Source of the DNA: Actinocatenispora rupis
GTDB lineage: Bacteria > Actinomycetota > Actinomycetes > Mycobacteriales > Micromonosporaceae
DNA: 64,000 bases
Reading direction: 5' to 3'
NCBI RefSeq assembly: GCF_016861975.1
Contig: NZ_BOMB01000016.1
Coordinates: 62,001-126,000 of the forward strand
The notes below the pieces were generated by a model that had not been told where the DNA came from, made no database searches, and saw only the letters and a program-made list of their open reading frames with translations. Shown here one piece after another: positions 1 through 64,000 of the stretch. The number at the start of each line of letters is the position of its first letter. Positions within the stretch are counted from its first letter, which is position 1. The position numbers were made by a program, and so were the translations under genes.

Positions 1-1
1 C

Positions 2-1774
2 CCGCAGTACGCGCACTTCAGCGGCGGCTCGCACGACGAGCCGAACTGGGGGTCGGCGATCGTGCACGCCGCGCTCGCCACCTACCGGGCGTACGGCGAC
101 GAGCGGGTGCTCGCCGACAACTGGACCGCGATGACGCGCTATCTGGCGTACCTGACGGGAAAGGCATCGGGGAACCTGCTCGACTACGGGCTCGGCGACT
201 GGGGCGAACTCGGCCAGAACACGCCGATCGGCGTCGCGGCGAGCTACGGGTACCTGCGGACCGCGGCGGGCGTCGCCGAGGTGGCGCGGGTGCTCGGCCA
301 CGACCCGGCACCGTACGAGGCGCTCGCCGCGGACGTGCGCGCCGCGTTCAACGGCAGGTACGCGGACCCGGCGAACCACACGTACGCGAACGGGACGCAG
401 GCCGCGGACGCGTTCGCGCTCGACGCCGGGGTCGTCCCGGCCGCTGAGCGGGACGCGGTGCTCGACCACCTGGTCGCCGGGATCCGGCGCTACGGCAACC
501 ATCTGACCGTCGGCGAGATCGCTCTGCCTGCCGTCTTCCGGGTACTCGCCGCGGGCGGCCGGGACGACGTGGTGTGGGACGTGCTCGCCGCCACCGGCGA
601 CCCGAGCTACGGCTACCAGCTCGTCAAGGGCGCCACCACGCTCACCGAGTACTGGGACGGACCCACCGCGTACGGGTCGCAGAACCACTGGATGATCGGC
701 GCCATCGAGGACTGGTTCACCAGCCGGCTCGTCGGGCTCACCGCCGCGCCCGGCGCGGTCGGCTTCCGCGAGCTGCGGGTGGCACCGGTACCGGTCGGCG
801 ACCTGTGGCAGGTCCGCGGCAGCTACCGCACCCCGTACGGCGAGGCGGCCGTGTCGTGGCGGTGGACCGGGCACACCCTGACCCTGTCCGTACGGGTGCC
901 GGTCGGGGTCACCGCGACCGTCGTGCCGCCGCCCGGTACCACCGCGGTGCGCGCCCCGGACGGCGCGCAGCGCGTCGACGGCGGGTACCGGATCGGTTCG
1001 GGGGACTGGGATTTCACGGCGACGACCCGGACCGCCGCGCCCCGACCCCGGGACGTCCAGGTACTCGTCAACGCCCCGCGCGCCACGGTCCCGGTACTCG
1101 GCGACGAGCCGATCAGCGCCACGTTCGAGGTGCACAACCTCGGCGACCGTACGGTGTCGGTCACGCCGCGCGTCGCCGCGAGCGCCGGCTTCACCGCGCG
1201 GGCGTCCGCGTCCCGGCTGACGATCGGTCCACATCGGACGGTGCCGGTGACCGTGTCGCTGACCCGTACCGGTGACAGGGCCGACGGCACCGTGTCGCTC
1301 GCCGCGGCCGGTACCACCGGGACGGCGACGCTCGTCGGCACGGAGAACTGGGCGCGGGTTGCGACGATGGAGTCGTCCAGCGACCACAACGGATCGGCCG
1401 CGTTCTTCACCAACGACGGCAACACCGACTCCGCGTACTGGCACAACGGGGTCGGCGGGTGGAACGACGGGACGAGCAAGCAGTTCCCGGACACGCTGAC
1501 CGCGCGGTGGACGCATCCGGTGACGCTGAGCCGGGCCGTCATGTACACCCTGGACAGCGACCGGTATCCGGCGTCGGCGACCGGGCTGCGCGACTACGAC
1601 GTGCAGGTCGCCGACGGGGCCGGCTGGCGGACCGTGGCGTCGGTGCGCGGCAACACGGCCGGGCGGGTCGAGTCCCGGTTCGATCCGGTGTCGACGACCG
1701 CGCTGCGGCTGTCCATCACCGACACCAACGACCACGGGTACAGCCGGGTCGTCGAACTGGAGGCGTACGGCTGA
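2..1774 (+). CDS. alpha-L-rhamnosidase, GH78 family, 3' part (5' end outside window)
   Basis: The reading frame is open from base 2, so the gene begins upstream of the window and about 590 C-terminal residues are seen. The first visible residues (SGGSHDEPNWGSAIV) and the later TEYWDGPTAYGSQNHWM segment match the (alpha/alpha)6 barrel of GH78 rhamnosidases, which release terminal L-rhamnose from glycosides. After the barrel comes a beta-sandwich, then a NEW3/Ig-like segment (near ATFEVHNLGDRTVSV), and a C-terminal galactose-binding-like (F5/8, CBM32-type) domain starting near ENWARVATMESSSDHNG. That layout suits a secreted polysaccharide-degrading enzyme, but the signal peptide cannot be checked. 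A strong hairpin follows the stop codon. Confidence 0.88.
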   Translation, partial: PQYAHFSGGSHDEPNWGSAIVHAALATYRAYGDERVLADNWTAMTRYLAYLTGKASGNLLDYGLGDWGELGQNTPIGVAASYGYLRTAAGVAEVARVLGHDPAPYEALAADVRAAFNGRYADPANHTYANGTQAADAFALDAGVVPAAERDAVLDHLVAGIRRYGNHLTVGEIALPAVFRVLAAGGRDDVVWDVLAATGDPSYGYQLVKGATTLTEYWDGPTAYGSQNHWMIGAIEDWFTSRLVGLTAAPGAVGFRELRVAPVPVGDLWQVRGSYRTPYGEAAVSWRWTGHTLTLSVRVPVGVTATVVPPPGTTAVRAPDGAQRVDGGYRIGSGDWDFTATTRTAAPRPRDVQVLVNAPRATVPVLGDEPISATFEVHNLGDRTVSVTPRVAASAGFTARASASRLTIGPHRTVPVTVSLTRTGDRADGTVSLAAAGTTGTATLVGTENWARVATMESSSDHNGSAAFFTNDGNTDSAYWHNGVGGWNDGTSKQFPDTLTARWTHPVTLSRAVMYTLDSDRYPASATGLRDYDVQVADGAGWRTVASVRGNTAGRVESRFDPVSTTALRLSITDTNDHGYSRVVELEAYG

Positions 1775-1780
1775 CCGACC

Positions 1781-1805
1781 GACCCCGGCGCGCGCCGCCG
1801 GGGTC
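1781..1805. terminator. Bidirectional hairpin terminator
   Basis: Perfect 10-bp arms GACCCCGGCG and CGCCGGGGTC with a 5-nt loop lie between the convergent rhamnosidase (+) and GNAT (-) genes. The arm overlaps the GNAT stop codon. There is no U-tract, as is usual for actinomycete terminators. Confidence 0.6.
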
Positions 1806-2271
1806 AGTCCAATCGCAGCACGTATTCCCCGGTCACCTCGCCGCGGCCGTTCGCGAAGCCGGAGTCCTCGCCGACGACGCGGAAACCGTTGCGCTCCAAC
1901 ACCCGCAGCGAGCCCGGGTTGCCCTTGGCGACCCGGGCCGCGATCGGCCGGGTCGACACCTCCGCCAGCAGCAGCCCCAGCGCGGCGGTCGCCACGCCCT
2001 TGCCCCACCAGGCGCGGTCCACCCAGTACGTCACCTCGGTGTCGCCGTCCATCTCGAACGTGGCGATGCTGCCGACGACGGTGTCGTCCACCGTGATCGT
2101 GCGCTGGAACACGGTCGGGTTCGCCGTGTTCCGCGCCCAGTGCGCGTCGAACGCGGCCCGGTCGTCCGGATCGGCCGCGGTGAACGCGGCCATCCGCACG
2201 GCCTCCGGGTCACGCTGGAAGGCGAAGAAGTGGTCGAGGTCGGTCGGCCGGGTCTGCCGCAAGGTCACCAT
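1804..2271 (-). CDS. GNAT family N-acetyltransferase (155 aa)
   Basis: The protein has the GNAT fold, which transfers an acetyl group from acetyl-CoA to an amine. The order of elements fits: an N-terminal LRQTRPTDLDHFFAFQ segment, a central GSIATFEMDGDTEVTYWVDRAW strand pair, the acetyl-CoA loop WGKGVATAAL around residues 90-100, and a C-terminal NPGSLRVLERNGFRVVGE motif typical of the RimJ/RimL-like group. The ATG at 2271 is chosen because homology-like sequence begins there; the frame stays open upstream but is not GNAT-like. The gene lies 29 nt before the end of the second rhamnosidase on the same strand. The substrate is unknown. Confidence 0.85.
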   Translation of the reverse strand: MVTLRQTRPTDLDHFFAFQRDPEAVRMAAFTAADPDDRAAFDAHWARNTANPTVFQRTITVDDTVVGSIATFEMDGDTEVTYWVDRAWWGKGVATAALGLLLAEVSTRPIAARVAKGNPGSLRVLERNGFRVVGEDSGFANGRGEVTGEYVLRLD

Positions 2272-2300
2272 CCGGCCATCGTCACACCGGGGTACGACAA

Positions 2301-5300
2301 TCAGCCGCCGAACGCGTACCGCCCCGACCCGGTCGTGACCACCGTCGTACCGTCCGGGCCGGGTGCGACGGCGAGTACGCCGGGCTCGTCGGACGCGGGG
2401 GCGGCGGTACCGGCCGGCAGGTGCACGTCCGCGGTGGTGTTCGGCGGCACCGTCACGTCCAGCCGGAACGGCCCGAGCGACCACGCCACCTCGACCGTGC
2501 CGTACCCGGTGTCCAGGGTGGTGGTGGCGCTCGTGACCCCGCCGCCCGGCCGGGGCCGCACGGTGATCCGCCGGTACCCGGGCTCCGCGGGGGCGAGGCC
2601 GCCGAGCGTGCGGTACAGGAAGTCCCCGACCGCGCCGTACGCGTAGTGGTTGAAGGAGGTCATGCCGGGATCGGCGAAGCCGCGCGCGTCGCTCCACGAG
2701 TCCCAGCGCTCCCAGATCGTCGTCGCGTCCCCGCGCACGATCGGGTACAGCCACGACGGATACTCCTCCTGCCGGAGCAACGCGTACGCCAGATCGGGCC
2801 GGCCGCCGTCGGCGAGCGCGTCGAGCAGCCAGGGAGTACCGAGGAATCCGGTGGTGAGGTGGGTGTTGCGGGCCAGCACCTCGGCGGCGAGCCGGGCGAC
2901 CGCCAGCGGCGCCTCGTCGGCGGTGAGCAGGCCGGCGGTCAGCGCGAGCACGTACCCGGTCTGGGTGCCGCCGGCGACTCGCCCGCCGCCGCCGAGATGC
3001 CGGCGCCGGAAGCGGTCCCGGGCCCGGTCGGCGATCGCGTCGAACGCACCGGCACCGTCCACATCGGACACCACGCGCGCCAGCCCGGCCGCGACCCGCG
3101 CCGTGTACGCGAGGTACGCGTCGTTCACCACGTCCTTGTCGGTCGGCGTCACCGCGAGCCAGTCGGCGAAGCCGCCGGACGGGTGCCGCGGCGCGTCGTC
3201 CCGGTCCAGGTACGCCAGCCACCGGCGCATCGCGGGCAGGCACTCGCGGACCACCCGGTCGTCGCCGTACGCCCGCCACAGCCGGTCCGGCACGATCACG
3301 ATCGCGTCGCCCCAGCCGGGACTCGCCGCCTGGTCCGGGTCGAGCTGCCCGGTCAGTACGTCCGGCGCCACGTGCGCCACCGCGCCGTCCGCGCGCTGCG
3401 CGTCACGTACGTCGGTCAGCCAGGCGCGCAGGAACGCCGACACGTCGTGGTTGAACGCCGCGGTCGCCGCGAACACCTGCGCGTCGCCGGTCCAGCCCAG
3501 CCGCTCGTCCCGCTGCGGGCAGTCCGTCGGTACCGACAGGAAGTTGCCGCGCTGGCCCCGGACTATGTTGTCCTGCAAGCGGTTCAGCGTCCCGTCCGAG
3601 CAGCGGAACGTGCCCGTCGCCGGCATGTCCGCGTACACCACTAGTGCCGTCACGTCGGCGGCGTCCAGCTCGCCCGGCACGCCCGTGACCTCCGCGTACC
3701 GGAAGCCGTGCGTGGTGAACTCCGGCTCCACCGTCTCGCCCGCCTCGTCACCCCGCAGCACGTACTCGTCGGTCGCGCGGGCGGTGCGCAGCGCCTCCGT
3801 GTACAGCTCGCCGGTGTGGTCGAGCATCTCCGCGTGCCGCAGCACGATCCGGGTACCGGCCGGGCCACGGGCGCGCAGCCGCACCCAGCCCACCAGGTTC
3901 TCGCCGAAGTCCACGATCCAGCGGGCGCCGCCGCGCCGCTCCACCCGCCGTGCCGGCACCTCGCGCTGTACCCGGATCGGCGGTTTGGTGGCCGCCTCGA
4001 CCGTGCCGCGCGGCCCCGACACCTCCACCGCCGCCGGCCAGTCCGCGCCGAAACCGGGTTTGTCCCACCCGACGGGCTCGGCCCGCGCGTCGATCACCGT
4101 GCCGTTCTGCAGATCCGCGTACCGCACCGCGCCCGTCCCCGTACGCCAGGCGGTGTCGGTGCCGATCACCTCGTGCCGGCCGTCGTCGGTCCACACGTGC
4201 AGCTCCGCCCGGAACGACCGCGTCCGTCCATAGTGGAACGAGCGGCAGAACCCCACGTTCCCGGCGTACCAGCCGTCGGCGACGACCGCGCCGAGCGCGT
4301 TGCCGCCGGACCGCAGCTGCGCGGTCACGTCGTACGTGCGGTAGCCGAGGCGGGTCGCGTAGTCCGTCCAGCCCGGCGCGAGATGCTCGTCGCCGACCTG
4401 GGATCCGTTCAGCCGCACCGAGTACACGCCGCCAGCCGTCGCGTACAGCCGGGCGCGGCGGACCCGGCCGGACACCGTGAACTCGCGGCGCAGGTACGGA
4501 CTCGGCCGGTGGGTCAACGGATCCCGGCCCCACGGCGGTGCGCCGTGCGCACCCAGCGACACCGCGAGCGCGTCCCCGACCCGCCAGGTGTCGTCCGTGC
4601 CGACCGTGAGCGGGGCGAGCCCGTCGAGCGCGATGTCCAGCCGCCCCACCAGGTTCCCGGAGCCGGACCGGACCGCGATCGTGTTGCGCCCGGGCCGCAG
4701 CGCGGACAGCGCCGACCCGACCGCCGGTACGTCGAGGTCGTTGACCGACACGGTGACCGCCGGGACCGTCCCGTCCGTCGCGGTGCCGTCGCCCGGATCC
4801 GGTGGCGCGGCGGTGAAGACCGCGTCGGCGGTGAGCACCCGCCGGCCCGCCGGCAGCTCGAACTCCGTCGTGAACACCGCCGGACCCGGCTCCACCGCGC
4901 CGATCCGGTGCAGCGACCGCAACGGCGCCACCGTGTCGAGGTCGGGCGGCGCCGGCTCGTCCCGTTCGACCGCGGAGGTCACCCAGCACGACGCGGCGCC
5001 GAAACCGCCCAGCAGACCGGTTTCCCAGCCGCCCGGCTCCGACCACGCCGTCCACTCGCCGTCCGCGCCCCGCACCCGCACCCGCGCCCGGTACGGGGTG
5101 GACGGCCGCAACGCCGGCCCCGCGTACGGGATGCCGGTGCTCCGGTCCGACTCCACCGTGCCCGAGTCCCACAGCACGTCGCCGCCCGCCGGGTCCGCCC
5201 CCGCCCCGACCACCACCTGGTACGCCGACTGCGCGAGCCCGCGACCGTCCCCGTCCAGCCGCCACGACAGCAGCGGGGCCGGTTCGTCGACCCCGATCGG

Positions 5301-5369
5301 CTCGACCCGACGATCGACCCGCAACCCGGTCACCCGCACGACCGACCACCCACTTTCCTTTCGTGGCAA
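2301..5369 (-). CDS. alpha-L-rhamnosidase, GH78 family (up to 1022 aa)
   Basis: This is a full-length GH78 enzyme. N-terminal residues LRVDRRVEPIGVDEPAPLLSW are the usual fibronectin-like start of the family. The catalytic stretch TDCPQRDERLGWTGD, around residues 610-625, carries the acidic residues conserved in inverting rhamnosidases, and SFNHYAYGAVGDFLY is the barrel-closing motif. No signal peptide is visible, so it may act inside the cell on imported rhamnosides. The start is uncertain: the longest frame begins with TTG at 5369 without a ribosome site, while GTG at 5339 has AAGGAAAG upstream at a rather long spacing. It is the second GH78 gene in 5 kb, on the opposite strand to the first. 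Confidence 0.9.
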   Translation of the reverse strand: MPRKESGWSVVRVTGLRVDRRVEPIGVDEPAPLLSWRLDGDGRGLAQSAYQVVVGAGADPAGGDVLWDSGTVESDRSTGIPYAGPALRPSTPYRARVRVRGADGEWTAWSEPGGWETGLLGGFGAASCWVTSAVERDEPAPPDLDTVAPLRSLHRIGAVEPGPAVFTTEFELPAGRRVLTADAVFTAAPPDPGDGTATDGTVPAVTVSVNDLDVPAVGSALSALRPGRNTIAVRSGSGNLVGRLDIALDGLAPLTVGTDDTWRVGDALAVSLGAHGAPPWGRDPLTHRPSPYLRREFTVSGRVRRARLYATAGGVYSVRLNGSQVGDEHLAPGWTDYATRLGYRTYDVTAQLRSGGNALGAVVADGWYAGNVGFCRSFHYGRTRSFRAELHVWTDDGRHEVIGTDTAWRTGTGAVRYADLQNGTVIDARAEPVGWDKPGFGADWPAAVEVSGPRGTVEAATKPPIRVQREVPARRVERRGGARWIVDFGENLVGWVRLRARGPAGTRIVLRHAEMLDHTGELYTEALRTARATDEYVLRGDEAGETVEPEFTTHGFRYAEVTGVPGELDAADVTALVVYADMPATGTFRCSDGTLNRLQDNIVRGQRGNFLSVPTDCPQRDERLGWTGDAQVFAATAAFNHDVSAFLRAWLTDVRDAQRADGAVAHVAPDVLTGQLDPDQAASPGWGDAIVIVPDRLWRAYGDDRVVRECLPAMRRWLAYLDRDDAPRHPSGGFADWLAVTPTDKDVVNDAYLAYTARVAAGLARVVSDVDGAGAFDAIADRARDRFRRRHLGGGGRVAGGTQTGYVLALTAGLLTADEAPLAVARLAAEVLARNTHLTTGFLGTPWLLDALADGGRPDLAYALLRQEEYPSWLYPIVRGDATTIWERWDSWSDARGFADPGMTSFNHYAYGAVGDFLYRTLGGLAPAEPGYRRITVRPRPGGGVTSATTTLDTGYGTVEVAWSLGPFRLDVTVPPNTTADVHLPAGTAAPASDEPGVLAVAPGPDGTTVVTTGSGRYAFGG

Positions 5370-5393
5370 CGTATGGACCGGTCGGGAACGCTG

Positions 5394-6389
5394 TCAAGAT
5401 CGTTCAACCACGTGAACCGGATACCGGCGGGCGAGCGCCACGACCCGGTCGCCCAACGACGACGGCGCGCCCGCGACCGCCAGCCGCGCGGCGTGCCGCA
5501 GCACCCGTCCGGTACGCGCGGATCCGGTCGTCGTGCTGCCCAGCAACCGGTCGGCGACCCGGCCGGCGTCCACCCAGTCGCGCAGCGCGAGGCGCGCGAC
5601 GAGCAACTGCGCCCCCACCACCATCCGGTACTGCGGCGCCCCGTCGGCGTCCAGCCGGGTGGCGCGGTCGAGCGGCGCCGCCGCGGCCGCCACGTCACCG
5701 AGATCCAGGTACGCCGCGCCCTCGTGGCCGGCGATCTCCGCCTCGTCGATCCACCACGCCCACGCCGGATCCGCGGCGGCGCCGCCGTCGAGCAGCAACC
5801 CGCGTGCCCGGTCGAACTCCGCCCGCGCGGCCCCCGCCTGCCCCGTCGCCGCGTACGCCCGCGCGGACCGTACCCGGAACATCGCCTCGACCCGGGGTGT
5901 CAGGTGGCCGCGGCGCAGCGTCGCGTCGACGAGAGTCCGGGTGTGGGTCGCGCGGCCGAGTTGCGTCTCGTGCAGCGTCGTCACCAGCAGCGTGAGCAGT
6001 TCGGTGTCCCGGTCGCCGGCTGCCCTGGCCAGTCGCAGCGCCGTACGGTTGAGTCGCGTCGCCTCGGCGTGCCGTTCGGCGTCGACGTGGATCCAACCGG
6101 CGACCTGTGCCAGTTCCGCTGCCGCGCAACGGATCCCGCGCACCGTGTCCGCCGCGCGGCGGCTCCGGGCGACGCTGCCCCGGGCGACGCGGTGCCGGAC
6201 GAGATGGTCCCGGGCGAGCGCGACCGTGCGGGCGGCGAGGTCGGCGACCTGCTCGCCACCGGTACGGCCGTCCAACGCGACGAGGCGGCGCGCGCTCTCC
6301 CGCAGCCAGCCCTCCGGATCGTCGCCGGGCGGACCGACGGGCAGCACCGCGGGTACGGGTGGTGACGCGTCGTGTCCACGGTCGGTCAT
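5394..6389 (-). CDS. TPR-like protein related to regulator sensor domains (331 aa)
   Basis: The product is alanine- and arginine-rich and almost entirely helical. Helix pairs such as HAEATRLNRTALRLARAAGDRDTEL and GAARAEFDRARGLLLDGG resemble the tetratricopeptide half of actinobacterial XRE-type regulators, but no DNA-binding helix-turn-helix is seen, so it may be a stand-alone TPR protein. The ATG at 6389 has a good ribosome site (GGAGG, spacing about 4). It lies downstream of the desaturase but is separated from it by a large palindrome, so it probably has its own promoter. No precise role can be given. Confidence 0.7.
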   Translation of the reverse strand: MTDRGHDASPPVPAVLPVGPPGDDPEGWLRESARRLVALDGRTGGEQVADLAARTVALARDHLVRHRVARGSVARSRRAADTVRGIRCAAAELAQVAGWIHVDAERHAEATRLNRTALRLARAAGDRDTELLTLLVTTLHETQLGRATHTRTLVDATLRRGHLTPRVEAMFRVRSARAYAATGQAGAARAEFDRARGLLLDGGAAADPAWAWWIDEAEIAGHEGAAYLDLGDVAAAAAPLDRATRLDADGAPQYRMVVGAQLLVARLALRDWVDAGRVADRLLGSTTTGSARTGRVLRHAARLAVAGAPSSLGDRVVALARRYPVHVVERS

Positions 6390-6462
6390 GGCACCTCCGG
6401 CGGCTCCGCGTGCGGCATCGACCCTATGCGGCGCCGCCCGGGCCGAGCCGGGGAGGTTCGGC

Positions 6463-6524
6463 CGCGCCTTTGCTCTGCCTACCAATACGCATCGATGCGT
6501 ATACGTAAGCAGAGCAGAGGCGCG
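6463..6524. repeat. 62-bp near-perfect palindrome downstream of the desaturase
   Basis: The two 31-nt halves pair with only three mismatches and one G-T wobble, and the centre is an 18-bp perfect palindrome (ATACGCATCGATGCGTAT, 6485-6502) with no loop. It begins 8 nt after the desaturase stop codon and ends 74 nt before the next ATG on the same strand. It may be a terminator, a protein-binding site or a cruciform-prone element. The region 6390-6532 otherwise holds no gene. Confidence 0.75.
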
Positions 6525-6532
6525 CGGAACCG

Positions 6533-7561
6533 CTACCCCCGCCCGTCGGTGCGCAGCGGGGTGCCGACGTCGTGCAGCGCGTGCAAAGCGCGGGCGTACG
6601 AGCGGGGCAGCGACTCCTCCTCGTACGGCACGCCCAGCTCGGCGCAGTACGCGCGGACGATCGGTTGGGCGCGGCGCAGCGCCGGCCGGGGCATGGAGGG
6701 GAAGAGGTGGTGTTCGATCTGGTAGTTGAGGCCGCCGAGCAGCCAGTCGGTGAGCACCCCGCCGCGTACGTTGCGGGAGGTGAGCACCTGGCGGCGCAGG
6801 AAGTCCAGCTTCTGGTCGGGCCCGAGTACGGGCATTCCCTTGTGGTTGGGCGCGAACGACAGTCCCATGTAGACACCGAACAGGCCCTGCTGCACGGCGA
6901 GGAAGACGAGCGCCTTGCCGGGCGGGAGTACGACGAACAGGGCGGTGAGGTAGCCGACGACGTGCAGGGCGAGCAGAAGTCCCTCGCGCGCCGGTCGCGG
7001 CACCTGCCGGCCGAACGCCGAGCGGAACCCGGACACGTGCAGGTTCAGCGCCTCCAGCGTCAGCAGCGGCAGGAACAGCACGCCCTGCCACCGGGTCACG
7101 AACCGCTGGAATCCACTCGTGGTACGCGCCTGGTCGTGCGTCCACCGCACCACTCCGGGCGCCACGTCCGGATCGTGGTCGAGCTGGTTGGGATGGGCGT
7201 GGTGCCGGTTGTGCTTGTCGACCCACCAGCCCTGGCCGAGCCCGATGAGCAGGTTGCCGAGGACGAGACCCATCCGCTCGGCGGTACGCCGGGACGCGGT
7301 GACCTGCCGGTGCCCCACCTCGTGCCCGGCGAACGCGACCTGGGTGAACGCGATCGCCATCAGCACGGCGATCCCGAGCTGCCACCACGAGTCGCCGACG
7401 ACCGCGAAGCCGACCCAGACCAGCGCGTACAGGGCGAGGGTGGAGCCGAGCGCGATCGCCTGATACCCGGGGCGTCGGCGCAGCAGCCCGGCCGCCGCGA
7501 TCCGGCGCGACAGTTCGGCATAGTCACTTCCCGCCCGTACGGCGGTCACCGGTGTGCTCAC
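6533..7561 (-). CDS. Membrane fatty-acid desaturase (342 aa)
   Basis: The protein shows the three histidine boxes of integral membrane di-iron desaturases in the right order: HEVGH, then HNRHHAHPN, then NYQIEHHLFP. The spacing and the QIEHH form are those of acyl-CoA/acyl-lipid front-end-type desaturases, such as the mycobacterial DesA3 group. Four hydrophobic segments flank the boxes. It would insert a double bond in membrane acyl chains using O2 and an electron donor. GTG at 7561 is chosen because the desaturase-like sequence (STPVTAVRAGSDYAELSRRI) starts there; the frame stays open upstream in Gly/Arg-rich sequence. No ferredoxin or reductase partner is adjacent. Confidence 0.9.
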   Translation of the reverse strand: MSTPVTAVRAGSDYAELSRRIAAAGLLRRRPGYQAIALGSTLALYALVWVGFAVVGDSWWQLGIAVLMAIAFTQVAFAGHEVGHRQVTASRRTAERMGLVLGNLLIGLGQGWWVDKHNRHHAHPNQLDHDPDVAPGVVRWTHDQARTTSGFQRFVTRWQGVLFLPLLTLEALNLHVSGFRSAFGRQVPRPAREGLLLALHVVGYLTALFVVLPPGKALVFLAVQQGLFGVYMGLSFAPNHKGMPVLGPDQKLDFLRRQVLTSRNVRGGVLTDWLLGGLNYQIEHHLFPSMPRPALRRAQPIVRAYCAELGVPYEEESLPRSYARALHALHDVGTPLRTDGRG

Positions 7562-7708
7562 CGGTCCAGCCTGCCCGCGGTACCCGGTGCGCACAGTGCC
7601 GCCCGCACCCGGCTCCGCCCTGGGGCCAGCCCCACCCCATCGGCCGCCCATCAACCAGCCGGCCCACCCTGACCGCCGCGGTCGTCCGGCCTGCCGGCCC
7701 GCCCGTCA

Positions 7709-7748
7709 GTCGACGCCGCACCGTTCGGTCGGTGCCCCAGGCGTCGAC
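7709..7748. terminator. Hairpin terminator downstream of selB
   Basis: Nested perfect arms GTCGACGCC/GGCGTCGAC (9 bp) and GCACCG/CGGTGC (6 bp) form one long stem with a small bulge and a TTCGGT loop. It lies 26 nt past the selB stop codon. Confidence 0.6.
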
Positions 7749-7773
7749 GTCGCAAGGTCGGCTGGCGCACCCG

Positions 7774-9573
7774 TCAGTCCGGTTCCGCCGTGTCGGTCGG
7801 TCCGGCGTCAGCCGTGCCCGCGCCGTCGACCTCGCGGCGGGAGTCGGCCAGCCGCCGGGTACGGCCGGTGCGGTCGAGGTGTTCCAGCAGCGGCACCGCC
7901 ACCCGACGCGTGGTGTGCAGCGCCCGCCGCGCCTCGCTCAGCGTGAACGGTTGCGGCAGCGCCGCCAGCAGCGGTACGGCGGCGGCGTCGGCGCCGGGCC
8001 GCAGCACGATGCCGGGCGCGACCTCCAGCAGCGTACCGGCGCGGACGGCGGCGGCGAGCTCGCGCCGGCCGAGGCCGAGTTGGCTCAACCGGGCCGACTC
8101 CGGTGCCGCGTACGGGTCGGCGGCGAGGTCGGCGTGCACCGCGGCGACCGCGCGTGCCACCGGTACGGGCAGTGCGGGCGCGACGTCCGCCCGCCGCACC
8201 CGACCGTCCCGTACGGTCAGCGGGTCGGTCGCGGCCGCCGCGACGAGGGCCGGGTCCGGCAGGTCGAGGGCGTGCGCCGCAGCGGCCAGCGGCAGGCCGG
8301 TCGACAGCGGTTCGGCGGCCCGGTGCGCGTCGACGGCCGCCACCAACCGGGAACGTACCCCGGCCCACCAGGTCGGGTCGGCGAGCCAGTCGCCGGCCAC
8401 CGGAGTACCGGCGGGGGGTACGCCCATGGCCCGCAGCGTACCGGCGCGGACGAGGCCGCGGCGGCGCAGTTCGCTTGTGGCGTCTGGGATTCCGGTCAGA
8501 CCGGCGAGTTCGGCCGCGCGGGTGGTGGTGGCGCCGCGCCGGCCGAGCGGCGGCGGCAGTACGTCGAGGACGAGCGCGCCGGCGAGGATCCGGTGCGCGC
8601 CCGGATCGCGCAGCAGCAGCCGGTCGCCGACCCGCAGCGGCAGGGCCCGGTCGGTCGTGACGCGCGCGGTGTCGGGGCCGAGCCGGCGCACCGTCGCCGG
8701 GACCGCGGCCGCGCCCACGTGTACGGTCACCGCGCGCGGCAGCCGGTCCGCGACCCGCCGCAGCCGTACGTCGGTGACGGTGCCGGACAGCCACACGTCC
8801 GGCGTCAGCAGCGCGTGCCCTCGGCCGAGGTCACCGGGCGCGACACCGCGCAGGTTGAGCGCCACCCGCGCGACGCCCGACACCGCGTCCGCTTGCGTAC
8901 CAAGGGATTCGAGGTTGCGGACGCGGACCCGGGCGGTGCCGGGGGAGACGGCCAGCTCGTCGCCGGTGCGCACCGTACCGCCCGGCAGGGTGCCGGTGAC
9001 CACCGTGCCCGCGCCCCGCACCGTGAACGCCCGGTCCACCCACAGCCGTACGTCCGCGGCCGGGTCCGGGTCGGGCAGCCGGGCGCACAGCGCGTCGACC
9101 GCGTCGGTCAGCTCGGCGATGCCCGCGCCGGTCGCGCCGCTCACCGCGACGGTCGGGATCCCCGCCAGCGACGTACCGGCGAGCCGCTCGGCGGCCTGCG
9201 CGGCGGCCGGCGCCGGATCGGCCCGGTCGCACCGGTTCACCACGAGCAGACCGTCCGCGACCTCCAAAGCCGCCAGCGCGTCCAGGTGCTCGGTCGACTG
9301 CGGCATCCAGCCCTCGTCCGCTGCCACCACGAACAGCACCGCCGGCACCGGCCCGACCCCCGCCAGCATGTTCGGTACGAACCGCGCATGTCCCGGTACG
9401 TCGACGAACGCGGCGACCCGGCCGGACGGCAGCGTCGTCCACGCGTACCCGAGGTCGATGGTGAGGCCGCGGCGCCGCTCCTCGGCCCAGCGGTCCGGCT
9501 CCATCCCGGTCAACCGCCGGATCAGCGTCGACTTGCCGTGGTCGACGTGCCCGGCGGTGGCGATCACCCGCAC
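7774..9573 (-). CDS. selB: Selenocysteine-specific elongation factor SelB (599 aa)
   Basis: SelB is a GTPase that delivers Sec-tRNA(Sec) to the ribosome at UGA codons followed by a SECIS hairpin. The G domain is plain: GHVDHGKST (G1) at residues 8-16, DVPGH (G3) and NRCD (G4 variant of NKxD). Beta-barrel domains follow (from about residue 170), and the C-terminal third is a run of winged-helix modules that read the SECIS RNA. The GTG start at 9573 overlaps the end of selA by 10 nt, so the two are translationally coupled. Its likely client within the window is the formate dehydrogenase at 55.3-58.5 kb. Confidence 0.96.
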   Translation of the reverse strand: MRVIATAGHVDHGKSTLIRRLTGMEPDRWAEERRRGLTIDLGYAWTTLPSGRVAAFVDVPGHARFVPNMLAGVGPVPAVLFVVAADEGWMPQSTEHLDALAALEVADGLLVVNRCDRADPAPAAAQAAERLAGTSLAGIPTVAVSGATGAGIAELTDAVDALCARLPDPDPAADVRLWVDRAFTVRGAGTVVTGTLPGGTVRTGDELAVSPGTARVRVRNLESLGTQADAVSGVARVALNLRGVAPGDLGRGHALLTPDVWLSGTVTDVRLRRVADRLPRAVTVHVGAAAVPATVRRLGPDTARVTTDRALPLRVGDRLLLRDPGAHRILAGALVLDVLPPPLGRRGATTTRAAELAGLTGIPDATSELRRRGLVRAGTLRAMGVPPAGTPVAGDWLADPTWWAGVRSRLVAAVDAHRAAEPLSTGLPLAAAAHALDLPDPALVAAAATDPLTVRDGRVRRADVAPALPVPVARAVAAVHADLAADPYAAPESARLSQLGLGRRELAAAVRAGTLLEVAPGIVLRPGADAAAVPLLAALPQPFTLSEARRALHTTRRVAVPLLEHLDRTGRTRRLADSRREVDGAGTADAGPTDTAEPD

Positions 9574-10868
9574 GGTCGTCCCGCCGCCGCGCGGACCGCA
9601 CCGTACAGCCGGTGGTCGTCGGCCTCGTCGACCGCCGCCACGTCGACGAGGCAGTACCCGTCGGCGACGCGGGCGAGTACCGCCGGGCGGCCGAGGCGCA
9701 GCGGTACGGCCAGCCCCGCCGGCAGGCGTACCGCGGCACTCGGCAGCGTGACACCGGGCGCGCCGCCACCGCCGACCGCCGCGTCACTCGGTACCGCGGT
9801 GGCCTCGACGCCCGCCGCGCGCAGCCGCGCCGCCAGCCGGTCCGCGCGGCGCCGGCGGTCCGCCGGATCCGCCGCCAACGCCGCCGGTACCGGGGGCAGC
9901 GGCCCGCGCAGCGTCGCCTCCAGCGCCGCCAGCGTCAGCTTGTCCACCCGCAGCGCGCGGTACAGCGGGTGCCGGCGCAGCGTGCCGGCCACGTCGGCGC
10001 GGCCGAGTACGAGGCCCGCCTGGGGGCCGCCGAGCAGCTTGTCGCCGGACGCCGTCACCAGCGCGGCACCGGCGGCCAGCGCCGAGGTCACGTCCGGCTC
10101 GTCCGGGAGTACCGGATGGGGTGTCAGCAGGCCGGAGCCCACGTCCACCACCACCGGTACGCCCAGGCCCGCCAGCTCGCGCACCGACGCCGCGGCCGTG
10201 AAGCCGGTGACGGTGAAGTTCGACGGGTGGACCTTCAACACGAAGCCGGTGTCCGGCCCGACCGCCGCCGCATAGTCGGCCGCCACCGTACGGTTCGTGG
10301 TGCCGACCTCCCGCAGCCGCGCCCCCGTACTCGCCAGCAGGTCCGGCAGCCGGAACCCGTCGCCGATCTCCACGAGTTCGCCGCGACCGATCACGATCTC
10401 CCGGCCCGCGGCCAGCGCCGTCGCCGCGAGTACCAGGGCGGCGGCGTTGTTGTTGACGACCAGCGCCGCCTCCGCCGCCGGTACCCGGTCCAGCAGGGCG
10501 GCGAGCGTGCCCGCGCCGCGCTGGCCGCGCCGCCCCGTCGCGAGGTCCAGCTCCACGTCACCGGTACCGGCCGCCGCCGCCACCGACCGGCGCGCCGCCT
10601 CCGACAGCGGCGCCCGGCCCAGGTTGGTGTGCAGCAGCACGCCCGTCGCGTTCAGCACCGGCGTACCGGTGTCGGCCCGGTCCGGCAGCCGCGCCAGCAC
10701 CTCGCCGACGACCGCCTCCGCCGCGACCCGCCCCGCCCGGCAGTCCTGCTGCACCGCCGTCACCACGGACTTCACCAGGCCCCGGCCCAGCCGGTCGGCC
10801 GCCGCCGCCACCCGCGCCTCGGCCAACACCGTGTCGGTACGCGGCACCCGACGCCGAACATCCACCAC
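9564..10868 (-). CDS. selA: L-seryl-tRNA(Sec) selenium transferase SelA (434 aa)
   Basis: SelA is a PLP-dependent decamer that converts Ser-tRNA(Sec) to Sec-tRNA(Sec) using selenophosphate. The fold-type I signature is clear: LNATGVLLHTNLGRAPLS near residues 80-95, and the PLP lysine in TASGDKLLGGPQAGLVLG. The length is slightly below the usual 450-460 residues. The start is uncertain: GTG codons at 10868 and 10865 both precede DVRRRVPRTDTVLAEARV, which resembles the family N-terminus, and neither has a strong ribosome site. It heads the selA-selB pair and lies next to tRNA-Sec. Confidence 0.95.
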   Translation of the reverse strand: MVDVRRRVPRTDTVLAEARVAAAADRLGRGLVKSVVTAVQQDCRAGRVAAEAVVGEVLARLPDRADTGTPVLNATGVLLHTNLGRAPLSEAARRSVAAAAGTGDVELDLATGRRGQRGAGTLAALLDRVPAAEAALVVNNNAAALVLAATALAAGREIVIGRGELVEIGDGFRLPDLLASTGARLREVGTTNRTVAADYAAAVGPDTGFVLKVHPSNFTVTGFTAAASVRELAGLGVPVVVDVGSGLLTPHPVLPDEPDVTSALAAGAALVTASGDKLLGGPQAGLVLGRADVAGTLRRHPLYRALRVDKLTLAALEATLRGPLPPVPAALAADPADRRRRADRLAARLRAAGVEATAVPSDAAVGGGGAPGVTLPSAAVRLPAGLAVPLRLGRPAVLARVADGYCLVDVAAVDEADDHRLYGAVRAAAGRPCG

Positions 10869-11005
10869 GGCACCGACTCTAGAGCCCACCCCGGGCCCGC
10901 GTACGCCGCCTCGTCGATGTGCCGGCGCGGGCGTGCGGTCGCGGCACGGTGCCGCCGGCACGGTTGCGGAAGCACGGCGGTGGAGGTGTGGTGACGGAGG
11001 CGCGG

Positions 11006-11100
11006 TGGCGGAGGCGGACGGGAATCGAACCCGCCAGCCCGAGATGCTCGGGCTCAACGGTGTTGAAGACCGCGCCGGTCACCAGGCCGGATACGCCTCC
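11006..11100 (-). tRNA. selC: tRNA-Sec (anticodon UCA)
   Basis: On the minus strand a 95-nt tRNA runs from GGAGGCGTATCC to CGCCTCCG followed by an encoded CCA. The anticodon TCA (complement of 11064-11066) sits in the loop CTTCAAC. A long extra arm (GAGCCCGAGCATCTCGGGCT) and the T-loop TTCGATT are present. The overlong acceptor stem and large variable arm are the marks of bacterial selenocysteine tRNA, which is charged with serine and then converted by SelA. It lies 137 nt from the selA start and 89 nt from selD. Confidence 0.96.
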
Positions 11101-11189
11101 CTCGCACCGCCCGCATCGTAACCGCGGCGGTGACCGCCGCGCCGGTACGCCGCGGTGGTGTCGCCGCGGTGGCCGCCTAGTCTGGTGAG

Positions 11190-12188
11190 GTGGCTGGCTA
11201 CCGGTTGACGCAGTACGCGCACGGCGGTGGATGCGCCTGCAAGATCCCGCCGGGGGAACTGGAGTCGATGGTGGCGGGTCTGGCCGCGGCCGGCCCCGCG
11301 CCGGGCGCGCCCGGTGAGCTGCTCGTCGGGCTCGGCGACGGGGACGACGCGGCGGTCGTCCGGCTCGACGCGGCCACCGGCATCGTCGCCACCACCGACT
11401 TCTTCACCCCGGTCGTCGACGACGCGTACGACTGGGGCCGCATCGCCGCCACCAACGCCCTGTCCGACGTGTACGCGATGGGTGGCCGGCCGCTGGTCGC
11501 GGTGAACCTGCTCGGCTGGCCGCGGGACGTGCTGCCCACCGAACTCGCGACCGAGGTGCTGCGCGGCGGTATGGACGTGGCCCGCGCCGCCGCCTGCCAT
11601 CTCGCCGGCGGGCACAGCGTCGACGACCCGGAGCCGAAGTACGGGCTGGCGGTGACCGGGCTGGTCGACCCGGACCGGGTGATCCGCAACGACGCCGGCC
11701 GCGCCGGGCTGCCGCTGTCGCTGACCAAGCCGCTCGGCATCGGCGTCCTGAACGCGCGGCACAAGCAGACCGGCGAGGTGTTCGAGCCGGCCGTCGCCGC
11801 CATGACCGCACTGAACGCGGACGCCGCCACCGCCGCCGTCGCCGCCGGCGTCCGCTGCGGTACCGACGTGACGGGGTTCGGGCTGCTGGGCCACCTGCGC
11901 AAGCTGGCCCGCGCGTCGGGCGTCACCGCCGTCGTCGACAGTGCCGCCGTGCCGTACCTGTCGGGCGCGCGGGACGCGCTGCGCTCCGGGTACGTCTCCG
12001 GCGGTACCCGGCGGAACCTGGCGTGGGTGGAGCCGGACACCGACTTCGGCGCCGTACCGGAGGAGGAGCGGTTGCTGCTGGCGGACGCGCAGACGTCCGG
12101 TGGTCTGCTGCTGGCCGGCGAGATTCCCGGCGCCCCGGTCGTCGGCGAGCTGGTCCCGCGCGGCGAGTACGCCGTCGTGGTGCGCTGA
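11190..12188 (+). CDS. selD: Selenide, water dikinase SelD (332 aa)
   Basis: SelD makes selenophosphate, the selenium donor for SelA, from selenide and ATP. The N-terminus HGGGCACKIPP carries the catalytic Cys-Lys pair; the key residue is cysteine here, not selenocysteine. GDGDDAAVVRLD, DVYAMGG and LAGGHSVDDPEPKYGLAVTG are typical of the PurM/SelD ATP-binding fold. GTG at 11190 is taken as the start because only a few residues precede the conserved LTQYAHGGG; the ribosome site is poor. It is transcribed away from tRNA-Sec and selAB, completing the selenocysteine pathway. Confidence 0.95.
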   Translation: MAGYRLTQYAHGGGCACKIPPGELESMVAGLAAAGPAPGAPGELLVGLGDGDDAAVVRLDAATGIVATTDFFTPVVDDAYDWGRIAATNALSDVYAMGGRPLVAVNLLGWPRDVLPTELATEVLRGGMDVARAAACHLAGGHSVDDPEPKYGLAVTGLVDPDRVIRNDAGRAGLPLSLTKPLGIGVLNARHKQTGEVFEPAVAAMTALNADAATAAVAAGVRCGTDVTGFGLLGHLRKLARASGVTAVVDSAAVPYLSGARDALRSGYVSGGTRRNLAWVEPDTDFGAVPEEERLLLADAQTSGGLLLAGEIPGAPVVGELVPRGEYAVVVR

Positions 12189-12287
12189 CGACGGCATCCG
12201 ACGCGCGCGGAGACGGACGCGACGCCGTCGGCCGGTTGCCGTGGTACGCCAGCATGTCGGTGTCGATCCCCGACCGGAAGGACCACG

Positions 12288-12614
12288 ATGTCGCGTACTC
12301 CGATGCGTGTGCTGGCGCTCGTGGCGGCGGTGCCCCTGCTCGCCGGGCTGGCCGCGTGCACCAAGTCGACCGTGACCTGCGCGGGCGGTACCTGCCATGT
12401 CACGGCGACGCTGGACTCGGGCAGCAGGGCCACGGTGGACGTGTTCGGCAGCCACCAGCTGTCGGTCGGTGACCTGTCCGCCAGCGAGGTGACGGTGGGG
12501 CTGGAGGGGCACCGCAGCACGATGAAGGCGGGCCAGTCGGACGCGCTGGGCGCGTACACGGTGCACGTCGACTCGATCTCCGGCGACACGGTGAAGCTGA
12601 CCGTGACCGGCTGA
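12288..12614 (+). CDS. Small secreted lipoprotein, function unknown (108 aa)
   Basis: A lipoprotein signal peptide is clear: MSRTPMRVLALVAAVPLLAG followed by the lipobox LAAC, with Cys25 as the lipid anchor. The mature part is about 84 residues, has one further Cys pair (TCAGGTC), and is rich in Thr, Val and Ser, suggesting a small beta-sandwich facing outward. The ribosome site GGAAGGACC precedes the ATG. It stands alone between selD and an IclR operon and ends in two hairpins. The family is not recognised. Confidence 0.75.
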   Translation: MSRTPMRVLALVAAVPLLAGLAACTKSTVTCAGGTCHVTATLDSGSRATVDVFGSHQLSVGDLSASEVTVGLEGHRSTMKAGQSDALGAYTVHVDSISGDTVKLTVTG

Positions 12615-12620
12615 TCCGGC

Positions 12621-12642
12621 CACCGCCCGGGTGGGGGCGGTG
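12621..12642 (+). terminator. Hairpin, first of two after the lipoprotein gene
   Basis: Arms CACCGCCC and GGGCGGTG lie immediately after the stop codon and would form a GC-rich hairpin. Confidence 0.45.
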
Positions 12643-12645
12643 CGG

Positions 12646-12684
12646 GGAAGGGCCCGTGCGGCGAGGTGCCGCGCGGGCCCTTCC
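12646..12684 (+). terminator. Long hairpin terminator after the lipoprotein gene
   Basis: GGAAGGGCCCGTGCGGC pairs with GCCGCGCGGGCCCTTCC (17-nt arms, one mismatch) around a 5-nt loop. A T-containing stretch follows. Confidence 0.65.
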
Positions 12685-12796
12685 GTATCTTCTGGCGCGG
12701 GACGTTCCGTTCGCGAGCCTTCGGACGCGCTGGGCGGGTCCGCGGTCACCGTCGTGTTTCCGCTGGTGGTCGCGCGAAATTCAGGTGGCCCGGGCC

Positions 12797-12826
12797 TTGA
12801 CCGTGGCGGAAGTGCAGCGCAATACT
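12797..12826 (+). promoter_or_regulatory. Candidate promoter of the IclR-OPT operon
   Basis: TTGACC at 12797-12802 and AATACT at 12821-12826 are 18 bp apart, placing the transcription start about 20-30 bp before the IclR-type palindrome. This is a pattern match only. Confidence 0.35.
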
Positions 12827-12855
12827 CGCGGCATCGTCTCAGATAATCCAACACT

Positions 12856-12872
12856 GTTTCAATTATTGAAAC
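12856..12872. promoter_or_regulatory. IclR-type operator palindrome
   Basis: GTTTCAAT-T-ATTGAAAC is a perfect 17-bp palindrome in an AT-rich island, 20 bp upstream of the iclR-like ATG at 12893. TTTCAAT/ATTGAAA half-sites are common for IclR-family regulators, so autoregulation of this gene and the operon behind it is likely. Confidence 0.65.
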
Positions 12873-12892
12873 GCTATCGAGGACGGTGCCTG

Positions 12893-13696
12893 ATGCCCGA
12901 TTCCACCGAGACCGTCGCCGGCGTACACCCCGACGCCGACCGCGGTCCTGCCCGCACGGCCGACCGCGCGCTGCGGGTACTGCTGGCGTTCCGTCAGCGG
13001 CCGGAGTGGGGTGTCAGCGACCTGGCCCGCACCCTCGGGCTGGACAAGGCGAACATCCACCGGCTGCTCACCACGCTCGCCGGCCGCGGCTTCGTCCTGG
13101 CCGACCCCGACACCCGGCGGTACCGGCTGGGTCCGGCGATCGCCGTGCTCGCCCGTGCCGCCGAACGCGGTGGCGCGCTGGAGGCCGCGGCCCGGCCGTT
13201 CCTCAGCGAACTCGCCCACGACCTGGACGAGAGCGCGATACTCAACGTCCCGCACGGCGCCGCGTACCGGTGCACGCTCGCGGTCGACGCCGCCGGCCCG
13301 ATCCGGTACTCCGCGACGGTGGGGGAGACCATCCCCGCCCACGGTGGTGCCGCCGGTCACGCGATCTTCGCGTTCTACCCGGTCGACCAGGTCCGTGACC
13401 TGTTGGCCGGTGCCCTGCCGAAGTTCAACGCCCACACCGTCGTCGACCTCGACGACCTGCTCGCCCGGTACGAGAGGGTCCGCGCCGACGGCGTCGCGAT
13501 CTCGCACGGCGAGTTCGACCCGAACGTCACGTCCGTCGCGGCGCCGTGCTTCGCCGCCGGCCAGGTGGTCGGCTCGGTCGTCGTGATCGGCCCGCAGGAC
13601 CGGATGTCCGGCAAGGTCGACACCGCCGTCGACCGGGTACGCGCCGTCGCCGAGCGGCTCAGCCGCGTACTCGACGGCGTACCGACGACCACGTGA
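12893..13696 (+). CDS. IclR family transcriptional regulator (267 aa)
   Basis: The N-terminal winged helix (about residues 20-80, with WGVSDLARTLGLDKANIHRLL as the DNA-reading part and a RYRLG wing) is followed by the IclR effector-binding domain up to RAVAERLSRVLDG. The ATG at 12893 has GAGGA upstream and starts just before the HTH; the frame remains open further upstream through the operator, which argues against a longer protein. It is the first gene of a seven-gene operon of transport and peptide or amino-acid enzymes and probably senses the transported substrate or a breakdown product. Confidence 0.93.
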   Translation: MPDSTETVAGVHPDADRGPARTADRALRVLLAFRQRPEWGVSDLARTLGLDKANIHRLLTTLAGRGFVLADPDTRRYRLGPAIAVLARAAERGGALEAAARPFLSELAHDLDESAILNVPHGAAYRCTLAVDAAGPIRYSATVGETIPAHGGAAGHAIFAFYPVDQVRDLLAGALPKFNAHTVVDLDDLLARYERVRADGVAISHGEFDPNVTSVAAPCFAAGQVVGSVVVIGPQDRMSGKVDTAVDRVRAVAERLSRVLDGVPTTT

Positions 13697-13718
13697 GGGC
13701 CGCTTCCCAAGGAGAACC

Positions 13719-15347
13719 ATGGCTGTCCAGACTCCCCTCAAGGGTGCCGACCTCAAGGGACCGGATTCGCACCCCCGAGCCTTCGAACCGGTGGTACTGA
13801 TCCTCACGGTCGTACTGTCGGTGGTGGGCGCGTTCATCGGCCTGCACCTGGTGACGACGCTCGGCATCACCGCCAACACCGCGGTCATCGGCGCGCTCGT
13901 CGCGATGCTCGTCGGCCGCATCCCGCTGAACAAGCTGCGCGAGATGCGGTCCATCCACCGGCAGAACCTCGTCCAGTCGGCGGTGTCCGGCGCGACGTTC
14001 GCCGCGGCGAACTCGCTGCTCGTACCGATCGCCGTGCCGTTCGTACTCGGGCGGCCGGACCTGGTGTGGCCGATGCTGGTCGGCGCCGGGATCGGCCTGG
14101 TGGTGGACACCTGGGTGCTGTTCCGGGTGTTCGACTCGAAGCTGTTCCCGGCGAAGGCGGCGTGGCCGCCCGGCCAGGCCGCGGCCGAGACGATGATCGC
14201 CGGCGACGAGGGCGGCCGGAAGGCCGTCGTACTCGGGCTCGGCGGGGTGGTCGGTTTCGTCGGGTCGTTCCTGAAGGTCGGTGGGGCGGCGCTGCCGTTC
14301 TCGGCCGCGGGCGTGGCACTGATCGGAAACATCTGGGCGCTCGGCATGTTCGGCGTCGGTCTCGGCGCGCGGCAGTACGGGCAGGAGTGGTTCGGGGTCG
14401 ACCTCAACGCCATGTACATCCCGCACGGGTTCATGGTCGGTGCCGGGATCGTGGCGCTGATCCAGGCCGTGTTCCTGTTGGTACGCCGGGAGAAGAAGAC
14501 CGACACCGAGGTGCCGGAGACCGAGCGGCCGACGGTGAACGAGCGGGGGCTGCGGCGCGCGCTCGGCGAGGGGTACGTGCTGTTCACGCTGGGCGCGCTC
14601 GTGGTGGCGCTGATCGGCGGCGTACTCGGTCACCTGTCGCCGCTGGAGATGGTCGGCTGGTGCCTGCTGGCCGGGTTCGCCGCGCTGGTGCACGAGCTGA
14701 TCGTCGGCCTGGCCGCGATGCACTCGGGCTGGTTCCCGGCGTTCGCGGTGACGCTCATCTTCCTCGTACTGGGCCTGGTGATCGGCATCCCGACCATCCC
14801 GCTCGCCCTGTTCATCGCGTACGTGGCGGCCACCGGGCCGGCGTTCGCCGACATGGGGTACGACCTGAAGGCCGGCTGGATCGTCCGCCGCGGCGGCACC
14901 CCGTACCGGTTGGTGGAGCGGGCCGGGCGCAAGCAGCAGTACATCGCGCAGCTGGTCGGTTTCGGCGTCGCGCTGGTCGTCGTCGCCCTCACCTGGCAGT
15001 CGTACTTCCACGGCAACGAGATCCCGCCGGTGTCCAAGGTGTACGCGGACACCGTCGCGCACGGGCTCACCGACACCCACATGCTGACCAACATCCTGCT
15101 GTGGGCGATCCCCGGTGCCGCGATCCAGCTGATCGGCGGGCCGAAGCGGCAGATGGGCGTCCTGCTCGCCACCGGGCTGCTGATCCTCACGCCGTACGCG
15201 TGCTGGTTCGTGTTCGGTGCGCTGCTGCTGCGGATCGTGTGGACGAAGCTGCGCCCGGACCGCGCCGAGAACGACCTCAACCTCATCGGCTCCGGCCTGA
15301 TCGCCGGCAGCTCGCTCACCGATGTCAGTCGCGTCGTGAAGGGATGA
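13719..15347 (+). CDS. OPT/YSL family oligopeptide-type transporter (542 aa)
   Basis: The product is a polytopic membrane protein with about 14 hydrophobic segments. Family-like features are the paired-repeat organisation, FAAANSLLVPIAVPFVLGR near residues 90-110, the PPGQAAAETM loop at about 150 and the NIWALGMFGVGLGARQYG segment. OPT members are proton-coupled importers of short peptides or metal chelates. An AAGGAGAACC ribosome site precedes the ATG, 22 nt after the IclR gene. Downstream peptidase-like and racemase-like genes suggest that a small peptide or amino-acid derivative is imported. Confidence 0.85.
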   Translation: MAVQTPLKGADLKGPDSHPRAFEPVVLILTVVLSVVGAFIGLHLVTTLGITANTAVIGALVAMLVGRIPLNKLREMRSIHRQNLVQSAVSGATFAAANSLLVPIAVPFVLGRPDLVWPMLVGAGIGLVVDTWVLFRVFDSKLFPAKAAWPPGQAAAETMIAGDEGGRKAVVLGLGGVVGFVGSFLKVGGAALPFSAAGVALIGNIWALGMFGVGLGARQYGQEWFGVDLNAMYIPHGFMVGAGIVALIQAVFLLVRREKKTDTEVPETERPTVNERGLRRALGEGYVLFTLGALVVALIGGVLGHLSPLEMVGWCLLAGFAALVHELIVGLAAMHSGWFPAFAVTLIFLVLGLVIGIPTIPLALFIAYVAATGPAFADMGYDLKAGWIVRRGGTPYRLVERAGRKQQYIAQLVGFGVALVVVALTWQSYFHGNEIPPVSKVYADTVAHGLTDTHMLTNILLWAIPGAAIQLIGGPKRQMGVLLATGLLILTPYACWFVFGALLLRIVWTKLRPDRAENDLNLIGSGLIAGSSLTDVSRVVKG

Positions 15348-15354
15348 CACGTTC

Positions 15355-16434
15355 GTGGAGGTAACCAGCCGCATCGAGGCCCGCCCCGAGTACCTGTCGT
15401 ACGAGGCGGCGCTCGGGGCACGCAAGCTCGTCGAGGAGATCATGCTCGTCAAGCCGGGCGAGGACGTGGTCATCACCGGCGACACCGCCTCGGACGCCCG
15501 GGTGATGGAGCTGACCGCGCAGGCCGTCGCCGCGGCCGGCGGCAACCCCACCGTCGTCCGGTACGACACGCGCCCGACGGTGGCGATGGAGCCGCCCGGT
15601 CCGGTCGCCGGCGCGGTCGCCCGGTCGCAGGTGTGGATCGAGTACACGCAGTCGTACATCATGCATTCGGAGGCGTTCCGGACGGCGATGGCCGCCGGCA
15701 CCCGGTACGCGAACCTGACGGGCATGGACGTGCAGATGCTCGTCGACACCGTCGGCAAGGTCGACTTCGCCGGTACCACCGAACTGGGCAAGGCCCTGGT
15801 CGCGCTGCTGGAGGCGGCCGACGAGGTGCACATCACGACGCCCGCCGGTACCGACATCCGGGGCCGCAACGGCGACCGGCCGATCAACCTGCGCGGCAAG
15901 CCGGCCGAGAAGCCGGGCGAGACGGTGATGCTGGCGGGGCAGATCTCCTGGAACCCCCTGGAGGAGACGCAGCACGGCGTCCTCGTCTTCGACGGCGCCG
16001 CGTGGCCACCGAACGAGCTGGGCCTGCTCCGTTCGCCGATCCGGATGACCGTGGAAAGCGGTGTGGTGACGGCGATCGAGGGCGACGGCCCGGACGCGGC
16101 GACGTTCCGCCGGTGGATGGCCGCGCAGGCGGACCTGCCGACCGGCGAGAACATGTACCGGATCGCGCACTGGTCGCTCGGCTTCAACCCGGGCGTCACG
16201 AAGCCGACCGGCCGCATCGTCGAGGACGAGCGGGTGTTCGGCTGCGTCGAGCTGGGCATCGGTACGAAGGGCGGCTGGATCGGGGGCGCCCCGTGGGTCG
16301 CGCCCGCGCACACCGACGGCTCGCTGCTCAACCCCACCATCGAACTCGACGGCGAGCCCATCGAGGTCGAGGGCCGGTACGTGCACCCGACGCTCGTCGA
16401 GATCTGCCACCGGCTCGGGATCGCGGGGTACTGA
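15355..16434 (+). CDS. M29 aminopeptidase / NicX-like metalloenzyme (359 aa)
   Basis: The protein resembles the thermophilic aminopeptidase (M29) fold shared with 2,5-dihydroxypyridine dioxygenase NicX. After an N-terminal Rossmann-like half (ARKLVEEIMLVKPGEDVVITGD), the C-terminal half carries the candidate metal ligands: Glu in the GENMYRIAHW segment, Glu in GCVELGIG, and the His-x-Asp of PAHTDGS near residues 320-325. It could be a peptidase or a ring-opening oxygenase; context favours a peptidase. GTG at 15355 starts 8 nt after the transporter stop, with AAGGGA upstream. Confidence 0.75.
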   Translation: MEVTSRIEARPEYLSYEAALGARKLVEEIMLVKPGEDVVITGDTASDARVMELTAQAVAAAGGNPTVVRYDTRPTVAMEPPGPVAGAVARSQVWIEYTQSYIMHSEAFRTAMAAGTRYANLTGMDVQMLVDTVGKVDFAGTTELGKALVALLEAADEVHITTPAGTDIRGRNGDRPINLRGKPAEKPGETVMLAGQISWNPLEETQHGVLVFDGAAWPPNELGLLRSPIRMTVESGVVTAIEGDGPDAATFRRWMAAQADLPTGENMYRIAHWSLGFNPGVTKPTGRIVEDERVFGCVELGIGTKGGWIGGAPWVAPAHTDGSLLNPTIELDGEPIEVEGRYVHPTLVEICHRLGIAGY

Positions 16435-17699
16435 TGATCACCGGGACGTACCGCCAGCACGGGATGGTGTTCACCGACCACGTGGTCGAGGTGCCGCTGG
16501 ACCACGCGCGCCCGGACGGCCCGACGATCGAGGTGTTCGCCCGAGAGGTCGTCGCGGCCGACAAGCGGACCCGCGACCTGCCCTGCCTCCTGTACCTCCA
16601 GGGCGGGCCGGGCGGCAAGGCGATCCGGCCGGCGACCCGCAGCGGGTTCGTGGGCCGGGCGCTGGACGAGTACCGGGTGGTGTTGCTGGACCAGCGCGGC
16701 ACGGGCCGGTCCACGCCGGCGAACCGGCAGACGCTGCCGGCCGACGCGACCGCGCAGGCCGAGTACCTGGCGCACTTCCGGGCGGACGCGATCGTCGCCG
16801 ACGCCGAGGCGGTCCGCGCGGAGATCGCCGGCGGCGCACCGTGGGACACGCTCGGGCAGAGCTACGGCGGCTTCATCACCCTGACCTACCTGTCCCAGGC
16901 CCCCGAGGGAGTACGCCGGGCGTTCGTCACCGGCGGCCTGCCGTCGCTGACCGCGACCGCGGCGGACGTGTACCGGGTGACGTTCGATGCGATGGTGGAG
17001 AAGTCCGCGGCGTACTTCGCGCGGCATCCCGGCGACCGCGCGCTGTGCGCCCGGATCGTCGAGCACCTGCACCGGCACGACGTACGGATGCCGACCGGGG
17101 AACGGCTGTCGCCGCGGCGGTTCCAGGGCGTCGGGGTGGGACTGGGTCAACGGTCCGGGTTTGACACGCTGCACTGGCTGCTGGAGGAGGCGTTCGTCGG
17201 CGGCCAGCTGTCCGACACGTTCGTCGCCGGCGTGCACGACACCGTCAGCCTCGCCACCCGCCCGCTGTACGCGGTGTTCCAGGAACTCATCTACAACCAG
17301 GGCGGCGCGTCGGGTTGGGCCGCCGAGGCCGAGTACGCGCGCCGCCCCGAGTTCGCGGTGGACGCGGCCGACTTCGTGTTCACCGGCGAGACGTACCACC
17401 CGTTCCACTTCGCCGAGGACCCGGCGCTGGTGCCGCTCGCCGGGGCCACCGACCTGCTGGCCGCGCGTACCGACTGGCCCGCGCTGTACGACCGGGAACG
17501 CTTGTCCCGCAACGAGGTCCCGGTGTACGCCGCCGTCTACCACGACGACATGTACGTGCCGCGGGAGTACTCGCTGGAGACGGCGCGGGCGGTGGCGAAC
17601 GTACGGCCGTGGGTGACCAACGAGTACGAGCACGACGGGCTGCGGGAGAGCACCGCCGTACTGGACCGCCTGCTGGCACTGGCGAAGGAGGACGCGTGA
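16434..17699 (+). CDS. Alpha/beta hydrolase, proline iminopeptidase family S33 (421 aa)
   Basis: YLQGGPGGK forms the oxyanion-hole HGGPG-type motif and LGQSYGGFITLTYL the nucleophile elbow GxSxG, with Ser near residue 143. RGTGRST is the loop seen in prolyl aminopeptidases. The C-terminal half has the lid and late His region (ending NEYEHDGLRESTAVL) expected for S33 peptidases, which release N-terminal proline or other residues. ATG at 16434 overlaps the previous stop by one base. The operon position suggests it cleaves an imported peptide. Confidence 0.85.
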   Translation: MITGTYRQHGMVFTDHVVEVPLDHARPDGPTIEVFAREVVAADKRTRDLPCLLYLQGGPGGKAIRPATRSGFVGRALDEYRVVLLDQRGTGRSTPANRQTLPADATAQAEYLAHFRADAIVADAEAVRAEIAGGAPWDTLGQSYGGFITLTYLSQAPEGVRRAFVTGGLPSLTATAADVYRVTFDAMVEKSAAYFARHPGDRALCARIVEHLHRHDVRMPTGERLSPRRFQGVGVGLGQRSGFDTLHWLLEEAFVGGQLSDTFVAGVHDTVSLATRPLYAVFQELIYNQGGASGWAAEAEYARRPEFAVDAADFVFTGETYHPFHFAEDPALVPLAGATDLLAARTDWPALYDRERLSRNEVPVYAAVYHDDMYVPREYSLETARAVANVRPWVTNEYEHDGLRESTAVLDRLLALAKEDA

Positions 17700-18400
17700 C
17701 CGCAGAACCGAGCCGCCCGGCCGGGCGACGCCTGGGCGTCGTGACGATCGGCCAGTCGCCGCGGGTGGACATGGTCCCGGAGATGCTGCCGTTGCTGGGC
17801 CTGCCGGCCGACGCGGTGGTCGAACGGGGCGCGCTGGACGGCCTGTCCGCCGCCGGCATCGCCGCGCTCGCCCCGCGGACCCGCGGCGGCCACGTCCTGA
17901 CCACCCGGCTCGCCGACGGGTCCTCGGTCGTCCTCGACCACGACGCCGCGGCGGACCGGGTACAGGGCGCGATCCTCGACGTGGAGTCCACAGTGGACGC
18001 CACGCTGGTGGTGTGCACCGGCGAGTTCCCGCCGCTGGAGCACGCGAAGCCGCTGCTGTTCGCCGAACGGCTGCTGCTCGGCGGTACGGCGGCGCTCTGC
18101 GAGCACGAGCCGGTCGGCATCGTCTGCCCGCTGCCCGCACAGGTACGGATGAGCCACGACAAGTGGCGTCCGGTGGTCGGCCCGGTCGTCGTCTCCGCCG
18201 CCACCCCGTACGCCGAGGGGGCGGAGGAATCCGTTGCGGCGGCGGCGAAGCAGCTCGCCTCGGTCGGCGCCCGCCGGATCGTCCTGGACTGCATGGGCTA
18301 CACCGCGGCGATGCGGCGCGCGGCGGCCGACGCGTGCGGCGTACCGGTGCTGCTGGCCCGCGGTGTCGTCGCCCGCCTCGCCGGGGAGCTGGTCGCATGA
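17696..18400 (+). CDS. AroM family protein (234 aa)
   Basis: The N-terminus RLGVVTIGQSPRVDMVPEM is the AroM family signature, and SAATPYAEGAEESVAAAAKQL followed by IVLDCMGYT fits the second Rossmann-like domain. AroM proteins belong to the Asp/Glu racemase-like superfamily; no reaction is established for them. The GTG start overlaps the previous stop (GTGA). Within this operon it sits beside a classical Asp/Glu/hydantoin racemase and a DUF1177 gene, a combination that points to a shared pathway acting on an acidic or amino-acid-like substrate. Confidence 0.82.
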   Translation: MTAEPSRPAGRRLGVVTIGQSPRVDMVPEMLPLLGLPADAVVERGALDGLSAAGIAALAPRTRGGHVLTTRLADGSSVVLDHDAAADRVQGAILDVESTVDATLVVCTGEFPPLEHAKPLLFAERLLLGGTAALCEHEPVGIVCPLPAQVRMSHDKWRPVVGPVVVSAATPYAEGAEESVAAAAKQLASVGARRIVLDCMGYTAAMRRAAADACGVPVLLARGVVARLAGELVA

Positions 18401-19041
18401 GCGCCGCACACCTCGGCATCGTCCGGGTACTCACCAGCGACGACCGCGAGTTCGTCGGTACGCACGGCCGCGTGATCGCCGCCCGGTACGGGATCGCCAC
18501 CGAGTCGCGGTGCATTCCCGGGCAGCCGCACGGGATCCACGACGCCGACACCGAGGCGCTCGCCGTACCGAAGATCGTCGAGCTGGCGCGGGACCTGGCC
18601 GCCGACGGCGCCGGCTGCGTACTGATCAGCTGCGCCGCCGACCCCGCGCTCGCGGAGACGCGCGCCGCGGTGGACGTACCGGTGGTCGGTGCCGGGTCGG
18701 CGGCGGCCGCGGTCGCCAGCGGGCTCGGCGGCCGGATCGGCGTGCTGGGCCTCAACGACGCGGCCCCGCGCCCGATCGCCGACCTGCTCGGCGACCGGCT
18801 CGTCGCGTCCGTGCGGCCGGACGGCGTACGCCGCACCACCGACCTGCTCGAACCGGGCGCGGACGAGCGTGCGCTGGCGGCCTGCCGGCGCATGGTCGAC
18901 GCGGGCGCCGAGGTGATCCTCTTCGCCTGCACCGGACTGACGACCATCGGCCTCGCCGACCGGGTCCGCGCCGAGATCGGCGTACCGGCGGTCGACGCGG
19001 TGCTCGCCGCCGGCCTCCTCGCCTCGTACGCGCTGCACTGA
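18397..19041 (+). CDS. Asp/Glu/hydantoin racemase family protein (214 aa)
   Basis: Two cysteine motifs placed symmetrically in the two half-domains, LISCAADPA near residue 71 and LFACTGLTT near residue 175, are the catalytic Cys pair of cofactor-independent racemases of the aspartate/glutamate/hydantoin type. The AGSAAAAVASGLGGRIGVLGL linker is typical of the family. ATG at 18397 overlaps the AroM stop (ATGA). It probably interconverts stereoisomers of an amino acid, hydantoin or related compound arising from the OPT-imported substrate. Confidence 0.85.
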   Translation: MSAAHLGIVRVLTSDDREFVGTHGRVIAARYGIATESRCIPGQPHGIHDADTEALAVPKIVELARDLAADGAGCVLISCAADPALAETRAAVDVPVVGAGSAAAAVASGLGGRIGVLGLNDAAPRPIADLLGDRLVASVRPDGVRRTTDLLEPGADERALAACRRMVDAGAEVILFACTGLTTIGLADRVRAEIGVPAVDAVLAAGLLASYALH

Positions 19042-19065
19042 ACCAACCGGAAGGAAAGCGGAACT

Positions 19066-20001
19066 GTGAGCTGGCGTCACGTCATCGAGTCCTACGACCT
19101 GCTCGACGACCCGTCGGTCGACGGCGAGGCGGTCGCCGCGTACCTGCGGGCGCAGGGCGCGGACAAGCCCGAGGTGGAGACCGTCACGGGCGACAAGGGC
19201 AGCACGGACTTCGTGCGGCTGACCATCCCCGGCCGGCGCGGGCGCAGCTCGGGCGGCGACGCGCCGACGCTGTCGATCGTCGGCCGGCTCGGCGGGCTGG
19301 GCGCCCGGCCCGAGCAGATCGGTTTCGTCTCCGACGGCGACGGCGCGCTGACCGCGGTCGCGGCCGCCGCCAAGCTCGCCCAGATGCACCAGCGCGGCGA
19401 CGTACTCGACGGCGACGTCGTGATCGCCACGCACATCTGCCCGGACGCGCCGACCCGGCCGCACGACCCGGTGCCGTTCATGGACTCCCCGGTCGACCTG
19501 GACGCGATGAACGTGCACGAGGTCGACGAGTCCGCCGACGCCGTACTGTCCGTGGACACCACCAAGGGCAACCGGATCGTGAACGTCAACGGCTTCGCCA
19601 TCTCGCCCACCGTCAAGCAGGGCTGGATCCTGCGGACGAGCGAGGACCTGCTCGCCGTGCAGCAGCGCGTCACCGGCAGCCTCCCGACCGTACTGCCGCT
19701 CGCCACCCAGGACATCACCCCGTACGGCAACGGCGTGCACCACGTGAACTCGATCCTCCAGCCGGCCGTCGCCACCGCCGCGCCGGTCGTCGGCGTCGCT
19801 GTCACCACCGAGGTACCGGTGGCCGGGTCGGCGACCGGCGCGACCAGCCTCACCAGCGTCGAGCAGACCGTACGGTTCTGCATCGAGGTGGCCAAGGACT
19901 TCGGCCGCGGCGCCGTCAGCTTCTACGACGAGGGCGACTTCGCGCGCCTGGTCGAACGGTACGGCCCGATGACGGTGCTGCAGACGCAGGGCCGCCACTG
20001 A
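19066..20001 (+). CDS. DUF1177 family protein (311 aa)
   Basis: The sequence matches my recollection of DUF1177: an N-terminal SYDLLDDPSVDGEAVAAYL helix, a VTGDKGSTDFVRLTIPG strand pair, and the conserved block HICPDAPTRPHDPVPFMDSP near residues 125-145, rich in His, Asp and Pro and possibly metal-binding. Its function is unknown. A GGAAGGAAAG ribosome site precedes the GTG at 19066, 24 nt after the racemase. It ends the operon and is followed by two hairpins. Confidence 0.8.
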   Translation: MSWRHVIESYDLLDDPSVDGEAVAAYLRAQGADKPEVETVTGDKGSTDFVRLTIPGRRGRSSGGDAPTLSIVGRLGGLGARPEQIGFVSDGDGALTAVAAAAKLAQMHQRGDVLDGDVVIATHICPDAPTRPHDPVPFMDSPVDLDAMNVHEVDESADAVLSVDTTKGNRIVNVNGFAISPTVKQGWILRTSEDLLAVQQRVTGSLPTVLPLATQDITPYGNGVHHVNSILQPAVATAAPVVGVAVTTEVPVAGSATGATSLTSVEQTVRFCIEVAKDFGRGAVSFYDEGDFARLVERYGPMTVLQTQGRH

Positions 20002-20060
20002 CCCCGGTCGTGGTCCGGCGGCCCTGACACGCCGGACCACGGCTCGGCCGCGTGGCAGGC

Positions 20061-20087
20061 CCGTGCCCCCCACCCTCCGGGGCACGG
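20061..20087. terminator. Hairpin, first of a repeated pair
   Basis: CCGTGCCCC pairs perfectly with GGGGCACGG around a 9-nt loop (CACCCTCC core). The loop core is shared with the next hairpin, suggesting duplication. Confidence 0.55.
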
Positions 20088-20102
20088 ACCCGCCGTACGA
20101 GG

Positions 20103-20140
20103 AAGGGCCCGTGCCTCCACCCTCCGGGGCGCGGGCCCTT
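20103..20140. terminator. Bidirectional hairpin terminator, second of a repeated pair
   Basis: AAGGGCCCG and CGGGCCCTT form perfect outer arms with further pairing inside. It separates the convergent DUF1177 (+) and pepE (-) genes. Confidence 0.65.
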
Positions 20141-20153
20141 CGTACGTCGAAGG

Positions 20154-20882
20154 TCAGGCCGGCACGTCGAAGCGCGGCGTACCGGACAGCAAAAACGTGA
20201 CGTCGTCGCCCGGCACGAACTCGCGGGGTTCCGCGCCGCGGGCGAACAGCCGGGCGCCGGACAGCCCGCCGAGTCGCGCCGACCCGTCGGACACCCGCAG
20301 CCAGGCGCCCTCCCGGATGCCCAGCACCGGCACGTCGTTCTGCTCCAGGAACTCCTCGATCCGCTGCTGCCGCGTCTCACCCATGTGCGTACTCGACGGG
20401 TCGGGGTCGAGGTAGTGCGGGTTGATCTGGAACGGCACCAGGTCGAGGGCGGTGAACGAGTCGGGCTCCGCGATCGGCATGTCGTTGGTGGTACGCAGGG
20501 TCGGGCAGGCCATGTTCGTGCCCGCGCTGGATCCCATGTACCGCAACGCACCGGCCCGTACGCGATCGTGCACGGCGTCCCGGATCCCGGTGTCCCGCAA
20601 CGTCTTCAGCAGCCGGAACGAGTTTCCGCCGCCGACGAAGACGGCCTCGGCGGCGCGCACCGCGGCGACTGGGTCGGCGGCCGTGTGCACCCCGGTGACG
20701 GTGATCCCGGCCGGGCGCAAGGCATCCGCCACGGTCGCCGTGTACGCGTCGTGGTCGCGCAGCGCGTACGGCACGAAAAGCAGATTGGAACGCCCGCCGA
20801 GGAAGTCGGTGACCTCGTCGAGCGCGTGCTCCAGGAATCCCCGCCCGTGCGTACGCGAGTTGGACAGCAGCAACAGGTTCAT
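20154..20882 (-). CDS. pepE: Alpha-aspartyl dipeptidase (peptidase E, S51; 242 aa)
   Basis: The N-terminus MNLLLLSNSRTHGRGFLEHA and the central VFVGGGNSFRLLKTL, YMGSSAGTNMACPTLRTTNDMPI and PFQINPHYLD blocks match peptidase E closely. Ser in GSSAG is the nucleophile and the His of NPHYLD is nearby. The enzyme hydrolyses Asp-Xaa dipeptides. ATG at 20882 matches the usual N-terminus; an alternative ATG at 20894 adds four residues. It converges on the IclR-OPT operon and may act on peptides imported by it, though it is transcribed separately. Confidence 0.93.
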   Translation of the reverse strand: MNLLLLSNSRTHGRGFLEHALDEVTDFLGGRSNLLFVPYALRDHDAYTATVADALRPAGITVTGVHTAADPVAAVRAAEAVFVGGGNSFRLLKTLRDTGIRDAVHDRVRAGALRYMGSSAGTNMACPTLRTTNDMPIAEPDSFTALDLVPFQINPHYLDPDPSSTHMGETRQQRIEEFLEQNDVPVLGIREGAWLRVSDGSARLGGLSGARLFARGAEPREFVPGDDVTFLLSGTPRFDVPA

Positions 20883-20894
20883 GCCCTCATTCAT

Positions 20895-22039
20895 ACCGGT
20901 CGGCGGGCCGGTCCGCGCCACCGACCGCCATTCGCGCGAGCCACGCCACCCGGCGTCGGCATCCGCCCCGCGACGCGTACTGTCGGCCGCCCGCCGCGAC
21001 GCCGACCATCGGCCCGCCCGCCGCGTGCCGACCATCGGCCCGATCGCCGCGAGCGTGTGCCGCTCCGGGGCGCCGATCGCCTGCGTGTCGAGGGTCGGAT
21101 CCGTTCGTAGCGCGGCGATCCGCTCGCGTTCCGGTTTGAGCGTGCCGATCGGCGTCGGCTTCCACCGGTATCGGCCCGTTGCCCAGCCCCGCCGAACGCC
21201 AGCCGGTCGCTCGCCCCGACCGGTCGTACGCCCAGTGTCAGTGTGGTCGTCGCCTCCGCCCAGCCTGGCACCACAACGCTCGCGGGCGTCAGGTCGGTCG
21301 TACTGTGTCGAACGCCGTCGGCATCGACGCCGGGAACGCGCCACGCTCCGCACCGGCCGCCGTCGAGGGCGCTGGACCGTCCGTACCGCGGGCGGACGCG
21401 GACGGTCCAGCGGCGATCGGCCATCGCGACATCCCTTGTCCCGTAAGAGAACCAGCGGCCGGTTGGGCGATGCTGGACGGTCGGGCGGCGACGATGCGCG
21501 ACGGCATCCCACGTTCGCCCGACGCGGCGGCATGTCGCTCCCCGGCCACTGCCGCCGTCGTACGCCAGGCGCCGTTCGGCCGGTGGACGTCCCGCCCGTC
21601 GGCGTGGTCCCGTGCACCATCCGGCCGACTGCACGTCCGGCTGGCGCGGTCCGGAGGGAGACCGTGCTGGCGCAACGCCGGGTGCCGTGGGCCGGCAGAC
21701 CGCACACGGTCCGGGGCACCGCCGTGGTCGCGCGATCGTGCTGTACGGCCCGTACGTGTGCATGGGCGCGGTCGGTGTCATCGACGGATTCATGAGGATC
21801 CGGCGGTGCAACAGCGCCGGCCTGTCGGCCACGGGCAAGCTGCTCGGGCACGCGTACCGCGGCGCACCGCGAGGTGTGGAGCCCGGCGGCAGGCGTACGC
21901 GTGGGATCGCCGGCGTGCATGGGGCGGCGCGGTGACCGGTCGCGGGTGCGTACGCGGTGGGTGACGGTGTGTGTGGAGGTCGAGGAATCGGCGGAAGTGC
22001 TTGCGCCGCAGGCGAATCCGGTCCGATCCGGGCGGGGGG
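20895..22039. other. About 1.15 kb without a convincing gene
   Basis: No frame shows the codon bias or recognisable motifs of the flanking genes. Long frames exist on both strands but change character within them. On the minus strand, plausible protein-like segments lie in two different frames (about 21130-21350 and 21010-21180), so a decayed, frameshifted gene is possible. A 16-bp direct repeat GCCGACCATCGGCCCG occurs at 21001-21016 and 21027-21042. No RNA gene is recognised. Confidence 0.4.
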
Positions 22040-22069
22040 TTGACAGCGGCGCGGGGTGGGGGGTTACAT
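22040..22069 (+). promoter_or_regulatory. Candidate promoter of the LacI-ABC-glycohydrolase operon
   Basis: A consensus -35 box TTGACA (22040-22045) is followed after 18 bp by TTACAT (22064-22069). The first LacI-type operator begins 12 bp further on, so bound repressor would sit over the start region. Confidence 0.5.
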
Positions 22070-22080
22070 GTGCGCACCGC

Positions 22081-22128
22081 GTAAACGTTTTCAGGCCGGT
22101 AACGTCGCGGCAATCTGAAAACGTTTAC
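22081..22128. promoter_or_regulatory. Twin LacI-family operators
   Basis: GTAAACGTTTTCAG (22081-22094) and CTGAAAACGTTTAC (22115-22128) are perfect inverted copies of each other, and each contains the LacI-family core AAACGTTT. Their centres are 36 bp apart. They precede the LacI-type gene at 22157, so autorepression of the operon is expected. Confidence 0.8.
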
Positions 22129-22156
22129 ACAACGACGTGCGCGGAGAGGAGGACCG

Positions 22157-23164
22157 GTGGGCGAGGACGGGCCGACGATCGTCACGATCGCGGAGCGCGC
22201 GGGCGTGTCGATCGCGTCGGTGTCGCGCGTGCTGAACGGGCAGTCCGCGCGGCCGGAGACCACCGAGCGGGTGCTCGCCGCCGCCGACGCCCTCGGGTAC
22301 GTGCCGAACGCGGTGGCCCGGTCGCTGAAGTCCCGGCGTACCAACCACATCGCGTTCGCGATGGCGGACATCGGCAACCCGGTCTACCTGGCGATGGTGC
22401 GCGAGATCCAGCAGGTGCTGCGCGCCGCCGGCTACCGGTTGGTGCTGCACTCGACGGACGCCGACGTCGACGACGAGCTGGAGGTACTCCGCGGCCTCGG
22501 CCAGCGGTACGTGGACGGTCTGATCCTCTGCCCGCTGCGCGTGACGTCCGGGCACCTGGCCGAGCTGACGCGGGCACCGGTGCCGGTCGTGGTGATCGGT
22601 TCGGTGCCGGACGGGCAGCCGGTCGACAGCGTCCGCGCAGACTCGCGTACCGGGGTGTCGCTCGCCGTGCGCCACCTGTACGAGCAGGGCCGGCGCCGGA
22701 TCGGTTTCGTCAACGGCCCGGTGGACACGGTGCCCGGCGCGGCGCGCGACGCCGGCTTCCGGGCGGCGCTCGCCGAGGTCGGCCTGGCGTACGAGGAGTC
22801 GCGGGTGGAGATCGGCGACTTCTACGTGGAGGGCGGGGCGCGGGCCGCGGATCGGTTGCTGGCGCGGGCCGACGTGGACGCGCTGCTGTGCGCGAACGAC
22901 CTGATGGCCGTCGGTGCGCTGCGTACGTTGCGGGAGCACGGCCGGGACGTACCGGCGGACGTCGCCGTGGTCGGCATGGACGACACGGACCTGGCGACGA
23001 CCACCTGGCCGCCGCTGACCAGCGTCGGTCTCGGCTCCGCGGAACGCGGTCGGCGCGCCGCCGAGCTGCTCATCGACCGGATCACCGGCGCGACCGCGCG
23101 GGCGGGCAGCCCGCGGCAGATCCTCGTCCGGCCCCGCCTGGCCGTACGGGGGTCGAGCCGGTGA
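22157..23164 (+). CDS. LacI family transcriptional regulator (335 aa)
   Basis: The N-terminal helix-turn-helix and hinge ([20 protein letters not shown], then [15 protein letters not shown]) are typical LacI family. The periplasmic-binding-protein-like sensor domain follows, with [37 protein letters not shown] and [12 protein letters not shown] motifs. GAGAGGAGGACC is a strong ribosome site. It is the first gene of a long operon and overlaps the first permease gene by 4 nt, so it likely represses the whole unit in the absence of a sugar or riboside ligand. Confidence 0.95.
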
Positions 23165-24081
23165 CCGCCGCGACCGCCACCCTCGCCGCCAACGCGAAAC
23201 CGGTGCGCCGCAAGGGTTTCGAGCCCGCCGTACTCGGTCTGGTCGCGCCGGCGCTGCTGCCCGTCCTCGTACTGTCCGTCGCGCCGTTGCTGTACGGCAT
23301 CTATCTCGGTTTCACGGACGCGCGGGCCGGGCGCAACATGCCGGTGCACGTGACGGGCTTCGCGAACTACGTCGAGCTGTTCGGCGACGCGGACTTCTGG
23401 GGTTCGTTCCGGATCGGGCTGGTGTGGGCGGTCGGCGTGACCGTGCTCCAGTTCGCCGCGGCGCTCGGGCTCGCCCTGCTGCTCAACCAGAAGCTGCGCG
23501 GCCGGTGGCTGGCCCGCACCCTCACCCTCGTACCGTGGGCGATGCCGCCGGTGGTCGTCGGCCTGATGTGGCGCCTGGTGTACCACCCGCAGGCCGGGAT
23601 CCTGAACAGTACGTTGAAGGACCTGCACCTCATATCGTCCAATGTGGACTGGCTGAACAGCTTCACGCTGGCCTTGCCCGCGGTCATCGCGGTCGGCGTG
23701 TGGGCCGGGATGCCGCAGACCACGATCACGCTGCTGGCCGGGCTCCAGGCCGTGCCGGGCGAGCTGACCGAGGCCGCCACGGTCGACGGAGCCTCGACGT
23801 GGCAACGGTTCCGTGCGGTCACCTGGCCGGCGCTGCGACCCGTGGTCACCGCGATCACCGCGCTCGACTTCATCTGGAACATCAACCAGTTCGGCCTGGT
23901 GTACGTGCTGACGCAGGGCGGGCCCGGCGGGCAGACCCGGCTCCCCATGCTCTTCGCGTACGAGGAGGCGTTCCGCTACGGCTTCTTCGGGTACGCGGCG
24001 TCGCTGGGTGTGGCGATCGTGCTCGTCGTCCTGGTGGTCCTGGCGTTCTACCTGCGGCGCATGCTGAAGGAGGCGGTGTGA
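23161..24081 (+). CDS. Sugar ABC transporter permease, CUT1 MalF-type (306 aa)
   Basis: Six predicted membrane segments and the cytoplasmic EAA loop ([18 protein letters not shown], around residues 200-217) identify a binding-protein-dependent permease. [22 protein letters not shown] near the C-terminus is typical of MalF/UgpA-like subunits of carbohydrate (CUT1) importers. GTG at 23161 overlaps the regulator stop (GTGA). It forms the membrane channel with the next gene. No ATPase subunit is encoded nearby, so a shared MsmK-type ATPase elsewhere is expected. Confidence 0.93.
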
Positions 24082-24920
24082 GTACCGCTCGGCGCGGCGG
24101 GGTGGGCACGCCGCTGAAGTACCTGGCGCTGCTGGGTTACCTGGTGTTCCTGGCGTTTCCGTTGGCGTGGCTGGCATCCACGGCGCTGAAGACGCCGCGG
24201 GAGATGGCCTCGCTGGACCCGACGTGGATCCCGCGGCACCCGACGCTGGCCAACTTCGCGGAGGCGTTCCGGGAGCAGAACCTGACGCAGAGCGCCGGCA
24301 ACAGCCTGCTCGTCGCCCTGACCGCCGCCGTACTCACGGTCCTGCTGGCGCTGCCCGCGGCGTACGCGCTGGTGCGGTTCCGATCGGTGCTGAACAAGCT
24401 TGCCCTCGCCTGGGTACTGGTGAGCCAGGTCTTCCCGTTCATCCTGGTGATCATCCCGCTGTTCATGATCCTCAAGCAGCTCGACCTGGTGAACACCCGC
24501 GGCGGGCTGATCCTGGTGTACCTGACGTTCAACCTGCCGTTCGCGCTCTGGATGCTCCAGGGGTACGTGCGGGGTGTGCCGAAGGAGTTGGAGGAGGCCG
24601 CCTCGGTGGACGGGGCCGGGCGGCTGCGAGTCCTGCGTACCGTGGTGGCACCGCTGCTGGCACCGGGTGTGGTGGCCACGTTCCTGTTCGCGTTCATCTC
24701 GTCGTGGAACGAGTTCATGTTCGCGCTGGTGCTGTTGAAGGATCCGGATCTGGCCACGCTGCCGCTGACTCTGGTGCGGTTCACCGGCGCGGACGGTGTC
24801 GCCCGGCTCGGCCCGCTCGCCGCGGCCGCGCTGCTGGCCACGATCCCGAGCCTCGCCCTGTTCGCCGTGATCCAGCGCCGGCTGACCGCCGGGCTGCTGG
24901 CCGGCGCCGTCAAGGGCTGA
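24078..24920 (+). CDS. Sugar ABC transporter permease, CUT1 MalG-type (280 aa)
   Basis: This is a six-helix permease with the EAA loop [26 protein letters not shown] (about residues 170-195) and the MalG-type signature [19 protein letters not shown] at 24078 overlaps the end of the first permease gene, preceded by AAGGAGG. The pair fits the CUT1 class, which imports di- and oligosaccharides, glycerol phosphates and some glycosides. The specificity must come from the binding protein encoded next. Confidence 0.93.
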
Positions 24921-24953
24921 CCCCCTTTCCGTTCGTAGAGAAGGAAGTCCGTG

Positions 24954-26237
24954 ATGCAGCGTCGTACCCTGCTGGCCGTGGTGCCGGCCGCGCTCGTCGC
25001 CGCCGGTACCGCCGGCTGTTCCTCCGGCTCGTCCGACGGCCCGGTGACCTTGCGGTTCCTCAGCCTGGCCTGGCAGAAGGAATCCATCGCGGCCAACAAG
25101 AAGCTGGTCGCCGAGTGGAACAAGAAGAACCCCAAGATCCAGGTCAAGTACGTGCAGGGGTCGTGGGACAACGTGCACGACCAGCTCGTCACCGCGTTCG
25201 AGGGTGGTGACGCGCCGGACGTGATCCACGACGAGTCGCCGGACATCGCCGGTTTCGCCGCGCAGAACTACCTCCAGGACCTCACCGACCTGCTGCCGTC
25301 CGCGCTGAAGAACGACATCTCCGCGCAGTCCTGGGACACCGTCAAGTTCGCCGGCGGCGGCATCTACGGTGTGCCGTTCCTCCAGGAGTCGCAGATCTTC
25401 GTGGCGAACCGGAAACTGTTGCAGCAGGCCAAGGTCCGGATCCCGACCGTCGACGCGCCCTGGACGTGGGACGAGTACGCCGAGGTGTGCAGGAAGCTCA
25501 CGGTCAAGGGCAAGCAGTACGGGGTGGCCTGGCCGTTGAGCGCCCCCGTCAACAAGGTGCTCAACCTGTCCCTCAACTTCGACGGCACCTTCTTCGGTAC
25601 GTCCGGCGGCAAGACCACGGTGCACGTGGGCGACAACGAGAAGCAGGTACTGCGCCGGATCCACGACCAGCTCTGGGTGGACCACTCCGCCGACCCGGCC
25701 ACGGTCGGCATGAAGGGCGCCGATCCACTGCCCGCGTTCTTCGCCGGCAAGTACGCGATGGTGCCGGCCGGGGTGTACTTCCGGCAGCAGGTCGTGCAGG
25801 GCGCGCCGAAGGGCTTCGACTGGGTGACGATCCCGCCGCTCAAGGGCACCTCGCAGCACCAGGGCGCCACCTCGCAGACGCTGTCGATCCCGGCCGACGG
25901 CAAGAACCAGAAGCAGGCCATGCAGTTCATCTCGTTCCTGCTGAACGGGCCCAACCAGGCGACACTGGCGCTCGGCGACTGGCTCGTACCGACGAGCAAG
26001 GAGGCGGCGAAGGACCCGCGGCTGACCACCACCAAGGACGACTGGAACGTCGCGACCGCCTCGCAGCAGAACCTCGTCGTCGCGCCGTACCTGAAGGTGG
26101 ACGGCTTCGACGAGTGGAAGACGAAGGTCGCCACCCCCGCGATGCAGCAGTACTTCAACAACAAGATCTCGCTGGACGCGCTGGCCACCAAGCTCGTCAA
26201 GGATGGCAACGAGGTCCTGAAGCGGTACCAGAAGTGA
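24954..26237 (+). CDS. Extracellular solute-binding lipoprotein of the CUT1 importer (427 aa)
   Basis: A lipoprotein signal (RRTLLAVVPAALVAAGTAGC) ends in the lipobox TAGC, and a Ser/Gly linker follows. The body has the type I carbohydrate-binding-protein fold, with AFEGGDAPDVIHDESPDIAGFA and the late PAFFAGKYAMVPAG motif common in CUT1 receptors. An AAGGAAG ribosome site is 6 nt from the ATG at 24954; GTG at 24951 is the alternative. It would capture the ligand outside the membrane and hand it to the two permeases. Confidence 0.93.
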   Translation: MQRRTLLAVVPAALVAAGTAGCSSGSSDGPVTLRFLSLAWQKESIAANKKLVAEWNKKNPKIQVKYVQGSWDNVHDQLVTAFEGGDAPDVIHDESPDIAGFAAQNYLQDLTDLLPSALKNDISAQSWDTVKFAGGGIYGVPFLQESQIFVANRKLLQQAKVRIPTVDAPWTWDEYAEVCRKLTVKGKQYGVAWPLSAPVNKVLNLSLNFDGTFFGTSGGKTTVHVGDNEKQVLRRIHDQLWVDHSADPATVGMKGADPLPAFFAGKYAMVPAGVYFRQQVVQGAPKGFDWVTIPPLKGTSQHQGATSQTLSIPADGKNQKQAMQFISFLLNGPNQATLALGDWLVPTSKEAAKDPRLTTTKDDWNVATASQQNLVVAPYLKVDGFDEWKTKVATPAMQQYFNNKISLDALATKLVKDGNEVLKRYQK

Positions 26238-28498
26238 CGGACCTGGGTGGGCGGGCGCGGGGGTGCCTGCTGGGGCTCGCGGCCGGGGACGCCCTCGGCC
26301 GCCCGGCGGAGAACCTGACGCCGCAGGCGATCGCGGCGCGCTGGGGCGTGCTGCGGGAGCTGGAGCCGCTGCCGGACGGCCGGCCCGCCGGGACCGACGA
26401 CACCGAGTACAGCGTGTTCGTGTCGCTCCTGCTGGAGCGGCACGGCGCCGCGCTCACCCCGGCCGACGTGTACGCGGCCTGGCGGGCCGACGTGGCGGGC
26501 GTGACCGGACCGTTGAAGGGCGCCGGCTTCTCCGAACTCGGTACGGTGCAGGCGATCCGGCGCGGTCTCGTCCCGCCGGCCACCGGCCAGCACCACCACG
26601 GCTGGTCGGACGGGCTGGCGATGCGGGCCGCGCCGTACGGGGTGTTCGCCGCCGGCGACCCCGCCGAGGCCGCCCGCCTGTCCGAAGTGGACGGTACGGT
26701 CGCGCACTCGGGCGAGGGGATCCTCGGCGGCCGCGCGGTCGCCGCCGGGGTGGCCGCCGCGATGACCGGCGCCCGGCCGACATCCGTCGTCGAGTCCGCG
26801 CTCTCCGTCGTACCGGCGGACTCGTGGACGGCGCGGGCGCTGCGGCGTGCGATCGCCGCGGTGGCAACGGATCCCGGCGACCGTCTCGCCGACGTCCTGT
26901 ACGACGCGGTCGTGCCCCGGCACTACCCGTGGGCCGACCTCGCGCCCGAGGCAGTGGCACTGGCGTACGCGGCGTACCTGGTGGCGGACGGGGATGTGGA
27001 AGGCTCCGTCGTCACCGCCGCGAACCTCGGCCGCGACGCGGACACCACCGCGGCCATCGCCGGCGCGCTCGCCGGGGCCGGCGCGGGGGAGTCCGCCGTA
27101 CCGGCGCGGTGGGCCGAGGCGATCGGCCCCCTGCGCGGCAGTTGCCTGCCGTCCGTGGCGGGCCTCGATGTCCGCGACGTGGCCGACCGCCTCGTCGCCG
27201 CCCGTACCCGCTCGATTCCCGCCACCGCCGCACCGGCGCCGGCATCGGCCGCGGCGTCGCCGGCGTCCGGGGCCGGACCGACCCCGACGGTGGCCGTCTG
27301 CGCGGATCCCGTCGGTGGCACCGGCCCTGGCGACTCCGGCCCCGGCACGGATACGTCGGCACGGGGGGCCGGTTCCGGTGGTACGGCGGCGTTCGCGCGT
27401 TCCGTCGCACCGTCCACATCGGACCACATTGGCGCGGACGGGCGGAGAAGGGACGATGGACCCGTTGGTACGACGGCGTCACGAGCCGTGGCACCGTCCA
27501 CATCGGACCGGGTGCGCGGGGCGTTCGTGGGGTTGGCGATCGGGGACGCCACGGGGTGGCCGGCTTCGCGGCACCGGTTCGGGTTGCTGGCGCCGTGGAC
27601 GCGGCGGCTGGCGCGCGAGCTGGACGCGTACGCGGAGGAGCACGCCGTGACGACGTTGCCGGTGCCGTTCGCGCTGAACCAGCCGACGGGTCCGCTGGCG
27701 GTGGGGCCGTCGGACGACGCCGAGTGGCTGGCGTACGCGGCGGACACGGTCGGCGTGGACCGGGCGGCGGCGTACCGGAAGCTGGTGGGGCGAACGGATC
27801 TGCGGGCGCGCATCTCGGTGCGGACCGCGCTGGACAACCTGGCCGCGGGGCTGGCGCCGCCGGTCAGCGGGCACGACAACCCGCACCACTTCGACGATGC
27901 CGCGGCGGTCCGGGCGGTCGCGTTCGGCGCCCGGTACGCCGGGGATCCGGTCGCGGCGGCGACGGCGGCGCAGGCCGATGCCGAGGTGACGAACGCGCTC
28001 GACGGGGTGGCCGGGGCGCGGGCGATGGCGGCCGGCGTGGCGGTCGCGCTCACCGGCGACCTGGCCGGACTGCCCGGTGCCGTACTCGCCGAACTGCCGG
28101 CGGGGACGGCGATCCGGCGTACCGCGGAGCGTGCGCTGTCCATCGTGGACGGACGTGATCCGTTCGAGGCGGCGGCGGACCTGGCCGAGGCCGTCGCCGA
28201 CCACGTGTACAGCTACGGCGTGGCCGCCGCGGACACGGTGCCGCTCGCGCTGGCGTTGACCGTCGCGGCCGGCGGTCGATTCGCCGCCGCGCTGGGCGCC
28301 GCCGCGACGGTGCCGTCGTACGCGGAGTCGGTGCCGGCGTTGACCGGCGCGCTGTGCGGGGCGTACGCGGGATTCGCGGCGCTGCCGGCGGGTTGGCGGG
28401 AGCGTTGCCGCACCCTGGCCGGCTGCTGCCTTCCGGAGTACGCCGGGACGGACCTGGTGGCGGTCGCCGACCGTCTCAGTACCCAAGGAGGAACCTGA
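26234..28498 (+). CDS. Fused two-domain ADP-ribosylglycohydrolase family protein (754 aa)
   Basis: Two ADP-ribosylglycohydrolase-like domains are joined by a low-complexity Ala/Pro/Gly/Ser linker (about residues 330-425). Domain 1 has both metal-binding regions: GTDDTEYSVFV near residue 55 and the C-terminal NLGRDADTTAAIAGALAG near residue 265. Domain 2 begins RGAFVGLAIGDATGWPA and keeps SDDAEWLAY, but the C-terminal aspartate motif is replaced by a PSYAESVPALTGAL stretch, so it is probably inactive. GTG at 26234 overlaps the binding-protein stop. Family members cleave N- or O-ribosyl bonds with Mg2+. The linker carries two in-frame copies of a 19-bp repeat. Confidence 0.85.
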   Translation: MTDLGGRARGCLLGLAAGDALGRPAENLTPQAIAARWGVLRELEPLPDGRPAGTDDTEYSVFVSLLLERHGAALTPADVYAAWRADVAGVTGPLKGAGFSELGTVQAIRRGLVPPATGQHHHGWSDGLAMRAAPYGVFAAGDPAEAARLSEVDGTVAHSGEGILGGRAVAAGVAAAMTGARPTSVVESALSVVPADSWTARALRRAIAAVATDPGDRLADVLYDAVVPRHYPWADLAPEAVALAYAAYLVADGDVEGSVVTAANLGRDADTTAAIAGALAGAGAGESAVPARWAEAIGPLRGSCLPSVAGLDVRDVADRLVAARTRSIPATAAPAPASAAASPASGAGPTPTVAVCADPVGGTGPGDSGPGTDTSARGAGSGGTAAFARSVAPSTSDHIGADGRRRDDGPVGTTASRAVAPSTSDRVRGAFVGLAIGDATGWPASRHRFGLLAPWTRRLARELDAYAEEHAVTTLPVPFALNQPTGPLAVGPSDDAEWLAYAADTVGVDRAAAYRKLVGRTDLRARISVRTALDNLAAGLAPPVSGHDNPHHFDDAAAVRAVAFGARYAGDPVAAATAAQADAEVTNALDGVAGARAMAAGVAVALTGDLAGLPGAVLAELPAGTAIRRTAERALSIVDGRDPFEAAADLAEAVADHVYSYGVAAADTVPLALALTVAAGGRFAAALGAAATVPSYAESVPALTGALCGAYAGFAALPAGWRERCRTLAGCCLPEYAGTDLVAVADRLSTQGGT
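27407..27509 (+). repeat. Two in-frame copies of a 19-bp repeat inside the glycohydrolase linker
   Basis: GCACCGTCCACATCGGACC occurs at 27407-27425 and 27491-27509, 84 bp apart and in frame, both encoding a VAPSTSD peptide. The core GTCC-N5-GGAC recurs elsewhere in the window (for example 3057-3069, 1227-1239 and 17986-17998). Confidence 0.8.
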
Positions 28499-29649
28499 TG
28501 CTCACCGTACTGGCCGACCGGGCCGTCGGCTGCCTGACCGGGGCGGCCGTCGGCGACGCGCTGGGCGGTGCCACCGAGGGGTGGACACCGGCCGCGATCC
28601 GGGAACGGTACGGGGACTGGGTGACCGGCATCGTCGGCCCGTTCAACACCGACTGGCGCAACGCCCGCCCGATCGCCCCGTACCACAAGGGCGACGGCCA
28701 CGTCACCGACGACACCCTGATGACGCACGCGCTGGTCCGGGTGTACCAGCGGGTCCGCGGCCATCTCGACGCGTACGCGGTGGCGGAGCACCTGGTGGCC
28801 GAGATGGTCTCCGACCGGCACTGGATCCCCGAACTGGAGCGCGACGACCTGTTGCTGTCGCGGGTGTTCCTGGCCGAGAAGTGGCTGGTGCTCCGGCTCC
28901 GGTACGGGCACGTCGACCCGCGCGAGGCGGGCGTCGGCAACATCGTGAACTGCGGTGCCGCCATGTACTCGGCGCCGATCGGCGTGGTGAACGCGGGCGA
29001 CCCGGACCGGGCGTACGCGGAGGCGATCGACGTCGCGGGCGCGCACCAGTCGTCGTACGGCCGGGAGGCGGCCGGGGTGTTCGCCGCCGCGGTGGCGGAG
29101 GCGATGCGGCCGGGCGCGGACCCGGAATCGGTGGTGGCGACGGCGATCCGCGTCGCGCACGACGGTACGCGGGCGGCGATCGAGGCGGTGTGCGCGACGG
29201 CGCGTGACGTTCCACAGTGGACGGACGCGGCGGAACCGTTGCGCCGCACCATGTCCGCGTACGACACGGTCGGGGAGGACTACCGGGACCAGGGGCTCGG
29301 GGCGCGCCGGCCGAGCCGGCTGCACGCCATCGAGGAACTGCCGATGGCGCTGGCGATGCTGCTGATCGCGCGCGGCGACGTGCGCGACACCGTACTCGGT
29401 GGCGTGAACTACGGCCGGGACGCCGACTCGATCGCCAGTATGGGCGGCGCGTTGGCGGGCGCGCTGGGCGGATCCGCGGCGGTACCGCAGGAGTGGGTGA
29501 AGGACGTGTCGGCGGCGAGCCGGCTCGACCTGGCGGCGCCGGGGCTGGCGCTGGCCGAGGTCGCCGCGGAGGTGCACGCGCGCGATCTGGCTGCGCGGCG
29601 CGACCACGAGGCGGCGTTCGCCGCGCTGTCCGCGGAGGCGGGCGCGTGA
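28498..29649 (+). CDS. ADP-ribosylglycohydrolase family protein, second paralogue (383 aa)
   Basis: The N-terminus RAVGCLTGAAVGDALGGATEGW is the family start motif, GHVTDDTLMTHALVRVY near residue 73 holds the first metal-binding aspartates, and NYGRDADSIASMGGALAGALGG near residue 303 the second pair. The domain is complete. AAGGAGG lies 5 nt before the ATG, which overlaps the previous stop by one base. It is the second of three paralogues in the operon. The three are divergent, so they probably act on different forms of the substrate or at different steps. Confidence 0.9.
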   Translation: MLTVLADRAVGCLTGAAVGDALGGATEGWTPAAIRERYGDWVTGIVGPFNTDWRNARPIAPYHKGDGHVTDDTLMTHALVRVYQRVRGHLDAYAVAEHLVAEMVSDRHWIPELERDDLLLSRVFLAEKWLVLRLRYGHVDPREAGVGNIVNCGAAMYSAPIGVVNAGDPDRAYAEAIDVAGAHQSSYGREAAGVFAAAVAEAMRPGADPESVVATAIRVAHDGTRAAIEAVCATARDVPQWTDAAEPLRRTMSAYDTVGEDYRDQGLGARRPSRLHAIEELPMALAMLLIARGDVRDTVLGGVNYGRDADSIASMGGALAGALGGSAAVPQEWVKDVSAASRLDLAAPGLALAEVAAEVHARDLAARRDHEAAFAALSAEAGA

Positions 29650-30986
29650 TCCGGCTGACCTGGGTGCAGCCGGAGGACCTGGTCGGGCACGAGCTGCGGC
29701 AGGCGACGGAGGACGGCCGCGATCCGGCCGCGGTCGCGCAGCTCGCCGACCGGTGGTACGCGGCGGGCGGGCATCCGGCGCCACCGCAGGCGGGCGCCTC
29801 GCCGGAGCCCGCCGACCCGGCCCTGCGTACGCTCGCGGAACGGTCGTTGGACGAGCTGGCGGCGCTGCCCCGGCCGAGCGACGCCGAGCCGTACGGCTGG
29901 GACGAGATCGTGGCGGCGTGCCCGGACTGGCCGGTGGCGACACCGGCGCCGGTGGACGTGGAGCGGCTGCGCGGCGCGTGGCTGGGGCGGGCTGCGGGAT
30001 GCCTGCTGGGCAAGCCGGTCGAGAAGATCCCGCGCGCCGGGATCCGCGAGATCGCCGAGGCGACGGGGAACTGGCCGCTGCGTACCTGGTTCACCGCGCG
30101 CGGGCTGCCGGCCGAGGTCGCCGCCCGCTGGCCGTGGAACCGGCGCAGCGCGCCGACCAGCCTGGCCGAGAACATCGACGGGATGCCCGAGGACGACGAC
30201 CTCAACTACCCGATGCTCGCCCTGCTGCTGCTCGAACGACACGGCCCCGGCTTCGGTACGGACGACGTGGCGCGGCTGTGGCTGGACGAGCTGCCCGCGG
30301 GCCGTACGTTCACCGCCGAGCGCGTCGCGTACCGGAATCTGTTGGGTGGGCTGGAACCGCCGCGGACCGCGACGTACCGGAACCCGTTCCGGGAGTGGAT
30401 CGGCGCGCAGATCCGCGCCGACCTCTACGGCTGGGTCAGTCCCGGCGATCCCGCCCGCGCCGCGCGCCTGGCGTACGCGGACGCGCGGCTGACGCACGTC
30501 GGCAACGGCGTGTACGGCGCGATGTTCGTGGCGGCGGCGTGCGCGGCGGCGGTGACGGGCGCGGGAGTACCGGCGGCGCTGGCAGCGGGGTTGTCGGTGG
30601 TGCCGCCGCGATCCCGGCTGGCCGTCGCGGTCCGGCACGGCATCGAGCTGGCCGACCGCGGACCCGACTGGGAGACCGTACTCGACGGGCTGCACGCGTC
30701 GTACGGTGCGCTGCACTGGGTGCACGCGGTGAACAACGCCGCGCTGGTGGCCGCGGCGCTGACGTACGGCGGGGGCGACTTCGGCCGGTCGGTGACCGCG
30801 GCGGTGGCCGGCGGCTGGGACACCGACTCGGACGCGGCCACGGTCGGCTCGATCGTCGGCGCGACCGCCCCCGTACCTCCACAGTGGACGGACCCGCTGC
30901 GGAACCGGATCGCCAGCAGCGTCACCGGATTCGACGGGATCGGCTTCGGCACGTTGGCCGCGCGTACCGCGGAGGTGAGCGGGTGA
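29646..30986 (+). CDS. ADP-ribosylglycohydrolase family protein, third paralogue (446 aa)
   Basis: An N-terminal extension of about 105 residues (IRLTWVQPEDLVGHELRQA...) precedes the glycohydrolase domain, which starts at LRGAWLGRAAGCLLGKPVEK. Metal motifs are MPEDDDLNYPML and, near the end, GGWDTDSDAATVGSIVGA; the latter matches the GWDTDSDAAT form seen in many family members. GTG at 29646 overlaps the previous stop (GTGA). The ribokinase-like gene that follows suggests free ribose is a product of this or a sister enzyme. Confidence 0.9.
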   Translation: MIRLTWVQPEDLVGHELRQATEDGRDPAAVAQLADRWYAAGGHPAPPQAGASPEPADPALRTLAERSLDELAALPRPSDAEPYGWDEIVAACPDWPVATPAPVDVERLRGAWLGRAAGCLLGKPVEKIPRAGIREIAEATGNWPLRTWFTARGLPAEVAARWPWNRRSAPTSLAENIDGMPEDDDLNYPMLALLLLERHGPGFGTDDVARLWLDELPAGRTFTAERVAYRNLLGGLEPPRTATYRNPFREWIGAQIRADLYGWVSPGDPARAARLAYADARLTHVGNGVYGAMFVAAACAAAVTGAGVPAALAAGLSVVPPRSRLAVAVRHGIELADRGPDWETVLDGLHASYGALHWVHAVNNAALVAAALTYGGGDFGRSVTAAVAGGWDTDSDAATVGSIVGATAPVPPQWTDPLRNRIASSVTGFDGIGFGTLAARTAEVSG

Positions 30987-31882
30987 GCGCCGGTGTGGTG
31001 GTGCTGGGCAGCGCGAACATGGACCTGGTGGCGACCGCCGAGCGGCTGCCGGGGCGCGGCGAGACGGTCGCCGGCGGCACGTTCCGCCTCGTACCCGGGG
31101 GCAAGGGCGCGAACCAGGCGGTCGCTGCGGCGCGGGCCGGTGGCGCCGTACGGTTCGCCGGTGCGGTCGGCGACGACGACCTCGGCCGGCGGGTGCTCGC
31201 CGCGCTCGCCGCGGCCGGCGTGGACACCGCGGCGGTGACGCGCGCGGCCGGACCGACCGGTACCGCGCACATCACCGTGGATGCGGCCGGCGACAACACG
31301 ATCGTCGTCGTACCGGGGGCGAACGGCACGCTGACGGCGCTGGCACCCGCGCACGCCGCGGCGATCGACGGCGCGGACACCCTGCTGCTCCAGCTCGAAC
31401 TCCCGCTGTCGTTGGTGTGCGAGGCAGCCGCGTACGCCCGCGCCCGCGGGGTCCGGGTGGTCCTCACGCCGGCGCCGGCCCGCCCGCTGCCGGACGGTCT
31501 CCTCGCCGACGTCGACCTGCTCGTACCGAACGAGCACGAGGCGACGATCCTCGCCGGCACCCCCGATCCCGACGCCGCGGTACGCCGGCTCGCGGAGCGG
31601 TGCGACGTGGTCCTGACCCTCGGCGCGCGCGGTGCCGTGCACGCCGCCGCCGGCGCGGAACCCGTTGCGGTACCGGCTTTTCCGGTCACCGCGGTGGACA
31701 CCACGGCGGCCGGCGACACCTTCGTCGGCGTACTTGCCGCCGCGCTCGCCGACGGTACGGCGATGGCCGGTGCGTTGCGCCGGGCGACGGCCGCGGCGGC
31801 GCTGTCGGTGCAGCGGCCCGGCGCGTCCGACTCGGCGCCCACCGCGGCCGAGATCGACTCGTTCCTCGGCGGTGCGGGATGA
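30983..31882 (+). CDS. Ribokinase-like PfkB family sugar kinase (299 aa)
   Basis: VLGSANMDLVATAERLPGRGETV at the N-terminus, GGKGANQAVAAARAG near residue 40 and the C-terminal VDTTAAGDTFVGVLAAAL block (catalytic Asp in AGDTF) are PfkB family motifs, and the N-terminal pair is closest to ribokinase. It would phosphorylate ribose or a related pentose with ATP. GTG at 30983 overlaps the third glycohydrolase gene (GTGA). Its place right behind three ribosyl-bond hydrolases supports a role in salvaging released ribose. Confidence 0.9.
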   Translation: MSAGVVVLGSANMDLVATAERLPGRGETVAGGTFRLVPGGKGANQAVAAARAGGAVRFAGAVGDDDLGRRVLAALAAAGVDTAAVTRAAGPTGTAHITVDAAGDNTIVVVPGANGTLTALAPAHAAAIDGADTLLLQLELPLSLVCEAAAYARARGVRVVLTPAPARPLPDGLLADVDLLVPNEHEATILAGTPDPDAAVRRLAERCDVVLTLGARGAVHAAAGAEPVAVPAFPVTAVDTTAAGDTFVGVLAAALADGTAMAGALRRATAAAALSVQRPGASDSAPTAAEIDSFLGGAG

Positions 31883-33078
31883 GCGCGGAGGGCGGCGGGC
31901 CGCTGGCCGGGCTGCGGGTGGTGGACGCGTCGACGCTGTTCGCCGGGCCGCTGACCGCGATGCACCTGGGCGACATGGGCGCCGACGTGGTCAAGGTCGA
32001 GCACCCGCGGCGACCGGACCCCGCACGCGGGCACGGACCGGCGCGCGACGGCCACAACCTCTGGTACAAGACGCTCGGGCGGAACAAGCGCGCGGTGACC
32101 GCGGACCTGTCGTCGGACGGCGGGCGGGACGTGTTCCGGCGGCTGGCGGCCACCGCCGACGTGGTGGTGGAGAACTTCCGGCCCGACACCCTCGAACGCT
32201 GGGGCCTCGGCTACGACGTGCTCGCCGCCGACAACCCCGGTCTCGTCCTCGCCCGGATCACCGGCTTCGGCCAGCTCGGCCCGTACCGGCGGCGCCCGGG
32301 GTTCGGCACACTGGCGGAGGCGATGAGTGGCTTCGCGGCGATGACCGGCGCGCCGGACGGTCCGCCGACCCTGCCGCCGTTCGGCCTCGCGGACGGCATC
32401 ACCTCGCTGGCCGCTGCGTACGCGGTGACGACGGCACTGCTCGCCCGGCACACCACCGGCCGCGGCCAGGTGGTCGACCTGGCCATCGTGGAGCCGATGC
32501 TCGCCATGCTCGGCCCGCAGATCACGCAGTGGGACCAGCTCGGCACCGTACAGCCGCGGACGGGGAACCGGTCGGCGAACAACGCGCCGCGCAACACGTA
32601 CCGGTGCGCGGACGGGCGGTGGGTGGCGGTGTCGACCAGTTCGCAGAACATCGCCGAACGCGTGATGCGCCTGGTGGGCCGGCCCGACGTGGTCGACGAG
32701 CCGTGGTTCGCCACCGGCGCCGGCCGGGTACGCCACGCCGACGAGCTGGACGGCGCGGTCGCCGGGTGGATCGCGGCGCGGAGCCGGGACGAGGTGGTTG
32801 CCGCGTTCGAGGCCGCACAGGCGGCGGTGGCGCCGATCTACGACGCGTCCGACATCGCCACCGACCCGCAGTACGCGGCGCTCGGCACGGTCGTCACCGT
32901 CGACGACGCCGACCTCGGCCCGGTCGCCATGCAGAACATCCTGTTCCGGCTGTCCGACACGCCCGGCGCGGTGCGGTTCCCCGGCCGCGCGCCGGGCGCC
33001 GACACCGACACCGTCCTCGCCGAACTCGGGTACGCCGTCGACGAGGTCGCCGCGCTCCGCGCCGAGGGGGCGGTCTAG
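31879..33078 (+). CDS. Class III CoA-transferase (CaiB/BaiF family, 399 aa)
   Basis: The family is clear from LAGLRVVDASTLFAGPLTAMHLGDMGADVVKVEHP at the start, RNKRAVTADL, the VVVENFRPDTLERWGLGYD block and ITGFGQLGPYRRRPG. These enzymes move CoA between carboxylic acids. Where many members have the acyl-accepting Asp (GFD before LxxAMSG), this protein has PGFGTLAEAMSG, with Gly at that place; this comparison is from memory. ATG at 31879 overlaps the ribokinase stop. With the next gene it could activate and cleave an organic-acid product of the pathway. Confidence 0.88.
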   Translation: MSAEGGGPLAGLRVVDASTLFAGPLTAMHLGDMGADVVKVEHPRRPDPARGHGPARDGHNLWYKTLGRNKRAVTADLSSDGGRDVFRRLAATADVVVENFRPDTLERWGLGYDVLAADNPGLVLARITGFGQLGPYRRRPGFGTLAEAMSGFAAMTGAPDGPPTLPPFGLADGITSLAAAYAVTTALLARHTTGRGQVVDLAIVEPMLAMLGPQITQWDQLGTVQPRTGNRSANNAPRNTYRCADGRWVAVSTSSQNIAERVMRLVGRPDVVDEPWFATGAGRVRHADELDGAVAGWIAARSRDEVVAAFEAAQAAVAPIYDASDIATDPQYAALGTVVTVDDADLGPVAMQNILFRLSDTPGAVRFPGRAPGADTDTVLAELGYAVDEVAALRAEGAV

Positions 33079-33888
33079 GTGCTGACCTTCCTGTACGTGC
33101 CGGCGGACCGGCCGGACCGCGTCGGCAAGGCGCTCGCCGGGGACGCCGACGTGGTTCTCGTCGACCTGGAGGACGCCGTCGCCCCCGACCGCAAGCGGTA
33201 CGCCCGGGAGGAGGCCGCGCGGCTGCTCGCCGACGTCACCGACCGCCCCGTGCAGGTACGCGTGAACGACGTGCGGACCGGCGCCGGGCTCGCCGACCTC
33301 GCCATGGTCGCCGGCCTGCCCACCGCCGTCGGCGTACGGCTGCCGAAGGTCGAGGACGCGGGCACCGTCCGGGCCGTCGCCGACCAGGTACCGGGGCGGG
33401 CGCTGCACCCGCTGCTGGAGTCCGCGCTCGGCGTCGAGCGGGCGTACGCGATCGCGACGGCGCACGCGGCGGTCGCCTCGCTCGGGCTGGGCGAGGCGGA
33501 CCTGCGCGCGGACCTCGGCCTGCCGGCGGACGCCGACGCGGGCCTCGCGTACCCGAGGTCGCGGGTGGCGGTGGCGGCGCGGGCGGCGGGCCTGCCCGCG
33601 CCGGCCCAGTCGGTGTACCCGCACGTGCGCGATCTCGACGGGCTGGCCGCCTCGTGCCGGGACGGGCGGAATGCGGGATTCCTTGGGCGGGCGGCGATCC
33701 ACCCCGCGCAGCTGCCGGTCATCGCCGCCGCGTACGCTCCGACGGACGCCGAGCTGGCCGCCGCCCGCGACCTGCTCGCCCGCGAGTCGGCGGGTGCGGC
33801 GGCGCTGCCCGACGGGCGGTTCGTCGACGAGGCGATCCTGCGGACGGCGCGCCGCACCGTCGCCCTCGCCGACCGCCGCCGACCCTGA
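33079..33888 (+). CDS. CitE/HpcH-HpaI family acyl-CoA lyase or aldolase (269 aa)
   Basis: The motifs LYVPADRPDRVGKAL, DVVLVDLEDAVAPDRK (acidic metal-binding segment near residue 30), VRVNDVRTG, LPKVEDAG and PLLESALGVERAYAIA follow the CitE/malyl-CoA lyase TIM-barrel order. Members split or form acyl-CoA hydroxy acids such as malyl-, citramalyl- or citryl-CoA. GTG at 33079 directly follows the CoA-transferase stop. The transferase-lyase pair suggests activation of a hydroxy acid followed by carbon-carbon cleavage. This is the last clear gene of the LacI operon. Confidence 0.88.
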   Translation: MLTFLYVPADRPDRVGKALAGDADVVLVDLEDAVAPDRKRYAREEAARLLADVTDRPVQVRVNDVRTGAGLADLAMVAGLPTAVGVRLPKVEDAGTVRAVADQVPGRALHPLLESALGVERAYAIATAHAAVASLGLGEADLRADLGLPADADAGLAYPRSRVAVAARAAGLPAPAQSVYPHVRDLDGLAASCRDGRNAGFLGRAAIHPAQLPVIAAAYAPTDAELAAARDLLARESAGAAALPDGRFVDEAILRTARRTVALADRRRP

Positions 33889-33934
33889 CCCCGCGGCCGG
33901 ACACGGCACCGGGTCTCGCTTCCCGGAGTACGCC

Positions 33935-35233
33935 ATCGCCCACGTCGTACCGCTCGGACCGGCACCGGACCGCCCGGTGCTGCGCCGGCTGCTGGCCGAA
34001 CACGAGCACGTCGTGGTCCTGCGCGGAGCCTGGCGCGCCGGCCGTACCGTCGTCGCGCTCCGGCCCGTCCGGTACGCCCCGGCCGGCGCCGACCCGTTCC
34101 GGCTGCTGCGCGACACCCCCGCGGCCGATCCGGGAGCGGGCGTGTGCGGCGGCTGGTTCGGCACCCTCCGGTACGACCTGGGCGAGCGCCGGCACCGCGC
34201 GCCGGTCGGCTGCCGTACCGGCGACCTGGCGTACGTCGACCGGGTGTTGCGGCAGCGCCACGACGGCGAGTGGGAGCTGGCCGGGCTGACCCCGCTGGGC
34301 CGCGCCGAGACCGACCGGTACCGGGAGCTGGTGCGCACGGCGGTGGACGGCGCCGCGCCGGGCTGGTCGCTCGGCCCGCTGTCGTTCCGGCCCCGGGCCG
34401 ACCACCTCGCCGCGGTACGCCGCTGCGTCGAGCTGATCTCCGCCGGTGAACTGTTCCAGGCGAACGTCGCGATCCGGCTGTCCGGCCGCTTCACCGGCGA
34501 CGCGGCCGAGGCGTACCTGGCGGTGGACGGGCGGCTGACGCCGGCGCGCGGTGCGTTGGTCCGGCTCGGCGGCCCCACGGTGCTGTCCGCCTCACCCGAG
34601 CTGTACCTGGACCGCGACGGCGACACGGTGTCCAGCGCGCCGATCAAGGGCACGGCCCCGCGTACGGGTGGGGCGGCGGCGCTGCGCCGGTCGGTGAAGG
34701 ACCGCGCCGAGAACGTCATGATCGTCGACCTGGTACGCAACGACCTGGGCCGGGTCGCCGAGCGCGGCAGCGTCGTCGTACCGGATCTGCTGGAGGTGGC
34801 GGGCTGGGCCGGTACCCGGCACCTCGTTTCCCGGGTCACCGCAACGGTTCCGGCCGCCGTGGACACCGGGACCGTACTGGCGGAGACGTTCCCGCCGGGC
34901 TCGGTCACCGGCTGCCCGAAGCTCGCCGCGCTCGACACGATCGACGAGCTGGAACCCGTCTCGCGCGGCGTATACACCGGTGCCGTCGGGTACCTGGCGC
35001 CCGGACGCCGGTCGGAGTGGAACGTGGCGATCCGTACCGCGGAGATCGCGGGGGAGCGGCTGGAGGTCGGCGTCGGCGGCGGGATCACGGTCGGGTCCGA
35101 TCCCGCCGCCGAGTGGGCCGAGTGCTGGACGAAGGCCGCCCCGCTGCTGCACGCGCTGCGCGCCGGCCCGCTCCCGGTGGAGCACGAGGGCCGGCGGGCG
35201 GCACGGGTCACGGCCCGTACGTCGCCTGCGTGA
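33935..35233 (+). CDS. Chorismate-binding enzyme, PabB-type aminodeoxychorismate synthase component I (about 430 aa)
   Basis: The C-terminal chorismate-binding domain is complete: ISAGELFQANVAIRLSG, SSAPIKGTAPR (the PIKGT form of PabB rather than PIAGT of TrpE), DLVRNDLGRVAERGSV, ETFPPGSVTGCPK and VGGGITVGSDP. It would convert chorismate to 4-amino-4-deoxychorismate for folate synthesis or a secondary metabolite. The start is unresolved. Homology-like sequence begins around 33930 with no ATG, GTG or TTG; an ATC at 33935 has GGAG 6 nt upstream, the next GTG is at 33977, and in-frame GTG 33794 and ATG 33671 lie inside the lyase gene. No glutaminase partner is adjacent. Confidence 0.85.
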   Translation: MAHVVPLGPAPDRPVLRRLLAEHEHVVVLRGAWRAGRTVVALRPVRYAPAGADPFRLLRDTPAADPGAGVCGGWFGTLRYDLGERRHRAPVGCRTGDLAYVDRVLRQRHDGEWELAGLTPLGRAETDRYRELVRTAVDGAAPGWSLGPLSFRPRADHLAAVRRCVELISAGELFQANVAIRLSGRFTGDAAEAYLAVDGRLTPARGALVRLGGPTVLSASPELYLDRDGDTVSSAPIKGTAPRTGGAAALRRSVKDRAENVMIVDLVRNDLGRVAERGSVVVPDLLEVAGWAGTRHLVSRVTATVPAAVDTGTVLAETFPPGSVTGCPKLAALDTIDELEPVSRGVYTGAVGYLAPGRRSEWNVAIRTAEIAGERLEVGVGGGITVGSDPAAEWAECWTKAAPLLHALRAGPLPVEHEGRRAARVTARTSPA

Positions 35234-36395
35234 CGGCGAAGACCGGCCGGTTGTTGAGCGTCTCGCGCAGCGTCCACAGCAGGTCCGGGTTGGTCGCGTC
35301 CTCCCAGTAGCTGAGGCTCTCGCCACCGGAGATCCAGGCGAACGTCAGCGGACCCGACGACGGCGTCCAGTAGTACAGCTGCTTCTGACCGGACGAGTTG
35401 AACCACCATCGTCCGTTGTGCGACGCCACGCCGTTCAGGTTGTACCAGGGGAGTTGCAGCGCCTCGGTCGCCGTGGTGCTCGCCGCGAACGTCGTCGTGC
35501 CGGACGCGAACGGGAAGCGCACCGCGCGCGGCGCCCGGTTCGGGTAGCCGGTGCAGCCCGACGAGCACGTGTACTCGGTCATCACGACCGACGGGATCGC
35601 CCGGTCCAGCGAGATCGTCGACCACACCAGGCTCGTACCGGAGGTCGTGTTGGACGTGATCGTGCCGACCTGCGGCAGCACGTAGGCGTAGTTGTGCGCG
35701 TAGTACGTGGTGCCGTCGGACTGGCGGCCGATCTGGTCCGCCGTACCGCCGGTGTTGGTCTTGAGGATCTTGCGCATGTCGAAGACGCGCATGCCGTGCC
35801 CGGTGTCCGCGACGTACAGGTAGTCGCCGTACCAGGAGATCCCGCCGGCGTGGATCGGGATGTCGGTGAAGTCCGGCGCCGACGCGCTGCCCGTCGGCTC
35901 CACCAACAGCACCTTCCGGTACGTGTTCGGCCAGGTGGCGTCCCAGTCGATCATCGTGATCCGGCTGCGGGACTGCGCACCGTCGCACCCGGCCTTCGTG
36001 TACCAGCTGACCACGACGAGCTGGTGCCCGTCGTAGTCGCCGCCGACGGCGTCCCGGGTGGTGGTGATGCCCTGCGGGTAGTTGGTGCAGTCGCCGACGT
36101 CGCCCGAGTCGTACGTGAAGCCGTCGCTGTAGCCGGCGACGCCCGGGTTGCTGATCGACTGCCGGGTGTGGTTGGCGTTGTCCATCACCTGGCTCACGCT
36201 GGCCGTCCCGAGCTTCGAGACCAGCGCGCTGTCGAGCGTGTCGTACTGGTGGTAGTTGGCGGACAGCGTGTACTGCCCGGCCGGCAGCGTCGTGGGGCCG
36301 CTGGCGGCGTTGGCGGTGGAGGGGGTACTGAGGGAGGTCGCGCCGAGGACGAGGACACCGGCCGCGGCGAGGAGGACCCGGCTGCGCACTGACAT
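35208..36395 (-). CDS. Secreted beta-propeller-like protein, function unknown (395 aa)
   Basis: A Sec signal peptide (SVRSRVLLAAAGVLVLGATSLS, cleavage near ANA-AS) precedes a Ser/Thr/Tyr-rich domain. Repeating blade-like segments such as HAGGISWYGDYLYVADTGHGMRVFDM, GVASHNGRWWFNSSGQKQLYYW and AWISGGESLSYW suggest a beta-propeller. One conserved-looking pair CSSGC could be a disulfide. AGGAGCC lies upstream of ATG 36395. The 3' end overlaps the convergent PabB-like gene by 26 bp. It has no obvious operon partner. Confidence 0.75.
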   Translation of the reverse strand: MSVRSRVLLAAAGVLVLGATSLSTPSTANAASGPTTLPAGQYTLSANYHQYDTLDSALVSKLGTASVSQVMDNANHTRQSISNPGVAGYSDGFTYDSGDVGDCTNYPQGITTTRDAVGGDYDGHQLVVVSWYTKAGCDGAQSRSRITMIDWDATWPNTYRKVLLVEPTGSASAPDFTDIPIHAGGISWYGDYLYVADTGHGMRVFDMRKILKTNTGGTADQIGRQSDGTTYYAHNYAYVLPQVGTITSNTTSGTSLVWSTISLDRAIPSVVMTEYTCSSGCTGYPNRAPRAVRFPFASGTTTFAASTTATEALQLPWYNLNGVASHNGRWWFNSSGQKQLYYWTPSSGPLTFAWISGGESLSYWEDATNPDLLWTLRETLNNRPVFAVTQATYGP

Positions 36396-36441
36396 GAGAG
36401 GCTCCTGTCGAATGCGGATGGTTGGCGTCACGATACGCCCG

Positions 36442-36452
36442 ATGTCGACAAT
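36442..36452. promoter_or_regulatory. Weak match to the GntR-type palindrome upstream of the secreted protein gene
   Basis: ATTGTCGACAT on the minus strand (36442-36452) resembles the GATTGTCGACAATC operator found at 44850 and 50631 but has only one intact half. It lies about 50 bp before the start of the secreted protein gene. It may be chance. Confidence 0.2.
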
Positions 36453-36659
36453 GTGCAGCCATGTCAGTCTGTTTGAAGCTTTGTGGCACACCTCCGGCAC
36501 CCGCCACAGCCCGCCGTACGCACGGCGCACGGCGACCGGAACCTGGTGCGGCACAAGGAAAGTACGGCCTGCGGTGGGTGCCGGCGCGTGGCCGTGGCGG
36601 GCCCGCCCGAGCGGTCGGGAGCCCGCAGCTCCAACTCACCCGGACCGGGGGGTACGAAC

Positions 36660-37475
36660 TCAGCCGGGTCGGGAGTGCGGGTCGGACGCGCCCGCGTCGT
36701 GCGCCAGCGCGCCGAGCGTGGCCAGGTCCGCCTCGTTGCGTACGACGTGGCCGGCCACGTCGCTGAGCCGCTCCCGCCGCGACCGCGCGTACTCCCGCAA
36801 CACCCGGAACGCCGCGTCCATGTCGAGCGTGAAGCGCTCGGCGAGTACGCCCTTCGCCTGCTCGATCACCACCCGGGTGGTCAGCGCGGTCTGCAACTGC
36901 TCGGCCAGCACCCGCCGGCGGCGCAGCGTCCGCTCCTGGAGCAGCCCGATCGTGGCGACGTCGGCGAGCGCCCGCCCCATCCGGCGGTCCTGCTCGCTGA
37001 GCAGCCCCGGCCGTACCCGGAACAGGTTCGCCACCCCGATCACCTCGGTACGCAGCCGCATCGGCAGCGCGTGCACGGCGTGCAGGTCCAGCTCTCTCGC
37101 CAACCGGCCCACCGCCGGCCAACGACCGTCCATCTTCGCCACGTCCGGCGTGTACACCGGCTCACCGCGGCGGAAGCACAGCACGCTCGGACCGCTGTCC
37201 GTCTGTACCTGCAACAGATCCATCAGCCCGGCCTCCTCGCTGGAGGAGGCGAGCACCCGCAGCTGCCCGTACTGGTCGGCGAGCATCAGTGCGGCCGCAT
37301 CCACGTCGAGCAGCTCCACACACCGGGCGGCCAACCGGTGGAGGAAGTCGATGACGTCGAAGTCGTCGACCAATGTGTCGGCGAACTCCACCAACGCCTC
37401 GGCTAGACGATCGTCACGCATGTCCCTCACACTTCCGGCGTCGTACTCGGACACCTCATACCGCGGGATCGTCAT
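36660..37475 (-). CDS. GAF-ANTAR domain transcription antiterminator, GAF type 1 (271 aa)
   Basis: A GAF sensor domain occupies about residues 40-180 (LLDVDAAALMLADQYGQLRVLASSSEEAGLMDLLQVQ). An ANTAR RNA-binding domain follows at about 195-250 (LTTRVVIEQAKGVLAERFTLDMDAAFRVLREYARSRRERLSDVA). ANTAR proteins bind hairpin pairs in nascent mRNA and prevent termination, controlled by the sensor domain. The longest start overlaps the preceding ANTAR gene by 20 bp; ATG at 37421 (MRDDRLAEAL) is an alternative closer to the GAF domain. Co-transcribed with a second GAF-ANTAR gene. Confidence 0.88.
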   Translation of the reverse strand: MTIPRYEVSEYDAGSVRDMRDDRLAEALVEFADTLVDDFDVIDFLHRLAARCVELLDVDAAALMLADQYGQLRVLASSSEEAGLMDLLQVQTDSGPSVLCFRRGEPVYTPDVAKMDGRWPAVGRLARELDLHAVHALPMRLRTEVIGVANLFRVRPGLLSEQDRRMGRALADVATIGLLQERTLRRRRVLAEQLQTALTTRVVIEQAKGVLAERFTLDMDAAFRVLREYARSRRERLSDVAGHVVRNEADLATLGALAHDAGASDPHSRPG

Positions 37476-38163
37476 CGAAGCGGACGCTCCGGCCGATCAC
37501 GTCGCGGGCGACATCTTCGACCGTACGACCCGTCGCGTACGCGCGGGCCCGGAGCCGGACGAACGCTTCCTCCGCACTCACGTCGAGCTGCGCCACGATC
37601 ATCCCGGTCGCCTGGTGCACCTCGGCACGGTACGGGAGAATCCCGCCACCCGCGAGGAGCCGGTCCGCGTCGCCGTCCAACAGAAGCACCATCGCCGCGT
37701 CGCACACGAGCAGAGCGCGGAGCGTCTCCTCCTCGGTCAGCGATCCTGGCCGGGTCCGATACGTTTCGAGTACCCCGACCCGGACCGCCCCAACCCGCAG
37801 CGGGAACGCGAAAACGGCGCGCGCCCCGACGTCCACCGCCTCGGTGGAGAACACCGGCCAGCGCCGCCGGTACGTGCCCTCCGTGAGGTCCCCGGCGAGC
37901 ACCGGGCTGCTGGTACCGAAGGCGTCCAGGCTGGGGCCCTCACCCACGTCGTACTGCAGGCGCTCCAGCCGGGCGGACACGTCGTCGCTCGCGCAGATCG
38001 GTTCACGGACCGAGGTGCTGGACATCGCGGTCAGTCCGACGCCGGTCATGCCGGGTAGTTCCGACAGGCAGCCGTCGCAGATGCCGTGGGCGGATCGCCG
38101 CCCGTCCCGCAGGGTGGACAGGATCCGTGCGAAGTCGGTCATGCCGGCGTGGTGATCGCCCAT
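37456..38163 (-). CDS. GAF-ANTAR domain transcription antiterminator (235 aa)
   Basis: The GAF-like N-terminal two thirds (LQYDVGEGPSLDAFGTSSPVLAGDL, about residues 70-95, and GARAVFAFPLRVGAVRVGVL) is the actinobacterial GAF_2 form. The C-terminal ANTAR domain includes ILPYRAEVHQATGMIVAQLDVSAEEAFVRLRARAYATGRTVEDVA. Starts at 38163 or 38142 (MTDFARILSTL) are both possible; neither has a strong ribosome site. It leads a two-gene unit of ANTAR regulators, which may work together or on different transcripts. Confidence 0.88.
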   Translation of the reverse strand: MGDHHAGMTDFARILSTLRDGRRSAHGICDGCLSELPGMTGVGLTAMSSTSVREPICASDDVSARLERLQYDVGEGPSLDAFGTSSPVLAGDLTEGTYRRRWPVFSTEAVDVGARAVFAFPLRVGAVRVGVLETYRTRPGSLTEEETLRALLVCDAAMVLLLDGDADRLLAGGGILPYRAEVHQATGMIVAQLDVSAEEAFVRLRARAYATGRTVEDVARDVIGRSVRFDDDPAV

Positions 38164-38520
38164 TCCGCACCGGCAATCGGCCGGCCGGACGTGTCAAGGC
38201 CCGACATCCCAACTACCTCCGACTCCGCGGGCGTACGCCCTGGTCCGCGACGATCCGGATCGCGCGATACTGGCGTGTGCCTAGCGATCTTAGCCAGCGC
38301 CGCACCGTCTCGGACCAACCTTCCAGACGGGACACGCGACCGTACGTTCCGGGTGGCGCGCCCCGGATCGCCCGTCCTCGGGGGAACGACGTACTGGTGG
38401 CTTTTGTCGCCGGGCACCGGCGCTGCGGCGCTGCCCACCAGCAGCCGCATCGCCGGTGCCCGGAGCAGGCCCGCCCACCGGTGGCGCCGAGCCTGCGCCA
38501 CGGGACCCGGCAGGCGGGTG
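38164..38520. other. 357-bp intergenic stretch without a gene
   Basis: The region lies between the ANTAR pair and a DUF5994-like gene, both on the minus strand. It has lower codon bias and several stops in each frame. It should hold the promoter of the ANTAR unit. No clear -10/-35 pair, RNA gene or repeat was recognised. Confidence 0.5.
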
Positions 38521-38964
38521 TCACCGACGCCGTACGGCCGGCGGCCACAGCCGACGCAGTACGCGGCGCTCGGGTTGGTGGTCTGGCTCCTGGTCCCACC
38601 GCAGTGCCGCGGCCGCACGGGACTCGGGCGCGTCGAACGGTACGAGAGTGAGGCTCACGCGGCGGCCGGTCATGCAGGTGACCAGTACCCGACGCTCGAA
38701 CAGCAGGGTGAACCACGTGACGGGGACCGGCCTGCCGCCCAACGCGACGGTGTCCGGATGCTGCGCCCAGTCGTCGACGTTGGCCTGCACCTGGACGACC
38801 GGCTCGTACCCGCGGCGGGCGATGGCCTGCGCCAGGGTCGGCAACTCCCGCGCCGGGTCCGGACAGCGGGGCCACCACGCGCCGTCGACGGCAGGTCCGG
38901 ACCCGTCGTCGTCGAACCAGGAGAACCGGCTCACCCCGTCGTCGGCGGACCGACCATGTGCCAT
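38521..38964 (-). CDS. DUF5994-like conserved actinobacterial protein (147 aa)
   Basis: The N-terminal part FSWFDDDGSGPAVDGAWWPRCPDPARELPTL and the middle VTWFTLLFERRVLVT resemble the small DUF5994 proteins common in actinomycetes, whose function is unknown. A strong ribosome site (GAGGGGG, 6 nt before ATG 38964) supports the start. The C-terminus is arginine-rich. Two aromatic WW/WF clusters may form a hydrophobic core or binding groove. In many genomes such genes sit near ANTAR regulators, as here. Confidence 0.65.
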   Translation of the reverse strand: MAHGRSADDGVSRFSWFDDDGSGPAVDGAWWPRCPDPARELPTLAQAIARRGYEPVVQVQANVDDWAQHPDTVALGGRPVPVTWFTLLFERRVLVTCMTGRRVSLTLVPFDAPESRAAAALRWDQEPDHQPERRVLRRLWPPAVRRR

Positions 38965-39070
38965 GAACGCCCCCTCGGCCGTACGGCAGCGGTCGATGGA
39001 CCGCCGGTACGCCGAGGTCTGGGGCGCATCAGTGAGCCTAGTACAGCAGGAGCCGTGAAGGTAACTCCAC

Positions 39071-39104
39071 GCCGTGCGTCCACTCCGGAAAGTGGCCGCA
39101 CGGC
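39071..39104 (-). terminator. Hairpin terminator of the amino-acid ABC operon
   Basis: GCCGTGCG/CGCACGGC outer arms and CCACT/AGTGG inner arms with one internal mismatch and a 6-nt loop lie 6 nt beyond the ATPase stop codon. Confidence 0.65.
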
Positions 39105-39110
39105 ATGTGC

Positions 39111-39875
39111 TCAGTCGAGTTCCGCGTCGCTGAGGTGCGTCGGATCCAGCACACGGCGCAGGAACGTACGGGTACGTTCCTCCGTCGGGTCACCCAGTAC
39201 CGCCGCCGGCGCGCCCTGCTCGACGATCACCCCACCGTCCATGAACACGACCCGGTCCGCGACGTCCCGCGCGAACGCCATCTCGTGCGTGACCACCAGC
39301 ATCGTCATGCCCTCGGTGGCGAGATCACGCATGACGGTCAGCACGTCGCCGACGAGTTCCGGATCGAGGGCGCTGGTCGGCTCGTCGAAGAGCATCAGCT
39401 CCGGCCCCATCGACAGCGACCGGGCGATCGCCACCCGCTGCTGCTGCCCACCCGACAGGTGCGCCGGGTACGCCCCGGCCTTGTCGCCCAGGCCGACCCG
39501 GTCCAGGTTCTCCCGGGCGATCCGCTCCGCCTCGGCCCGCGTACGGCGCAGCACCCGGCGTTGCGCGATCGTCAGGTTGTCCAGCACCGTCAGGTGCCCG
39601 AACAGGTTGAACTGCTGGAACACCATGCCGATTCGACGGCGCAGCGCATCCAGCTCGCAGTCCGGGTCCGTGATCTCGACGCCGAGCGTGTGGATCCGGC
39701 CGCGGGTCGGCGACTCCAGCAGGTTGACGCAGCGCAGCAGCGTCGACTTGCCCGAGCCGGACGGCCCGATCACGCAGACCACCTCACCGGACGTCACCGT
39801 CAGGTCGATGCCGGTCAGTACCTCCAGCGGACCGAACGACTTGTGCAGGTCCTCGATCACCACCGCGTCACTCAC
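39111..39875 (-). CDS. Polar amino-acid ABC transporter ATPase (254 aa)
   Basis: All ATPase motifs are present: Walker [10 protein letters not shown] near residue 35, the Q-loop [12 protein letters not shown], the signature [15 protein letters not shown], Walker [15 protein letters not shown] and the H-loop VVTHEM. The sequence is of the GlnQ/HisP class that drives import of polar amino acids. GTG at 39875 follows a strong AAGGAGG ribosome site; a longer frame to 39920 lacks one. It is the third gene of a binding-protein, permease, ATPase operon. Confidence 0.95.
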
Positions 39876-39941
39876 CGGCGTTCCTCCTTCGTCGCAACAC
39901 CGATGCGGCACGATGCCCATGATTCGCTCGCTGGCGCTCGC

Positions 39942-40772
39942 TCATCGCGCCCTCGCCGCCCGCAGCTCCATCCGCCGTACGACCTGCGACAGCGGCAACG
40001 TGATCACCAGGTACACGAGGGCCGCGACGATCAGCGGCGTGGCGTTGACGCGGGCGTTCAGTACGTCGGAGGAGAACTTGGTGATCTCCACGTTCGCCGC
40101 CGTCACGCCCAGCACGTACGCCAGGGAGGTGTCCTTGGTGAGGGTGATGATCTGGTTGGTCATCGGCGGGATGACGATCCGGAACGCCTGCGGGATGACG
40201 ATGGAGACCATCGCCCGGCCGTACGGCATGCCCAGCGTGCGCGCCGCCTCCAGCTGCCCCTTCGGTACGGCGAGGATGCCGGCGCGGATCGTCTCCGCCA
40301 TGTACGCCGCGGCCGTCATGCCCAGCCCGAGCGCCATCTGCCCGTACACGCCGCCCGGGATCTCGCGGTCCGGGAACGCGTTCGGGATGCCGTACCCGAC
40401 GAGGAACAGCACGACCAGCACCGGCAGTCCGCGGAACAGCTCGATGTAGCCGGTGGCCACCCACCGGTACGCGCGAACCTCGGACAGCCGCATCAGCGCC
40501 AGTACCGTGCCCAGGACCAGGCCGAACACGAACGCGCCGAGCGTGAACGCCAGCGTGTTCAGCAGCGCCGGCACGAGCACGCCCGGGAACATCGACCGGG
40601 CCACGTCGGGCCGGAAGAAGCCCTGCTGGACGGTGTGCCAGTCGGCGGTGAACGCGACGACCGCGAGTACGGCCACGAACACCGCGTACTGCACCAGCCG
40701 GATGATGCGGGTGCGCTGCCGCCGGGTCAGCCGGCGCTTCGGCCCGGCGGCAGCGTCGTCCACCGTGGTCAC
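39942..40772 (-). CDS. Polar amino-acid ABC transporter permease (276 aa)
   Basis: A His/Glu/Gln-type permease (HEQRo family) is indicated by YIELFRGLPVLVVLFLVGYG and the EAA loop GQLEAARTLGMPYGRAMVSIVIPQA, with five or six membrane helices. An N-terminal basic cytoplasmic stretch (PKRRLTRRQRTR) precedes helix 1. The GTG start overlaps the binding-protein stop by 4 nt. Only one permease gene is present, so it probably forms a homodimer. Confidence 0.94.
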   Translation of the reverse strand: MTTVDDAAAGPKRRLTRRQRTRIIRLVQYAVFVAVLAVVAFTADWHTVQQGFFRPDVARSMFPGVLVPALLNTLAFTLGAFVFGLVLGTVLALMRLSEVRAYRWVATGYIELFRGLPVLVVLFLVGYGIPNAFPDREIPGGVYGQMALGLGMTAAAYMAETIRAGILAVPKGQLEAARTLGMPYGRAMVSIVIPQAFRIVIPPMTNQIITLTKDTSLAYVLGVTAANVEITKFSSDVLNARVNATPLIVAALVYLVITLPLSQVVRRMELRAARAR

Positions 40773-41596
40773 GACGTGGCGCCCGGCTTACCGCCGATCC
40801 ACTTGGCGTAGATCTTGTCGTACGTGCCGTCCTTGTGTGCCTGCGCGATGACGTCGTTGATCGCCTTGAGCAGCTTCGGGTTGCCGCCCTTCTTCACCGC
40901 ATAGCCGTACTGCTCGCCGGTCCTGAACTGGGTCGACACCTCGAACTTGCCCGGGTTGTGCTTGACGTACGTCGCCATCACCGGCAGGTCGTCGATCGCG
41001 GCGTCCACCTGCTTGGTGGCGAGCGCCTGCTGCAACGCGGCCAGATCCTTGAACGACACGGTCGTGTAGCCGTTCTCCTTGGCGTGCTTGTTGCCGTAGT
41101 CCTCGCCGGTGGTCGACGCCTGGGTGCCGAGCTTCTTGCCCTTCAACGCACCCAGCGAGTCGTACTTCTGCCCGGCGCGCACCAGCAGCGCCTGGTCGGC
41201 GTCGAAGTACGGCGTGGAGAAGTCCATCACGGCCTGGCGTTCCGGGTTGATGGTCATGCCGGCGGCGGCCACGTCGCACTTGCCGGTGTTGAGGTCCTGC
41301 CCGGACTTGATGCCCTCGAACGGGGTGTCCACCACGGCCTGCTTGACGCCCAGCTTCTTCGCCACCAGGTCCATCAGGTCGATGTCGAACCCGACGATCT
41401 TCCCCGAGTCGTCCTTGTACTGGAACGGCTCGTACGGCAGGTGTGTGCAGACGGTGAGCTTCCCGGAGGCGACGAGCTTCGCCCCGGAGGCAGTCGCCCC
41501 GCCCTTCTCCGACTTGGCGCATCCCGTTGCCGCCACGGCGATTCCCGCCGCGACAAGTACGGCCAGCACCGACCGTCGCACGCTGTGTCGCATCAT
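40769..41596 (-). CDS. Amino-acid ABC transporter substrate-binding lipoprotein (275 aa)
   Basis: The lipoprotein signal RSVLAVLVAAGIAVAATGC ends at Cys26. The mature part is a family 3 solute-binding protein: LTVCTHLPYEPFQYKDDSGKIVGFDIDLM, GKCDVAAAGMTINPERQAVMDFSTPY and LGTQASTTGEDYGNKHA. Ligands of this family are polar amino acids such as glutamine, glutamate, arginine or ectoine; the exact one cannot be read. Two ATGs in tandem (41596, 41593) follow GGGAGA. First gene of the operon. Confidence 0.94.
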   Translation of the reverse strand: MMRHSVRRSVLAVLVAAGIAVAATGCAKSEKGGATASGAKLVASGKLTVCTHLPYEPFQYKDDSGKIVGFDIDLMDLVAKKLGVKQAVVDTPFEGIKSGQDLNTGKCDVAAAGMTINPERQAVMDFSTPYFDADQALLVRAGQKYDSLGALKGKKLGTQASTTGEDYGNKHAKENGYTTVSFKDLAALQQALATKQVDAAIDDLPVMATYVKHNPGKFEVSTQFRTGEQYGYAVKKGGNPKLLKAINDVIAQAHKDGTYDKIYAKWIGGKPGATS

Positions 41597-41735
41597 GTCT
41601 CCCGTTCCCGGAACCCTCCGCTGAGGTTCACGTCGAGTGATCCTGCACGGTGAGTGGCCGGCGGCGCAATACGCGCAGAGCCGTTCCCGCCGCTGGGAAG
41701 CGCGGCTGACCAGCGCCCGGCGAACGGTTCGTCAC

Positions 41736-41766
41736 GGGCGGGTCACGGCACTCGCGTGACCCGCCC
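41736..41766 (-). terminator. Hairpin terminator of the APC permease gene
   Basis: GGGCGGGTCACG and CGTGACCCGCCC are perfect 12-bp arms around a 7-nt loop, 13 nt past the stop codon. Confidence 0.7.
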
Positions 41767-41779
41767 GTACGACGGACGG

Positions 41780-43192
41780 TCAGCCGACCCCGGTCGCCAG
41801 CTTCGACTTGCGGTACCCGTACAGCGCGTAGATGACGCAGCCGAGCACGAACCACACGCCGAACCGGATCCACGTCGCCGGGTGCAACTGCGTGATCAGC
41901 CAGATGCTGAACACCACGCCGAGCGCCGGTACCACCGGCATGCCCGGCACCCGGAACGTGCGCGGCGCCTCCGGGTTGCGGTAGCGCATGACGATGATCG
42001 CGACGCAGACGACGACGAACGCCAGCAGGATGCCGATGTTCGTCAGCTCGGCCGCCGTCCCGATCGGCACGAGGCCCGCGACCAGCGCCGACACCACGCC
42101 GATGATCCAGGTCGGCCGGTGCGGCACGTGGTTCTTCACGTGGGTCTTCGCGAACCAGCCCGGCAGCAGGCCGTCCCGGCTGATCGCGTACCAGATGCGG
42201 GACGCGCCGAGCATGAACGAGAACAGCACCGTCAGGATGCCGACGACCGCGCCGATCGCGATGACCGTGCCGAAGCCGGACAGCCCGACCGACGCGAACG
42301 CCGAGGAGAACGCCGACGTCACGTTGATGTGCAGGTACGACTGCATGCCGGTGAGGACGGTGCAGGCCAACAGGTACAGCACCATCGCGATGGCCAGCGA
42401 CAGCACGATCGCCTTCGGCAGGTTGCGCCGGGCGTCCTTGGACTCCTCGGCCGCCGTGGACATCGCGTCGTACCCGAACACCGCGAAGAACACCGTCGCC
42501 GCGCCGGTCAGCGCCCCGCCGAAGCCGAACGGGAAGTACGGGTGGAAGTTGGCGCCGTGGATGTAGAAGACGCCGACCACGATCACCGCGAGTACGATCG
42601 CGAGCTTGACGAACACCAGCACCGTCTCGACCCGGGCGCTGGCCTTGATGCCCCGGTTCAACAGGAACGCGATGAGCAGGCACAGCAGCGCCGCGAACAC
42701 GTCGACCTTGTGCCCGTGCCCGGTGCCCGGCGCGCCGAGCATCCAGGCCGGCAGGTCGAGCCCGATCTGGTTGAGCAGGAACTGGAAGTAGCCCGAGATG
42801 CCGATCGCGACCACCGCGATGATCGCCGTGTACTCCAGCAGCAGGTCCCAGCCGATGAGCCAGCCTGCGAACTCGCCCAGCACCGCGTACCCGTAGGTGT
42901 AGGCGGATCCGGCGACGGGCACCATGCCGGCGAACTCGGCGTAGCTGAGCGCCGCGGCGGCCGAGGCGATCCCGGCGATGATGAACGACAGCGACACGGC
43001 GGGGCCGGCGGTGTCGTGCGCGACCTCGCCGGCGAGCGTGAAGATCCCGGCGCCGATGATCGCGCCGAGGCCGATGGCGGTGAGCTGCCACAGCCCGAGG
43101 CTGCGGCGTAGGCCGGTGGAGTCCGACTCCTCGTCCGGCCCGATGGGCTTCCGGCGGAACATCCCGCGGGACTGAGCGGTCTGTGTCGACAT
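41780..43192 (-). CDS. APC superfamily amino-acid permease (470 aa)
   Basis: Twelve membrane segments and the first-helix signature GLGAIIGAGIFTLAGEVA mark a member of the amino acid-polyamine-organocation superfamily, closest in feel to the cationic amino-acid transporter (CAT/YfnA) group. AGSAYTYGYAVLGEFAGWLIGWDLLLEY and GYDAMSTAAEESKDARRNLPKAI are conserved CAT blocks. It ends in a 12-bp terminator and stands just before the catabolic island, but no copy of that island's palindrome is seen at its promoter. It may supply an amine or amino acid for the aminotransferase. Confidence 0.92.
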   Translation of the reverse strand: MSTQTAQSRGMFRRKPIGPDEESDSTGLRRSLGLWQLTAIGLGAIIGAGIFTLAGEVAHDTAGPAVSLSFIIAGIASAAAALSYAEFAGMVPVAGSAYTYGYAVLGEFAGWLIGWDLLLEYTAIIAVVAIGISGYFQFLLNQIGLDLPAWMLGAPGTGHGHKVDVFAALLCLLIAFLLNRGIKASARVETVLVFVKLAIVLAVIVVGVFYIHGANFHPYFPFGFGGALTGAATVFFAVFGYDAMSTAAEESKDARRNLPKAIVLSLAIAMVLYLLACTVLTGMQSYLHINVTSAFSSAFASVGLSGFGTVIAIGAVVGILTVLFSFMLGASRIWYAISRDGLLPGWFAKTHVKNHVPHRPTWIIGVVSALVAGLVPIGTAAELTNIGILLAFVVVCVAIIVMRYRNPEAPRTFRVPGMPVVPALGVVFSIWLITQLHPATWIRFGVWFVLGCVIYALYGYRKSKLATGVG

Positions 43193-43289
43193 GACGTGGC
43201 AGGCTACCCGAGATCCGGGGATATGGACCGCCTTGTGGATCCCGGGTGCCTTTGGTATCGGATGTCGGGCGACGCCCCTGATCGGGGAC

Positions 43290-43324
43290 GGCCCGCGGTG
43301 TCCGTTCTGGGGTCACCGCGGGCC
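43290..43324 (-). terminator. Hairpin terminator of the aldehyde dehydrogenase gene
   Basis: GGCCCGCGGTG and CACCGCGGGCC are perfect 11-bp arms around a 13-nt loop, 6 nt beyond the stop codon. Confidence 0.65.
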
Positions 43325-43330
43325 GGTGGG

Positions 43331-44791
43331 TCAGGGGGCGGGAAGCGCCACGTACCGGGTCTCCAGGAACTCCTCGATGCCGACGCGACCGCCCTCGCGG
43401 CCCAGCCCGGACTGCTTGACCCCGCCGAACGGCGCGGCCGGGTTCGACACCAGCCCCTGATTGAGGCCGATCATCCCGGTGTCGAGTCGCTCGCTCAGCC
43501 GTACCCCGCGGCCCAGGTCCGTCGTGTACACGTACGACACGAGGCCGTGCTCGGTGTCGTTGGCCAGGCGTACCGCCTCGTCCTCGGTGTCGAAGGCGAC
43601 GATCGGGGCGACCGGGCCGAAGATCTCGGTGCGCAGGATCTCCGCGTCCGCCGGTACGTCCGCCAGCACGGTCGGCGGGTAGAAGTGCCCCGGCCCGCCC
43701 GGCGCGGTACCACCGGTGACGACGCGGGCGCCGCGCCGTACGGCGTCGTCGACCAGGCGGGTCACCTTGGCCACCGCGTCCGCGTCGATCAGCGGGCCGA
43801 GCGTGACGCCGTCGTCGGTACCGCGGCCGGGCCGCAGCGCCGCCATCCGCGCCGTGAACCGCTCGGTGAAGTCGGCCAGCACGCCGCGCTGCACGTACAG
43901 CCGGTTGGCGGCGGTGCACGCCTCGCCGCCGTTGCGGGTCTTCGCGAGCATCGCGCCGTCGACCGCCGCGTCCAGGTCCGCGTCGTCGAACACCAGGAAC
44001 GGCGCGTTGCCGCCCAACTCCAGCGACGTCCGTACGACGTGTTGGGCGGCCTGGCCCAGCAGGTGCCGGCCCACCTCGGTGGAGCCGGTGAACGACAGCT
44101 TCCGCACCCGTCCGTCGGCCAGCAGCGGCCCGACGACACCGCCCGGGTCGCTGGTCGTCACCACGTTGAGTACGCCGTCCGGCAGGCCCGCGTCGGCCAG
44201 GATCTGCGCCAGCGCGAGCGAACACAGCGGCGTCTGCTCGGCCGGCTTGAGCACCATCGTGCAGCCGGCCGCCACCGCGGGGCCGATCTTGCGGGTGCCC
44301 ATCGCCATCGGGAAGTTCCACGGCGTCACCAGGACGGCCGGACCCACCGGGACCTTGAGTACGAGCATCCGGGCGGCACCGTTGGGCGCGCTGGCGTACC
44401 CGCCGTCGATGCGCACGGCCTCCTCGGCGAACCAGCGGAAGAACTCCGCCGCGTACGCGATCTCGCCGGCCGCCTCCGCCAGCGGCTTGCCCATTTCGAG
44501 GGTCATCAGCAGCGCCAGCTCGTCCGTCCGGTCCACGAGCATCTGGTACGCCCGGCGCAGGATCTCGCCGCGCTCCCGTGGCGCCGTACGGGCCCAGCCG
44601 TCCTGGGCGGCCGCGGCGGCGTCGAGCGCGGCCATCCCGTCCTCGGGCGTCGCGTCGGCCACCGCGCACAGCTCCGCGCCGGTGGCCGGATCGGTCACCG
44701 GGAACGTCCGGCCACCGCTGGCGTCACGCCAGCGGCCCCCGACGAACAGCCCCTTCGGTACGGCGGCGACGACCTTCTCTTCGTCCGGCAT
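43331..44791 (-). CDS. NAD(P)-dependent succinate-semialdehyde-type dehydrogenase (486 aa)
   Basis: This is a full aldehyde dehydrogenase. TPWNFPMAMGTRKIGPAVAAG is the Rossmann entry, LSFTGSTEVGRHL binds the cofactor, SLELGGNAPFLV holds the catalytic Glu, and NGGEACTAANRLYVQ the catalytic Cys (near residue 285). The ALDH profile and the LKPAEQTPLCSLAL and GLNQGLVSNPAAPFGGVKQSGLGREGG motifs are those of succinate-semialdehyde dehydrogenases (GabD). ATG at 44791 is preferred over upstream starts because protein-like sequence begins there. It diverges from a class III aminotransferase across a GntR-type palindrome. Confidence 0.92.
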   Translation of the reverse strand: MPDEEKVVAAVPKGLFVGGRWRDASGGRTFPVTDPATGAELCAVADATPEDGMAALDAAAAAQDGWARTAPRERGEILRRAYQMLVDRTDELALLMTLEMGKPLAEAAGEIAYAAEFFRWFAEEAVRIDGGYASAPNGAARMLVLKVPVGPAVLVTPWNFPMAMGTRKIGPAVAAGCTMVLKPAEQTPLCSLALAQILADAGLPDGVLNVVTTSDPGGVVGPLLADGRVRKLSFTGSTEVGRHLLGQAAQHVVRTSLELGGNAPFLVFDDADLDAAVDGAMLAKTRNGGEACTAANRLYVQRGVLADFTERFTARMAALRPGRGTDDGVTLGPLIDADAVAKVTRLVDDAVRRGARVVTGGTAPGGPGHFYPPTVLADVPADAEILRTEIFGPVAPIVAFDTEDEAVRLANDTEHGLVSYVYTTDLGRGVRLSERLDTGMIGLNQGLVSNPAAPFGGVKQSGLGREGGRVGIEEFLETRYVALPAP

Positions 44792-44849
44792 GTGCCCACC
44801 CCTGTCGAACCGGTTGCTGAATCGGCGTCTCCGGACCATGCTAGGGGCA

Positions 44850-44863
44850 GATTGTCGACAATC
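44850..44863. promoter_or_regulatory. GntR-type operator, copy 1
   Basis: GATTGTCGACAATC is a perfect 14-bp palindrome in the 95-bp gap between the divergent dehydrogenase and aminotransferase genes. An ACAATCC half-site follows. Copies recur at 49803 and 50631. FadR-type GntR regulators bind TTGT-N2-ACAA-like sites, and such a regulator is encoded at 51382. Confidence 0.75.
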
Positions 44864-44886
44864 CAACAATCCGGAACGAGGTTGCC

Positions 44887-46122
44887 ATGGCCGCACTGTC
44901 TCCGCTGCTCGCCCAGGCCACCGGCGTACTCGTCGACCACGGCGCCGGCACCACGCTGTACGCCGAGGACGGTCGGCGGTACCTGGACTTCACCGCCGGT
45001 ATCGGCGTGACCAGTACGGGGCACTGCCACCCACGAATCGTCGAGGCCGCCCGGGAGCAGGTCGGCAAGCTGATCCACGGGCAGTACACGACGGTCATGC
45101 ACCGTCCGCTGCTCACGCTCACCGAACGGCTCGGCGCGGTCCTGCCCGACGGCATCGACTCGCTGTTCTACGTGAACTCCGGGTCCGAGGCGATCGAGGC
45201 GGCGCTCCGGCTCACCCGCCAGGCCACCGGCCGGCCCAACGTGATCGTCTTCCACGGCGGCTTCCACGGGCGTACGGTCGCGGCGGCGTCCATGACCACC
45301 TCCGGTACCCGGTTCTCCGCCGGGTTCTCGCCGCTGATGGGCGGCGTGCACGTCGCGCCGTTCCCGTACGCGTACCGGTACGGCTGGGACGAGGCGGCGG
45401 CGACCGAGTTCTGCCTGCGCGAGCTGGACTACCTGCTCGCCACGCTGAGCGCGCCGTCCGACACCGCCGCGTTCTTCGTCGAGCCGGTCCTCGGCGAGGG
45501 CGGGTACGTGCCGGCCAACGCGGCGTTCCTTGCCGGGCTGCGGGAGCGCGCCGACCGGCACGGGATCCTGCTCGTGGTCGACGAGGTGCAGACCGGATTC
45601 GGCCGTACGGGGCGGTTCTGGGGGCACGACCACTTCGGCGTGACCCCCGACGTACTGGTCACCGCCAAGGGCCTCGCGTCCGGTTTCCCGCTGTCGGCGA
45701 TGGCCGCGTCGGCCGAGCTGATGGCGCGCGCCTGGCCGGGCTCCCAGGGCGGCACGTACGGCGGCAACGCGGTCGCCTGCGCCGCGGCCCTCGCCACCCT
45801 CGACGTGATCGCCGACGAGGGCCTCGTCGACAACTCCGCCGTACTGGGGGAGCGGCTGCTCGACGGCGCCCGCGCGGTCGCCAAGGGGTACGAGCAGATC
45901 GGGGACGTGCGCGGGCTCGGGCTGATGGTCGGCACCGAGTTCACCGACGCGGAGACCGCGCGCCGGGCGCAGGCCGCCGCCATCGAACGCGGCATGCTGC
46001 TGCTCACCTGCGGTGCGCACGGCCAGGTCGTACGGATGATCCCGCCGCTGGTGGTGACGGCCGAGGAGGTCGACGAGGCGCTGGAGATCTGGTCCGCCTC
46101 CGTCGCCGCCGCGACCGCCTGA
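44887..46122 (+). CDS. Class III aminotransferase, GABA-aminotransferase-like (411 aa)
   Basis: PLP-fold motifs are in order: FTAGIGVTSTGHCHPRIVEA, FYVNSGSEAIEAALRLTRQATGR, FHGGFHGRTVAAASMT, VVDEVQTGFGRTG and the PLP lysine in VTAKGLASGFPLSAMAA (near residue 260). The enzyme moves the amino group of an omega-amino acid such as GABA or beta-alanine to a 2-oxoacid. Together with the divergent semialdehyde dehydrogenase this gives the classical amine to semialdehyde to acid route. A GGAACGAGG ribosome site precedes the ATG. A 13-bp hairpin follows the gene. Confidence 0.93.
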   Translation: MAALSPLLAQATGVLVDHGAGTTLYAEDGRRYLDFTAGIGVTSTGHCHPRIVEAAREQVGKLIHGQYTTVMHRPLLTLTERLGAVLPDGIDSLFYVNSGSEAIEAALRLTRQATGRPNVIVFHGGFHGRTVAAASMTTSGTRFSAGFSPLMGGVHVAPFPYAYRYGWDEAAATEFCLRELDYLLATLSAPSDTAAFFVEPVLGEGGYVPANAAFLAGLRERADRHGILLVVDEVQTGFGRTGRFWGHDHFGVTPDVLVTAKGLASGFPLSAMAASAELMARAWPGSQGGTYGGNAVACAAALATLDVIADEGLVDNSAVLGERLLDGARAVAKGYEQIGDVRGLGLMVGTEFTDAETARRAQAAAIERGMLLLTCGAHGQVVRMIPPLVVTAEEVDEALEIWSASVAAATA

Positions 46123-46129
46123 CGCGCCA

Positions 46130-46164
46130 CGACGCCGGCCCGTCCGTACCGCGGGCCGGCGTCG
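46130..46164 (+). terminator. Hairpin terminator of the aminotransferase gene
   Basis: CGACGCCGGCCCG and CGGGCCGGCGTCG form perfect 13-bp arms around a 9-nt loop just past the stop codon. Confidence 0.7.
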
Positions 46165-46204
46165 CGGTGCCCCGTACGGCCGGCGGTGTGGTGCACTGTC
46201 GGCC

Positions 46205-46873
46205 GTGACGTACGTGCTGATTCCCGGTGCCGGTGGCTCGTCCTGGCACTGGCACCGGCTGGCCGCCGAGCTGCGGTCCCGCGGTGCCGAGGTGCTGACC
46301 CCGGACCTGCCGGCCGCCGACCGTGCCGCCGGCTTCCCCGAGTACGCCGAGGTCGTCGCCGCGGCCGTGGGTGACCGTGCCGACGCGGTACTCGTGGCGC
46401 ACTCGCTCGGCGCCTTCACCGCGCCGCTGGTGTGCGAGCGGATTCCGGTGCGGCTGCTGGTACTCGTGGCCCCGATGGTGCCGCGGCCGGGGGAGTCCGC
46501 CGGCGAATGGTGGGCGGCGACCGGGCATCCGGGCGCGCCCCTCGACCCCGACGTACGGCAGGCGACGAACTTCCACGACCTGCCGGACGACGAGGCCGCC
46601 GAGGCGAACGCGCGCTGGGGACCGCAGTCCGGCGCGCCGTTCCGCGCCGCGTACCCGCTGCGGGCCTGGCCGGCGGTGCCGACCCGCGTGCTGCTGTACC
46701 GCGACGACCGGCTGTTCCCGTCGGACTTCCAGCGCCGCGTGACGAAGGACCGCCTGGGCGTCGGTTGCGACGAGACGCCCGGCGGCCACTTCGCCCATCT
46801 GAGCCACCCGGTCGCGGTCGCCGACCGGCTCGTGGCGTACGCCAGCGCGGCGGCTACAGGCGGCGGAACGTGA
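46205..46873 (+). CDS. Alpha/beta hydrolase, EstC/hydroxynitrile-lyase-like (222 aa)
   Basis: VLIPGAGGSSWHWHRLAAELRSRGAEVLTPDLP is the usual start of small plant-esterase-like hydrolases. LVAHSLGAFTAPLVCERI holds the nucleophile Ser (GHSLG-type, near residue 67), and GGHFAHLSHPVAVADRL gives the catalytic His near the end. It is expected to cleave an ester or thioester. The GTG start at 46205 has no clear ribosome site. The last 20 bp overlap the convergent DUF3830 gene. No palindrome copy is seen at its own start. Confidence 0.85.
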   Translation: MTYVLIPGAGGSSWHWHRLAAELRSRGAEVLTPDLPAADRAAGFPEYAEVVAAAVGDRADAVLVAHSLGAFTAPLVCERIPVRLLVLVAPMVPRPGESAGEWWAATGHPGAPLDPDVRQATNFHDLPDDEAAEANARWGPQSGAPFRAAYPLRAWPAVPTRVLLYRDDRLFPSDFQRRVTKDRLGVGCDETPGGHFAHLSHPVAVADRLVAYASAAATGGGT

Positions 46874-47348
46874 GGCTCTCGCCCTCCACACCGCGCAACC
46901 ACATGTCCTGCGCGGCGTCCGCCATGCCGTCGAGGCCCTCCTCGATGGTGGCGAACACGTTGCCCGGCACGTACCCCCGGTCGCCGTTGATGAGCAGGTT
47001 GTTCCGGCCGTAGAACAGGGCCAGGTCGACGACCTGCTCGCCGCTGTGCGCCGCGCTGCCCTCGTCGTACCCGTAGGCGACGGCGCCGATCTCCCACGGC
47101 TCGAACGCGAAGAAGCACACGTCGCCCGGGATCGGCGTGATGGTGGGGTTCTCGGTGCCCGGATCCGAGCCGAGCGCCGGCATCAACGCGTAGATCTCGT
47201 TCCGCGCGTACTTCGCGTGGTACGCGGATCCGCTGCGGGGCAACGCATCCCACACCGCCGCGCAGGTACGGGGGGCGAGGTCGTCCAGCAACCGCGCCCG
47301 GCAGGACGCGCCGCGCTTGTCCAGGGCGATCTCGACGTACCGGCTCAT
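46854..47348 (-). CDS. DUF3830 (cyclophilin-like) protein (164 aa)
   Basis: The sequence VEIALDKRGASCRARLLDDLAPRTCAAVWDALP starts a small all-beta fold like cyclophilin/TRAP-type DUF3830 proteins. The middle carries HAKYARNEIYALMPAL and PIPGDVCFFAFEP, and the C-terminus FYGRNNLLINGDRGYVPGNVFATI is strongly patterned, with conserved Asn, Asp and Gly. No reaction is known for this family. GAAGGAG lies upstream of ATG 47348, which overlaps the amidase stop by 4 nt, so the two proteins are made together and probably act on the same compound. Confidence 0.8.
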   Translation of the reverse strand: MSRYVEIALDKRGASCRARLLDDLAPRTCAAVWDALPRSGSAYHAKYARNEIYALMPALGSDPGTENPTITPIPGDVCFFAFEPWEIGAVAYGYDEGSAAHSGEQVVDLALFYGRNNLLINGDRGYVPGNVFATIEEGLDGMADAAQDMWLRGVEGESLTFRRL

Positions 47349-48778
47349 CGACGCTCCTTCGGTGGTACTGCAACGGAAAGGTCCGGCGCCTGCCACGCGG
47401 GCAGGACGGCTTCGGCGGTCCGGGCGACCGCGAGGACCAGGTCGTCGGAGTGACGCGGGCCGACGATCTGCAACCCGACCGGCCGCCCGTCGGCGGTCAG
47501 CCCCGCCGGTACGGTCGCGGCCGGCTGCTGGGTCAGGTTGAACGGGTACGTGAACGGCGTCCAGCTCGGCCACGCCGGTACGCCGGAGGCCGTGGAGCCG
47601 GGCGGCACGTCGTGCCCGGCCTCGAACGCGGCGATCGGCATCGTCGGCGTGAGCAGGATGTCGTAGCTCTCGTGGAACTGTCCCATGTGGACACCCAGCG
47701 CGGTGCGCCGGTCCATCGCGGTCAGGTAGTCGGCGGCGGTGAACGTCGCGCCGCGCTCCCACACCGCGCGCAGCCCCGGGTCGATCCGCTCCGCCGAGCC
47801 GGGCGGGAAGTGGTCGAGCCACTGCGCCGCGCCCGCGCACCACAGTACGTCGAACGCGTCGGCCGGGTCGGCGAAGCCCGGGTCCGCCAGTTCGACCCGC
47901 AGCCCGGCGTCGGCGAGCGCCTCGACCGCGCCGCGCACGATCATCGCCACCTCGCCGTCGACCTCCGCGTACCCGAGGGTCGGGCTGTACGCGGCGACCA
48001 GGCCCTGCACCGGCCGCCGCACCGCCTCCCGGTACGAGCCGACGAGCTGGGGGAGCGCGTTGGGGTCGCGGAAGTCGCGCAGTGCCAACACATCCAGCAG
48101 CAGCGCCAGGTCGTCGACCGAGGTGGCCATCGGCCCCGCGTGCGCCAGCGAGCCGAACGGGCTCGACGGGTACAGCGGGATCCTGCCGTACGTGGGCTTG
48201 AAGCCGGCGATCCCGCAGAACGAGGCGGGGATGCGCACCGAGCCGCCCCCGTCGGTACCGACGGACAGGGCGCCCATGCCGGCCGCGACGGCCGCCGCGC
48301 TGCCGCCGGACGAGCCGCCCGCGGTGAGGTCCGTGTTCCACGGGTTGCGGGTGATGCCGGTCAGCGGCGAGTCGGTGACACCCTTCCAGCCCAGTTCGGG
48401 CGTGGTGGTCTTGCCGATCAGGACGGCGCCGTGCTCGCGCAGCCGGGCGGTGACCGGGGCGTCGGTGTCCCAGGGCTGCGCCGGGTCGATGCAGCGGGAG
48501 CCGCGCAGCGTCGGCCATCCCGCGGTCAGGAACATGTCCTTGATCGACACCGGGATGCCGTCGAGCAGCCCGATCGGGTTGCCCTGCCGCCAGCGCTGCT
48601 CGGACTCGGCCGCCGCGGCCGTGGTGGCCTCGACGTCCAGGTGGCAGAACGCGTTCAGCGCCCCGTCGTACTGCTCGATCCGGCGCAAGGCTCGGTCGGT
48701 GGCCTCGACCGGTGACCACTCACCGGTCGAGTAGCCGGCGACCAGTTCGGTCGCGGTGGGCAAGGTGGTCGTCTCCAT
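47345..48778 (-). CDS. Amidase signature family hydrolase (477 aa)
   Basis: The amidase Ser-cisSer-Lys triad is visible: Lys in GIPVSIKDMFLTAGWPT (near residue 79), and the two Ser in the GGSSGGSAAAVAAGMGALSVGTDGGGS block (near residues 155-180). The length and the final QIVGPRHSDDLVLAVARTAE are typical of GatA-like amidases. It would hydrolyse a carboxamide or related C-N bond to release ammonia or an amine. It is the middle gene of a minus-strand unit (dehydrogenase, amidase, DUF3830). Confidence 0.92.
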   Translation of the reverse strand: METTTLPTATELVAGYSTGEWSPVEATDRALRRIEQYDGALNAFCHLDVEATTAAAAESEQRWRQGNPIGLLDGIPVSIKDMFLTAGWPTLRGSRCIDPAQPWDTDAPVTARLREHGAVLIGKTTTPELGWKGVTDSPLTGITRNPWNTDLTAGGSSGGSAAAVAAGMGALSVGTDGGGSVRIPASFCGIAGFKPTYGRIPLYPSSPFGSLAHAGPMATSVDDLALLLDVLALRDFRDPNALPQLVGSYREAVRRPVQGLVAAYSPTLGYAEVDGEVAMIVRGAVEALADAGLRVELADPGFADPADAFDVLWCAGAAQWLDHFPPGSAERIDPGLRAVWERGATFTAADYLTAMDRRTALGVHMGQFHESYDILLTPTMPIAAFEAGHDVPPGSTASGVPAWPSWTPFTYPFNLTQQPAATVPAGLTADGRPVGLQIVGPRHSDDLVLAVARTAEAVLPAWQAPDLSVAVPPKERR

Positions 48779-48789
48779 GTGTGCGCTCC

Positions 48790-49776
48790 TCAGCCGGTCG
48801 GCACGTACCCGAGTCGGAGGTCCACGACGTTACGCAGTGGTTGGTCGGCCAGCCAGCGGTCGAGGTTGTCGGCGAACAGCGCGGCGAGGTCGTCGCGCCA
48901 GCCGAGGGTGTCGCCGGACATGTGTGGCGACACCACCAGTCCCGGCACCGTCCACAGTGGAGAGTCTGGAGGCAGCGGTTCGGTGTCGAAGACGTCCAGT
49001 GCGGCACCGGCGATCCGGCCGGCGGTGAGCGCGGCGACCAGGTCGGCGGTGACCACCAGCGGGCCGCGCCCGATGTTGACCAGTCGCGCGCCGGGACGCA
49101 TCGCGGCCAGCGCCGCGGCGTCGATCATGCCGGTGGTCTGTTCGGTCAGCGGCGCGGCCAGGACGACGTAGTCGGCGTCGCCGAGCAGGCCGGGCAGCGC
49201 CGGAAAGCCGTGCACAGTACCGAAGTCCGCGTCGCTCGCCCGCTCGGTACGCCCCACGCCGGTCACCCGCAACCCGACCGCCGTGAGCATCCGCGCGATG
49301 GCGCGGCCGATCGGCCCCGTCCCCACCACCAGCGCGCTGCGCCCCGCGACCGACTCCGTCTCCCGGTACGCCCAGCGCCGTTCGCGCTGCGCCGCGAGGG
49401 TGTCGGGCATACCCTTGGCCATGGCCAGCACCAGGCCCGTGACGTACTCCGCGATCGGGGTGTCGAACACGCCGCGTGAGTTCGTGACGGTCACGCCGCC
49501 CTCGCGCAGCGCGGGGCACAACACCGTGTCGACACCGGCCGCGGCGACGTGCACCCAGCGTGGGTGCGGGCCGTCGACGGGCCAGGCCGCGGGCACGGCG
49601 CGGCTGCGGAAATCCCACACCAGCAACGCATCCGCGTCCTTGAGCGCCGCCGGCAGCTCGTCCTCGGTGACGAGGACGAAGCGTGCGCGGCCGTCGAACG
49701 CGGCCAGACCGGAGGGCCGGTCATCGGCATACAAGACGGCCACTGTGGGGTGAGCCGGGCCACTTTCGGTCACCAT
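48790..49776 (-). CDS. D-isomer-specific 2-hydroxyacid dehydrogenase (328 aa)
   Basis: NAD-binding motif VVGTGPIGRAIARMLTAVGL (GxGxxG near residues 145-165), VLAAPLTEQTTGMIDAAALAAMRPGARLVNIGRGPLV (Arg-containing catalytic block) and the late DVFDTEPLPPDSPLW and VVSPHMSG (catalytic His) identify the family, closest to GhrA/hydroxypyruvate reductase types. It reduces a 2-oxoacid or oxidises a D-2-hydroxyacid. ATG at 49776 fits the protein; the frame extends upstream into the operator. It heads the minus-strand unit facing the isomerase-like genes. Confidence 0.9.
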   Translation of the reverse strand: MVTESGPAHPTVAVLYADDRPSGLAAFDGRARFVLVTEDELPAALKDADALLVWDFRSRAVPAAWPVDGPHPRWVHVAAAGVDTVLCPALREGGVTVTNSRGVFDTPIAEYVTGLVLAMAKGMPDTLAAQRERRWAYRETESVAGRSALVVGTGPIGRAIARMLTAVGLRVTGVGRTERASDADFGTVHGFPALPGLLGDADYVVLAAPLTEQTTGMIDAAALAAMRPGARLVNIGRGPLVVTADLVAALTAGRIAGAALDVFDTEPLPPDSPLWTVPGLVVSPHMSGDTLGWRDDLAALFADNLDRWLADQPLRNVVDLRLGYVPTG

Positions 49777-49777
49777 G

Positions 49778-49805
49778 TTGACACCGTAGGAACGAATCGT
49801 ATGAT
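49778..49805 (+). promoter_or_regulatory. Strong sigma70-type promoter for the first isomerase-like gene
   Basis: TTGACA (49778-49783) and TATGAT (49800-49805) are near-consensus boxes 16 bp apart. The GntR-type palindrome at 49803-49816 overlaps the -10 box and start site, an arrangement that suits repression. Confidence 0.65.
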
Positions 49806-49816
49806 TGTCAACAATC
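49803..49816. promoter_or_regulatory. GntR-type operator, copy 2
   Basis: GATTGTCAACAATC has perfect 6-bp arms GATTGT/ACAATC with a CA centre. It lies between the divergent 2-hydroxyacid dehydrogenase and isomerase-like genes and overlaps the -10 box of the plus-strand promoter. Confidence 0.78.
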
Positions 49817-49874
49817 CGAGGGGTACCCCGGAGCCCGTGGTGTGCGGGTGGCATCCGCCCGCAAAGGTGTGAAC

Positions 49875-50621
49875 ATGCTGGGGGTCGCCTTGGATCTGAC
49901 GTTCGACGGACCCCTCGCGCAGCGGGGCATCGGCGTGATCGCGCCGTTCGACCTGGCCCTGGAGCGCGAGTTGTGGCGCTGGGTGCCCGCGGAGGTGTCC
50001 CTGCACCTGGCCCGCACGCCGTACGAACCGGTCCCGGTCAGCCTGCGGATGGCCGAGCTGGTCAGCGACTGCCGGCACCTGACCGCCGCCACCCGCGACG
50101 TACTGCACGTCGAACCCGAGGTCATCGCGTACCTGTGCACGTCGGGGAGCTTCGTCGGCGGGATCGCCGCGGAGAAGGAGCTGGTGTCGGCGATCGTCGC
50201 GGCCGGCGCGCCCGACGCGGTCACCACCTCCGGCGCCCTCGCCGAGGTACTGAGCGCGCTCGCGCTGCGCCGCATCTCCGTGGTCACGCCGTACGACGCG
50301 GACCTGACGGGCCGGCTGCACGAGTTCCTCGGTGAACTGGGCGTCGACACCGTCGCCAGCGAACACCTCGGTCTCGGCGCGGGCATCTGGAAGGTCAGCT
50401 ACCGCACCATCGCCGAGCACATGCTGCTCGCCGACCGGCCCGACGCCGAGGCGGTCTTCGTGAGCTGCACCAACCTGCCGACGTACGACCTGATCGATCC
50501 GTTGGAGGAGGCGCTGGGCAAGCCGGTGCTGACCGCCAACCAACTGACCATGTGGGCGTGCCTGCGCCGGATGGGGCTGCCGGTGGTCGGCCCCGGGCGG
50601 TGGCTCACCGACATCGGCTAG
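49875..50621 (+). CDS. Maleate isomerase / EutA / arylmalonate decarboxylase-like protein (248 aa)
   Basis: The protein belongs to the Asp/Glu racemase superfamily, maleate-isomerase branch. Cys in YLCTSGSFVGG (near residue 85) and Cys in FVSCTNLPTYDLIDPLEEALG (near residue 198) form the two-cysteine active site used for cis-trans isomerisation, racemisation or decarboxylation. The family includes EutA of ectoine breakdown and arylmalonate decarboxylase. ATG at 49875 follows AAAGGTG; GTG at 49842 is possible. It is controlled by a strong promoter overlapped by a GntR-type operator. Confidence 0.85.
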   Translation: MLGVALDLTFDGPLAQRGIGVIAPFDLALERELWRWVPAEVSLHLARTPYEPVPVSLRMAELVSDCRHLTAATRDVLHVEPEVIAYLCTSGSFVGGIAAEKELVSAIVAAGAPDAVTTSGALAEVLSALALRRISVVTPYDADLTGRLHEFLGELGVDTVASEHLGLGAGIWKVSYRTIAEHMLLADRPDAEAVFVSCTNLPTYDLIDPLEEALGKPVLTANQLTMWACLRRMGLPVVGPGRWLTDIG

Positions 50622-50630
50622 GCTGTGTGC

Positions 50631-50644
50631 GATTGTCGACAATC
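50631..50644. promoter_or_regulatory. GntR-type operator, copy 3
   Basis: GATTGTCGACAATC, identical to copy 1 at 44850, lies 9 bp after the first isomerase-like gene and 19 bp before the start of the second. A TAGGCT hexamer at 50619-50624 may be the -10 box, placing the operator at the start site. Confidence 0.78.
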
Positions 50645-50662
50645 TGTCCGGAGGTGGCCAGC

Positions 50663-51382
50663 GTGACGACGGTCGGAATCCTGTACCCGGGGCACGCCGC
50701 GGAGGACGACTACCCCACCGCGGAGAAGCTGCTCGGCCCCGACGTGTCGCTCCCCGTCGTGCACACGTACGGCGAGGACCTGCACGCCGTCGACGCGCTG
50801 CTCGACCTGGGCCGGTCCGACCGGCTCGCCGTAGGTGCGGCGAGCCTGTCGAAGTACCACCCGGACGCGGTGCTGTGGGCCTGCACGTCCGGCAGCTTCG
50901 TGTTCGGCTGGGAGGGCGCGACCGCGCAGGCCGAGGGCCTCGCCGCGGCCGCCGGCGTACCGGCGACGAGCACGTCGTTCGCGTTCGTGCGCGCCGCCCA
51001 GGCCCTCGGCGTACGGCGGGTCGCGGTCGCGGCGAGCTACCCGGCCGAGGTGGCGACGCACTTCGCGGAGTTCCTGGGCCGCGGCGGGCTGTCGGTGACC
51101 GGGCTGTCCTCGCAGGGCATCGTGACCGCCGCCGAGGTCGGCCAGCTCGACCCGGCCGACGTGGTCGAGCTGGCGTGCGCGCACGACACCCCGGACGCCG
51201 AGGCGGTGCTCGTACCGGACACCGCGATGCGTACGGTCGCGTTGGTGGACGAGATCGAGGAGCGGCTGGGCAAGCCGGTGCTGACCGCCAACCAGGTCAC
51301 CATCTGGGCCGGCCTGCGACTCGCCGGACACGACGGTGCACACGACGGTCCGGGAGCTCTGTTCCGTACCGGGAGATCGTGA
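50663..51382 (+). CDS. Maleate isomerase-like paralogue lacking the second cysteine (239 aa)
   Basis: The sequence is related to its upstream neighbour: the first active-site region WACTSGSFVFGWEGATAQ is intact (Cys near residue 74). In the second region the neighbour has SCTN but this protein has PDTAMRTVALVDEIEERLGKPVLTANQ, so Asp replaces the second Cys. It may be a decarboxylase-like or altered-specificity form, or a non-catalytic partner. A GGAGGTGG ribosome site precedes GTG 50663. It overlaps the GntR gene by one base. Confidence 0.82.
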   Translation: MTTVGILYPGHAAEDDYPTAEKLLGPDVSLPVVHTYGEDLHAVDALLDLGRSDRLAVGAASLSKYHPDAVLWACTSGSFVFGWEGATAQAEGLAAAAGVPATSTSFAFVRAAQALGVRRVAVAASYPAEVATHFAEFLGRGGLSVTGLSSQGIVTAAEVGQLDPADVVELACAHDTPDAEAVLVPDTAMRTVALVDEIEERLGKPVLTANQVTIWAGLRLAGHDGAHDGPGALFRTGRS

Positions 51383-52089
51383 TGAGCCAGCTGACCCGGG
51401 TCGGCCGGGAGTCCACGTCGAGCATCATCGCCCGACAGCTCCGCGCCGCCATCCGGGACGGCGAGTTCGAGCCGGGCGCCCAGATGGGCGAGGCGGAGCT
51501 GGCGGCGCGGTTCGACGTCAGCCGCGGCACCCTGCGCGAGGCGCTGCAACGCCTGGTGGAGGAGGGGCTGCTGAGCGGCGAGCGGCACCGCGGGCTGTTC
51601 GTCCGCGAGCTGTCCGCCTCCGACGTCCAGGACGTGTACGTCACGCGCAACGCGATCGAGCAGGCCGCCGCCCGGCTCATCCTGCACGGCGACCGGATCG
51701 GGGTCGCCGACGAGCTGGCCGGCGTGTACGACCGGATGCGCTCGGCGGTGCGGCGCGGTGACCAGCGCGCCGTCGGTGCCGCGGACGTCGAGTTCCACGA
51801 GCTGCTGGTCGCCCGGTCGGGCAGCCACCGGCTGATGCGGATGGCGCGCACCCTGCTGATCGAGACCCGGATGTGCATCCGCGCCCTCCAGGACGCGTAC
51901 GAGCTGCCCGAGGAGCTGGCGGCCGAGCACGGCGCGCTGGTCGGCGCGCTGCGCAACGGGAACGAGGCGCTGGTGCTCGGCCTGATCGACGCGCACATGG
52001 ACGACGCGGTGCGCCGGCTGACGCCCGGGCGCGGGCTGCACGACCCGCTGCCGCCGCTCGATCCGGAACCGCGGGCGGTCGGTTCGTGA
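51382..52089 (+). CDS. GntR family regulator, FadR/FCD subfamily (235 aa)
   Basis: The N-terminal winged helix (STSSIIARQLRAAIRDGEFEPGAQMGEAELAARFDVSRGTLREALQRLVEEGLL, residues 12-68) is typical GntR. The FCD effector domain has the metal-site pattern of Asp/His residues: DVEFHELLVARSGSHRL, EHGALVGALRNGNEALVLGLIDAHMDDAVRRL. It is the probable ligand-responsive repressor of the palindromes at 44850, 49803 and 50631, and is itself transcribed from the last of these. Likely effectors are carboxylic acids of the pathway. Confidence 0.93.
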   Translation: MSQLTRVGRESTSSIIARQLRAAIRDGEFEPGAQMGEAELAARFDVSRGTLREALQRLVEEGLLSGERHRGLFVRELSASDVQDVYVTRNAIEQAAARLILHGDRIGVADELAGVYDRMRSAVRRGDQRAVGAADVEFHELLVARSGSHRLMRMARTLLIETRMCIRALQDAYELPEELAAEHGALVGALRNGNEALVLGLIDAHMDDAVRRLTPGRGLHDPLPPLDPEPRAVGS

Positions 52090-52712
52090 CGCCGTACCGG
52101 ACCGTCGCCCGGGACGTCGAGTACGAGATCGAGGTCAAGCGGTCGGTGTTCCGGTGCACGCTGGCCCGGGTGGGTGACGAGGACGCGGCGCGCGCGGTCG
52201 TCGCCGACGTCCGCAAGCGCCACTGGGACGCCCGGCACCACTGCACGGCGTACGTGATCGGGACGGCGCCGCGGGTCGAACGGTCCAACGACGACGGCGA
52301 ACCCGCCGGTACGGCCGGCGCGCCGATGCTGGAGGTGCTGCGCCGGCGCGACCTCACCGACACCCTCGCCGTCGTCACCCGGTACTTCGGCGGCGTACTG
52401 CTCGGCACCGGCGGCCTGGTCCGCGCGTACGGATCGGCGGTGTCGGGTGCGGTCGACAAGGCCGGTGTGCTGCGCCGCGAACCGGTGGCGCTGCTCGAAG
52501 TCGCCACCGACCACACCCGCGGCGGGTCGCTCGACCACGCGCTGCGCGCCGCCGGCCGGGACGTCCGCGACGTCGCGTACACCGCGGACGGGGTGCGCAT
52601 CGAGCTGGCCGTACCGGTCGCGGAGGTGGCCGAGCTGCGCCGGTGGCTGGCCGACGCGACCGGCGGTACCGCCGCGGTCAGCACCCTCGGCGAGACGTAC
52701 GCGGACGCCTGA
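52086..52712 (+). CDS. YigZ/IMPACT family protein (208 aa)
   Basis: The first domain has the IMPACT signature: VKRSVFRCTLARV, HHCTAYVIG, SNDDGEPAGTAGAPMLEVL and VVTRYFGGVLLGTGGLVRAYGSAV (residues 15-120). A C-terminal DUF1949-like ferredoxin fold follows. The family is linked to translation control in eukaryotes, but its bacterial role is uncertain. GTG at 52086 overlaps the GntR stop by 4 nt, which probably reflects compact packing rather than shared function. Confidence 0.9.
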   Translation: MTPYRTVARDVEYEIEVKRSVFRCTLARVGDEDAARAVVADVRKRHWDARHHCTAYVIGTAPRVERSNDDGEPAGTAGAPMLEVLRRRDLTDTLAVVTRYFGGVLLGTGGLVRAYGSAVSGAVDKAGVLRREPVALLEVATDHTRGGSLDHALRAAGRDVRDVAYTADGVRIELAVPVAEVAELRRWLADATGGTAAVSTLGETYADA

Positions 52713-52721
52713 CCGGGCAGC

Positions 52722-52982
52722 TCAGCCCGGGTGTACGCCGGCCGCGTCGCGGATGTCGGCGGCCTCGGCGCCGCCGCTGGCGCGGGCGCAGTGCGCGCAG
52801 CAGAACAGGTGACTGCCGACCTCGACGCCGTGCCCCACGATCCGGCACTCGCAGTGCTCGCAGATCGGCGCCATGCGGTGCATCGCGCACTCGAACGAGT
52901 CGAAGACGTGCACGTCCCCGCCCATCGCCCGGACCTCGAACGACATCCAGTAGTCGTTGCCGCAGACCTCGCAGACAGCCAT
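52722..52982 (-). CDS. Small zinc-ribbon-like protein at the end of the formate dehydrogenase operon (86 aa)
   Basis: The 86-residue protein has four paired cysteine motifs: CEVCGNDYW at the N-terminus, CEHCECR in the middle and CCAHC near the C-terminus, with His at several positions, suggesting one or two zinc or iron-sulfur sites. The family is a small actinobacterial protein of unknown function. It starts at ATG 52982, 88 nt after the MmcQ-like gene on the same strand, and ends 9 nt from the convergent yigZ gene. It could assist metal insertion but there is no direct evidence. Confidence 0.65.
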   Translation of the reverse strand: MAVCEVCGNDYWMSFEVRAMGGDVHVFDSFECAMHRMAPICEHCECRIVGHGVEVGSHLFCCAHCARASGGAEAADIRDAAGVHPG

Positions 52983-53070
52983 CGCCACAGCCCTCCAGCA
53001 GCACGGACGGTCCCCACCAGTCTCGCCGCCGCCGGTGCCCGTGTCCGGCTTTTCCGCGTACTCGCGGCGC

Positions 53071-53436
53071 TCAGCCGTCGAGCACACCCCGGTCGTACTC
53101 GGCGACCAGGCGTTTCGGGGCCTGCTGCCGCCACGCCTCGGTGACGAGGGCGGCGAGGCGTTCGGCGGGCAGCCCGTCGAGGCGTACCTCCAGGCCGAGG
53201 AAGCTGCGGCGGGCGTCGGGCCGGCGCTGCGGCGTGCACCGGCCCGGGTCGGCGGCGGCCTCCTCGGCGGCACGCTCCTCGGCGATGCAGAACACCGCCG
53301 TGGTCCCGTCCCGCCCCATCCCGAGGAAGGTCCGGCCGCGGACCTTGAACACCGGTACGTGGAAACGGAAGTGGCTGCTCTCCTCGACCTCGGGCAGCGC
53401 GGTCGCCCACTGTCGGACGTCGTCGGTACCGCTCAT
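53071..53436 (-). CDS. MmcQ/YjbR family protein (121 aa)
   Basis: The sequence VRQWATALPEVEESSHFRFHVPVFKVRGRTFLGMGRDG and the ending TEAWRQQAPKRLVAEYD match MmcQ/YjbR proteins, a small alpha-beta fold similar to the double-stranded DNA-binding CyaY-like family. The function is unknown. ATG at 53436 overlaps the NrfD-like gene stop (ATGA), so it is translationally coupled to the formate dehydrogenase operon, an association worth noting. Confidence 0.78.
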   Translation of the reverse strand: MSGTDDVRQWATALPEVEESSHFRFHVPVFKVRGRTFLGMGRDGTTAVFCIAEERAAEEAAADPGRCTPQRRPDARRSFLGLEVRLDGLPAERLAALVTEAWRQQAPKRLVAEYDRGVLDG

Positions 53437-54422
53437 TCCGGCAGCGTATCCGCGCCGGCCGGATCGGTGGCCCGGGCCGCGAGACGTTCCCGCTGCGGGA
53501 CCACCGTGTACTTCGGGTCGCGCGCGGACGCGCGGCCCGCCTCGAACACCGCGAACCGCGTGGTGACCGAGCCGGCGGCGAGCAGTACGCCGGCGGCGAC
53601 GCCGAGCCAGCGCCGCCGCCCCGCGACGGCACCGAGCCCGGCACCCGCGGCGGTCAGTACGGTCGCCGCACGGTGCATCCGCCCGACCCGACCCTGGTGG
53701 TACGGCTCGGACAGCAGCGGGCCGAGGCGGCGCAGCATCAGCCGGCTGGCGCCGAGTTCGAGCCCGGCGCCGAGTACGGCGAGGCGACGGGCCGGTCCGG
53801 CCTGCGCGGCGGGTGCGGCGATCATGCCGGCCGCGCCGGCCGACGCGAGAGCGCTGCCGCCGAACACGAACGGCAGCTCGCGGTGCGCCTCGTGCCACGC
53901 CGGTACGGCCGTGTCGGCGAGCAGCGCCGCGGTGTACGTGGCCATCGCGGGCCCGAGTACGGCGGCGCCGGCGCCGGCGAGCCGGCCGATCGTGGGCAGC
54001 CGGCCGGTCACGTCGCTGAGGGCCGCGCCCGCGGCCAGCCCGGTGAACGGCGCGAGGATCCAGGAACCGACCGACAGCGGCGACGTGGGCTTGAGTACCC
54101 GGAGCATGTTCAGGAAGCGGGCGGGGCGGCCGAGGTCGTGCACGAGCGCGCCGACGCTGGCCAGGGACGCGGCACTGGCGGTGACCCGGCCGACCCGGCG
54201 CAGGCACGGCCGCCCGGTGGCGTCGGCGAACGCGGCGAGCAGCGCGGACCCGCCCGCCATTCCGCCGAGGAACAGGTACGCCGGCACGTCGGGAACCTTC
54301 CACACCGGCTGCTTGAGGATCGGACGCCCGTAGTACGAGCCGAACTCGGCCTCGGGCACCATCGCCGCCTCGGCACCACGCCGCCGCCTGCGTACGCCCG
54401 GGTCGCGGTCCGGCGCGCTCAC
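53433..54422 (-). CDS. NrfD-like membrane subunit of formate dehydrogenase (329 aa)
   Basis: This is a polytopic membrane protein with about eight helices. SYYGRPILKQPVWKVPDVPAYLFLGGMAGGSALLAAFAD is the NrfD/PsrC N-terminal motif, and RPARFLNMLRVLKPTSPLSVGSWIL is conserved in the formate dehydrogenase branch. It would anchor the enzyme and pass electrons to the quinone pool without haem. GTG at 54422 overlaps the Fe-S subunit stop (GTGA). Confidence 0.85.
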   Translation of the reverse strand: MSAPDRDPGVRRRRRGAEAAMVPEAEFGSYYGRPILKQPVWKVPDVPAYLFLGGMAGGSALLAAFADATGRPCLRRVGRVTASAASLASVGALVHDLGRPARFLNMLRVLKPTSPLSVGSWILAPFTGLAAGAALSDVTGRLPTIGRLAGAGAAVLGPAMATYTAALLADTAVPAWHEAHRELPFVFGGSALASAGAAGMIAAPAAQAGPARRLAVLGAGLELGASRLMLRRLGPLLSEPYHQGRVGRMHRAATVLTAAGAGLGAVAGRRRWLGVAAGVLLAAGSVTTRFAVFEAGRASARDPKYTVVPQRERLAARATDPAGADTLPE

Positions 54423-55336
54423 CGTCGCCCGCCCAGGAACGCGGCGACCGCGGCCACCGCGACCGCGCCGGCGGCGAGCGCCACGTGCTTGGCGATCGAC
54501 GGCAGGTCGCGGGTGGTGACCACCGGATCCGGCGGCAGCCCGTACGTCTCCGGCTCGTCCAGCAGCAGGAAGAACGCGCCGTCGCCGCCGACCCCGTCGT
54601 CCGGATCCCGCCCGTACAGCCGGGCGTCGGCGACGCCGTCGTCGTGCAGCGCGGCCAGCCGGGCGTCGGCCCGTTCGCGCAGCTCGTCCAGTTCCCCGAA
54701 CTGGATCGAGTCGGTGGGGCACGCCTTGGCGCAGGCCGGCTCCATCCCGGCGCCGAGCCGGTCGTAGCACATCGTGCACTTGAACACGCGGCCGTCGTCG
54801 TGCCGCTGGTCGATCACCCCGTACGGGCAGGCCGGCACGCAGTAGCCGCACCCGTTGCACACGTCCGGCTGCACCACGACCGTCCCGAACTCGGTGCGGA
54901 ACAGCGCGCCGGTCGGGCAGACGTCCAGGCAGGCGGCGTGCGTGCAGTGCTTGCACACGTCGGACGACATCAGCCAGCGCACCCCGCCGTCCGGGGCGCC
55001 GACGGTCGGCATGCCCAGGTCGACGGCGTCCGCGGTACCGGCGGCGGCGAGCGCGTCGACGCTCCCGTCCGGCCGGGTCGCGGGCTGCTCCACGAACGCC
55101 ACGTGCCGCCAGGTGTTCGCGCCGAGCGCCTGCGTGTTGTCGTACGACAGGCCGGAGATGCCGTCGGCGCCGGCACCGGTCGGCAGCAGGTTCCACTCCT
55201 TGCACGCCACCTCGCACGCCTTGCAGCCGATGCAGACCGAGGTGTCGGTGAAGAACCCCATCCGCGGCGGGTGCCCGTGGTCGTACCCGGCGTCGCCGGC
55301 CACGTCGGGCAGCGGACCGTACAGGCTGTGGGTCAT
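54419..55336 (-). CDS. fdhB: Formate dehydrogenase iron-sulfur subunit (305 aa)
   Basis: Four [4Fe-4S] cluster sets can be read: CIGCKACEVACKEWN near residue 37, CKHCTHAACLDVCPTGA, CNGCGYCVPACPYGV and the CYDR...CAKACP pair, the same order as in FdnH/FdoH-type subunits. A C-terminal helix (SIAKHVALAAGAVAVAAVAAFLG) may anchor it to the membrane. ATG at 55336 overlaps the catalytic subunit stop and has GGGGAGGA upstream. It conducts electrons from the catalytic subunit to the NrfD-like subunit. Confidence 0.95.
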   Translation of the reverse strand: MTHSLYGPLPDVAGDAGYDHGHPPRMGFFTDTSVCIGCKACEVACKEWNLLPTGAGADGISGLSYDNTQALGANTWRHVAFVEQPATRPDGSVDALAAAGTADAVDLGMPTVGAPDGGVRWLMSSDVCKHCTHAACLDVCPTGALFRTEFGTVVVQPDVCNGCGYCVPACPYGVIDQRHDDGRVFKCTMCYDRLGAGMEPACAKACPTDSIQFGELDELRERADARLAALHDDGVADARLYGRDPDDGVGGDGAFFLLLDEPETYGLPPDPVVTTRDLPSIAKHVALAAGAVAVAAVAAFLGGRR

Positions 55337-58300
55337 CCGTCCTCCCCGATGCCGGCCCGCCGACGGTACGCCCGGACGAGCGCGAGCAGCTCCGGGCCAC
55401 GCGGCCGGCGACCGGGCCGGATGTCGCAGGTCGCGGCCTTCGCCTCCTGGATGTACACGTTCGGGTCCAGCTCGATGCCCAGCAGGTCGTTCGCCGCGTC
55501 GCCGGTGGCGATCCCGTTCGACCCCCAGTGGTACGGCAGGCCGATCTGGTGCACCGTCGTGTCGCCCAGCCGCAGCGGTCGGATCCGCGCGGTGACCAGT
55601 ACCCGCGCCTCGATGGCGGTGCGGGGCGTGACCACCGTGGCCCACCCGCCGTGGGTGAGCCCGCGCTCGGCCGCGAGCGCCGGGGACACCTCGCAGAACA
55701 TCTCGGGCTGCAGCTCCGCCAGGTACGGCAGGGTGCGGCTCATCCCGCCCGCGGTGTGGTGCTCCGTCAACCGGTACGTGGTGAACACGTACGGGTAGAC
55801 GTCACCGCCGAACTGATGGATCGGGTTGTCCGGCCGCGGGTACCGCTGGCGGACCGGGTTCGACTGCCGGGTCGGGTAGAGCGGGTTGCGCAGCACCGAC
55901 TCGGCCGGCTCGTAGTGCGTGGGCAGCGGCCCGTCGGCGAGCCCGGTGGGCACGAACAGCCAGCCCTTCCCGTCGGTCTGCATGATGAACGGGTCGACGC
56001 CGGCCAGCGCGTCCTCGGCCGTCGCATCCGGCGGCGGCCGGTAGGCGGGGTCCTTCGTCGGCTCGAAGTCCGGGACGTCGGCGCCGGTCCACCTGCGCTC
56101 GTCGGCGTCCCACCAGACGTACCGCTTCCGTTCGCTCCACGGGTTGCCGTCCGGGTCGGCGCTCGCCCGGTTGTACAGGATGCGACGGTTCGCCGGCCAG
56201 GCCCAGCCCCACTCCGGCGCGACCCAGCTCTGCTCGTGTCCGGGCTTGCGCCGGGCGGTCTGGTTGACCCCGTCGGCGCGGCAGCCGCAGTAGATCCAGC
56301 AGCCGCACCGGGTCGAGCCGTCGTCGCGCAGCTGCGTGTACGACGACAGCGGGCCGTCGGGTCCGAACCCGTTGATCTCGGCGAGGACCGCCTCGGCGGA
56401 CGGGTCGTCGTACCGCCCCTCGGTGGGGTAGTCCCACACGAGGTCGAGTACCGGCCGGTCGCGGGGATCGGTGGAGCCCGCGAGCTTGCGGCGGATCGCG
56501 CGGCCCAGGTGGTAGAAGAACCACAGGTCGCTGCGGGCGTCGCCGGGCGGCTCGATCGCCTTGTGGTGCCACTGGAGCAGCCGCTGCGTGTTGGTGAACG
56601 TGCCGTCCTTCTCCACGTGGCTCGCGGCTGGCAGGAAGAACACCTCGGTACCGATGGTCTCGGTGGACAGCTCACCGGTCTCGATCTCCGGCGCGTTCTG
56701 CCAGAAGGTGGCCGACTCGATCAGCGAGAAGTCCCGCACCACCAGCCAGTCCAGGTTCGCCAGGCCGAGCCGCTGGAGCTTGCCGTGCGCCGAGCCGACC
56801 GCCGGGTTCTCCCCGACCAGGAAGTACCCCTTCACGGAGCCGTCGACCTGGCCCATGACCGTCGAGTACGTGCCGTGGTCGCCGGTCAGGCGCGGCAGGT
56901 GGCCGAAGCACCAGTCGTTGTCCTCCCGCGCCGCGTCACCCCACCACGACTTCAGCAGGCTGACCAGGTACGCGCGCATGTGCCCCCAGTACCCGGTGCG
57001 GCCGGCGTCGGCCGCCACGAAGGCGTCGAGGTCCTCGTGCTGGTGCGCGTGCGGCATCGGGATGTACCCGGGCAGCAGGTTGAACAGCGTCGGAATGTCG
57101 GTCGAGCCCTGGATGCTCGCGTGCCCGCGCAGCGCCATGATCCCGCCGCCCGGCCGGCCGATGTTGCCGAGCAGCAGCTGCAGGATCGACGCCGTCCGGA
57201 TGTACTGCGCGCCCACGGTGTGCTGCGTCCACCCGACCGAGTACACGAAGGCGGTGGTCCGGTCCCGGCCGCTGTTGGCGACGACCGCCTCCGCGATCCG
57301 GGCGAACGTCCGGGGGTCGATGCCGCAGACCCGCTCCACCAGCTCCGGCGTGTACCGGGCGAAGTGCCGCTTGAGCACCTGGTACACGCAGCGCGGGTGG
57401 GTGAGCGTCTCGTCGCGCTCGGGCCGCGCGCTCGCCGCGCCGGCGGCGCCGCCGCTGCCGGCCGCCTCCGCCCGGCCCGCCTCGTGCCCGACGCCCGCCT
57501 CGTCCCACTGGTCCCGGCTGCCGGCCGCCGACGCCTCCGACGCCCCCTCGTACTGCCAGGACGTGGCGGAGTAGCTGCCGGTGTCCGGGTCGTAGCCGCT
57601 GAACACCCCGGCCAGGTCCTCGGTGTCCACGAACTCGTCGGACAGGATCGCGGCCGCGTTCGTGTACGCCACGACGTACTCGCGGAAGTCCGCCTCGCGG
57701 GTGAGGACGTGGTTCACGAGCGCGCCCAGGAACGCGATGTCGGACCCGGCGCGCAGCGGTACGTGCAGGTCCGCGAGCGCCGAGGTACGCGTGAACCGCG
57801 GGTCGACGTGGATGACCGTGGCACCGCGCTTCTTCGCCTCCACGACCCACTGGAACCCGACCGGATGGCACTCGGCCATGTTCGAGCCCTGGATGACGAT
57901 GCAGTCGGCGTTGGCGAGGTCCTGCTGGAAGGTGGTCGCGCCGCCACGCCCGAACGAGGTCCCCAGACCGGGGACGGTGGCGGAGTGTCAAATGCGCGCC
58001 TGGTTCTCCACCTGGATCGCGCCGAGCGCCGTGTACAGCTTCTTGGCGAGGTAGTTCTCCTCGTTGTCGAGGGTCGCCCCGCCGAGGTGCGCGAAGCCCA
58101 ACGTCCGGTTCAGTACGCGGCCGTCGGAGTCGGTGTCCTGCCAGGTCTCCCGCCGCGTGGCGAGGACGCGGTCGGCGATCATGTCCATCGCCGTGTCGAG
58201 GTCCAGCTCCTCCCACTCCGTCCCGTACGGCCGGCGGTACCGCACGGTCGTGACCCGGTCCGGGTTGGTGACGAGCTGCTTGCTGGCGCTTCCCTTGGGG

Positions 58301-58545
58301 CACAGGCGACCCCGGCTGACCGGCGAGTCCGGGTCGCCCTCGATCTGGGTGACCGCGCCGTCCTTGACGTACACCCGCTGGCCGCAACCGACCGCGCAGT
58401 ACGGGCAGACGGAGCGGACCACGGCGTCGGCCGTCTCGGTCCGCGCGGTGAGCCCGTCTGTACGCCGGGAGCGGGCCGCGGCGCCCCTCCCGAGGCGGTC
58501 GGCCCCGGCCAGTTGCCGCAGCACCGGCCAGCCCAGGAACGTCAC
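55333..58545 (-). CDS. fdhA: Formate dehydrogenase catalytic subunit, selenocysteine-containing (1070 aa, UGA read as Sec at codon 186)
   Basis: This molybdo/tungsto-bis-MGD enzyme oxidises formate to CO2. The N-terminus matches actinomycete formate dehydrogenases (TFLGWPVLRQLAGADRLGRG), without a Tat signal. The [4Fe-4S] cysteines are at 47, 50, 54 and 82 (CPYCAVGC...LCPKG). The frame meets TGA at 57988-57990 in the context QARI-U-HSATVPGLGTSFGRG; the U-H pair and the motif after it are exactly the active site of selenocysteine formate dehydrogenases. A SECIS-like hairpin follows at 57959-57975. Translation continues through bis-MGD motifs (IVIQGSNMAECHPVGF) to the C-terminal domain VNDLLGIELDPNVYIQEAKAATCDIR-like end. 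GTG at 58545 has GGGAGGTG upstream. An insertion rich in Ala/Gly/Glu lies near residues 335-370. It would be called as two broken genes by standard software. Confidence 0.93.
57959..57975 (-). promoter_or_regulatory. SECIS element for selenocysteine insertion in fdhA
   Basis: On the mRNA strand GUCCCC-GGUCU-GGGGAC forms a perfect 6-bp stem with a GGUCU loop, 12 nt after the UGA. The loop and spacing match the minimal bacterial SECIS known from E. coli fdhF, where SelB reads the GGUCU apical loop. Confidence 0.88.
57988..57990 (-). other. In-frame TGA decoded as selenocysteine
   Basis: The mRNA reads ATT TGA CAC, with CAC encoding the His that follows Sec in formate dehydrogenases. Both sides of the TGA continue the same protein family in the same frame. 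Confidence 0.92.
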
Positions 58546-58651
58546 GGCACACCTCCCGTCACGCCCATCCTGCCGCGCCCGGCCCGGTCCCGCACCCCGG
58601 ACACGCCATCCCGCCGCCCGAGGGCACGCTCCGCCGGGCCGGCGGTACGGG

Positions 58652-59164
58652 TCAGTCCTCGTCGAACGCGGCGGCGAAGCGGGCGCCACCGGCCGGCACC
58701 GTACCGTCCGGGCCGACCGGGCGTACCTGGAAGGCTTCGTCCGGCCAGCGCGGATCGGGCGGCGTCACCCCGTGCGCCGACGCCCGCTCGAACCCGAACC
58801 GCGGGTAGTACCCGGGGTGGCCGAGCAGCATCACGGCGGTCTCGCCGCGCGCCTCGGCGGCGTCCAGCGCCGAGCCGACCAGCAGCCCGCCGAGCCCCCG
58901 CCGCTGACTGTCCGGTACGACCGCGAGCGGCCCCAGCGCGACCACCGGCACGTCGCCGACGTACCCGCGGGTGAGCAGGACGTGGCCGACGACGCGACCG
59001 TCCGGCGCCTCCGCCACGTACGACAGGCCGGGCAGCCAGCCGGGGTCGTCCCGCAGCCGGTCCACCAGATCCGCCTCGTACGCGCGGCCGAACGCCGCCT
59101 CGTTCACCGCGTGCACCGCCGTACGGTCGGCGTCGCGTTCCGGTCTGATCCGCCACTCGGCCAT
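58652..59164 (-). CDS. GNAT family N-acetyltransferase (170 aa)
   Basis: The start IRPERDADRTAVHAVNEAAFGRAYEADLVDRLRDD is the YhbS-like GNAT N-terminus. VALGPLAVVPDSQRRGLGGLLVGSAL contains the acetyl-CoA loop (QRRGLGG near residue 85), and VMLLGHPGYYPRFGFERAS is the YPRFGF motif of the family. ATG 59164 follows GGGAGG. The substrate is unknown. It lies just upstream of, and on the same strand as, the formate dehydrogenase operon, but a 106-bp gap suggests separate transcription. Confidence 0.9.
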   Translation of the reverse strand: MAEWRIRPERDADRTAVHAVNEAAFGRAYEADLVDRLRDDPGWLPGLSYVAEAPDGRVVGHVLLTRGYVGDVPVVALGPLAVVPDSQRRGLGGLLVGSALDAAEARGETAVMLLGHPGYYPRFGFERASAHGVTPPDPRWPDEAFQVRPVGPDGTVPAGGARFAAAFDED

Positions 59165-59175
59165 GGGGCCTCCCG

Positions 59176-59676
59176 TCAGTCGCGGGCGGACCGTACCAGC
59201 GGGTCGGCCGGCGCGGCAGCCGATTTCGGCAGCCGCCGGGCCCGGCGCAGCAGCACGATCTGCTGGGCGCCGAGGGTGACGCCGAAGCCGAGCCACAGCG
59301 CGCCGACGAGGACCGGCTCGCCGAAGCCGACGACCGCCACGCCCGACACGAGCAGCCGCGCCACGATCGTCGCCAGCCACAGCAGGAGAATGCGCACGTC
59401 GCCGCGGCGCACGACCGTACCGTCGGCGGCGCGCCACAGCGGCATCACCGCGCCGCGCGCCAGCCCCAGCGCCGCCGACAGCACCGTGCCCACCGCGAGC
59501 AGGCCCGCCCCGGCCACCGTCGCGCGCCCCGGACCCGGTGGTACGAAACCGATCCCGAGCAACACCACCACCCACAGGAACTGTGCCGCCGTCACGCGCC
59601 GCACCGTGAACTGCCGCACCAGTACGAAGCCGACCGCGAGTACCACGATCGCCACGGTGACCATGTCCTGCCGCAC
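59176..59676 (-). CDS. Four-helix membrane protein, DUF1453-like (166 aa)
   Basis: Four or five hydrophobic segments are clear (DMVTVAIVVLAVGFVLV, AQFLWVVVLLGIGFV, TVAGAGLLAVGTVLSAALGLARG, and a last GALWLGFGVTLGAQQIVLL), with short charged loops. The fold resembles actinobacterial DUF1453-type membrane proteins, which have no assigned role. GTG at 59676 is chosen because a GGAGG lies just upstream within a duplicated leader; ATG at 59664 and a longer frame to 59721 are alternatives. It follows the response regulator gene and a composite palindrome. Confidence 0.7.
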   Translation of the reverse strand: MRQDMVTVAIVVLAVGFVLVRQFTVRRVTAAQFLWVVVLLGIGFVPPGPGRATVAGAGLLAVGTVLSAALGLARGAVMPLWRAADGTVVRRGDVRILLLWLATIVARLLVSGVAVVGFGEPVLVGALWLGFGVTLGAQQIVLLRRARRLPKSAAAPADPLVRSARD

Positions 59677-59679
59677 CAC

Positions 59680-59729
59680 GCCTCCTTCGCCGACAACCCC
59701 GCCGGCCTCCTTCGCCGACAACCCCGCCG
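59680..59729. repeat. Perfect 2 x 25-bp tandem duplication duplicating a ribosome-binding site
   Basis: The 25-bp unit GCCTCCTTCGCCGACAACCC plus CGCCG occurs twice without mismatch (59680-59704 and 59705-59729). On the minus strand each unit includes AAGGAGG, so the membrane protein gene has two Shine-Dalgarno sites. Confidence 0.85.
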
Positions 59730-59761
59730 GCGAACGTACGGTCCGGGCGGTGCCGGTCGCG

Positions 59762-59800
59762 TCGGAGCGCGCTCCGAGATCCCCGTACGACCGGGGTCGG
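59762..59800. promoter_or_regulatory. Composite palindrome, copy 1 (upstream of membrane protein gene)
   Basis: TCGGAGC-GC-GCTCCGA (59762-59777) and CGACC-GG-GGTCG (59789-59800) lie with centres 25 bp apart, just past the response-regulator stop. A related pair occurs at 61684-61721. It may be an operator for the adjacent LuxR-type regulator, or a terminator. Confidence 0.5.
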
Positions 59801-59805
59801 AGCGC

Positions 59806-60444
59806 TCAGGCGAGCCCGCTCCGGTACGCCAGCGCGACGAGCTGCGCGCGGTCCCGGCAGCCGGTCTTGGCGAGCAGGTGCGTGATGTGCGTCTTGACGG
59901 TGGCCTCCGAGATGACCAGGTCGGCGGCGATCTCGGCGTTGGACAGCCCGGCGGCGATCCGCCGCAGCACGTCCAGTTCCCGGCCGGTCAGCCCGGCGAG
60001 GTCGGTCGGCGGCCGGGTGGCGCGCGCGTACCCGTCGAGCAGGCGCCGCTGCACGCTCGGGTCCAGCAGCGCCTGTCCGGCCGCGACCGTCGTGATCGCG
60101 TGCCGGATCTCCTCCGCGCTGGCGTCCTTCGTCACGTACCCGCGGGCACCGGCGTCGAGCGCGGCGAACACCCAGTCGTCGTCGGAGTACGTGGTGAGCA
60201 CGACGACCCGGGTACGCGGGTGCGCGGCGAGGATCCGCCGGGTCGCGGTCGGCCCGTCGCAGTGCGGCATGGACAGGTCCATCAGCACCACGTCCGGCGC
60301 CCACTCGCCCGTACGGGCCAGCGCGTCGTCGCCGTCCACCGCCGTGCCCACCACCTCGATGCCCGGCAGCAGACCGAGCAGCATCGTCAGCCCGTCGCGT
60401 ACGACCCGCTGGTCGTCGACCACGAGTACCCGGATCGGCGTCAT
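59806..60444 (-). CDS. LuxR family response regulator (212 aa)
   Basis: The receiver domain (residues 1-120) has the acidic pair VVDDQ, the phospho-acceptor Asp in VVLMDLSMPHCDG (near residue 54), Thr in VVLTTYSDD and Lys in YVTKDASAEE. The C-terminal LuxR helix-turn-helix is LTGRELDVLRRIAAGLSNAEIAADLVISEATVKTHITHLLAKTG (residues 145-190). ATG overlaps the kinase stop (ATGA), so sensor and regulator are coupled. Confidence 0.95.
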   Translation of the reverse strand: MTPIRVLVVDDQRVVRDGLTMLLGLLPGIEVVGTAVDGDDALARTGEWAPDVVLMDLSMPHCDGPTATRRILAAHPRTRVVVLTTYSDDDWVFAALDAGARGYVTKDASAEEIRHAITTVAAGQALLDPSVQRRLLDGYARATRPPTDLAGLTGRELDVLRRIAAGLSNAEIAADLVISEATVKTHITHLLAKTGCRDRAQLVALAYRSGLA

Positions 60445-61607
60445 GCCGGCACCTCCGGCGCGGGGGAGCGCAGCGGCAGCCGCAGGCGTACCGCGAAGCC
60501 GTCGTCGGCGGGGCCGGCGGACAGGTGCCCGCCGAGCAGTTCGGCCCGTTCCGCCATGCCGGCCAGGCCGAACCCGCCGGACCGGTCCGCGCGTACGCGG
60601 GCGCCGCCGGTGTCGGTGACCTCGACCGCGAGCGCGTCGGCGGACCAGTGCACGGCGACCCGGGCGCGGGCGTCCGGACCGGCGTGCCGCGTCGTGTTCG
60701 TCAACGCCTCCTGCACCGTCCGGTACACGGCCAGCCCGGCCTCCGGACCGACCGCCCGGGGCGTACCGGTGACGGTGAGGTCGACGGGCAGCCCGAACTC
60801 GCGCCGGCTGCGGTCCACCAGCTCGTCCAGCAGCGCCGGACCGGGCAGGGCGCCGCCGCGCAGCGCCGTCACCGCACGCCGGGCGTCGGCGATGCCGGAC
60901 CGGGTCAGCCGGTGCGCCTGGTGCAGCTGCGCCACCAGCCGAGGATCCGCCCCGGTACGGTCCGCGAGCACCTTCGCCGTCTCCAGTTGCAGCGCCAGCC
61001 CGGCGAACGTGTGCGCCACGATGTCGTGCACCTCCCGCGCCAGCGCGCCGCGTTCCCGCAGGACGGCGGCCTGCTCGGCGGCCACCCGCGCCGCCGCCTC
61101 CCGCGCCAGCAGTTCCTCCGCGCGGGCGCGGGCCGCGACGCTCACCGCGGCCAGGTCACCCACCAGGTACACGAACGCGGCGCCGAGCGCGATCACGCCG
61201 GCGACCGCCACCGGGAAACCCGTCGCGGCGAGTACGGCGACCTGCACGGCCAGCACACCCGCCGCCACCGGTACGGAGACGCGGTGCGGGTTGCGCATCG
61301 CGAGCCGTACCAGCGCCACGTACCCCAGCAGGTAGCCGAGGCCGTTCGGGGCCACCGCGCTGATCGCCGTACCGCAACCGGCGAGGGCCACGCACAGCGT
61401 GACGTGCCGCCAGCCACCCGGGTACCGGTCGGCGACCAGCACCACCCACACCACCGCGGCACCGGCGGCCAGCGCGAGCACCGCCGTACGTCCCGGCCCG
61501 GATGCCCCGAGTACGGCGGCGGTCAGGGCCACCACCACGCACGCGGTGCCCACCCAGCCCGTCCAGTGCCGCCCCCGGATCCACTCGACCGGGCGCCGTA
61601 CGCCCAC
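60441..61607 (-). CDS. Membrane sensor histidine kinase, HisKA_3 (NarL/DesK) type (388 aa)
   Basis: The N-terminal half has five or six membrane helices (residues 15-170), then the dimerisation block ERGALAREVHDIVAHTFAGLALQLE holds the phospho-accepting His (near residue 197). The HATPase domain shows ALTNTTRHAGPDARARV and SGGFGLAGMAERAELLGG. It would autophosphorylate in response to an unknown membrane or intracellular signal and phosphorylate the LuxR-type partner. GTG at 61607 follows AGGAGG. A composite palindrome lies upstream. Confidence 0.95.
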   Translation of the reverse strand: MGVRRPVEWIRGRHWTGWVGTACVVVALTAAVLGASGPGRTAVLALAAGAAVVWVVLVADRYPGGWRHVTLCVALAGCGTAISAVAPNGLGYLLGYVALVRLAMRNPHRVSVPVAAGVLAVQVAVLAATGFPVAVAGVIALGAAFVYLVGDLAAVSVAARARAEELLAREAAARVAAEQAAVLRERGALAREVHDIVAHTFAGLALQLETAKVLADRTGADPRLVAQLHQAHRLTRSGIADARRAVTALRGGALPGPALLDELVDRSRREFGLPVDLTVTGTPRAVGPEAGLAVYRTVQEALTNTTRHAGPDARARVAVHWSADALAVEVTDTGGARVRADRSGGFGLAGMAERAELLGGHLSAGPADDGFAVRLRLPLRSPAPEVPA

Positions 61608-61683
61608 CGTCGCCTCCTCGTTCCGCCGGCGGGACGTCGCCCGACCTGCGGTCCGACCCTAGCGGGCGGCCCCGCGGCGGCGC

Positions 61684-61721
61684 CTCGGACCAGGGTCCGA
61701 GCCCGCTACGACCCCGGTCGG
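61684..61721. promoter_or_regulatory. Composite palindrome, copy 2 (upstream of the histidine kinase)
   Basis: CTCGGACC-AG-GGTCCGAG (61684-61701) and CGACC-CC-GGTCG (61710-61721) have centres 23 bp apart, about 80 bp before the kinase start. Order, spacing and flanks resemble the pair at 59762-59800. Confidence 0.55.
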
Positions 61722-61728
61722 AGACCGC

Positions 61729-63276
61729 TCACGCCTCGACGGTGCTGCGGACCGGCCCCGCGGCCGTCTCCAGGAACGGGGTGAGCAGTCCCGGGATCGC
61801 GGCGTCGGCCAGCGCGGTCGCGTCGTCCAGCGCGATGTCCTGCACCGGGTACCGCTGCTCGCCGCCGGCGGTGGTGGCCGTCAGCGTCGCCAGCCCGGCG
61901 CGCCGCTGGAAGAACGACCGCCGCACGGTCCACCCGATGATCCCGTCGGTGGGCAGCGCGCAGCGTCGCCGGACCAGGCTGCCGCGCCCGGTGACGAGCG
62001 TCCCGTCGACCAGCGCGTGCCCCAGGCTCCGGTACCGGTCGGTCGCGACCAGCGCCGCCAGTACCAGCAGCACCACGGACGCCTGCGGCACCCAGCCGGG
62101 CAGCCCGACCAGCAGCCACAGCAGCGCCAGCGCCGCGACCACCACCAGGCACGGCCACAACGCCCGGGTGTACCGCCGGCGGCGGGCGCGCGGCCCGTGC
62201 GGGGTGAGCGGGACCGTGAACGGCGCGGGACGCCCGAGTACGGCGACGGCGACGCGGTGCGCCTCGGCCCGCGGCGCGGACGGCAGCAGCAGTGACCCGC
62301 CCCGTTCCGCACCGCGGCCGACGCGCAGCCCGGTGGCGATGGCGATGCACCGAGCCCCGCGTACGGCGCGCAGCAGCATCGGTTCGCTCAGCTCGACGCC
62401 GCGCAGCCGGCGTTCCTCCAGGGTCACGGCGCGGGTGGTGATCAGGCCGCGGGTGATGTGCAGGGTGCCGCCGGGCAGCCGGCTGAGCCGGAAGTTCCAG
62501 AACGCCAGCACGTACCCGGCGGTGCCGGCGACGGCGGCGAGCACCACCAGGACCACGAGTACCTCAAGGACGAGGATCGGCACGGGGGTGTGCAGCACCC
62601 GGTCGGTCACCTCGCGGGTCGCCCCGTACTTCGTCGGGTCGACGTGGAACTCGTTGACCAGCCGGGACAGGAACGCGGCGACCACACCGACGGTGACCAG
62701 CCCGGACAGCGTGAACGGCCCGTACCCGATCCAGCGCGGTGACAGCCGCGCCAGCTCCGTGCCGGTCGGCGGCCCGGCGGGCGCCTCGGCCGCCGCCACG
62801 ACCTCCCCGGTACGCGCGGCCGGACGCCGGTGCAGCAGCTCGTCCCGCAGCTCGGCGGCGACGGGGGCGGCCAGCGCGTCGAGCCGCAACTCGTCCGACC
62901 GACCGCGGTCGGAGCGCCCGGTGCCCACGCTCACCCGGGCCAGGCCGAGCAGCCGGTGCATCGGCGGCGCCGTCACGTCCACCGTACGGATCCGGTCCCG
63001 CGGTACGGACACCACGCGGCGGCGCAGCAGCCCGCGGCGTACCTGGACCTGCTCGGGGGAGATCCGGTAGCGGGTGGTGAACCAGCGCAGCAGACCCAGT
63101 ACGACCGCGGCGGCCGCGCCGAGCGCACCCCACAACGGACCGTTTCCGCTGGTGGTACCGGCGATGAGCAGGCCGGCGAGGGCCGGGACGGACTGGATCA
63201 GCGCCTGCACCGGATGGATCACCAGCATCCGCGTACTCAGCCGGCGCCACTCCGGTACGTCGTCGGCGCGGGTCAC
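61729..63276 (-). CDS. Membrane protein with PH-like (DUF304, bPH_2) domains (515 aa)
   Basis: Three PH-like segments alternate with paired membrane helices: RYRISPEQVQVRRGLLRRRVVSVPRDRIRTVDV, then ITRGLITTRAVTLEERRLRGVELSEP, then a third around VDGTLVTGRGSLVRRRCALPTDGIIGWTVRRS. The YdbT/YdbS-like pair is common in Firmicutes and Actinobacteria; in Bacillus such proteins are linked to bacteriocin (amylocyclicin-type) resistance. GTG at 63276 overlaps the first gene of the pair by 4 nt. Confidence 0.85.
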   Translation of the reverse strand: MTRADDVPEWRRLSTRMLVIHPVQALIQSVPALAGLLIAGTTSGNGPLWGALGAAAAVVLGLLRWFTTRYRISPEQVQVRRGLLRRRVVSVPRDRIRTVDVTAPPMHRLLGLARVSVGTGRSDRGRSDELRLDALAAPVAAELRDELLHRRPAARTGEVVAAAEAPAGPPTGTELARLSPRWIGYGPFTLSGLVTVGVVAAFLSRLVNEFHVDPTKYGATREVTDRVLHTPVPILVLEVLVVLVVLAAVAGTAGYVLAFWNFRLSRLPGGTLHITRGLITTRAVTLEERRLRGVELSEPMLLRAVRGARCIAIATGLRVGRGAERGGSLLLPSAPRAEAHRVAVAVLGRPAPFTVPLTPHGPRARRRRYTRALWPCLVVVAALALLWLLVGLPGWVPQASVVLLVLAALVATDRYRSLGHALVDGTLVTGRGSLVRRRCALPTDGIIGWTVRRSFFQRRAGLATLTATTAGGEQRYPVQDIALDDATALADAAIPGLLTPFLETAAGPVRSTVEA

Positions 63277-63782
63277 GTCGCGTCGCCCCGTTCGGCCTGG
63301 GTGTCGGCGGTCAGCTGCTCGACGAGCTGGTCGGCGGTCTCCCGGTCGAGCCCGTCGATACGCAGCGGGCCGGCGGCCGAGGCGGTCGTGACGGTGACGT
63401 TGCTGAGCCGGAACACCTGCTCGAACGGTCCGCGGTCGGTGTCCACCGTCTGGATCCGGGACACCGGCGCGATCCGCCGCTCCTGGTTGAACCAGCCGGC
63501 CTGCGTGTACACCGCCTCGGTGGTGACCTCCCACCGGTGCACCCGGTAACGCCACTGCGGCATCACGATCAGGTGCACCGCGGCCAGCAGTACGGTCACC
63601 GGCACGGTCACGGTCCACCAGTCGCGCAGCCAGGACCAGCCGAGTACCAGCGCCACGATCTGCGCGGCGAGCAGGACCAGCCAGCCGAGACCCGCCCGGA
63701 CCGTCCAGTATCCGATCGCGCGTCGGCTGACCCGGTGTCGCGGCGCCCGCAGTCGCACCGCCTGTACCGCCTCGTCACTCAC
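63273..63782 (-). CDS. Membrane protein with one PH-like (DUF304, bPH_2) domain (169 aa)
   Basis: Two membrane helices (WLVLLAAQIVALVLGW, TVPVTVLLAAVHLIVMP) precede one PH-like domain with YRVHRWEVTTEAVYTQAGWFNQERRIAPVSRIQTVDT and ending DRETADQLVEQLTAD. This is the YdbS-type partner of the larger gene behind it. GTG at 63782 matches the usual protein start; ATG at 63800 adds six residues. Confidence 0.85.
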   Translation of the reverse strand: MSDEAVQAVRLRAPRHRVSRRAIGYWTVRAGLGWLVLLAAQIVALVLGWSWLRDWWTVTVPVTVLLAAVHLIVMPQWRYRVHRWEVTTEAVYTQAGWFNQERRIAPVSRIQTVDTDRGPFEQVFRLSNVTVTTASAAGPLRIDGLDRETADQLVEQLTADTQAERGDAT

Positions 63783-63818
63783 GCCGCAACGATGACACAT
63801 CGCCGCGCGCGCACCGTA

Positions 63819-63992
63819 CTACCGCGGCGGGGCGGCGGCTTCCGCTTCCCGTTCGGTACGCGACGGGGTGGCGGTGGCGGTGAGGAGGCTGCGGAGTTCC
63901 TGGAGGCGGTCGTTGGCCGCGACCAGGACGGTCGTGGGCACGCGGTCCGGGTTCTCCCGACCGGGAACCCGCACCGGAGCGTCCTTTGACAT
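63819..63992 (-). CDS. Small protein of unknown function (57 aa)
   Basis: A short frame starts at ATG 63992 with AGGAGC 3 nt upstream and ends at TAG 63819. The product begins MSKDAPVRVPGRENPDRVPT, has a charged amphipathic middle (VAANDRLQELRSLL) that may form a helix, and ends in Glu/Ala/Pro-rich sequence. Codon use matches neighbouring genes. It lies 37 nt upstream of the PH-domain pair on the same strand. The family is not recognised. Confidence 0.6.
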   Translation of the reverse strand: MSKDAPVRVPGRENPDRVPTTVLVAANDRLQELRSLLTATATPSRTEREAEAAAPPR

Positions 63993-64000
63993 GTGCTCCT

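Follow-up and report, generated by a model that had tools for sequence, protein, structure and literature searches.

The window, a stretch of 64,000 nucleotides from Actinocatenispora rupis, carries a ten-gene operon. In our main reading, this encodes every step needed to break down, under local regulation, a small extracellular conjugate containing a hydroxy acid and a pentofuranose, most probably ribose; we put the probability of this reading at about 0.6. An earlier note on this DNA had proposed the underlying logic of import, deglycosylation, phosphorylation and CoA-dependent cleavage. This general logic is well supported, because the whole gene set is conserved across distant bacteria and the active-site motifs are intact, with the qualification that one of the hydrolase genes includes a domain (GH2) that is probably altered in its catalysis.

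Organization of the operon

All ten genes that the earlier note placed at 22040-33888 are present on the + strand, with the LacI gene first and two inverted operators upstream (Table 1). The genes were thought to be joined by 4-base overlaps throughout. This is true of six of the nine junctions, and the remaining three consist of a 1-base overlap, a 0-base gap and a 33-base gap 5′ of the gene for the solute-binding protein. A single promoter with twin operators had also been described. The operators are indeed exact inverted copies of each other. As for the promoter, TTGACA is present at 22040, but a search found no full consensus sigma-70 promoter. Exact copies of the operator GTAAACGTTTTCA are confined to these two sites in the 7.83 Mb genome, and allowing one mismatch adds two more. 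In most of the actinobacterial copies, a LacI orthologue stands at the front of the operon, and the regulator is probably an autoregulated local repressor.

Table 1. Features of the operon and its upstream region, in window coordinates.
Feature	Position	Strand	Basis
Possible -35 element, TTGACA	22040..22045	+	direct read
LacI-type operator 1, GTAAACGTTTTCA	22081..22093	+	exact sequence
LacI-type operator 2, reverse complement of GTAAACGTTTTCA	22116..22128	-	exact inverted copy of operator 1
LacI-family regulator	22157..23164	+	PF00356, PF13377
CUT1 permease, MalF type	23161..24081	+	PF00528; EAA-type motif
CUT1 permease, MalG type	24078..24920	+	PF00528
Solute-binding lipoprotein	24954..26237	+	PF01547, 143 bits; lipobox TAGC
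Double ARH protein (GH1, linker, GH2), 754 aa	26234..28498	+	PF03747, two stretches
GH1 domain	about 26234-27200	+	GTDDTEY and GRDADT intact
GH2 domain	about 27490-28498	+	SDDAE kept; SYAES replaces GRDADT
ARH protein GH3	28498..29649	+	PF03747, 180 bits
ARH protein GH4	29646..30986	+	PF03747, 160 bits
PfkB-family kinase, ribokinase-like	30983..31882	+	TIGR02152
Family III CoA-transferase (CaiB/BaiF)	31879..33078	+	PF02515, 400.7 bits, above gathering score
CitE/HpcH-type beta-hydroxyacyl-CoA lyase	33079..33888	+	PF03328, 96 bits

The importer belongs to the CUT1 class, to judge by its pair of BPD_transp_1 permeases and its SBP_bac_1 lipoprotein. It had been remarked that this transporter lacks its own ATPase. 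The operon does contain no such gene, yet this is an ordinary situation, given the existence of shared MsiK-type ATPases, and three UgpC-type ATPases scoring above the cut-off are encoded elsewhere in the genome, any one of which is a candidate partner. The AlphaFold model of the binding lipoprotein (pLDDT 91.9) finds mostly common oligosaccharide binders as Foldseek neighbours, along with UgpB and dinucleotide binders. These neighbours are generic, have diverse ligands and are not diagnostic.

Four ARH domains in three genes

The earlier note counted three ADP-ribosylglycohydrolase (ARH) genes. The number of genes is right, but the domains number four, with GH1 and GH2 fused through a linker of ~100 aa rich in Ala, Gly, Pro, Ser and Thr. 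In genus mates, these two are separate genes. All four PF03747 domains score above the gathering threshold, which places them in the ARH/DraG superfamily, and the metal motifs (DD and DxD(T/S)) are intact in GH1, GH3 and GH4 but not in GH2. An alignment of 22 GH1 and 21 GH2 sequences brings out the difference: the C-terminal metal motif of GH2 is degraded, with SYAES where GH1 has GRDADT. Going by these motifs, the GH2 domain is probably catalytically altered. GH3 is the ARH protein that accompanies CaiB/CitE most constantly; its residues T70, D71 and D72 and residues D308, D310 and S311 are invariant across 24 aligned sequences. GH4 has an N-terminal extension of ~105 aa and variant motifs (PEDDD and GWDTDS), of which D183, D184, D185, D392, D394 and S395 are invariant, again in 24 aligned sequences. 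An ARAGORN call of tRNA-Ala inside GH2 was without Rfam support and was judged a false positive.

Recurrence of the gene set

The arrangement turned up in more than 100 loci, spread through the Actinobacteria and present on rhizobial plasmids as well, a recurrence far beyond chance. Genome context had been suggested beforehand as a check on whether these families co-occur, and the whole set does recur across distant bacteria. In most relatives, the slot of GH1 and GH2 is taken by a protein of ~650 aa with a predicted glycosidase-like TIM barrel and FGE/SUMF1-like domain (TIM protein). Among 80 named loci anchored on this protein, CaiB and CitE are present in 77, GH4 in 76, GH3 and the binding protein in 75 each, and PfkB in 64; 28 have an esterase whose N-terminus resembles a signal peptide. 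Of the TIM operons with CaiB and CitE, 13 have no PfkB, and two loci of the GH1/GH2 type, L212 and L214, lack it too. Within the class, GH3 is present in 67 of 395 sampled genomes, and the 20 regions read among these have the same gene set. Genomes of only 1.3-1.8 Mb retain the operon.

This conservation bears on one alternative, that the operon serves the use of ordinary oligosaccharides, with CaiB and CitE as mere passengers. The common importer type and the oligosaccharide binders among the Foldseek neighbours would fit such an operon. We consider it very unlikely, as the two enzymes are kept with the glycosidases in nearly all TIM-anchored loci and the linkage is seen again in Alphaproteobacteria. 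Ensifer plasmids, for instance, hold the same core (GH3 42%, CaiB 47% and CitE 32% identical), with UgpC adjoining, and rhizobial versions bring their own UgpC. The rhizobial binding protein barely aligns with that of the window, and hence the imported compounds may differ between versions. A ribokinase is included in the Agrobacterium and Sphingopyxis versions. Adjacent CaiB/CitE genes are missing in those of Agrobacterium, Nitratireductor and Pseudochrobactrum, which implies that the acid branch is separable.

The operon is found in many bacteria of soil and of plants; several hosts are plant-associated, judging by species name or source. The occurrence of the operon in plant-associated Actinobacteria, on rhizobial plasmids and in very small genomes suggests that the substrate is a common natural compound. 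In five loci without a LacI/CUT1 match (L206, L207, L209, L217 and L218), we looked for a different transporter. This gave no substrate clue; L207 is flanked by genes for tryptophan synthase, Lgt and VIT1. An upstream PfkB and small gene (c11) in relatives were considered as a ribose-mutarotase operon and rejected, c11 being YccF and the other neighbours unrelated.

Exchange of GH1/GH2 with a predicted TIM-barrel protein

GH1/GH2 and the TIM protein are mutually exclusive: none of 130 actinobacterial loci has both, and L212 and L214, first scored as having neither, contain diverged GH1/GH2. On a tree of GH3 and CaiB, at least 3-4 switches between the two are needed. A genome-wide protein query, for which positive controls worked, did not find the TIM protein in the genus of the window; a search of the phylum that used the TIM alignment as query came back empty and was set aside as insensitive. 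The model of the TIM protein (pLDDT 80.8) is matched to barrels of the GH13/GH30 type and to FGE domains, with modest Foldseek scores (TMq about 0.35), and the barrel matches no Pfam glycosidase family. Repeated exchange with a glycosidase-like protein argues that the ARH proteins act as glycosidases on the imported compound, and not as protein de-ADP-ribosylases.

In most discussions, ARH-fold proteins figure as enzymes that erase ADP-ribosylation from proteins. The definition of the family, and the fact that DraG, ARH3 and relatives are the closest structures solved, would accord with a role here in reversing protein ADP-ribosylation or in detoxifying ADP-ribosylated small molecules, the clustering with an importer being regulatory or incidental. 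Such a role seems highly improbable to us. Scores are far from the cut-offs for DraG (TIGR02662; 65.7 and 56.9 versus 337 bits) and for curated Tri1 (45.8 versus 490 bits), the operon has no ADP-ribosyltransferase, three or four paralogous ARH domains stay linked with an importer and with CaiB and CitE in different phyla, and the replacement is a glycosidase-like barrel. With the scores this low, the transferase absent and the gene company wrong, we set protein de-ADP-ribosylation aside.

Mutual exclusion would also be expected if the two variants serve different substrates. GH1/GH2 and TIM/SUMF1 would then define two sub-pathways around a common core (CUT1, GH3, CaiB and CitE), with the swapped part fitting different side chains or linkages. 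GH4 can be lacking where GH1/GH2 are present, as in L212 and L214, whereas almost all complete TIM operons have it, and so the TIM module may be GH4 plus TIM; moreover, the binding protein of the window shares just 33-55% identity with its counterparts in TIM operons. However, the partners are the same in both variants, the binding proteins align as one family, and the two modules never occur together in an operon, although generalists might be expected. On balance, we regard a division into sub-pathways as rather unlikely.

Kinase, CoA-transferase and lyase

The PfkB kinase is the best ribokinase-like protein of the genome and scores 294.3 bits with TIGR02152, just short of the ribokinase cut-off of 299.65. 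Both this narrow miss and the absence of PfkB from some operons count against our main reading. Asp172 is the candidate catalytic residue of CaiB, the PDB relatives of which include formyl-CoA transferase and succinate-HMG (3-hydroxy-3-methylglutarate) CoA-transferase (9br7). CaiB falls short of the succinate-glutarate and succinyl-CoA:mesaconate CoA-transferase equivalogs (249.7 versus 750 and 201.8 versus 700 bits). In the lyase, R61, E114 and D141 are invariant in 20 aligned sequences and correspond, by profile alignment, to catalytic residues R64, E112 and D138 of Mycobacterium tuberculosis Rv2498c, a citramalyl-/HMG-CoA lyase that cleaves (R)-HMG-CoA (PMC6689899). The lyase is likewise below the RipC equivalog cut-off (163.6 versus 375 bits), and no itaconyl-CoA hydratase domain is found among the ten proteins of the operon.

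The HMG-related activities of 9br7 and Rv2498c invite the idea that the substrates are pentofuranosyl glycosides of plants that carry HMG or another acyl group, flavonoid apiosides for example. The esterase of relatives and the glycosidases would dismantle them, and CaiB/CitE would degrade the HMG set free. Legume flavonoids with apiofuranose and HMG together exist (PMC11044239). The plant association of several hosts is in keeping with this. We nevertheless think it improbable, because the operon is found in very small genomes too, citramalate or alkyl-malates suit the enzymes just as well, and apiose is not known as a substrate of ribokinase.

Proposed pathway

Returning to a pentofuranose–hydroxy-acid conjugate, we infer the substrate, the order of cuts and the identities of sugar and acid as follows. 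The LacI repressor, on its twin operators, would keep the operon off until an inducer is present. The conjugate would be imported by the binding lipoprotein and the two permeases, with a shared MsiK/UgpC-type ATPase supplying the energy. Inside the cell, GH1/GH2, GH3 and GH4 would act as glycosidases on successive glycosidic bonds, with the GH1+GH2 step being the one that the TIM protein would carry out in most relatives. The released pentose, ribose or one similar to it, would be phosphorylated by PfkB. The acid set free would receive CoA from CaiB, and the resulting beta-hydroxyacyl-CoA would be split by the CitE-like lyase into acetyl-CoA and a keto or aldehyde acid, or acetoacetate. If we had to guess, the acid would be citramalate, a different alkyl-malate or HMG, because plain malate would need no such route.

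A broader proposition is that ARH-superfamily proteins are true carbohydrate glycosidases in a widespread pathway for acid-bearing pentofuranosides, that the ARH pair GH1/GH2, one member active and one degenerate, is functionally interchangeable with a new TIM+SUMF1 family of glycoside hydrolases, and that the substrate is a common natural compound; we advance this tentatively, at somewhat less than even odds. Many bacteria keep several ARH paralogues in the company of an importer, a kinase and a CoA-ester lyase. If these paralogues act as glycosidases, the name ADP-ribosylglycohydrolase that they receive automatically is misleading and an overlooked glycosidase class lies behind it, while the repeated TIM-barrel/SUMF1 swap would expose a candidate new glycoside hydrolase family.

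Comparison with known systems

The earlier note knew of no described pathway with this gene set, and in the literature searched we too found no description of the set or the pathway. Partial likenesses exist. E. coli yegTUV clusters an ARH protein, a transporter and a PfkB/ribokinase gene, and staphylococcal triads combine an ADP-ribosylglycohydrolase, a permease and a ribokinase in one cluster (PMC10819704; PMC3637587). These resemble the operon in joining ARH, transporter and PfkB or ribokinase, but the transporter is a single protein rather than CUT1, there is one ARH gene, and CoA-transferase and lyase are lacking. Itaconate/citramalate degradation (Ict-Ich-Ccl/Rip, Rv2498c) shares with the operon a Family III CoA-transferase relative and a CitE-like lyase with the same catalytic residues. 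Here, however, both enzymes score far under the curated cut-offs and sit within a glycoside-uptake operon; with the hydratase absent from the operon as well, we reject the itaconate pathway proper. GH13/GH30-type glycosidases and FGE/SUMF1 domains are like the predicted fold of the TIM protein, which differs in having no Pfam glycosidase match and is missing from the genome of the window. Finally, actinobacterial CUT1 operons of the cebEFG type, in which the shared ATPase MsiK is encoded elsewhere (PMC4890002), have a similar sugar-type repressor, two permeases and lipoprotein, but employ classical glycosidases where this operon has ARH enzymes and CaiB/CitE.

Operon layout, regulation and import

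The genes from LacI to the CitE-like lyase form a ten-gene unidirectional run, as the earlier note proposed. Its further claim of 4-base stop-start overlaps holds at six of the nine junctions; the other three are a 1-base overlap, a flush junction and one of 33 bases. The operon lies on contig C16 of a 7.83-Mb actinobacterial genome, whose family is shared with Micromonospora. Two exact inverted copies of GTAAACGTTTTCA are found 5' of the LacI gene, with no other exact copy genome-wide; the LacI protein is thus probably a local regulator that controls its own expression. The flanking genes, for a peptidase S51 (upstream) and a chorismate-binding, PabB-type protein (downstream), look unrelated to the operon. 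A DUF1177 protein (439 bits) is encoded near the peptidase gene. The window also contains a selenocysteine tRNA, backed by ARAGORN and Rfam, and the strain therefore probably makes selenoproteins.

An importer ATPase gene is indeed absent from the operon, although this proves ordinary rather than unusual. Three UgpC/MsiK-type ATPases scoring above the curated cut-off are encoded elsewhere in the genome, and streptomycete MsiK serves many importers (PMC4890002). Rhizobial versions of the operon encode their own UgpC.

Features of the operon, its surroundings and related loci
Feature	Position	Strand
Operon (LacI start to CitE-like stop)	22157-33888	+
Solute-binding lipoprotein	24954-26237	+
GH1-GH2 double protein	26234-28498	+
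GH1-GH2 linker	27172-27505	+
tRNA-Ala (CGC) call	28216-28295	+
GH3	28498-29649	+
GH4	29646-30986	+
PfkB	30983-31882	+
CaiB	31879-33078	+
CitE-like lyase	33079-33888	+
DUF1177 protein	19066-20001	+
Selenocysteine tRNA	11006-11100	-
Second GH4-type protein	G000:C33:15634-16908	
L070 (G048) cluster	1257-12250	
L222 cluster	77-13071	

ADP-ribosylglycohydrolase (ARH) proteins

Three ARH genes had been counted, and the gene count stands; the PF03747 domains number four, since the first gene is a GH1-GH2 fusion. GH1 and GH2 are separate genes in three genus mates. The linker of ∼100 residues is far longer than the gene junctions in these strains and carries an imperfect repeat (VAPSTSD twice); its repeat and length suggest a recent in-frame gene fusion. 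GH1 retains both motifs, as GTDDTEY and GRDADT. GH3 and GH4 each retain their own two motifs in 24 of 24 aligned sequences. GH2 retains SDDAE, but the first Asp of its second motif is gone in every readable relative, and both Asp residues are lost in the window's copy. Judged by these motifs, GH2 probably serves as a partner that is catalytically inactive or altered. ARAGORN also called a tRNA-Ala within the GH2 coding region; Rfam does not back this call, which is probably spurious.

Elsewhere in the genome, another gene for a GH4-type protein (50% identical) occurs with none of the other operon genes beside it. The GH1/GH2/GH4 trio is found in a second context too: in locus L070 it lies between two CUT1 transporters, with PfkB and LacI and without GH3, CaiB or CitE.

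Conservation of the operon

GH4 matches occur in 61 of 201 sampled genomes of the family, most at 56-65% identity. In 20-kb regions of relatives, gene order is the same as in the window except for an insertion between PfkB and CaiB. Most relatives encode a ∼650-residue protein there (the TIM protein), sometimes accompanied by an esterase that has beta-propeller repeats and an N-terminus resembling a signal peptide. Searching named genomes with the TIM protein gave 80 loci, in Glycomyces, Microbacteriaceae, Promicromonosporaceae, Cellulomonadaceae, Pseudonocardiaceae, Nocardiopsis, Desertimonas and others. These loci carry CaiB and CitE (77/80), GH4 (76/80), GH3 and the binding protein (75/80 each), PfkB (64/80) and the esterase (28/80). 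In an independent sample anchored on GH3, 67 of 395 class genomes had this gene; among 20 of these regions inspected, 17 contain GH1/GH2 and 3 the TIM protein.

Even two very small actinobacterial genomes, of 1.3 Mb (L214, G865) and 1.8 Mb (L211, G796), retain the operon in minimal form, suggesting that its substrate is a common dissolved compound. Beyond the Actinobacteria, Ensifer plasmids carry the same core (LacI, two permeases, binding protein, GH3, a GH4-like protein, UgpC, CoA-transferase and CoA-ester lyase), with 47% (CaiB) and 42% (GH3) identity to the window's proteins. Agrobacterium has a ribokinase in place of Ensifer's CaiB/CitE. In A. tumefaciens HAMBI 105 (L223), the plasmid that carries the rhizobial version is typed as conjugative, and IS elements and quorum-sensing genes lie close to the operon.

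Exchange of GH1/GH2 and the TIM protein

None of 130 loci having GH3 or CaiB carries both GH1/GH2 and the TIM protein, a zero unaffected by the bias of the TIM-anchored sample toward TIM. Two of the 130 were scored as having neither module, and direct reading revealed diverged GH1/GH2 in both. Genome-wide searches of the window's strain and three genus mates recovered the positive controls and no TIM gene. A GH3+CaiB tree calls for at least four changes of module, and well-supported branches force three of them; this is a quick tree with long-branch warnings, and the exact number is soft.

The TIM protein matches no Pfam glycosidase family. AlphaFold models it with fair confidence (mean pLDDT 80.8); the Foldseek matches of this model, at modest TM-scores, are to GH13/GH30-type glycosidase barrels and formylglycine-generating-enzyme folds. 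The exchange is most simply explained if GH1/GH2 and TIM cut the same glycosidic bond; on a rival view they are two substrate-specific modules.

Proposed sugar and acid branches

The gene set, motifs, operators, conservation, module exchange and predicted fold are computational results. We infer that the operon takes up a glycoside, which the ARH proteins, as putative glycosidases, would then split into a sugar for PfkB and an acid for CaiB and the lyase. PfkB is the genome's best ribokinase-like protein (294.3 bits versus a ribokinase cut-off of 299.65). Some operons do not contain it, as expected if a general ribokinase substitutes. ARH enzymes are known to act on alpha-D-ribofuranosyl bonds, making ribose the leading candidate for the sugar. 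Another pentofuranose is hinted at by the GH127 beta-L-arabinofuranosidase gene that adjoins a distant TIM copy in Sphingopyxis; this copy has a ribokinase gene on its other side, and a CoA-transferase gene follows. This cluster (L222, Sphingopyxis sp. FD7 plasmid), which includes a TonB receptor and the TIM/SUMF1 gene and adjoins dehydrogenases and a PEP-mutase-family lyase, is possibly a gram-negative relative of the pathway.

CaiB is clearly a family III CoA-transferase; formyl-CoA transferase and a succinate-HMG CoA-transferase are among its relatives of solved structure. Matches for the lyase are RipC and the M. tuberculosis enzyme Rv2498c, which cleaves (S)-citramalyl-CoA and (R)-HMG-CoA (PMC6689899). 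Lyase R61, E114 and D141 align with Rv2498c R64, E112 and D138, which hold metal and substrate (PMC6689899). Because CaiB and the lyase both miss every curated equivalog cut-off, their acid may be novel. Plain malate would enter the TCA cycle without a CaiB/CitE route; the favoured candidates are therefore alkyl-malates, citramalate or HMG.

Comparison with known systems

The earlier note knew of no described pathway with this gene set; we likewise found none in open-licence papers, and the subscription literature may hold one. Small ARH-transporter-kinase triads are already known, namely yegTUV (PMC10819704) and the staphylococcal triads (PMC3637587). These have no established substrate and, unlike the operon described here, no acid branch.
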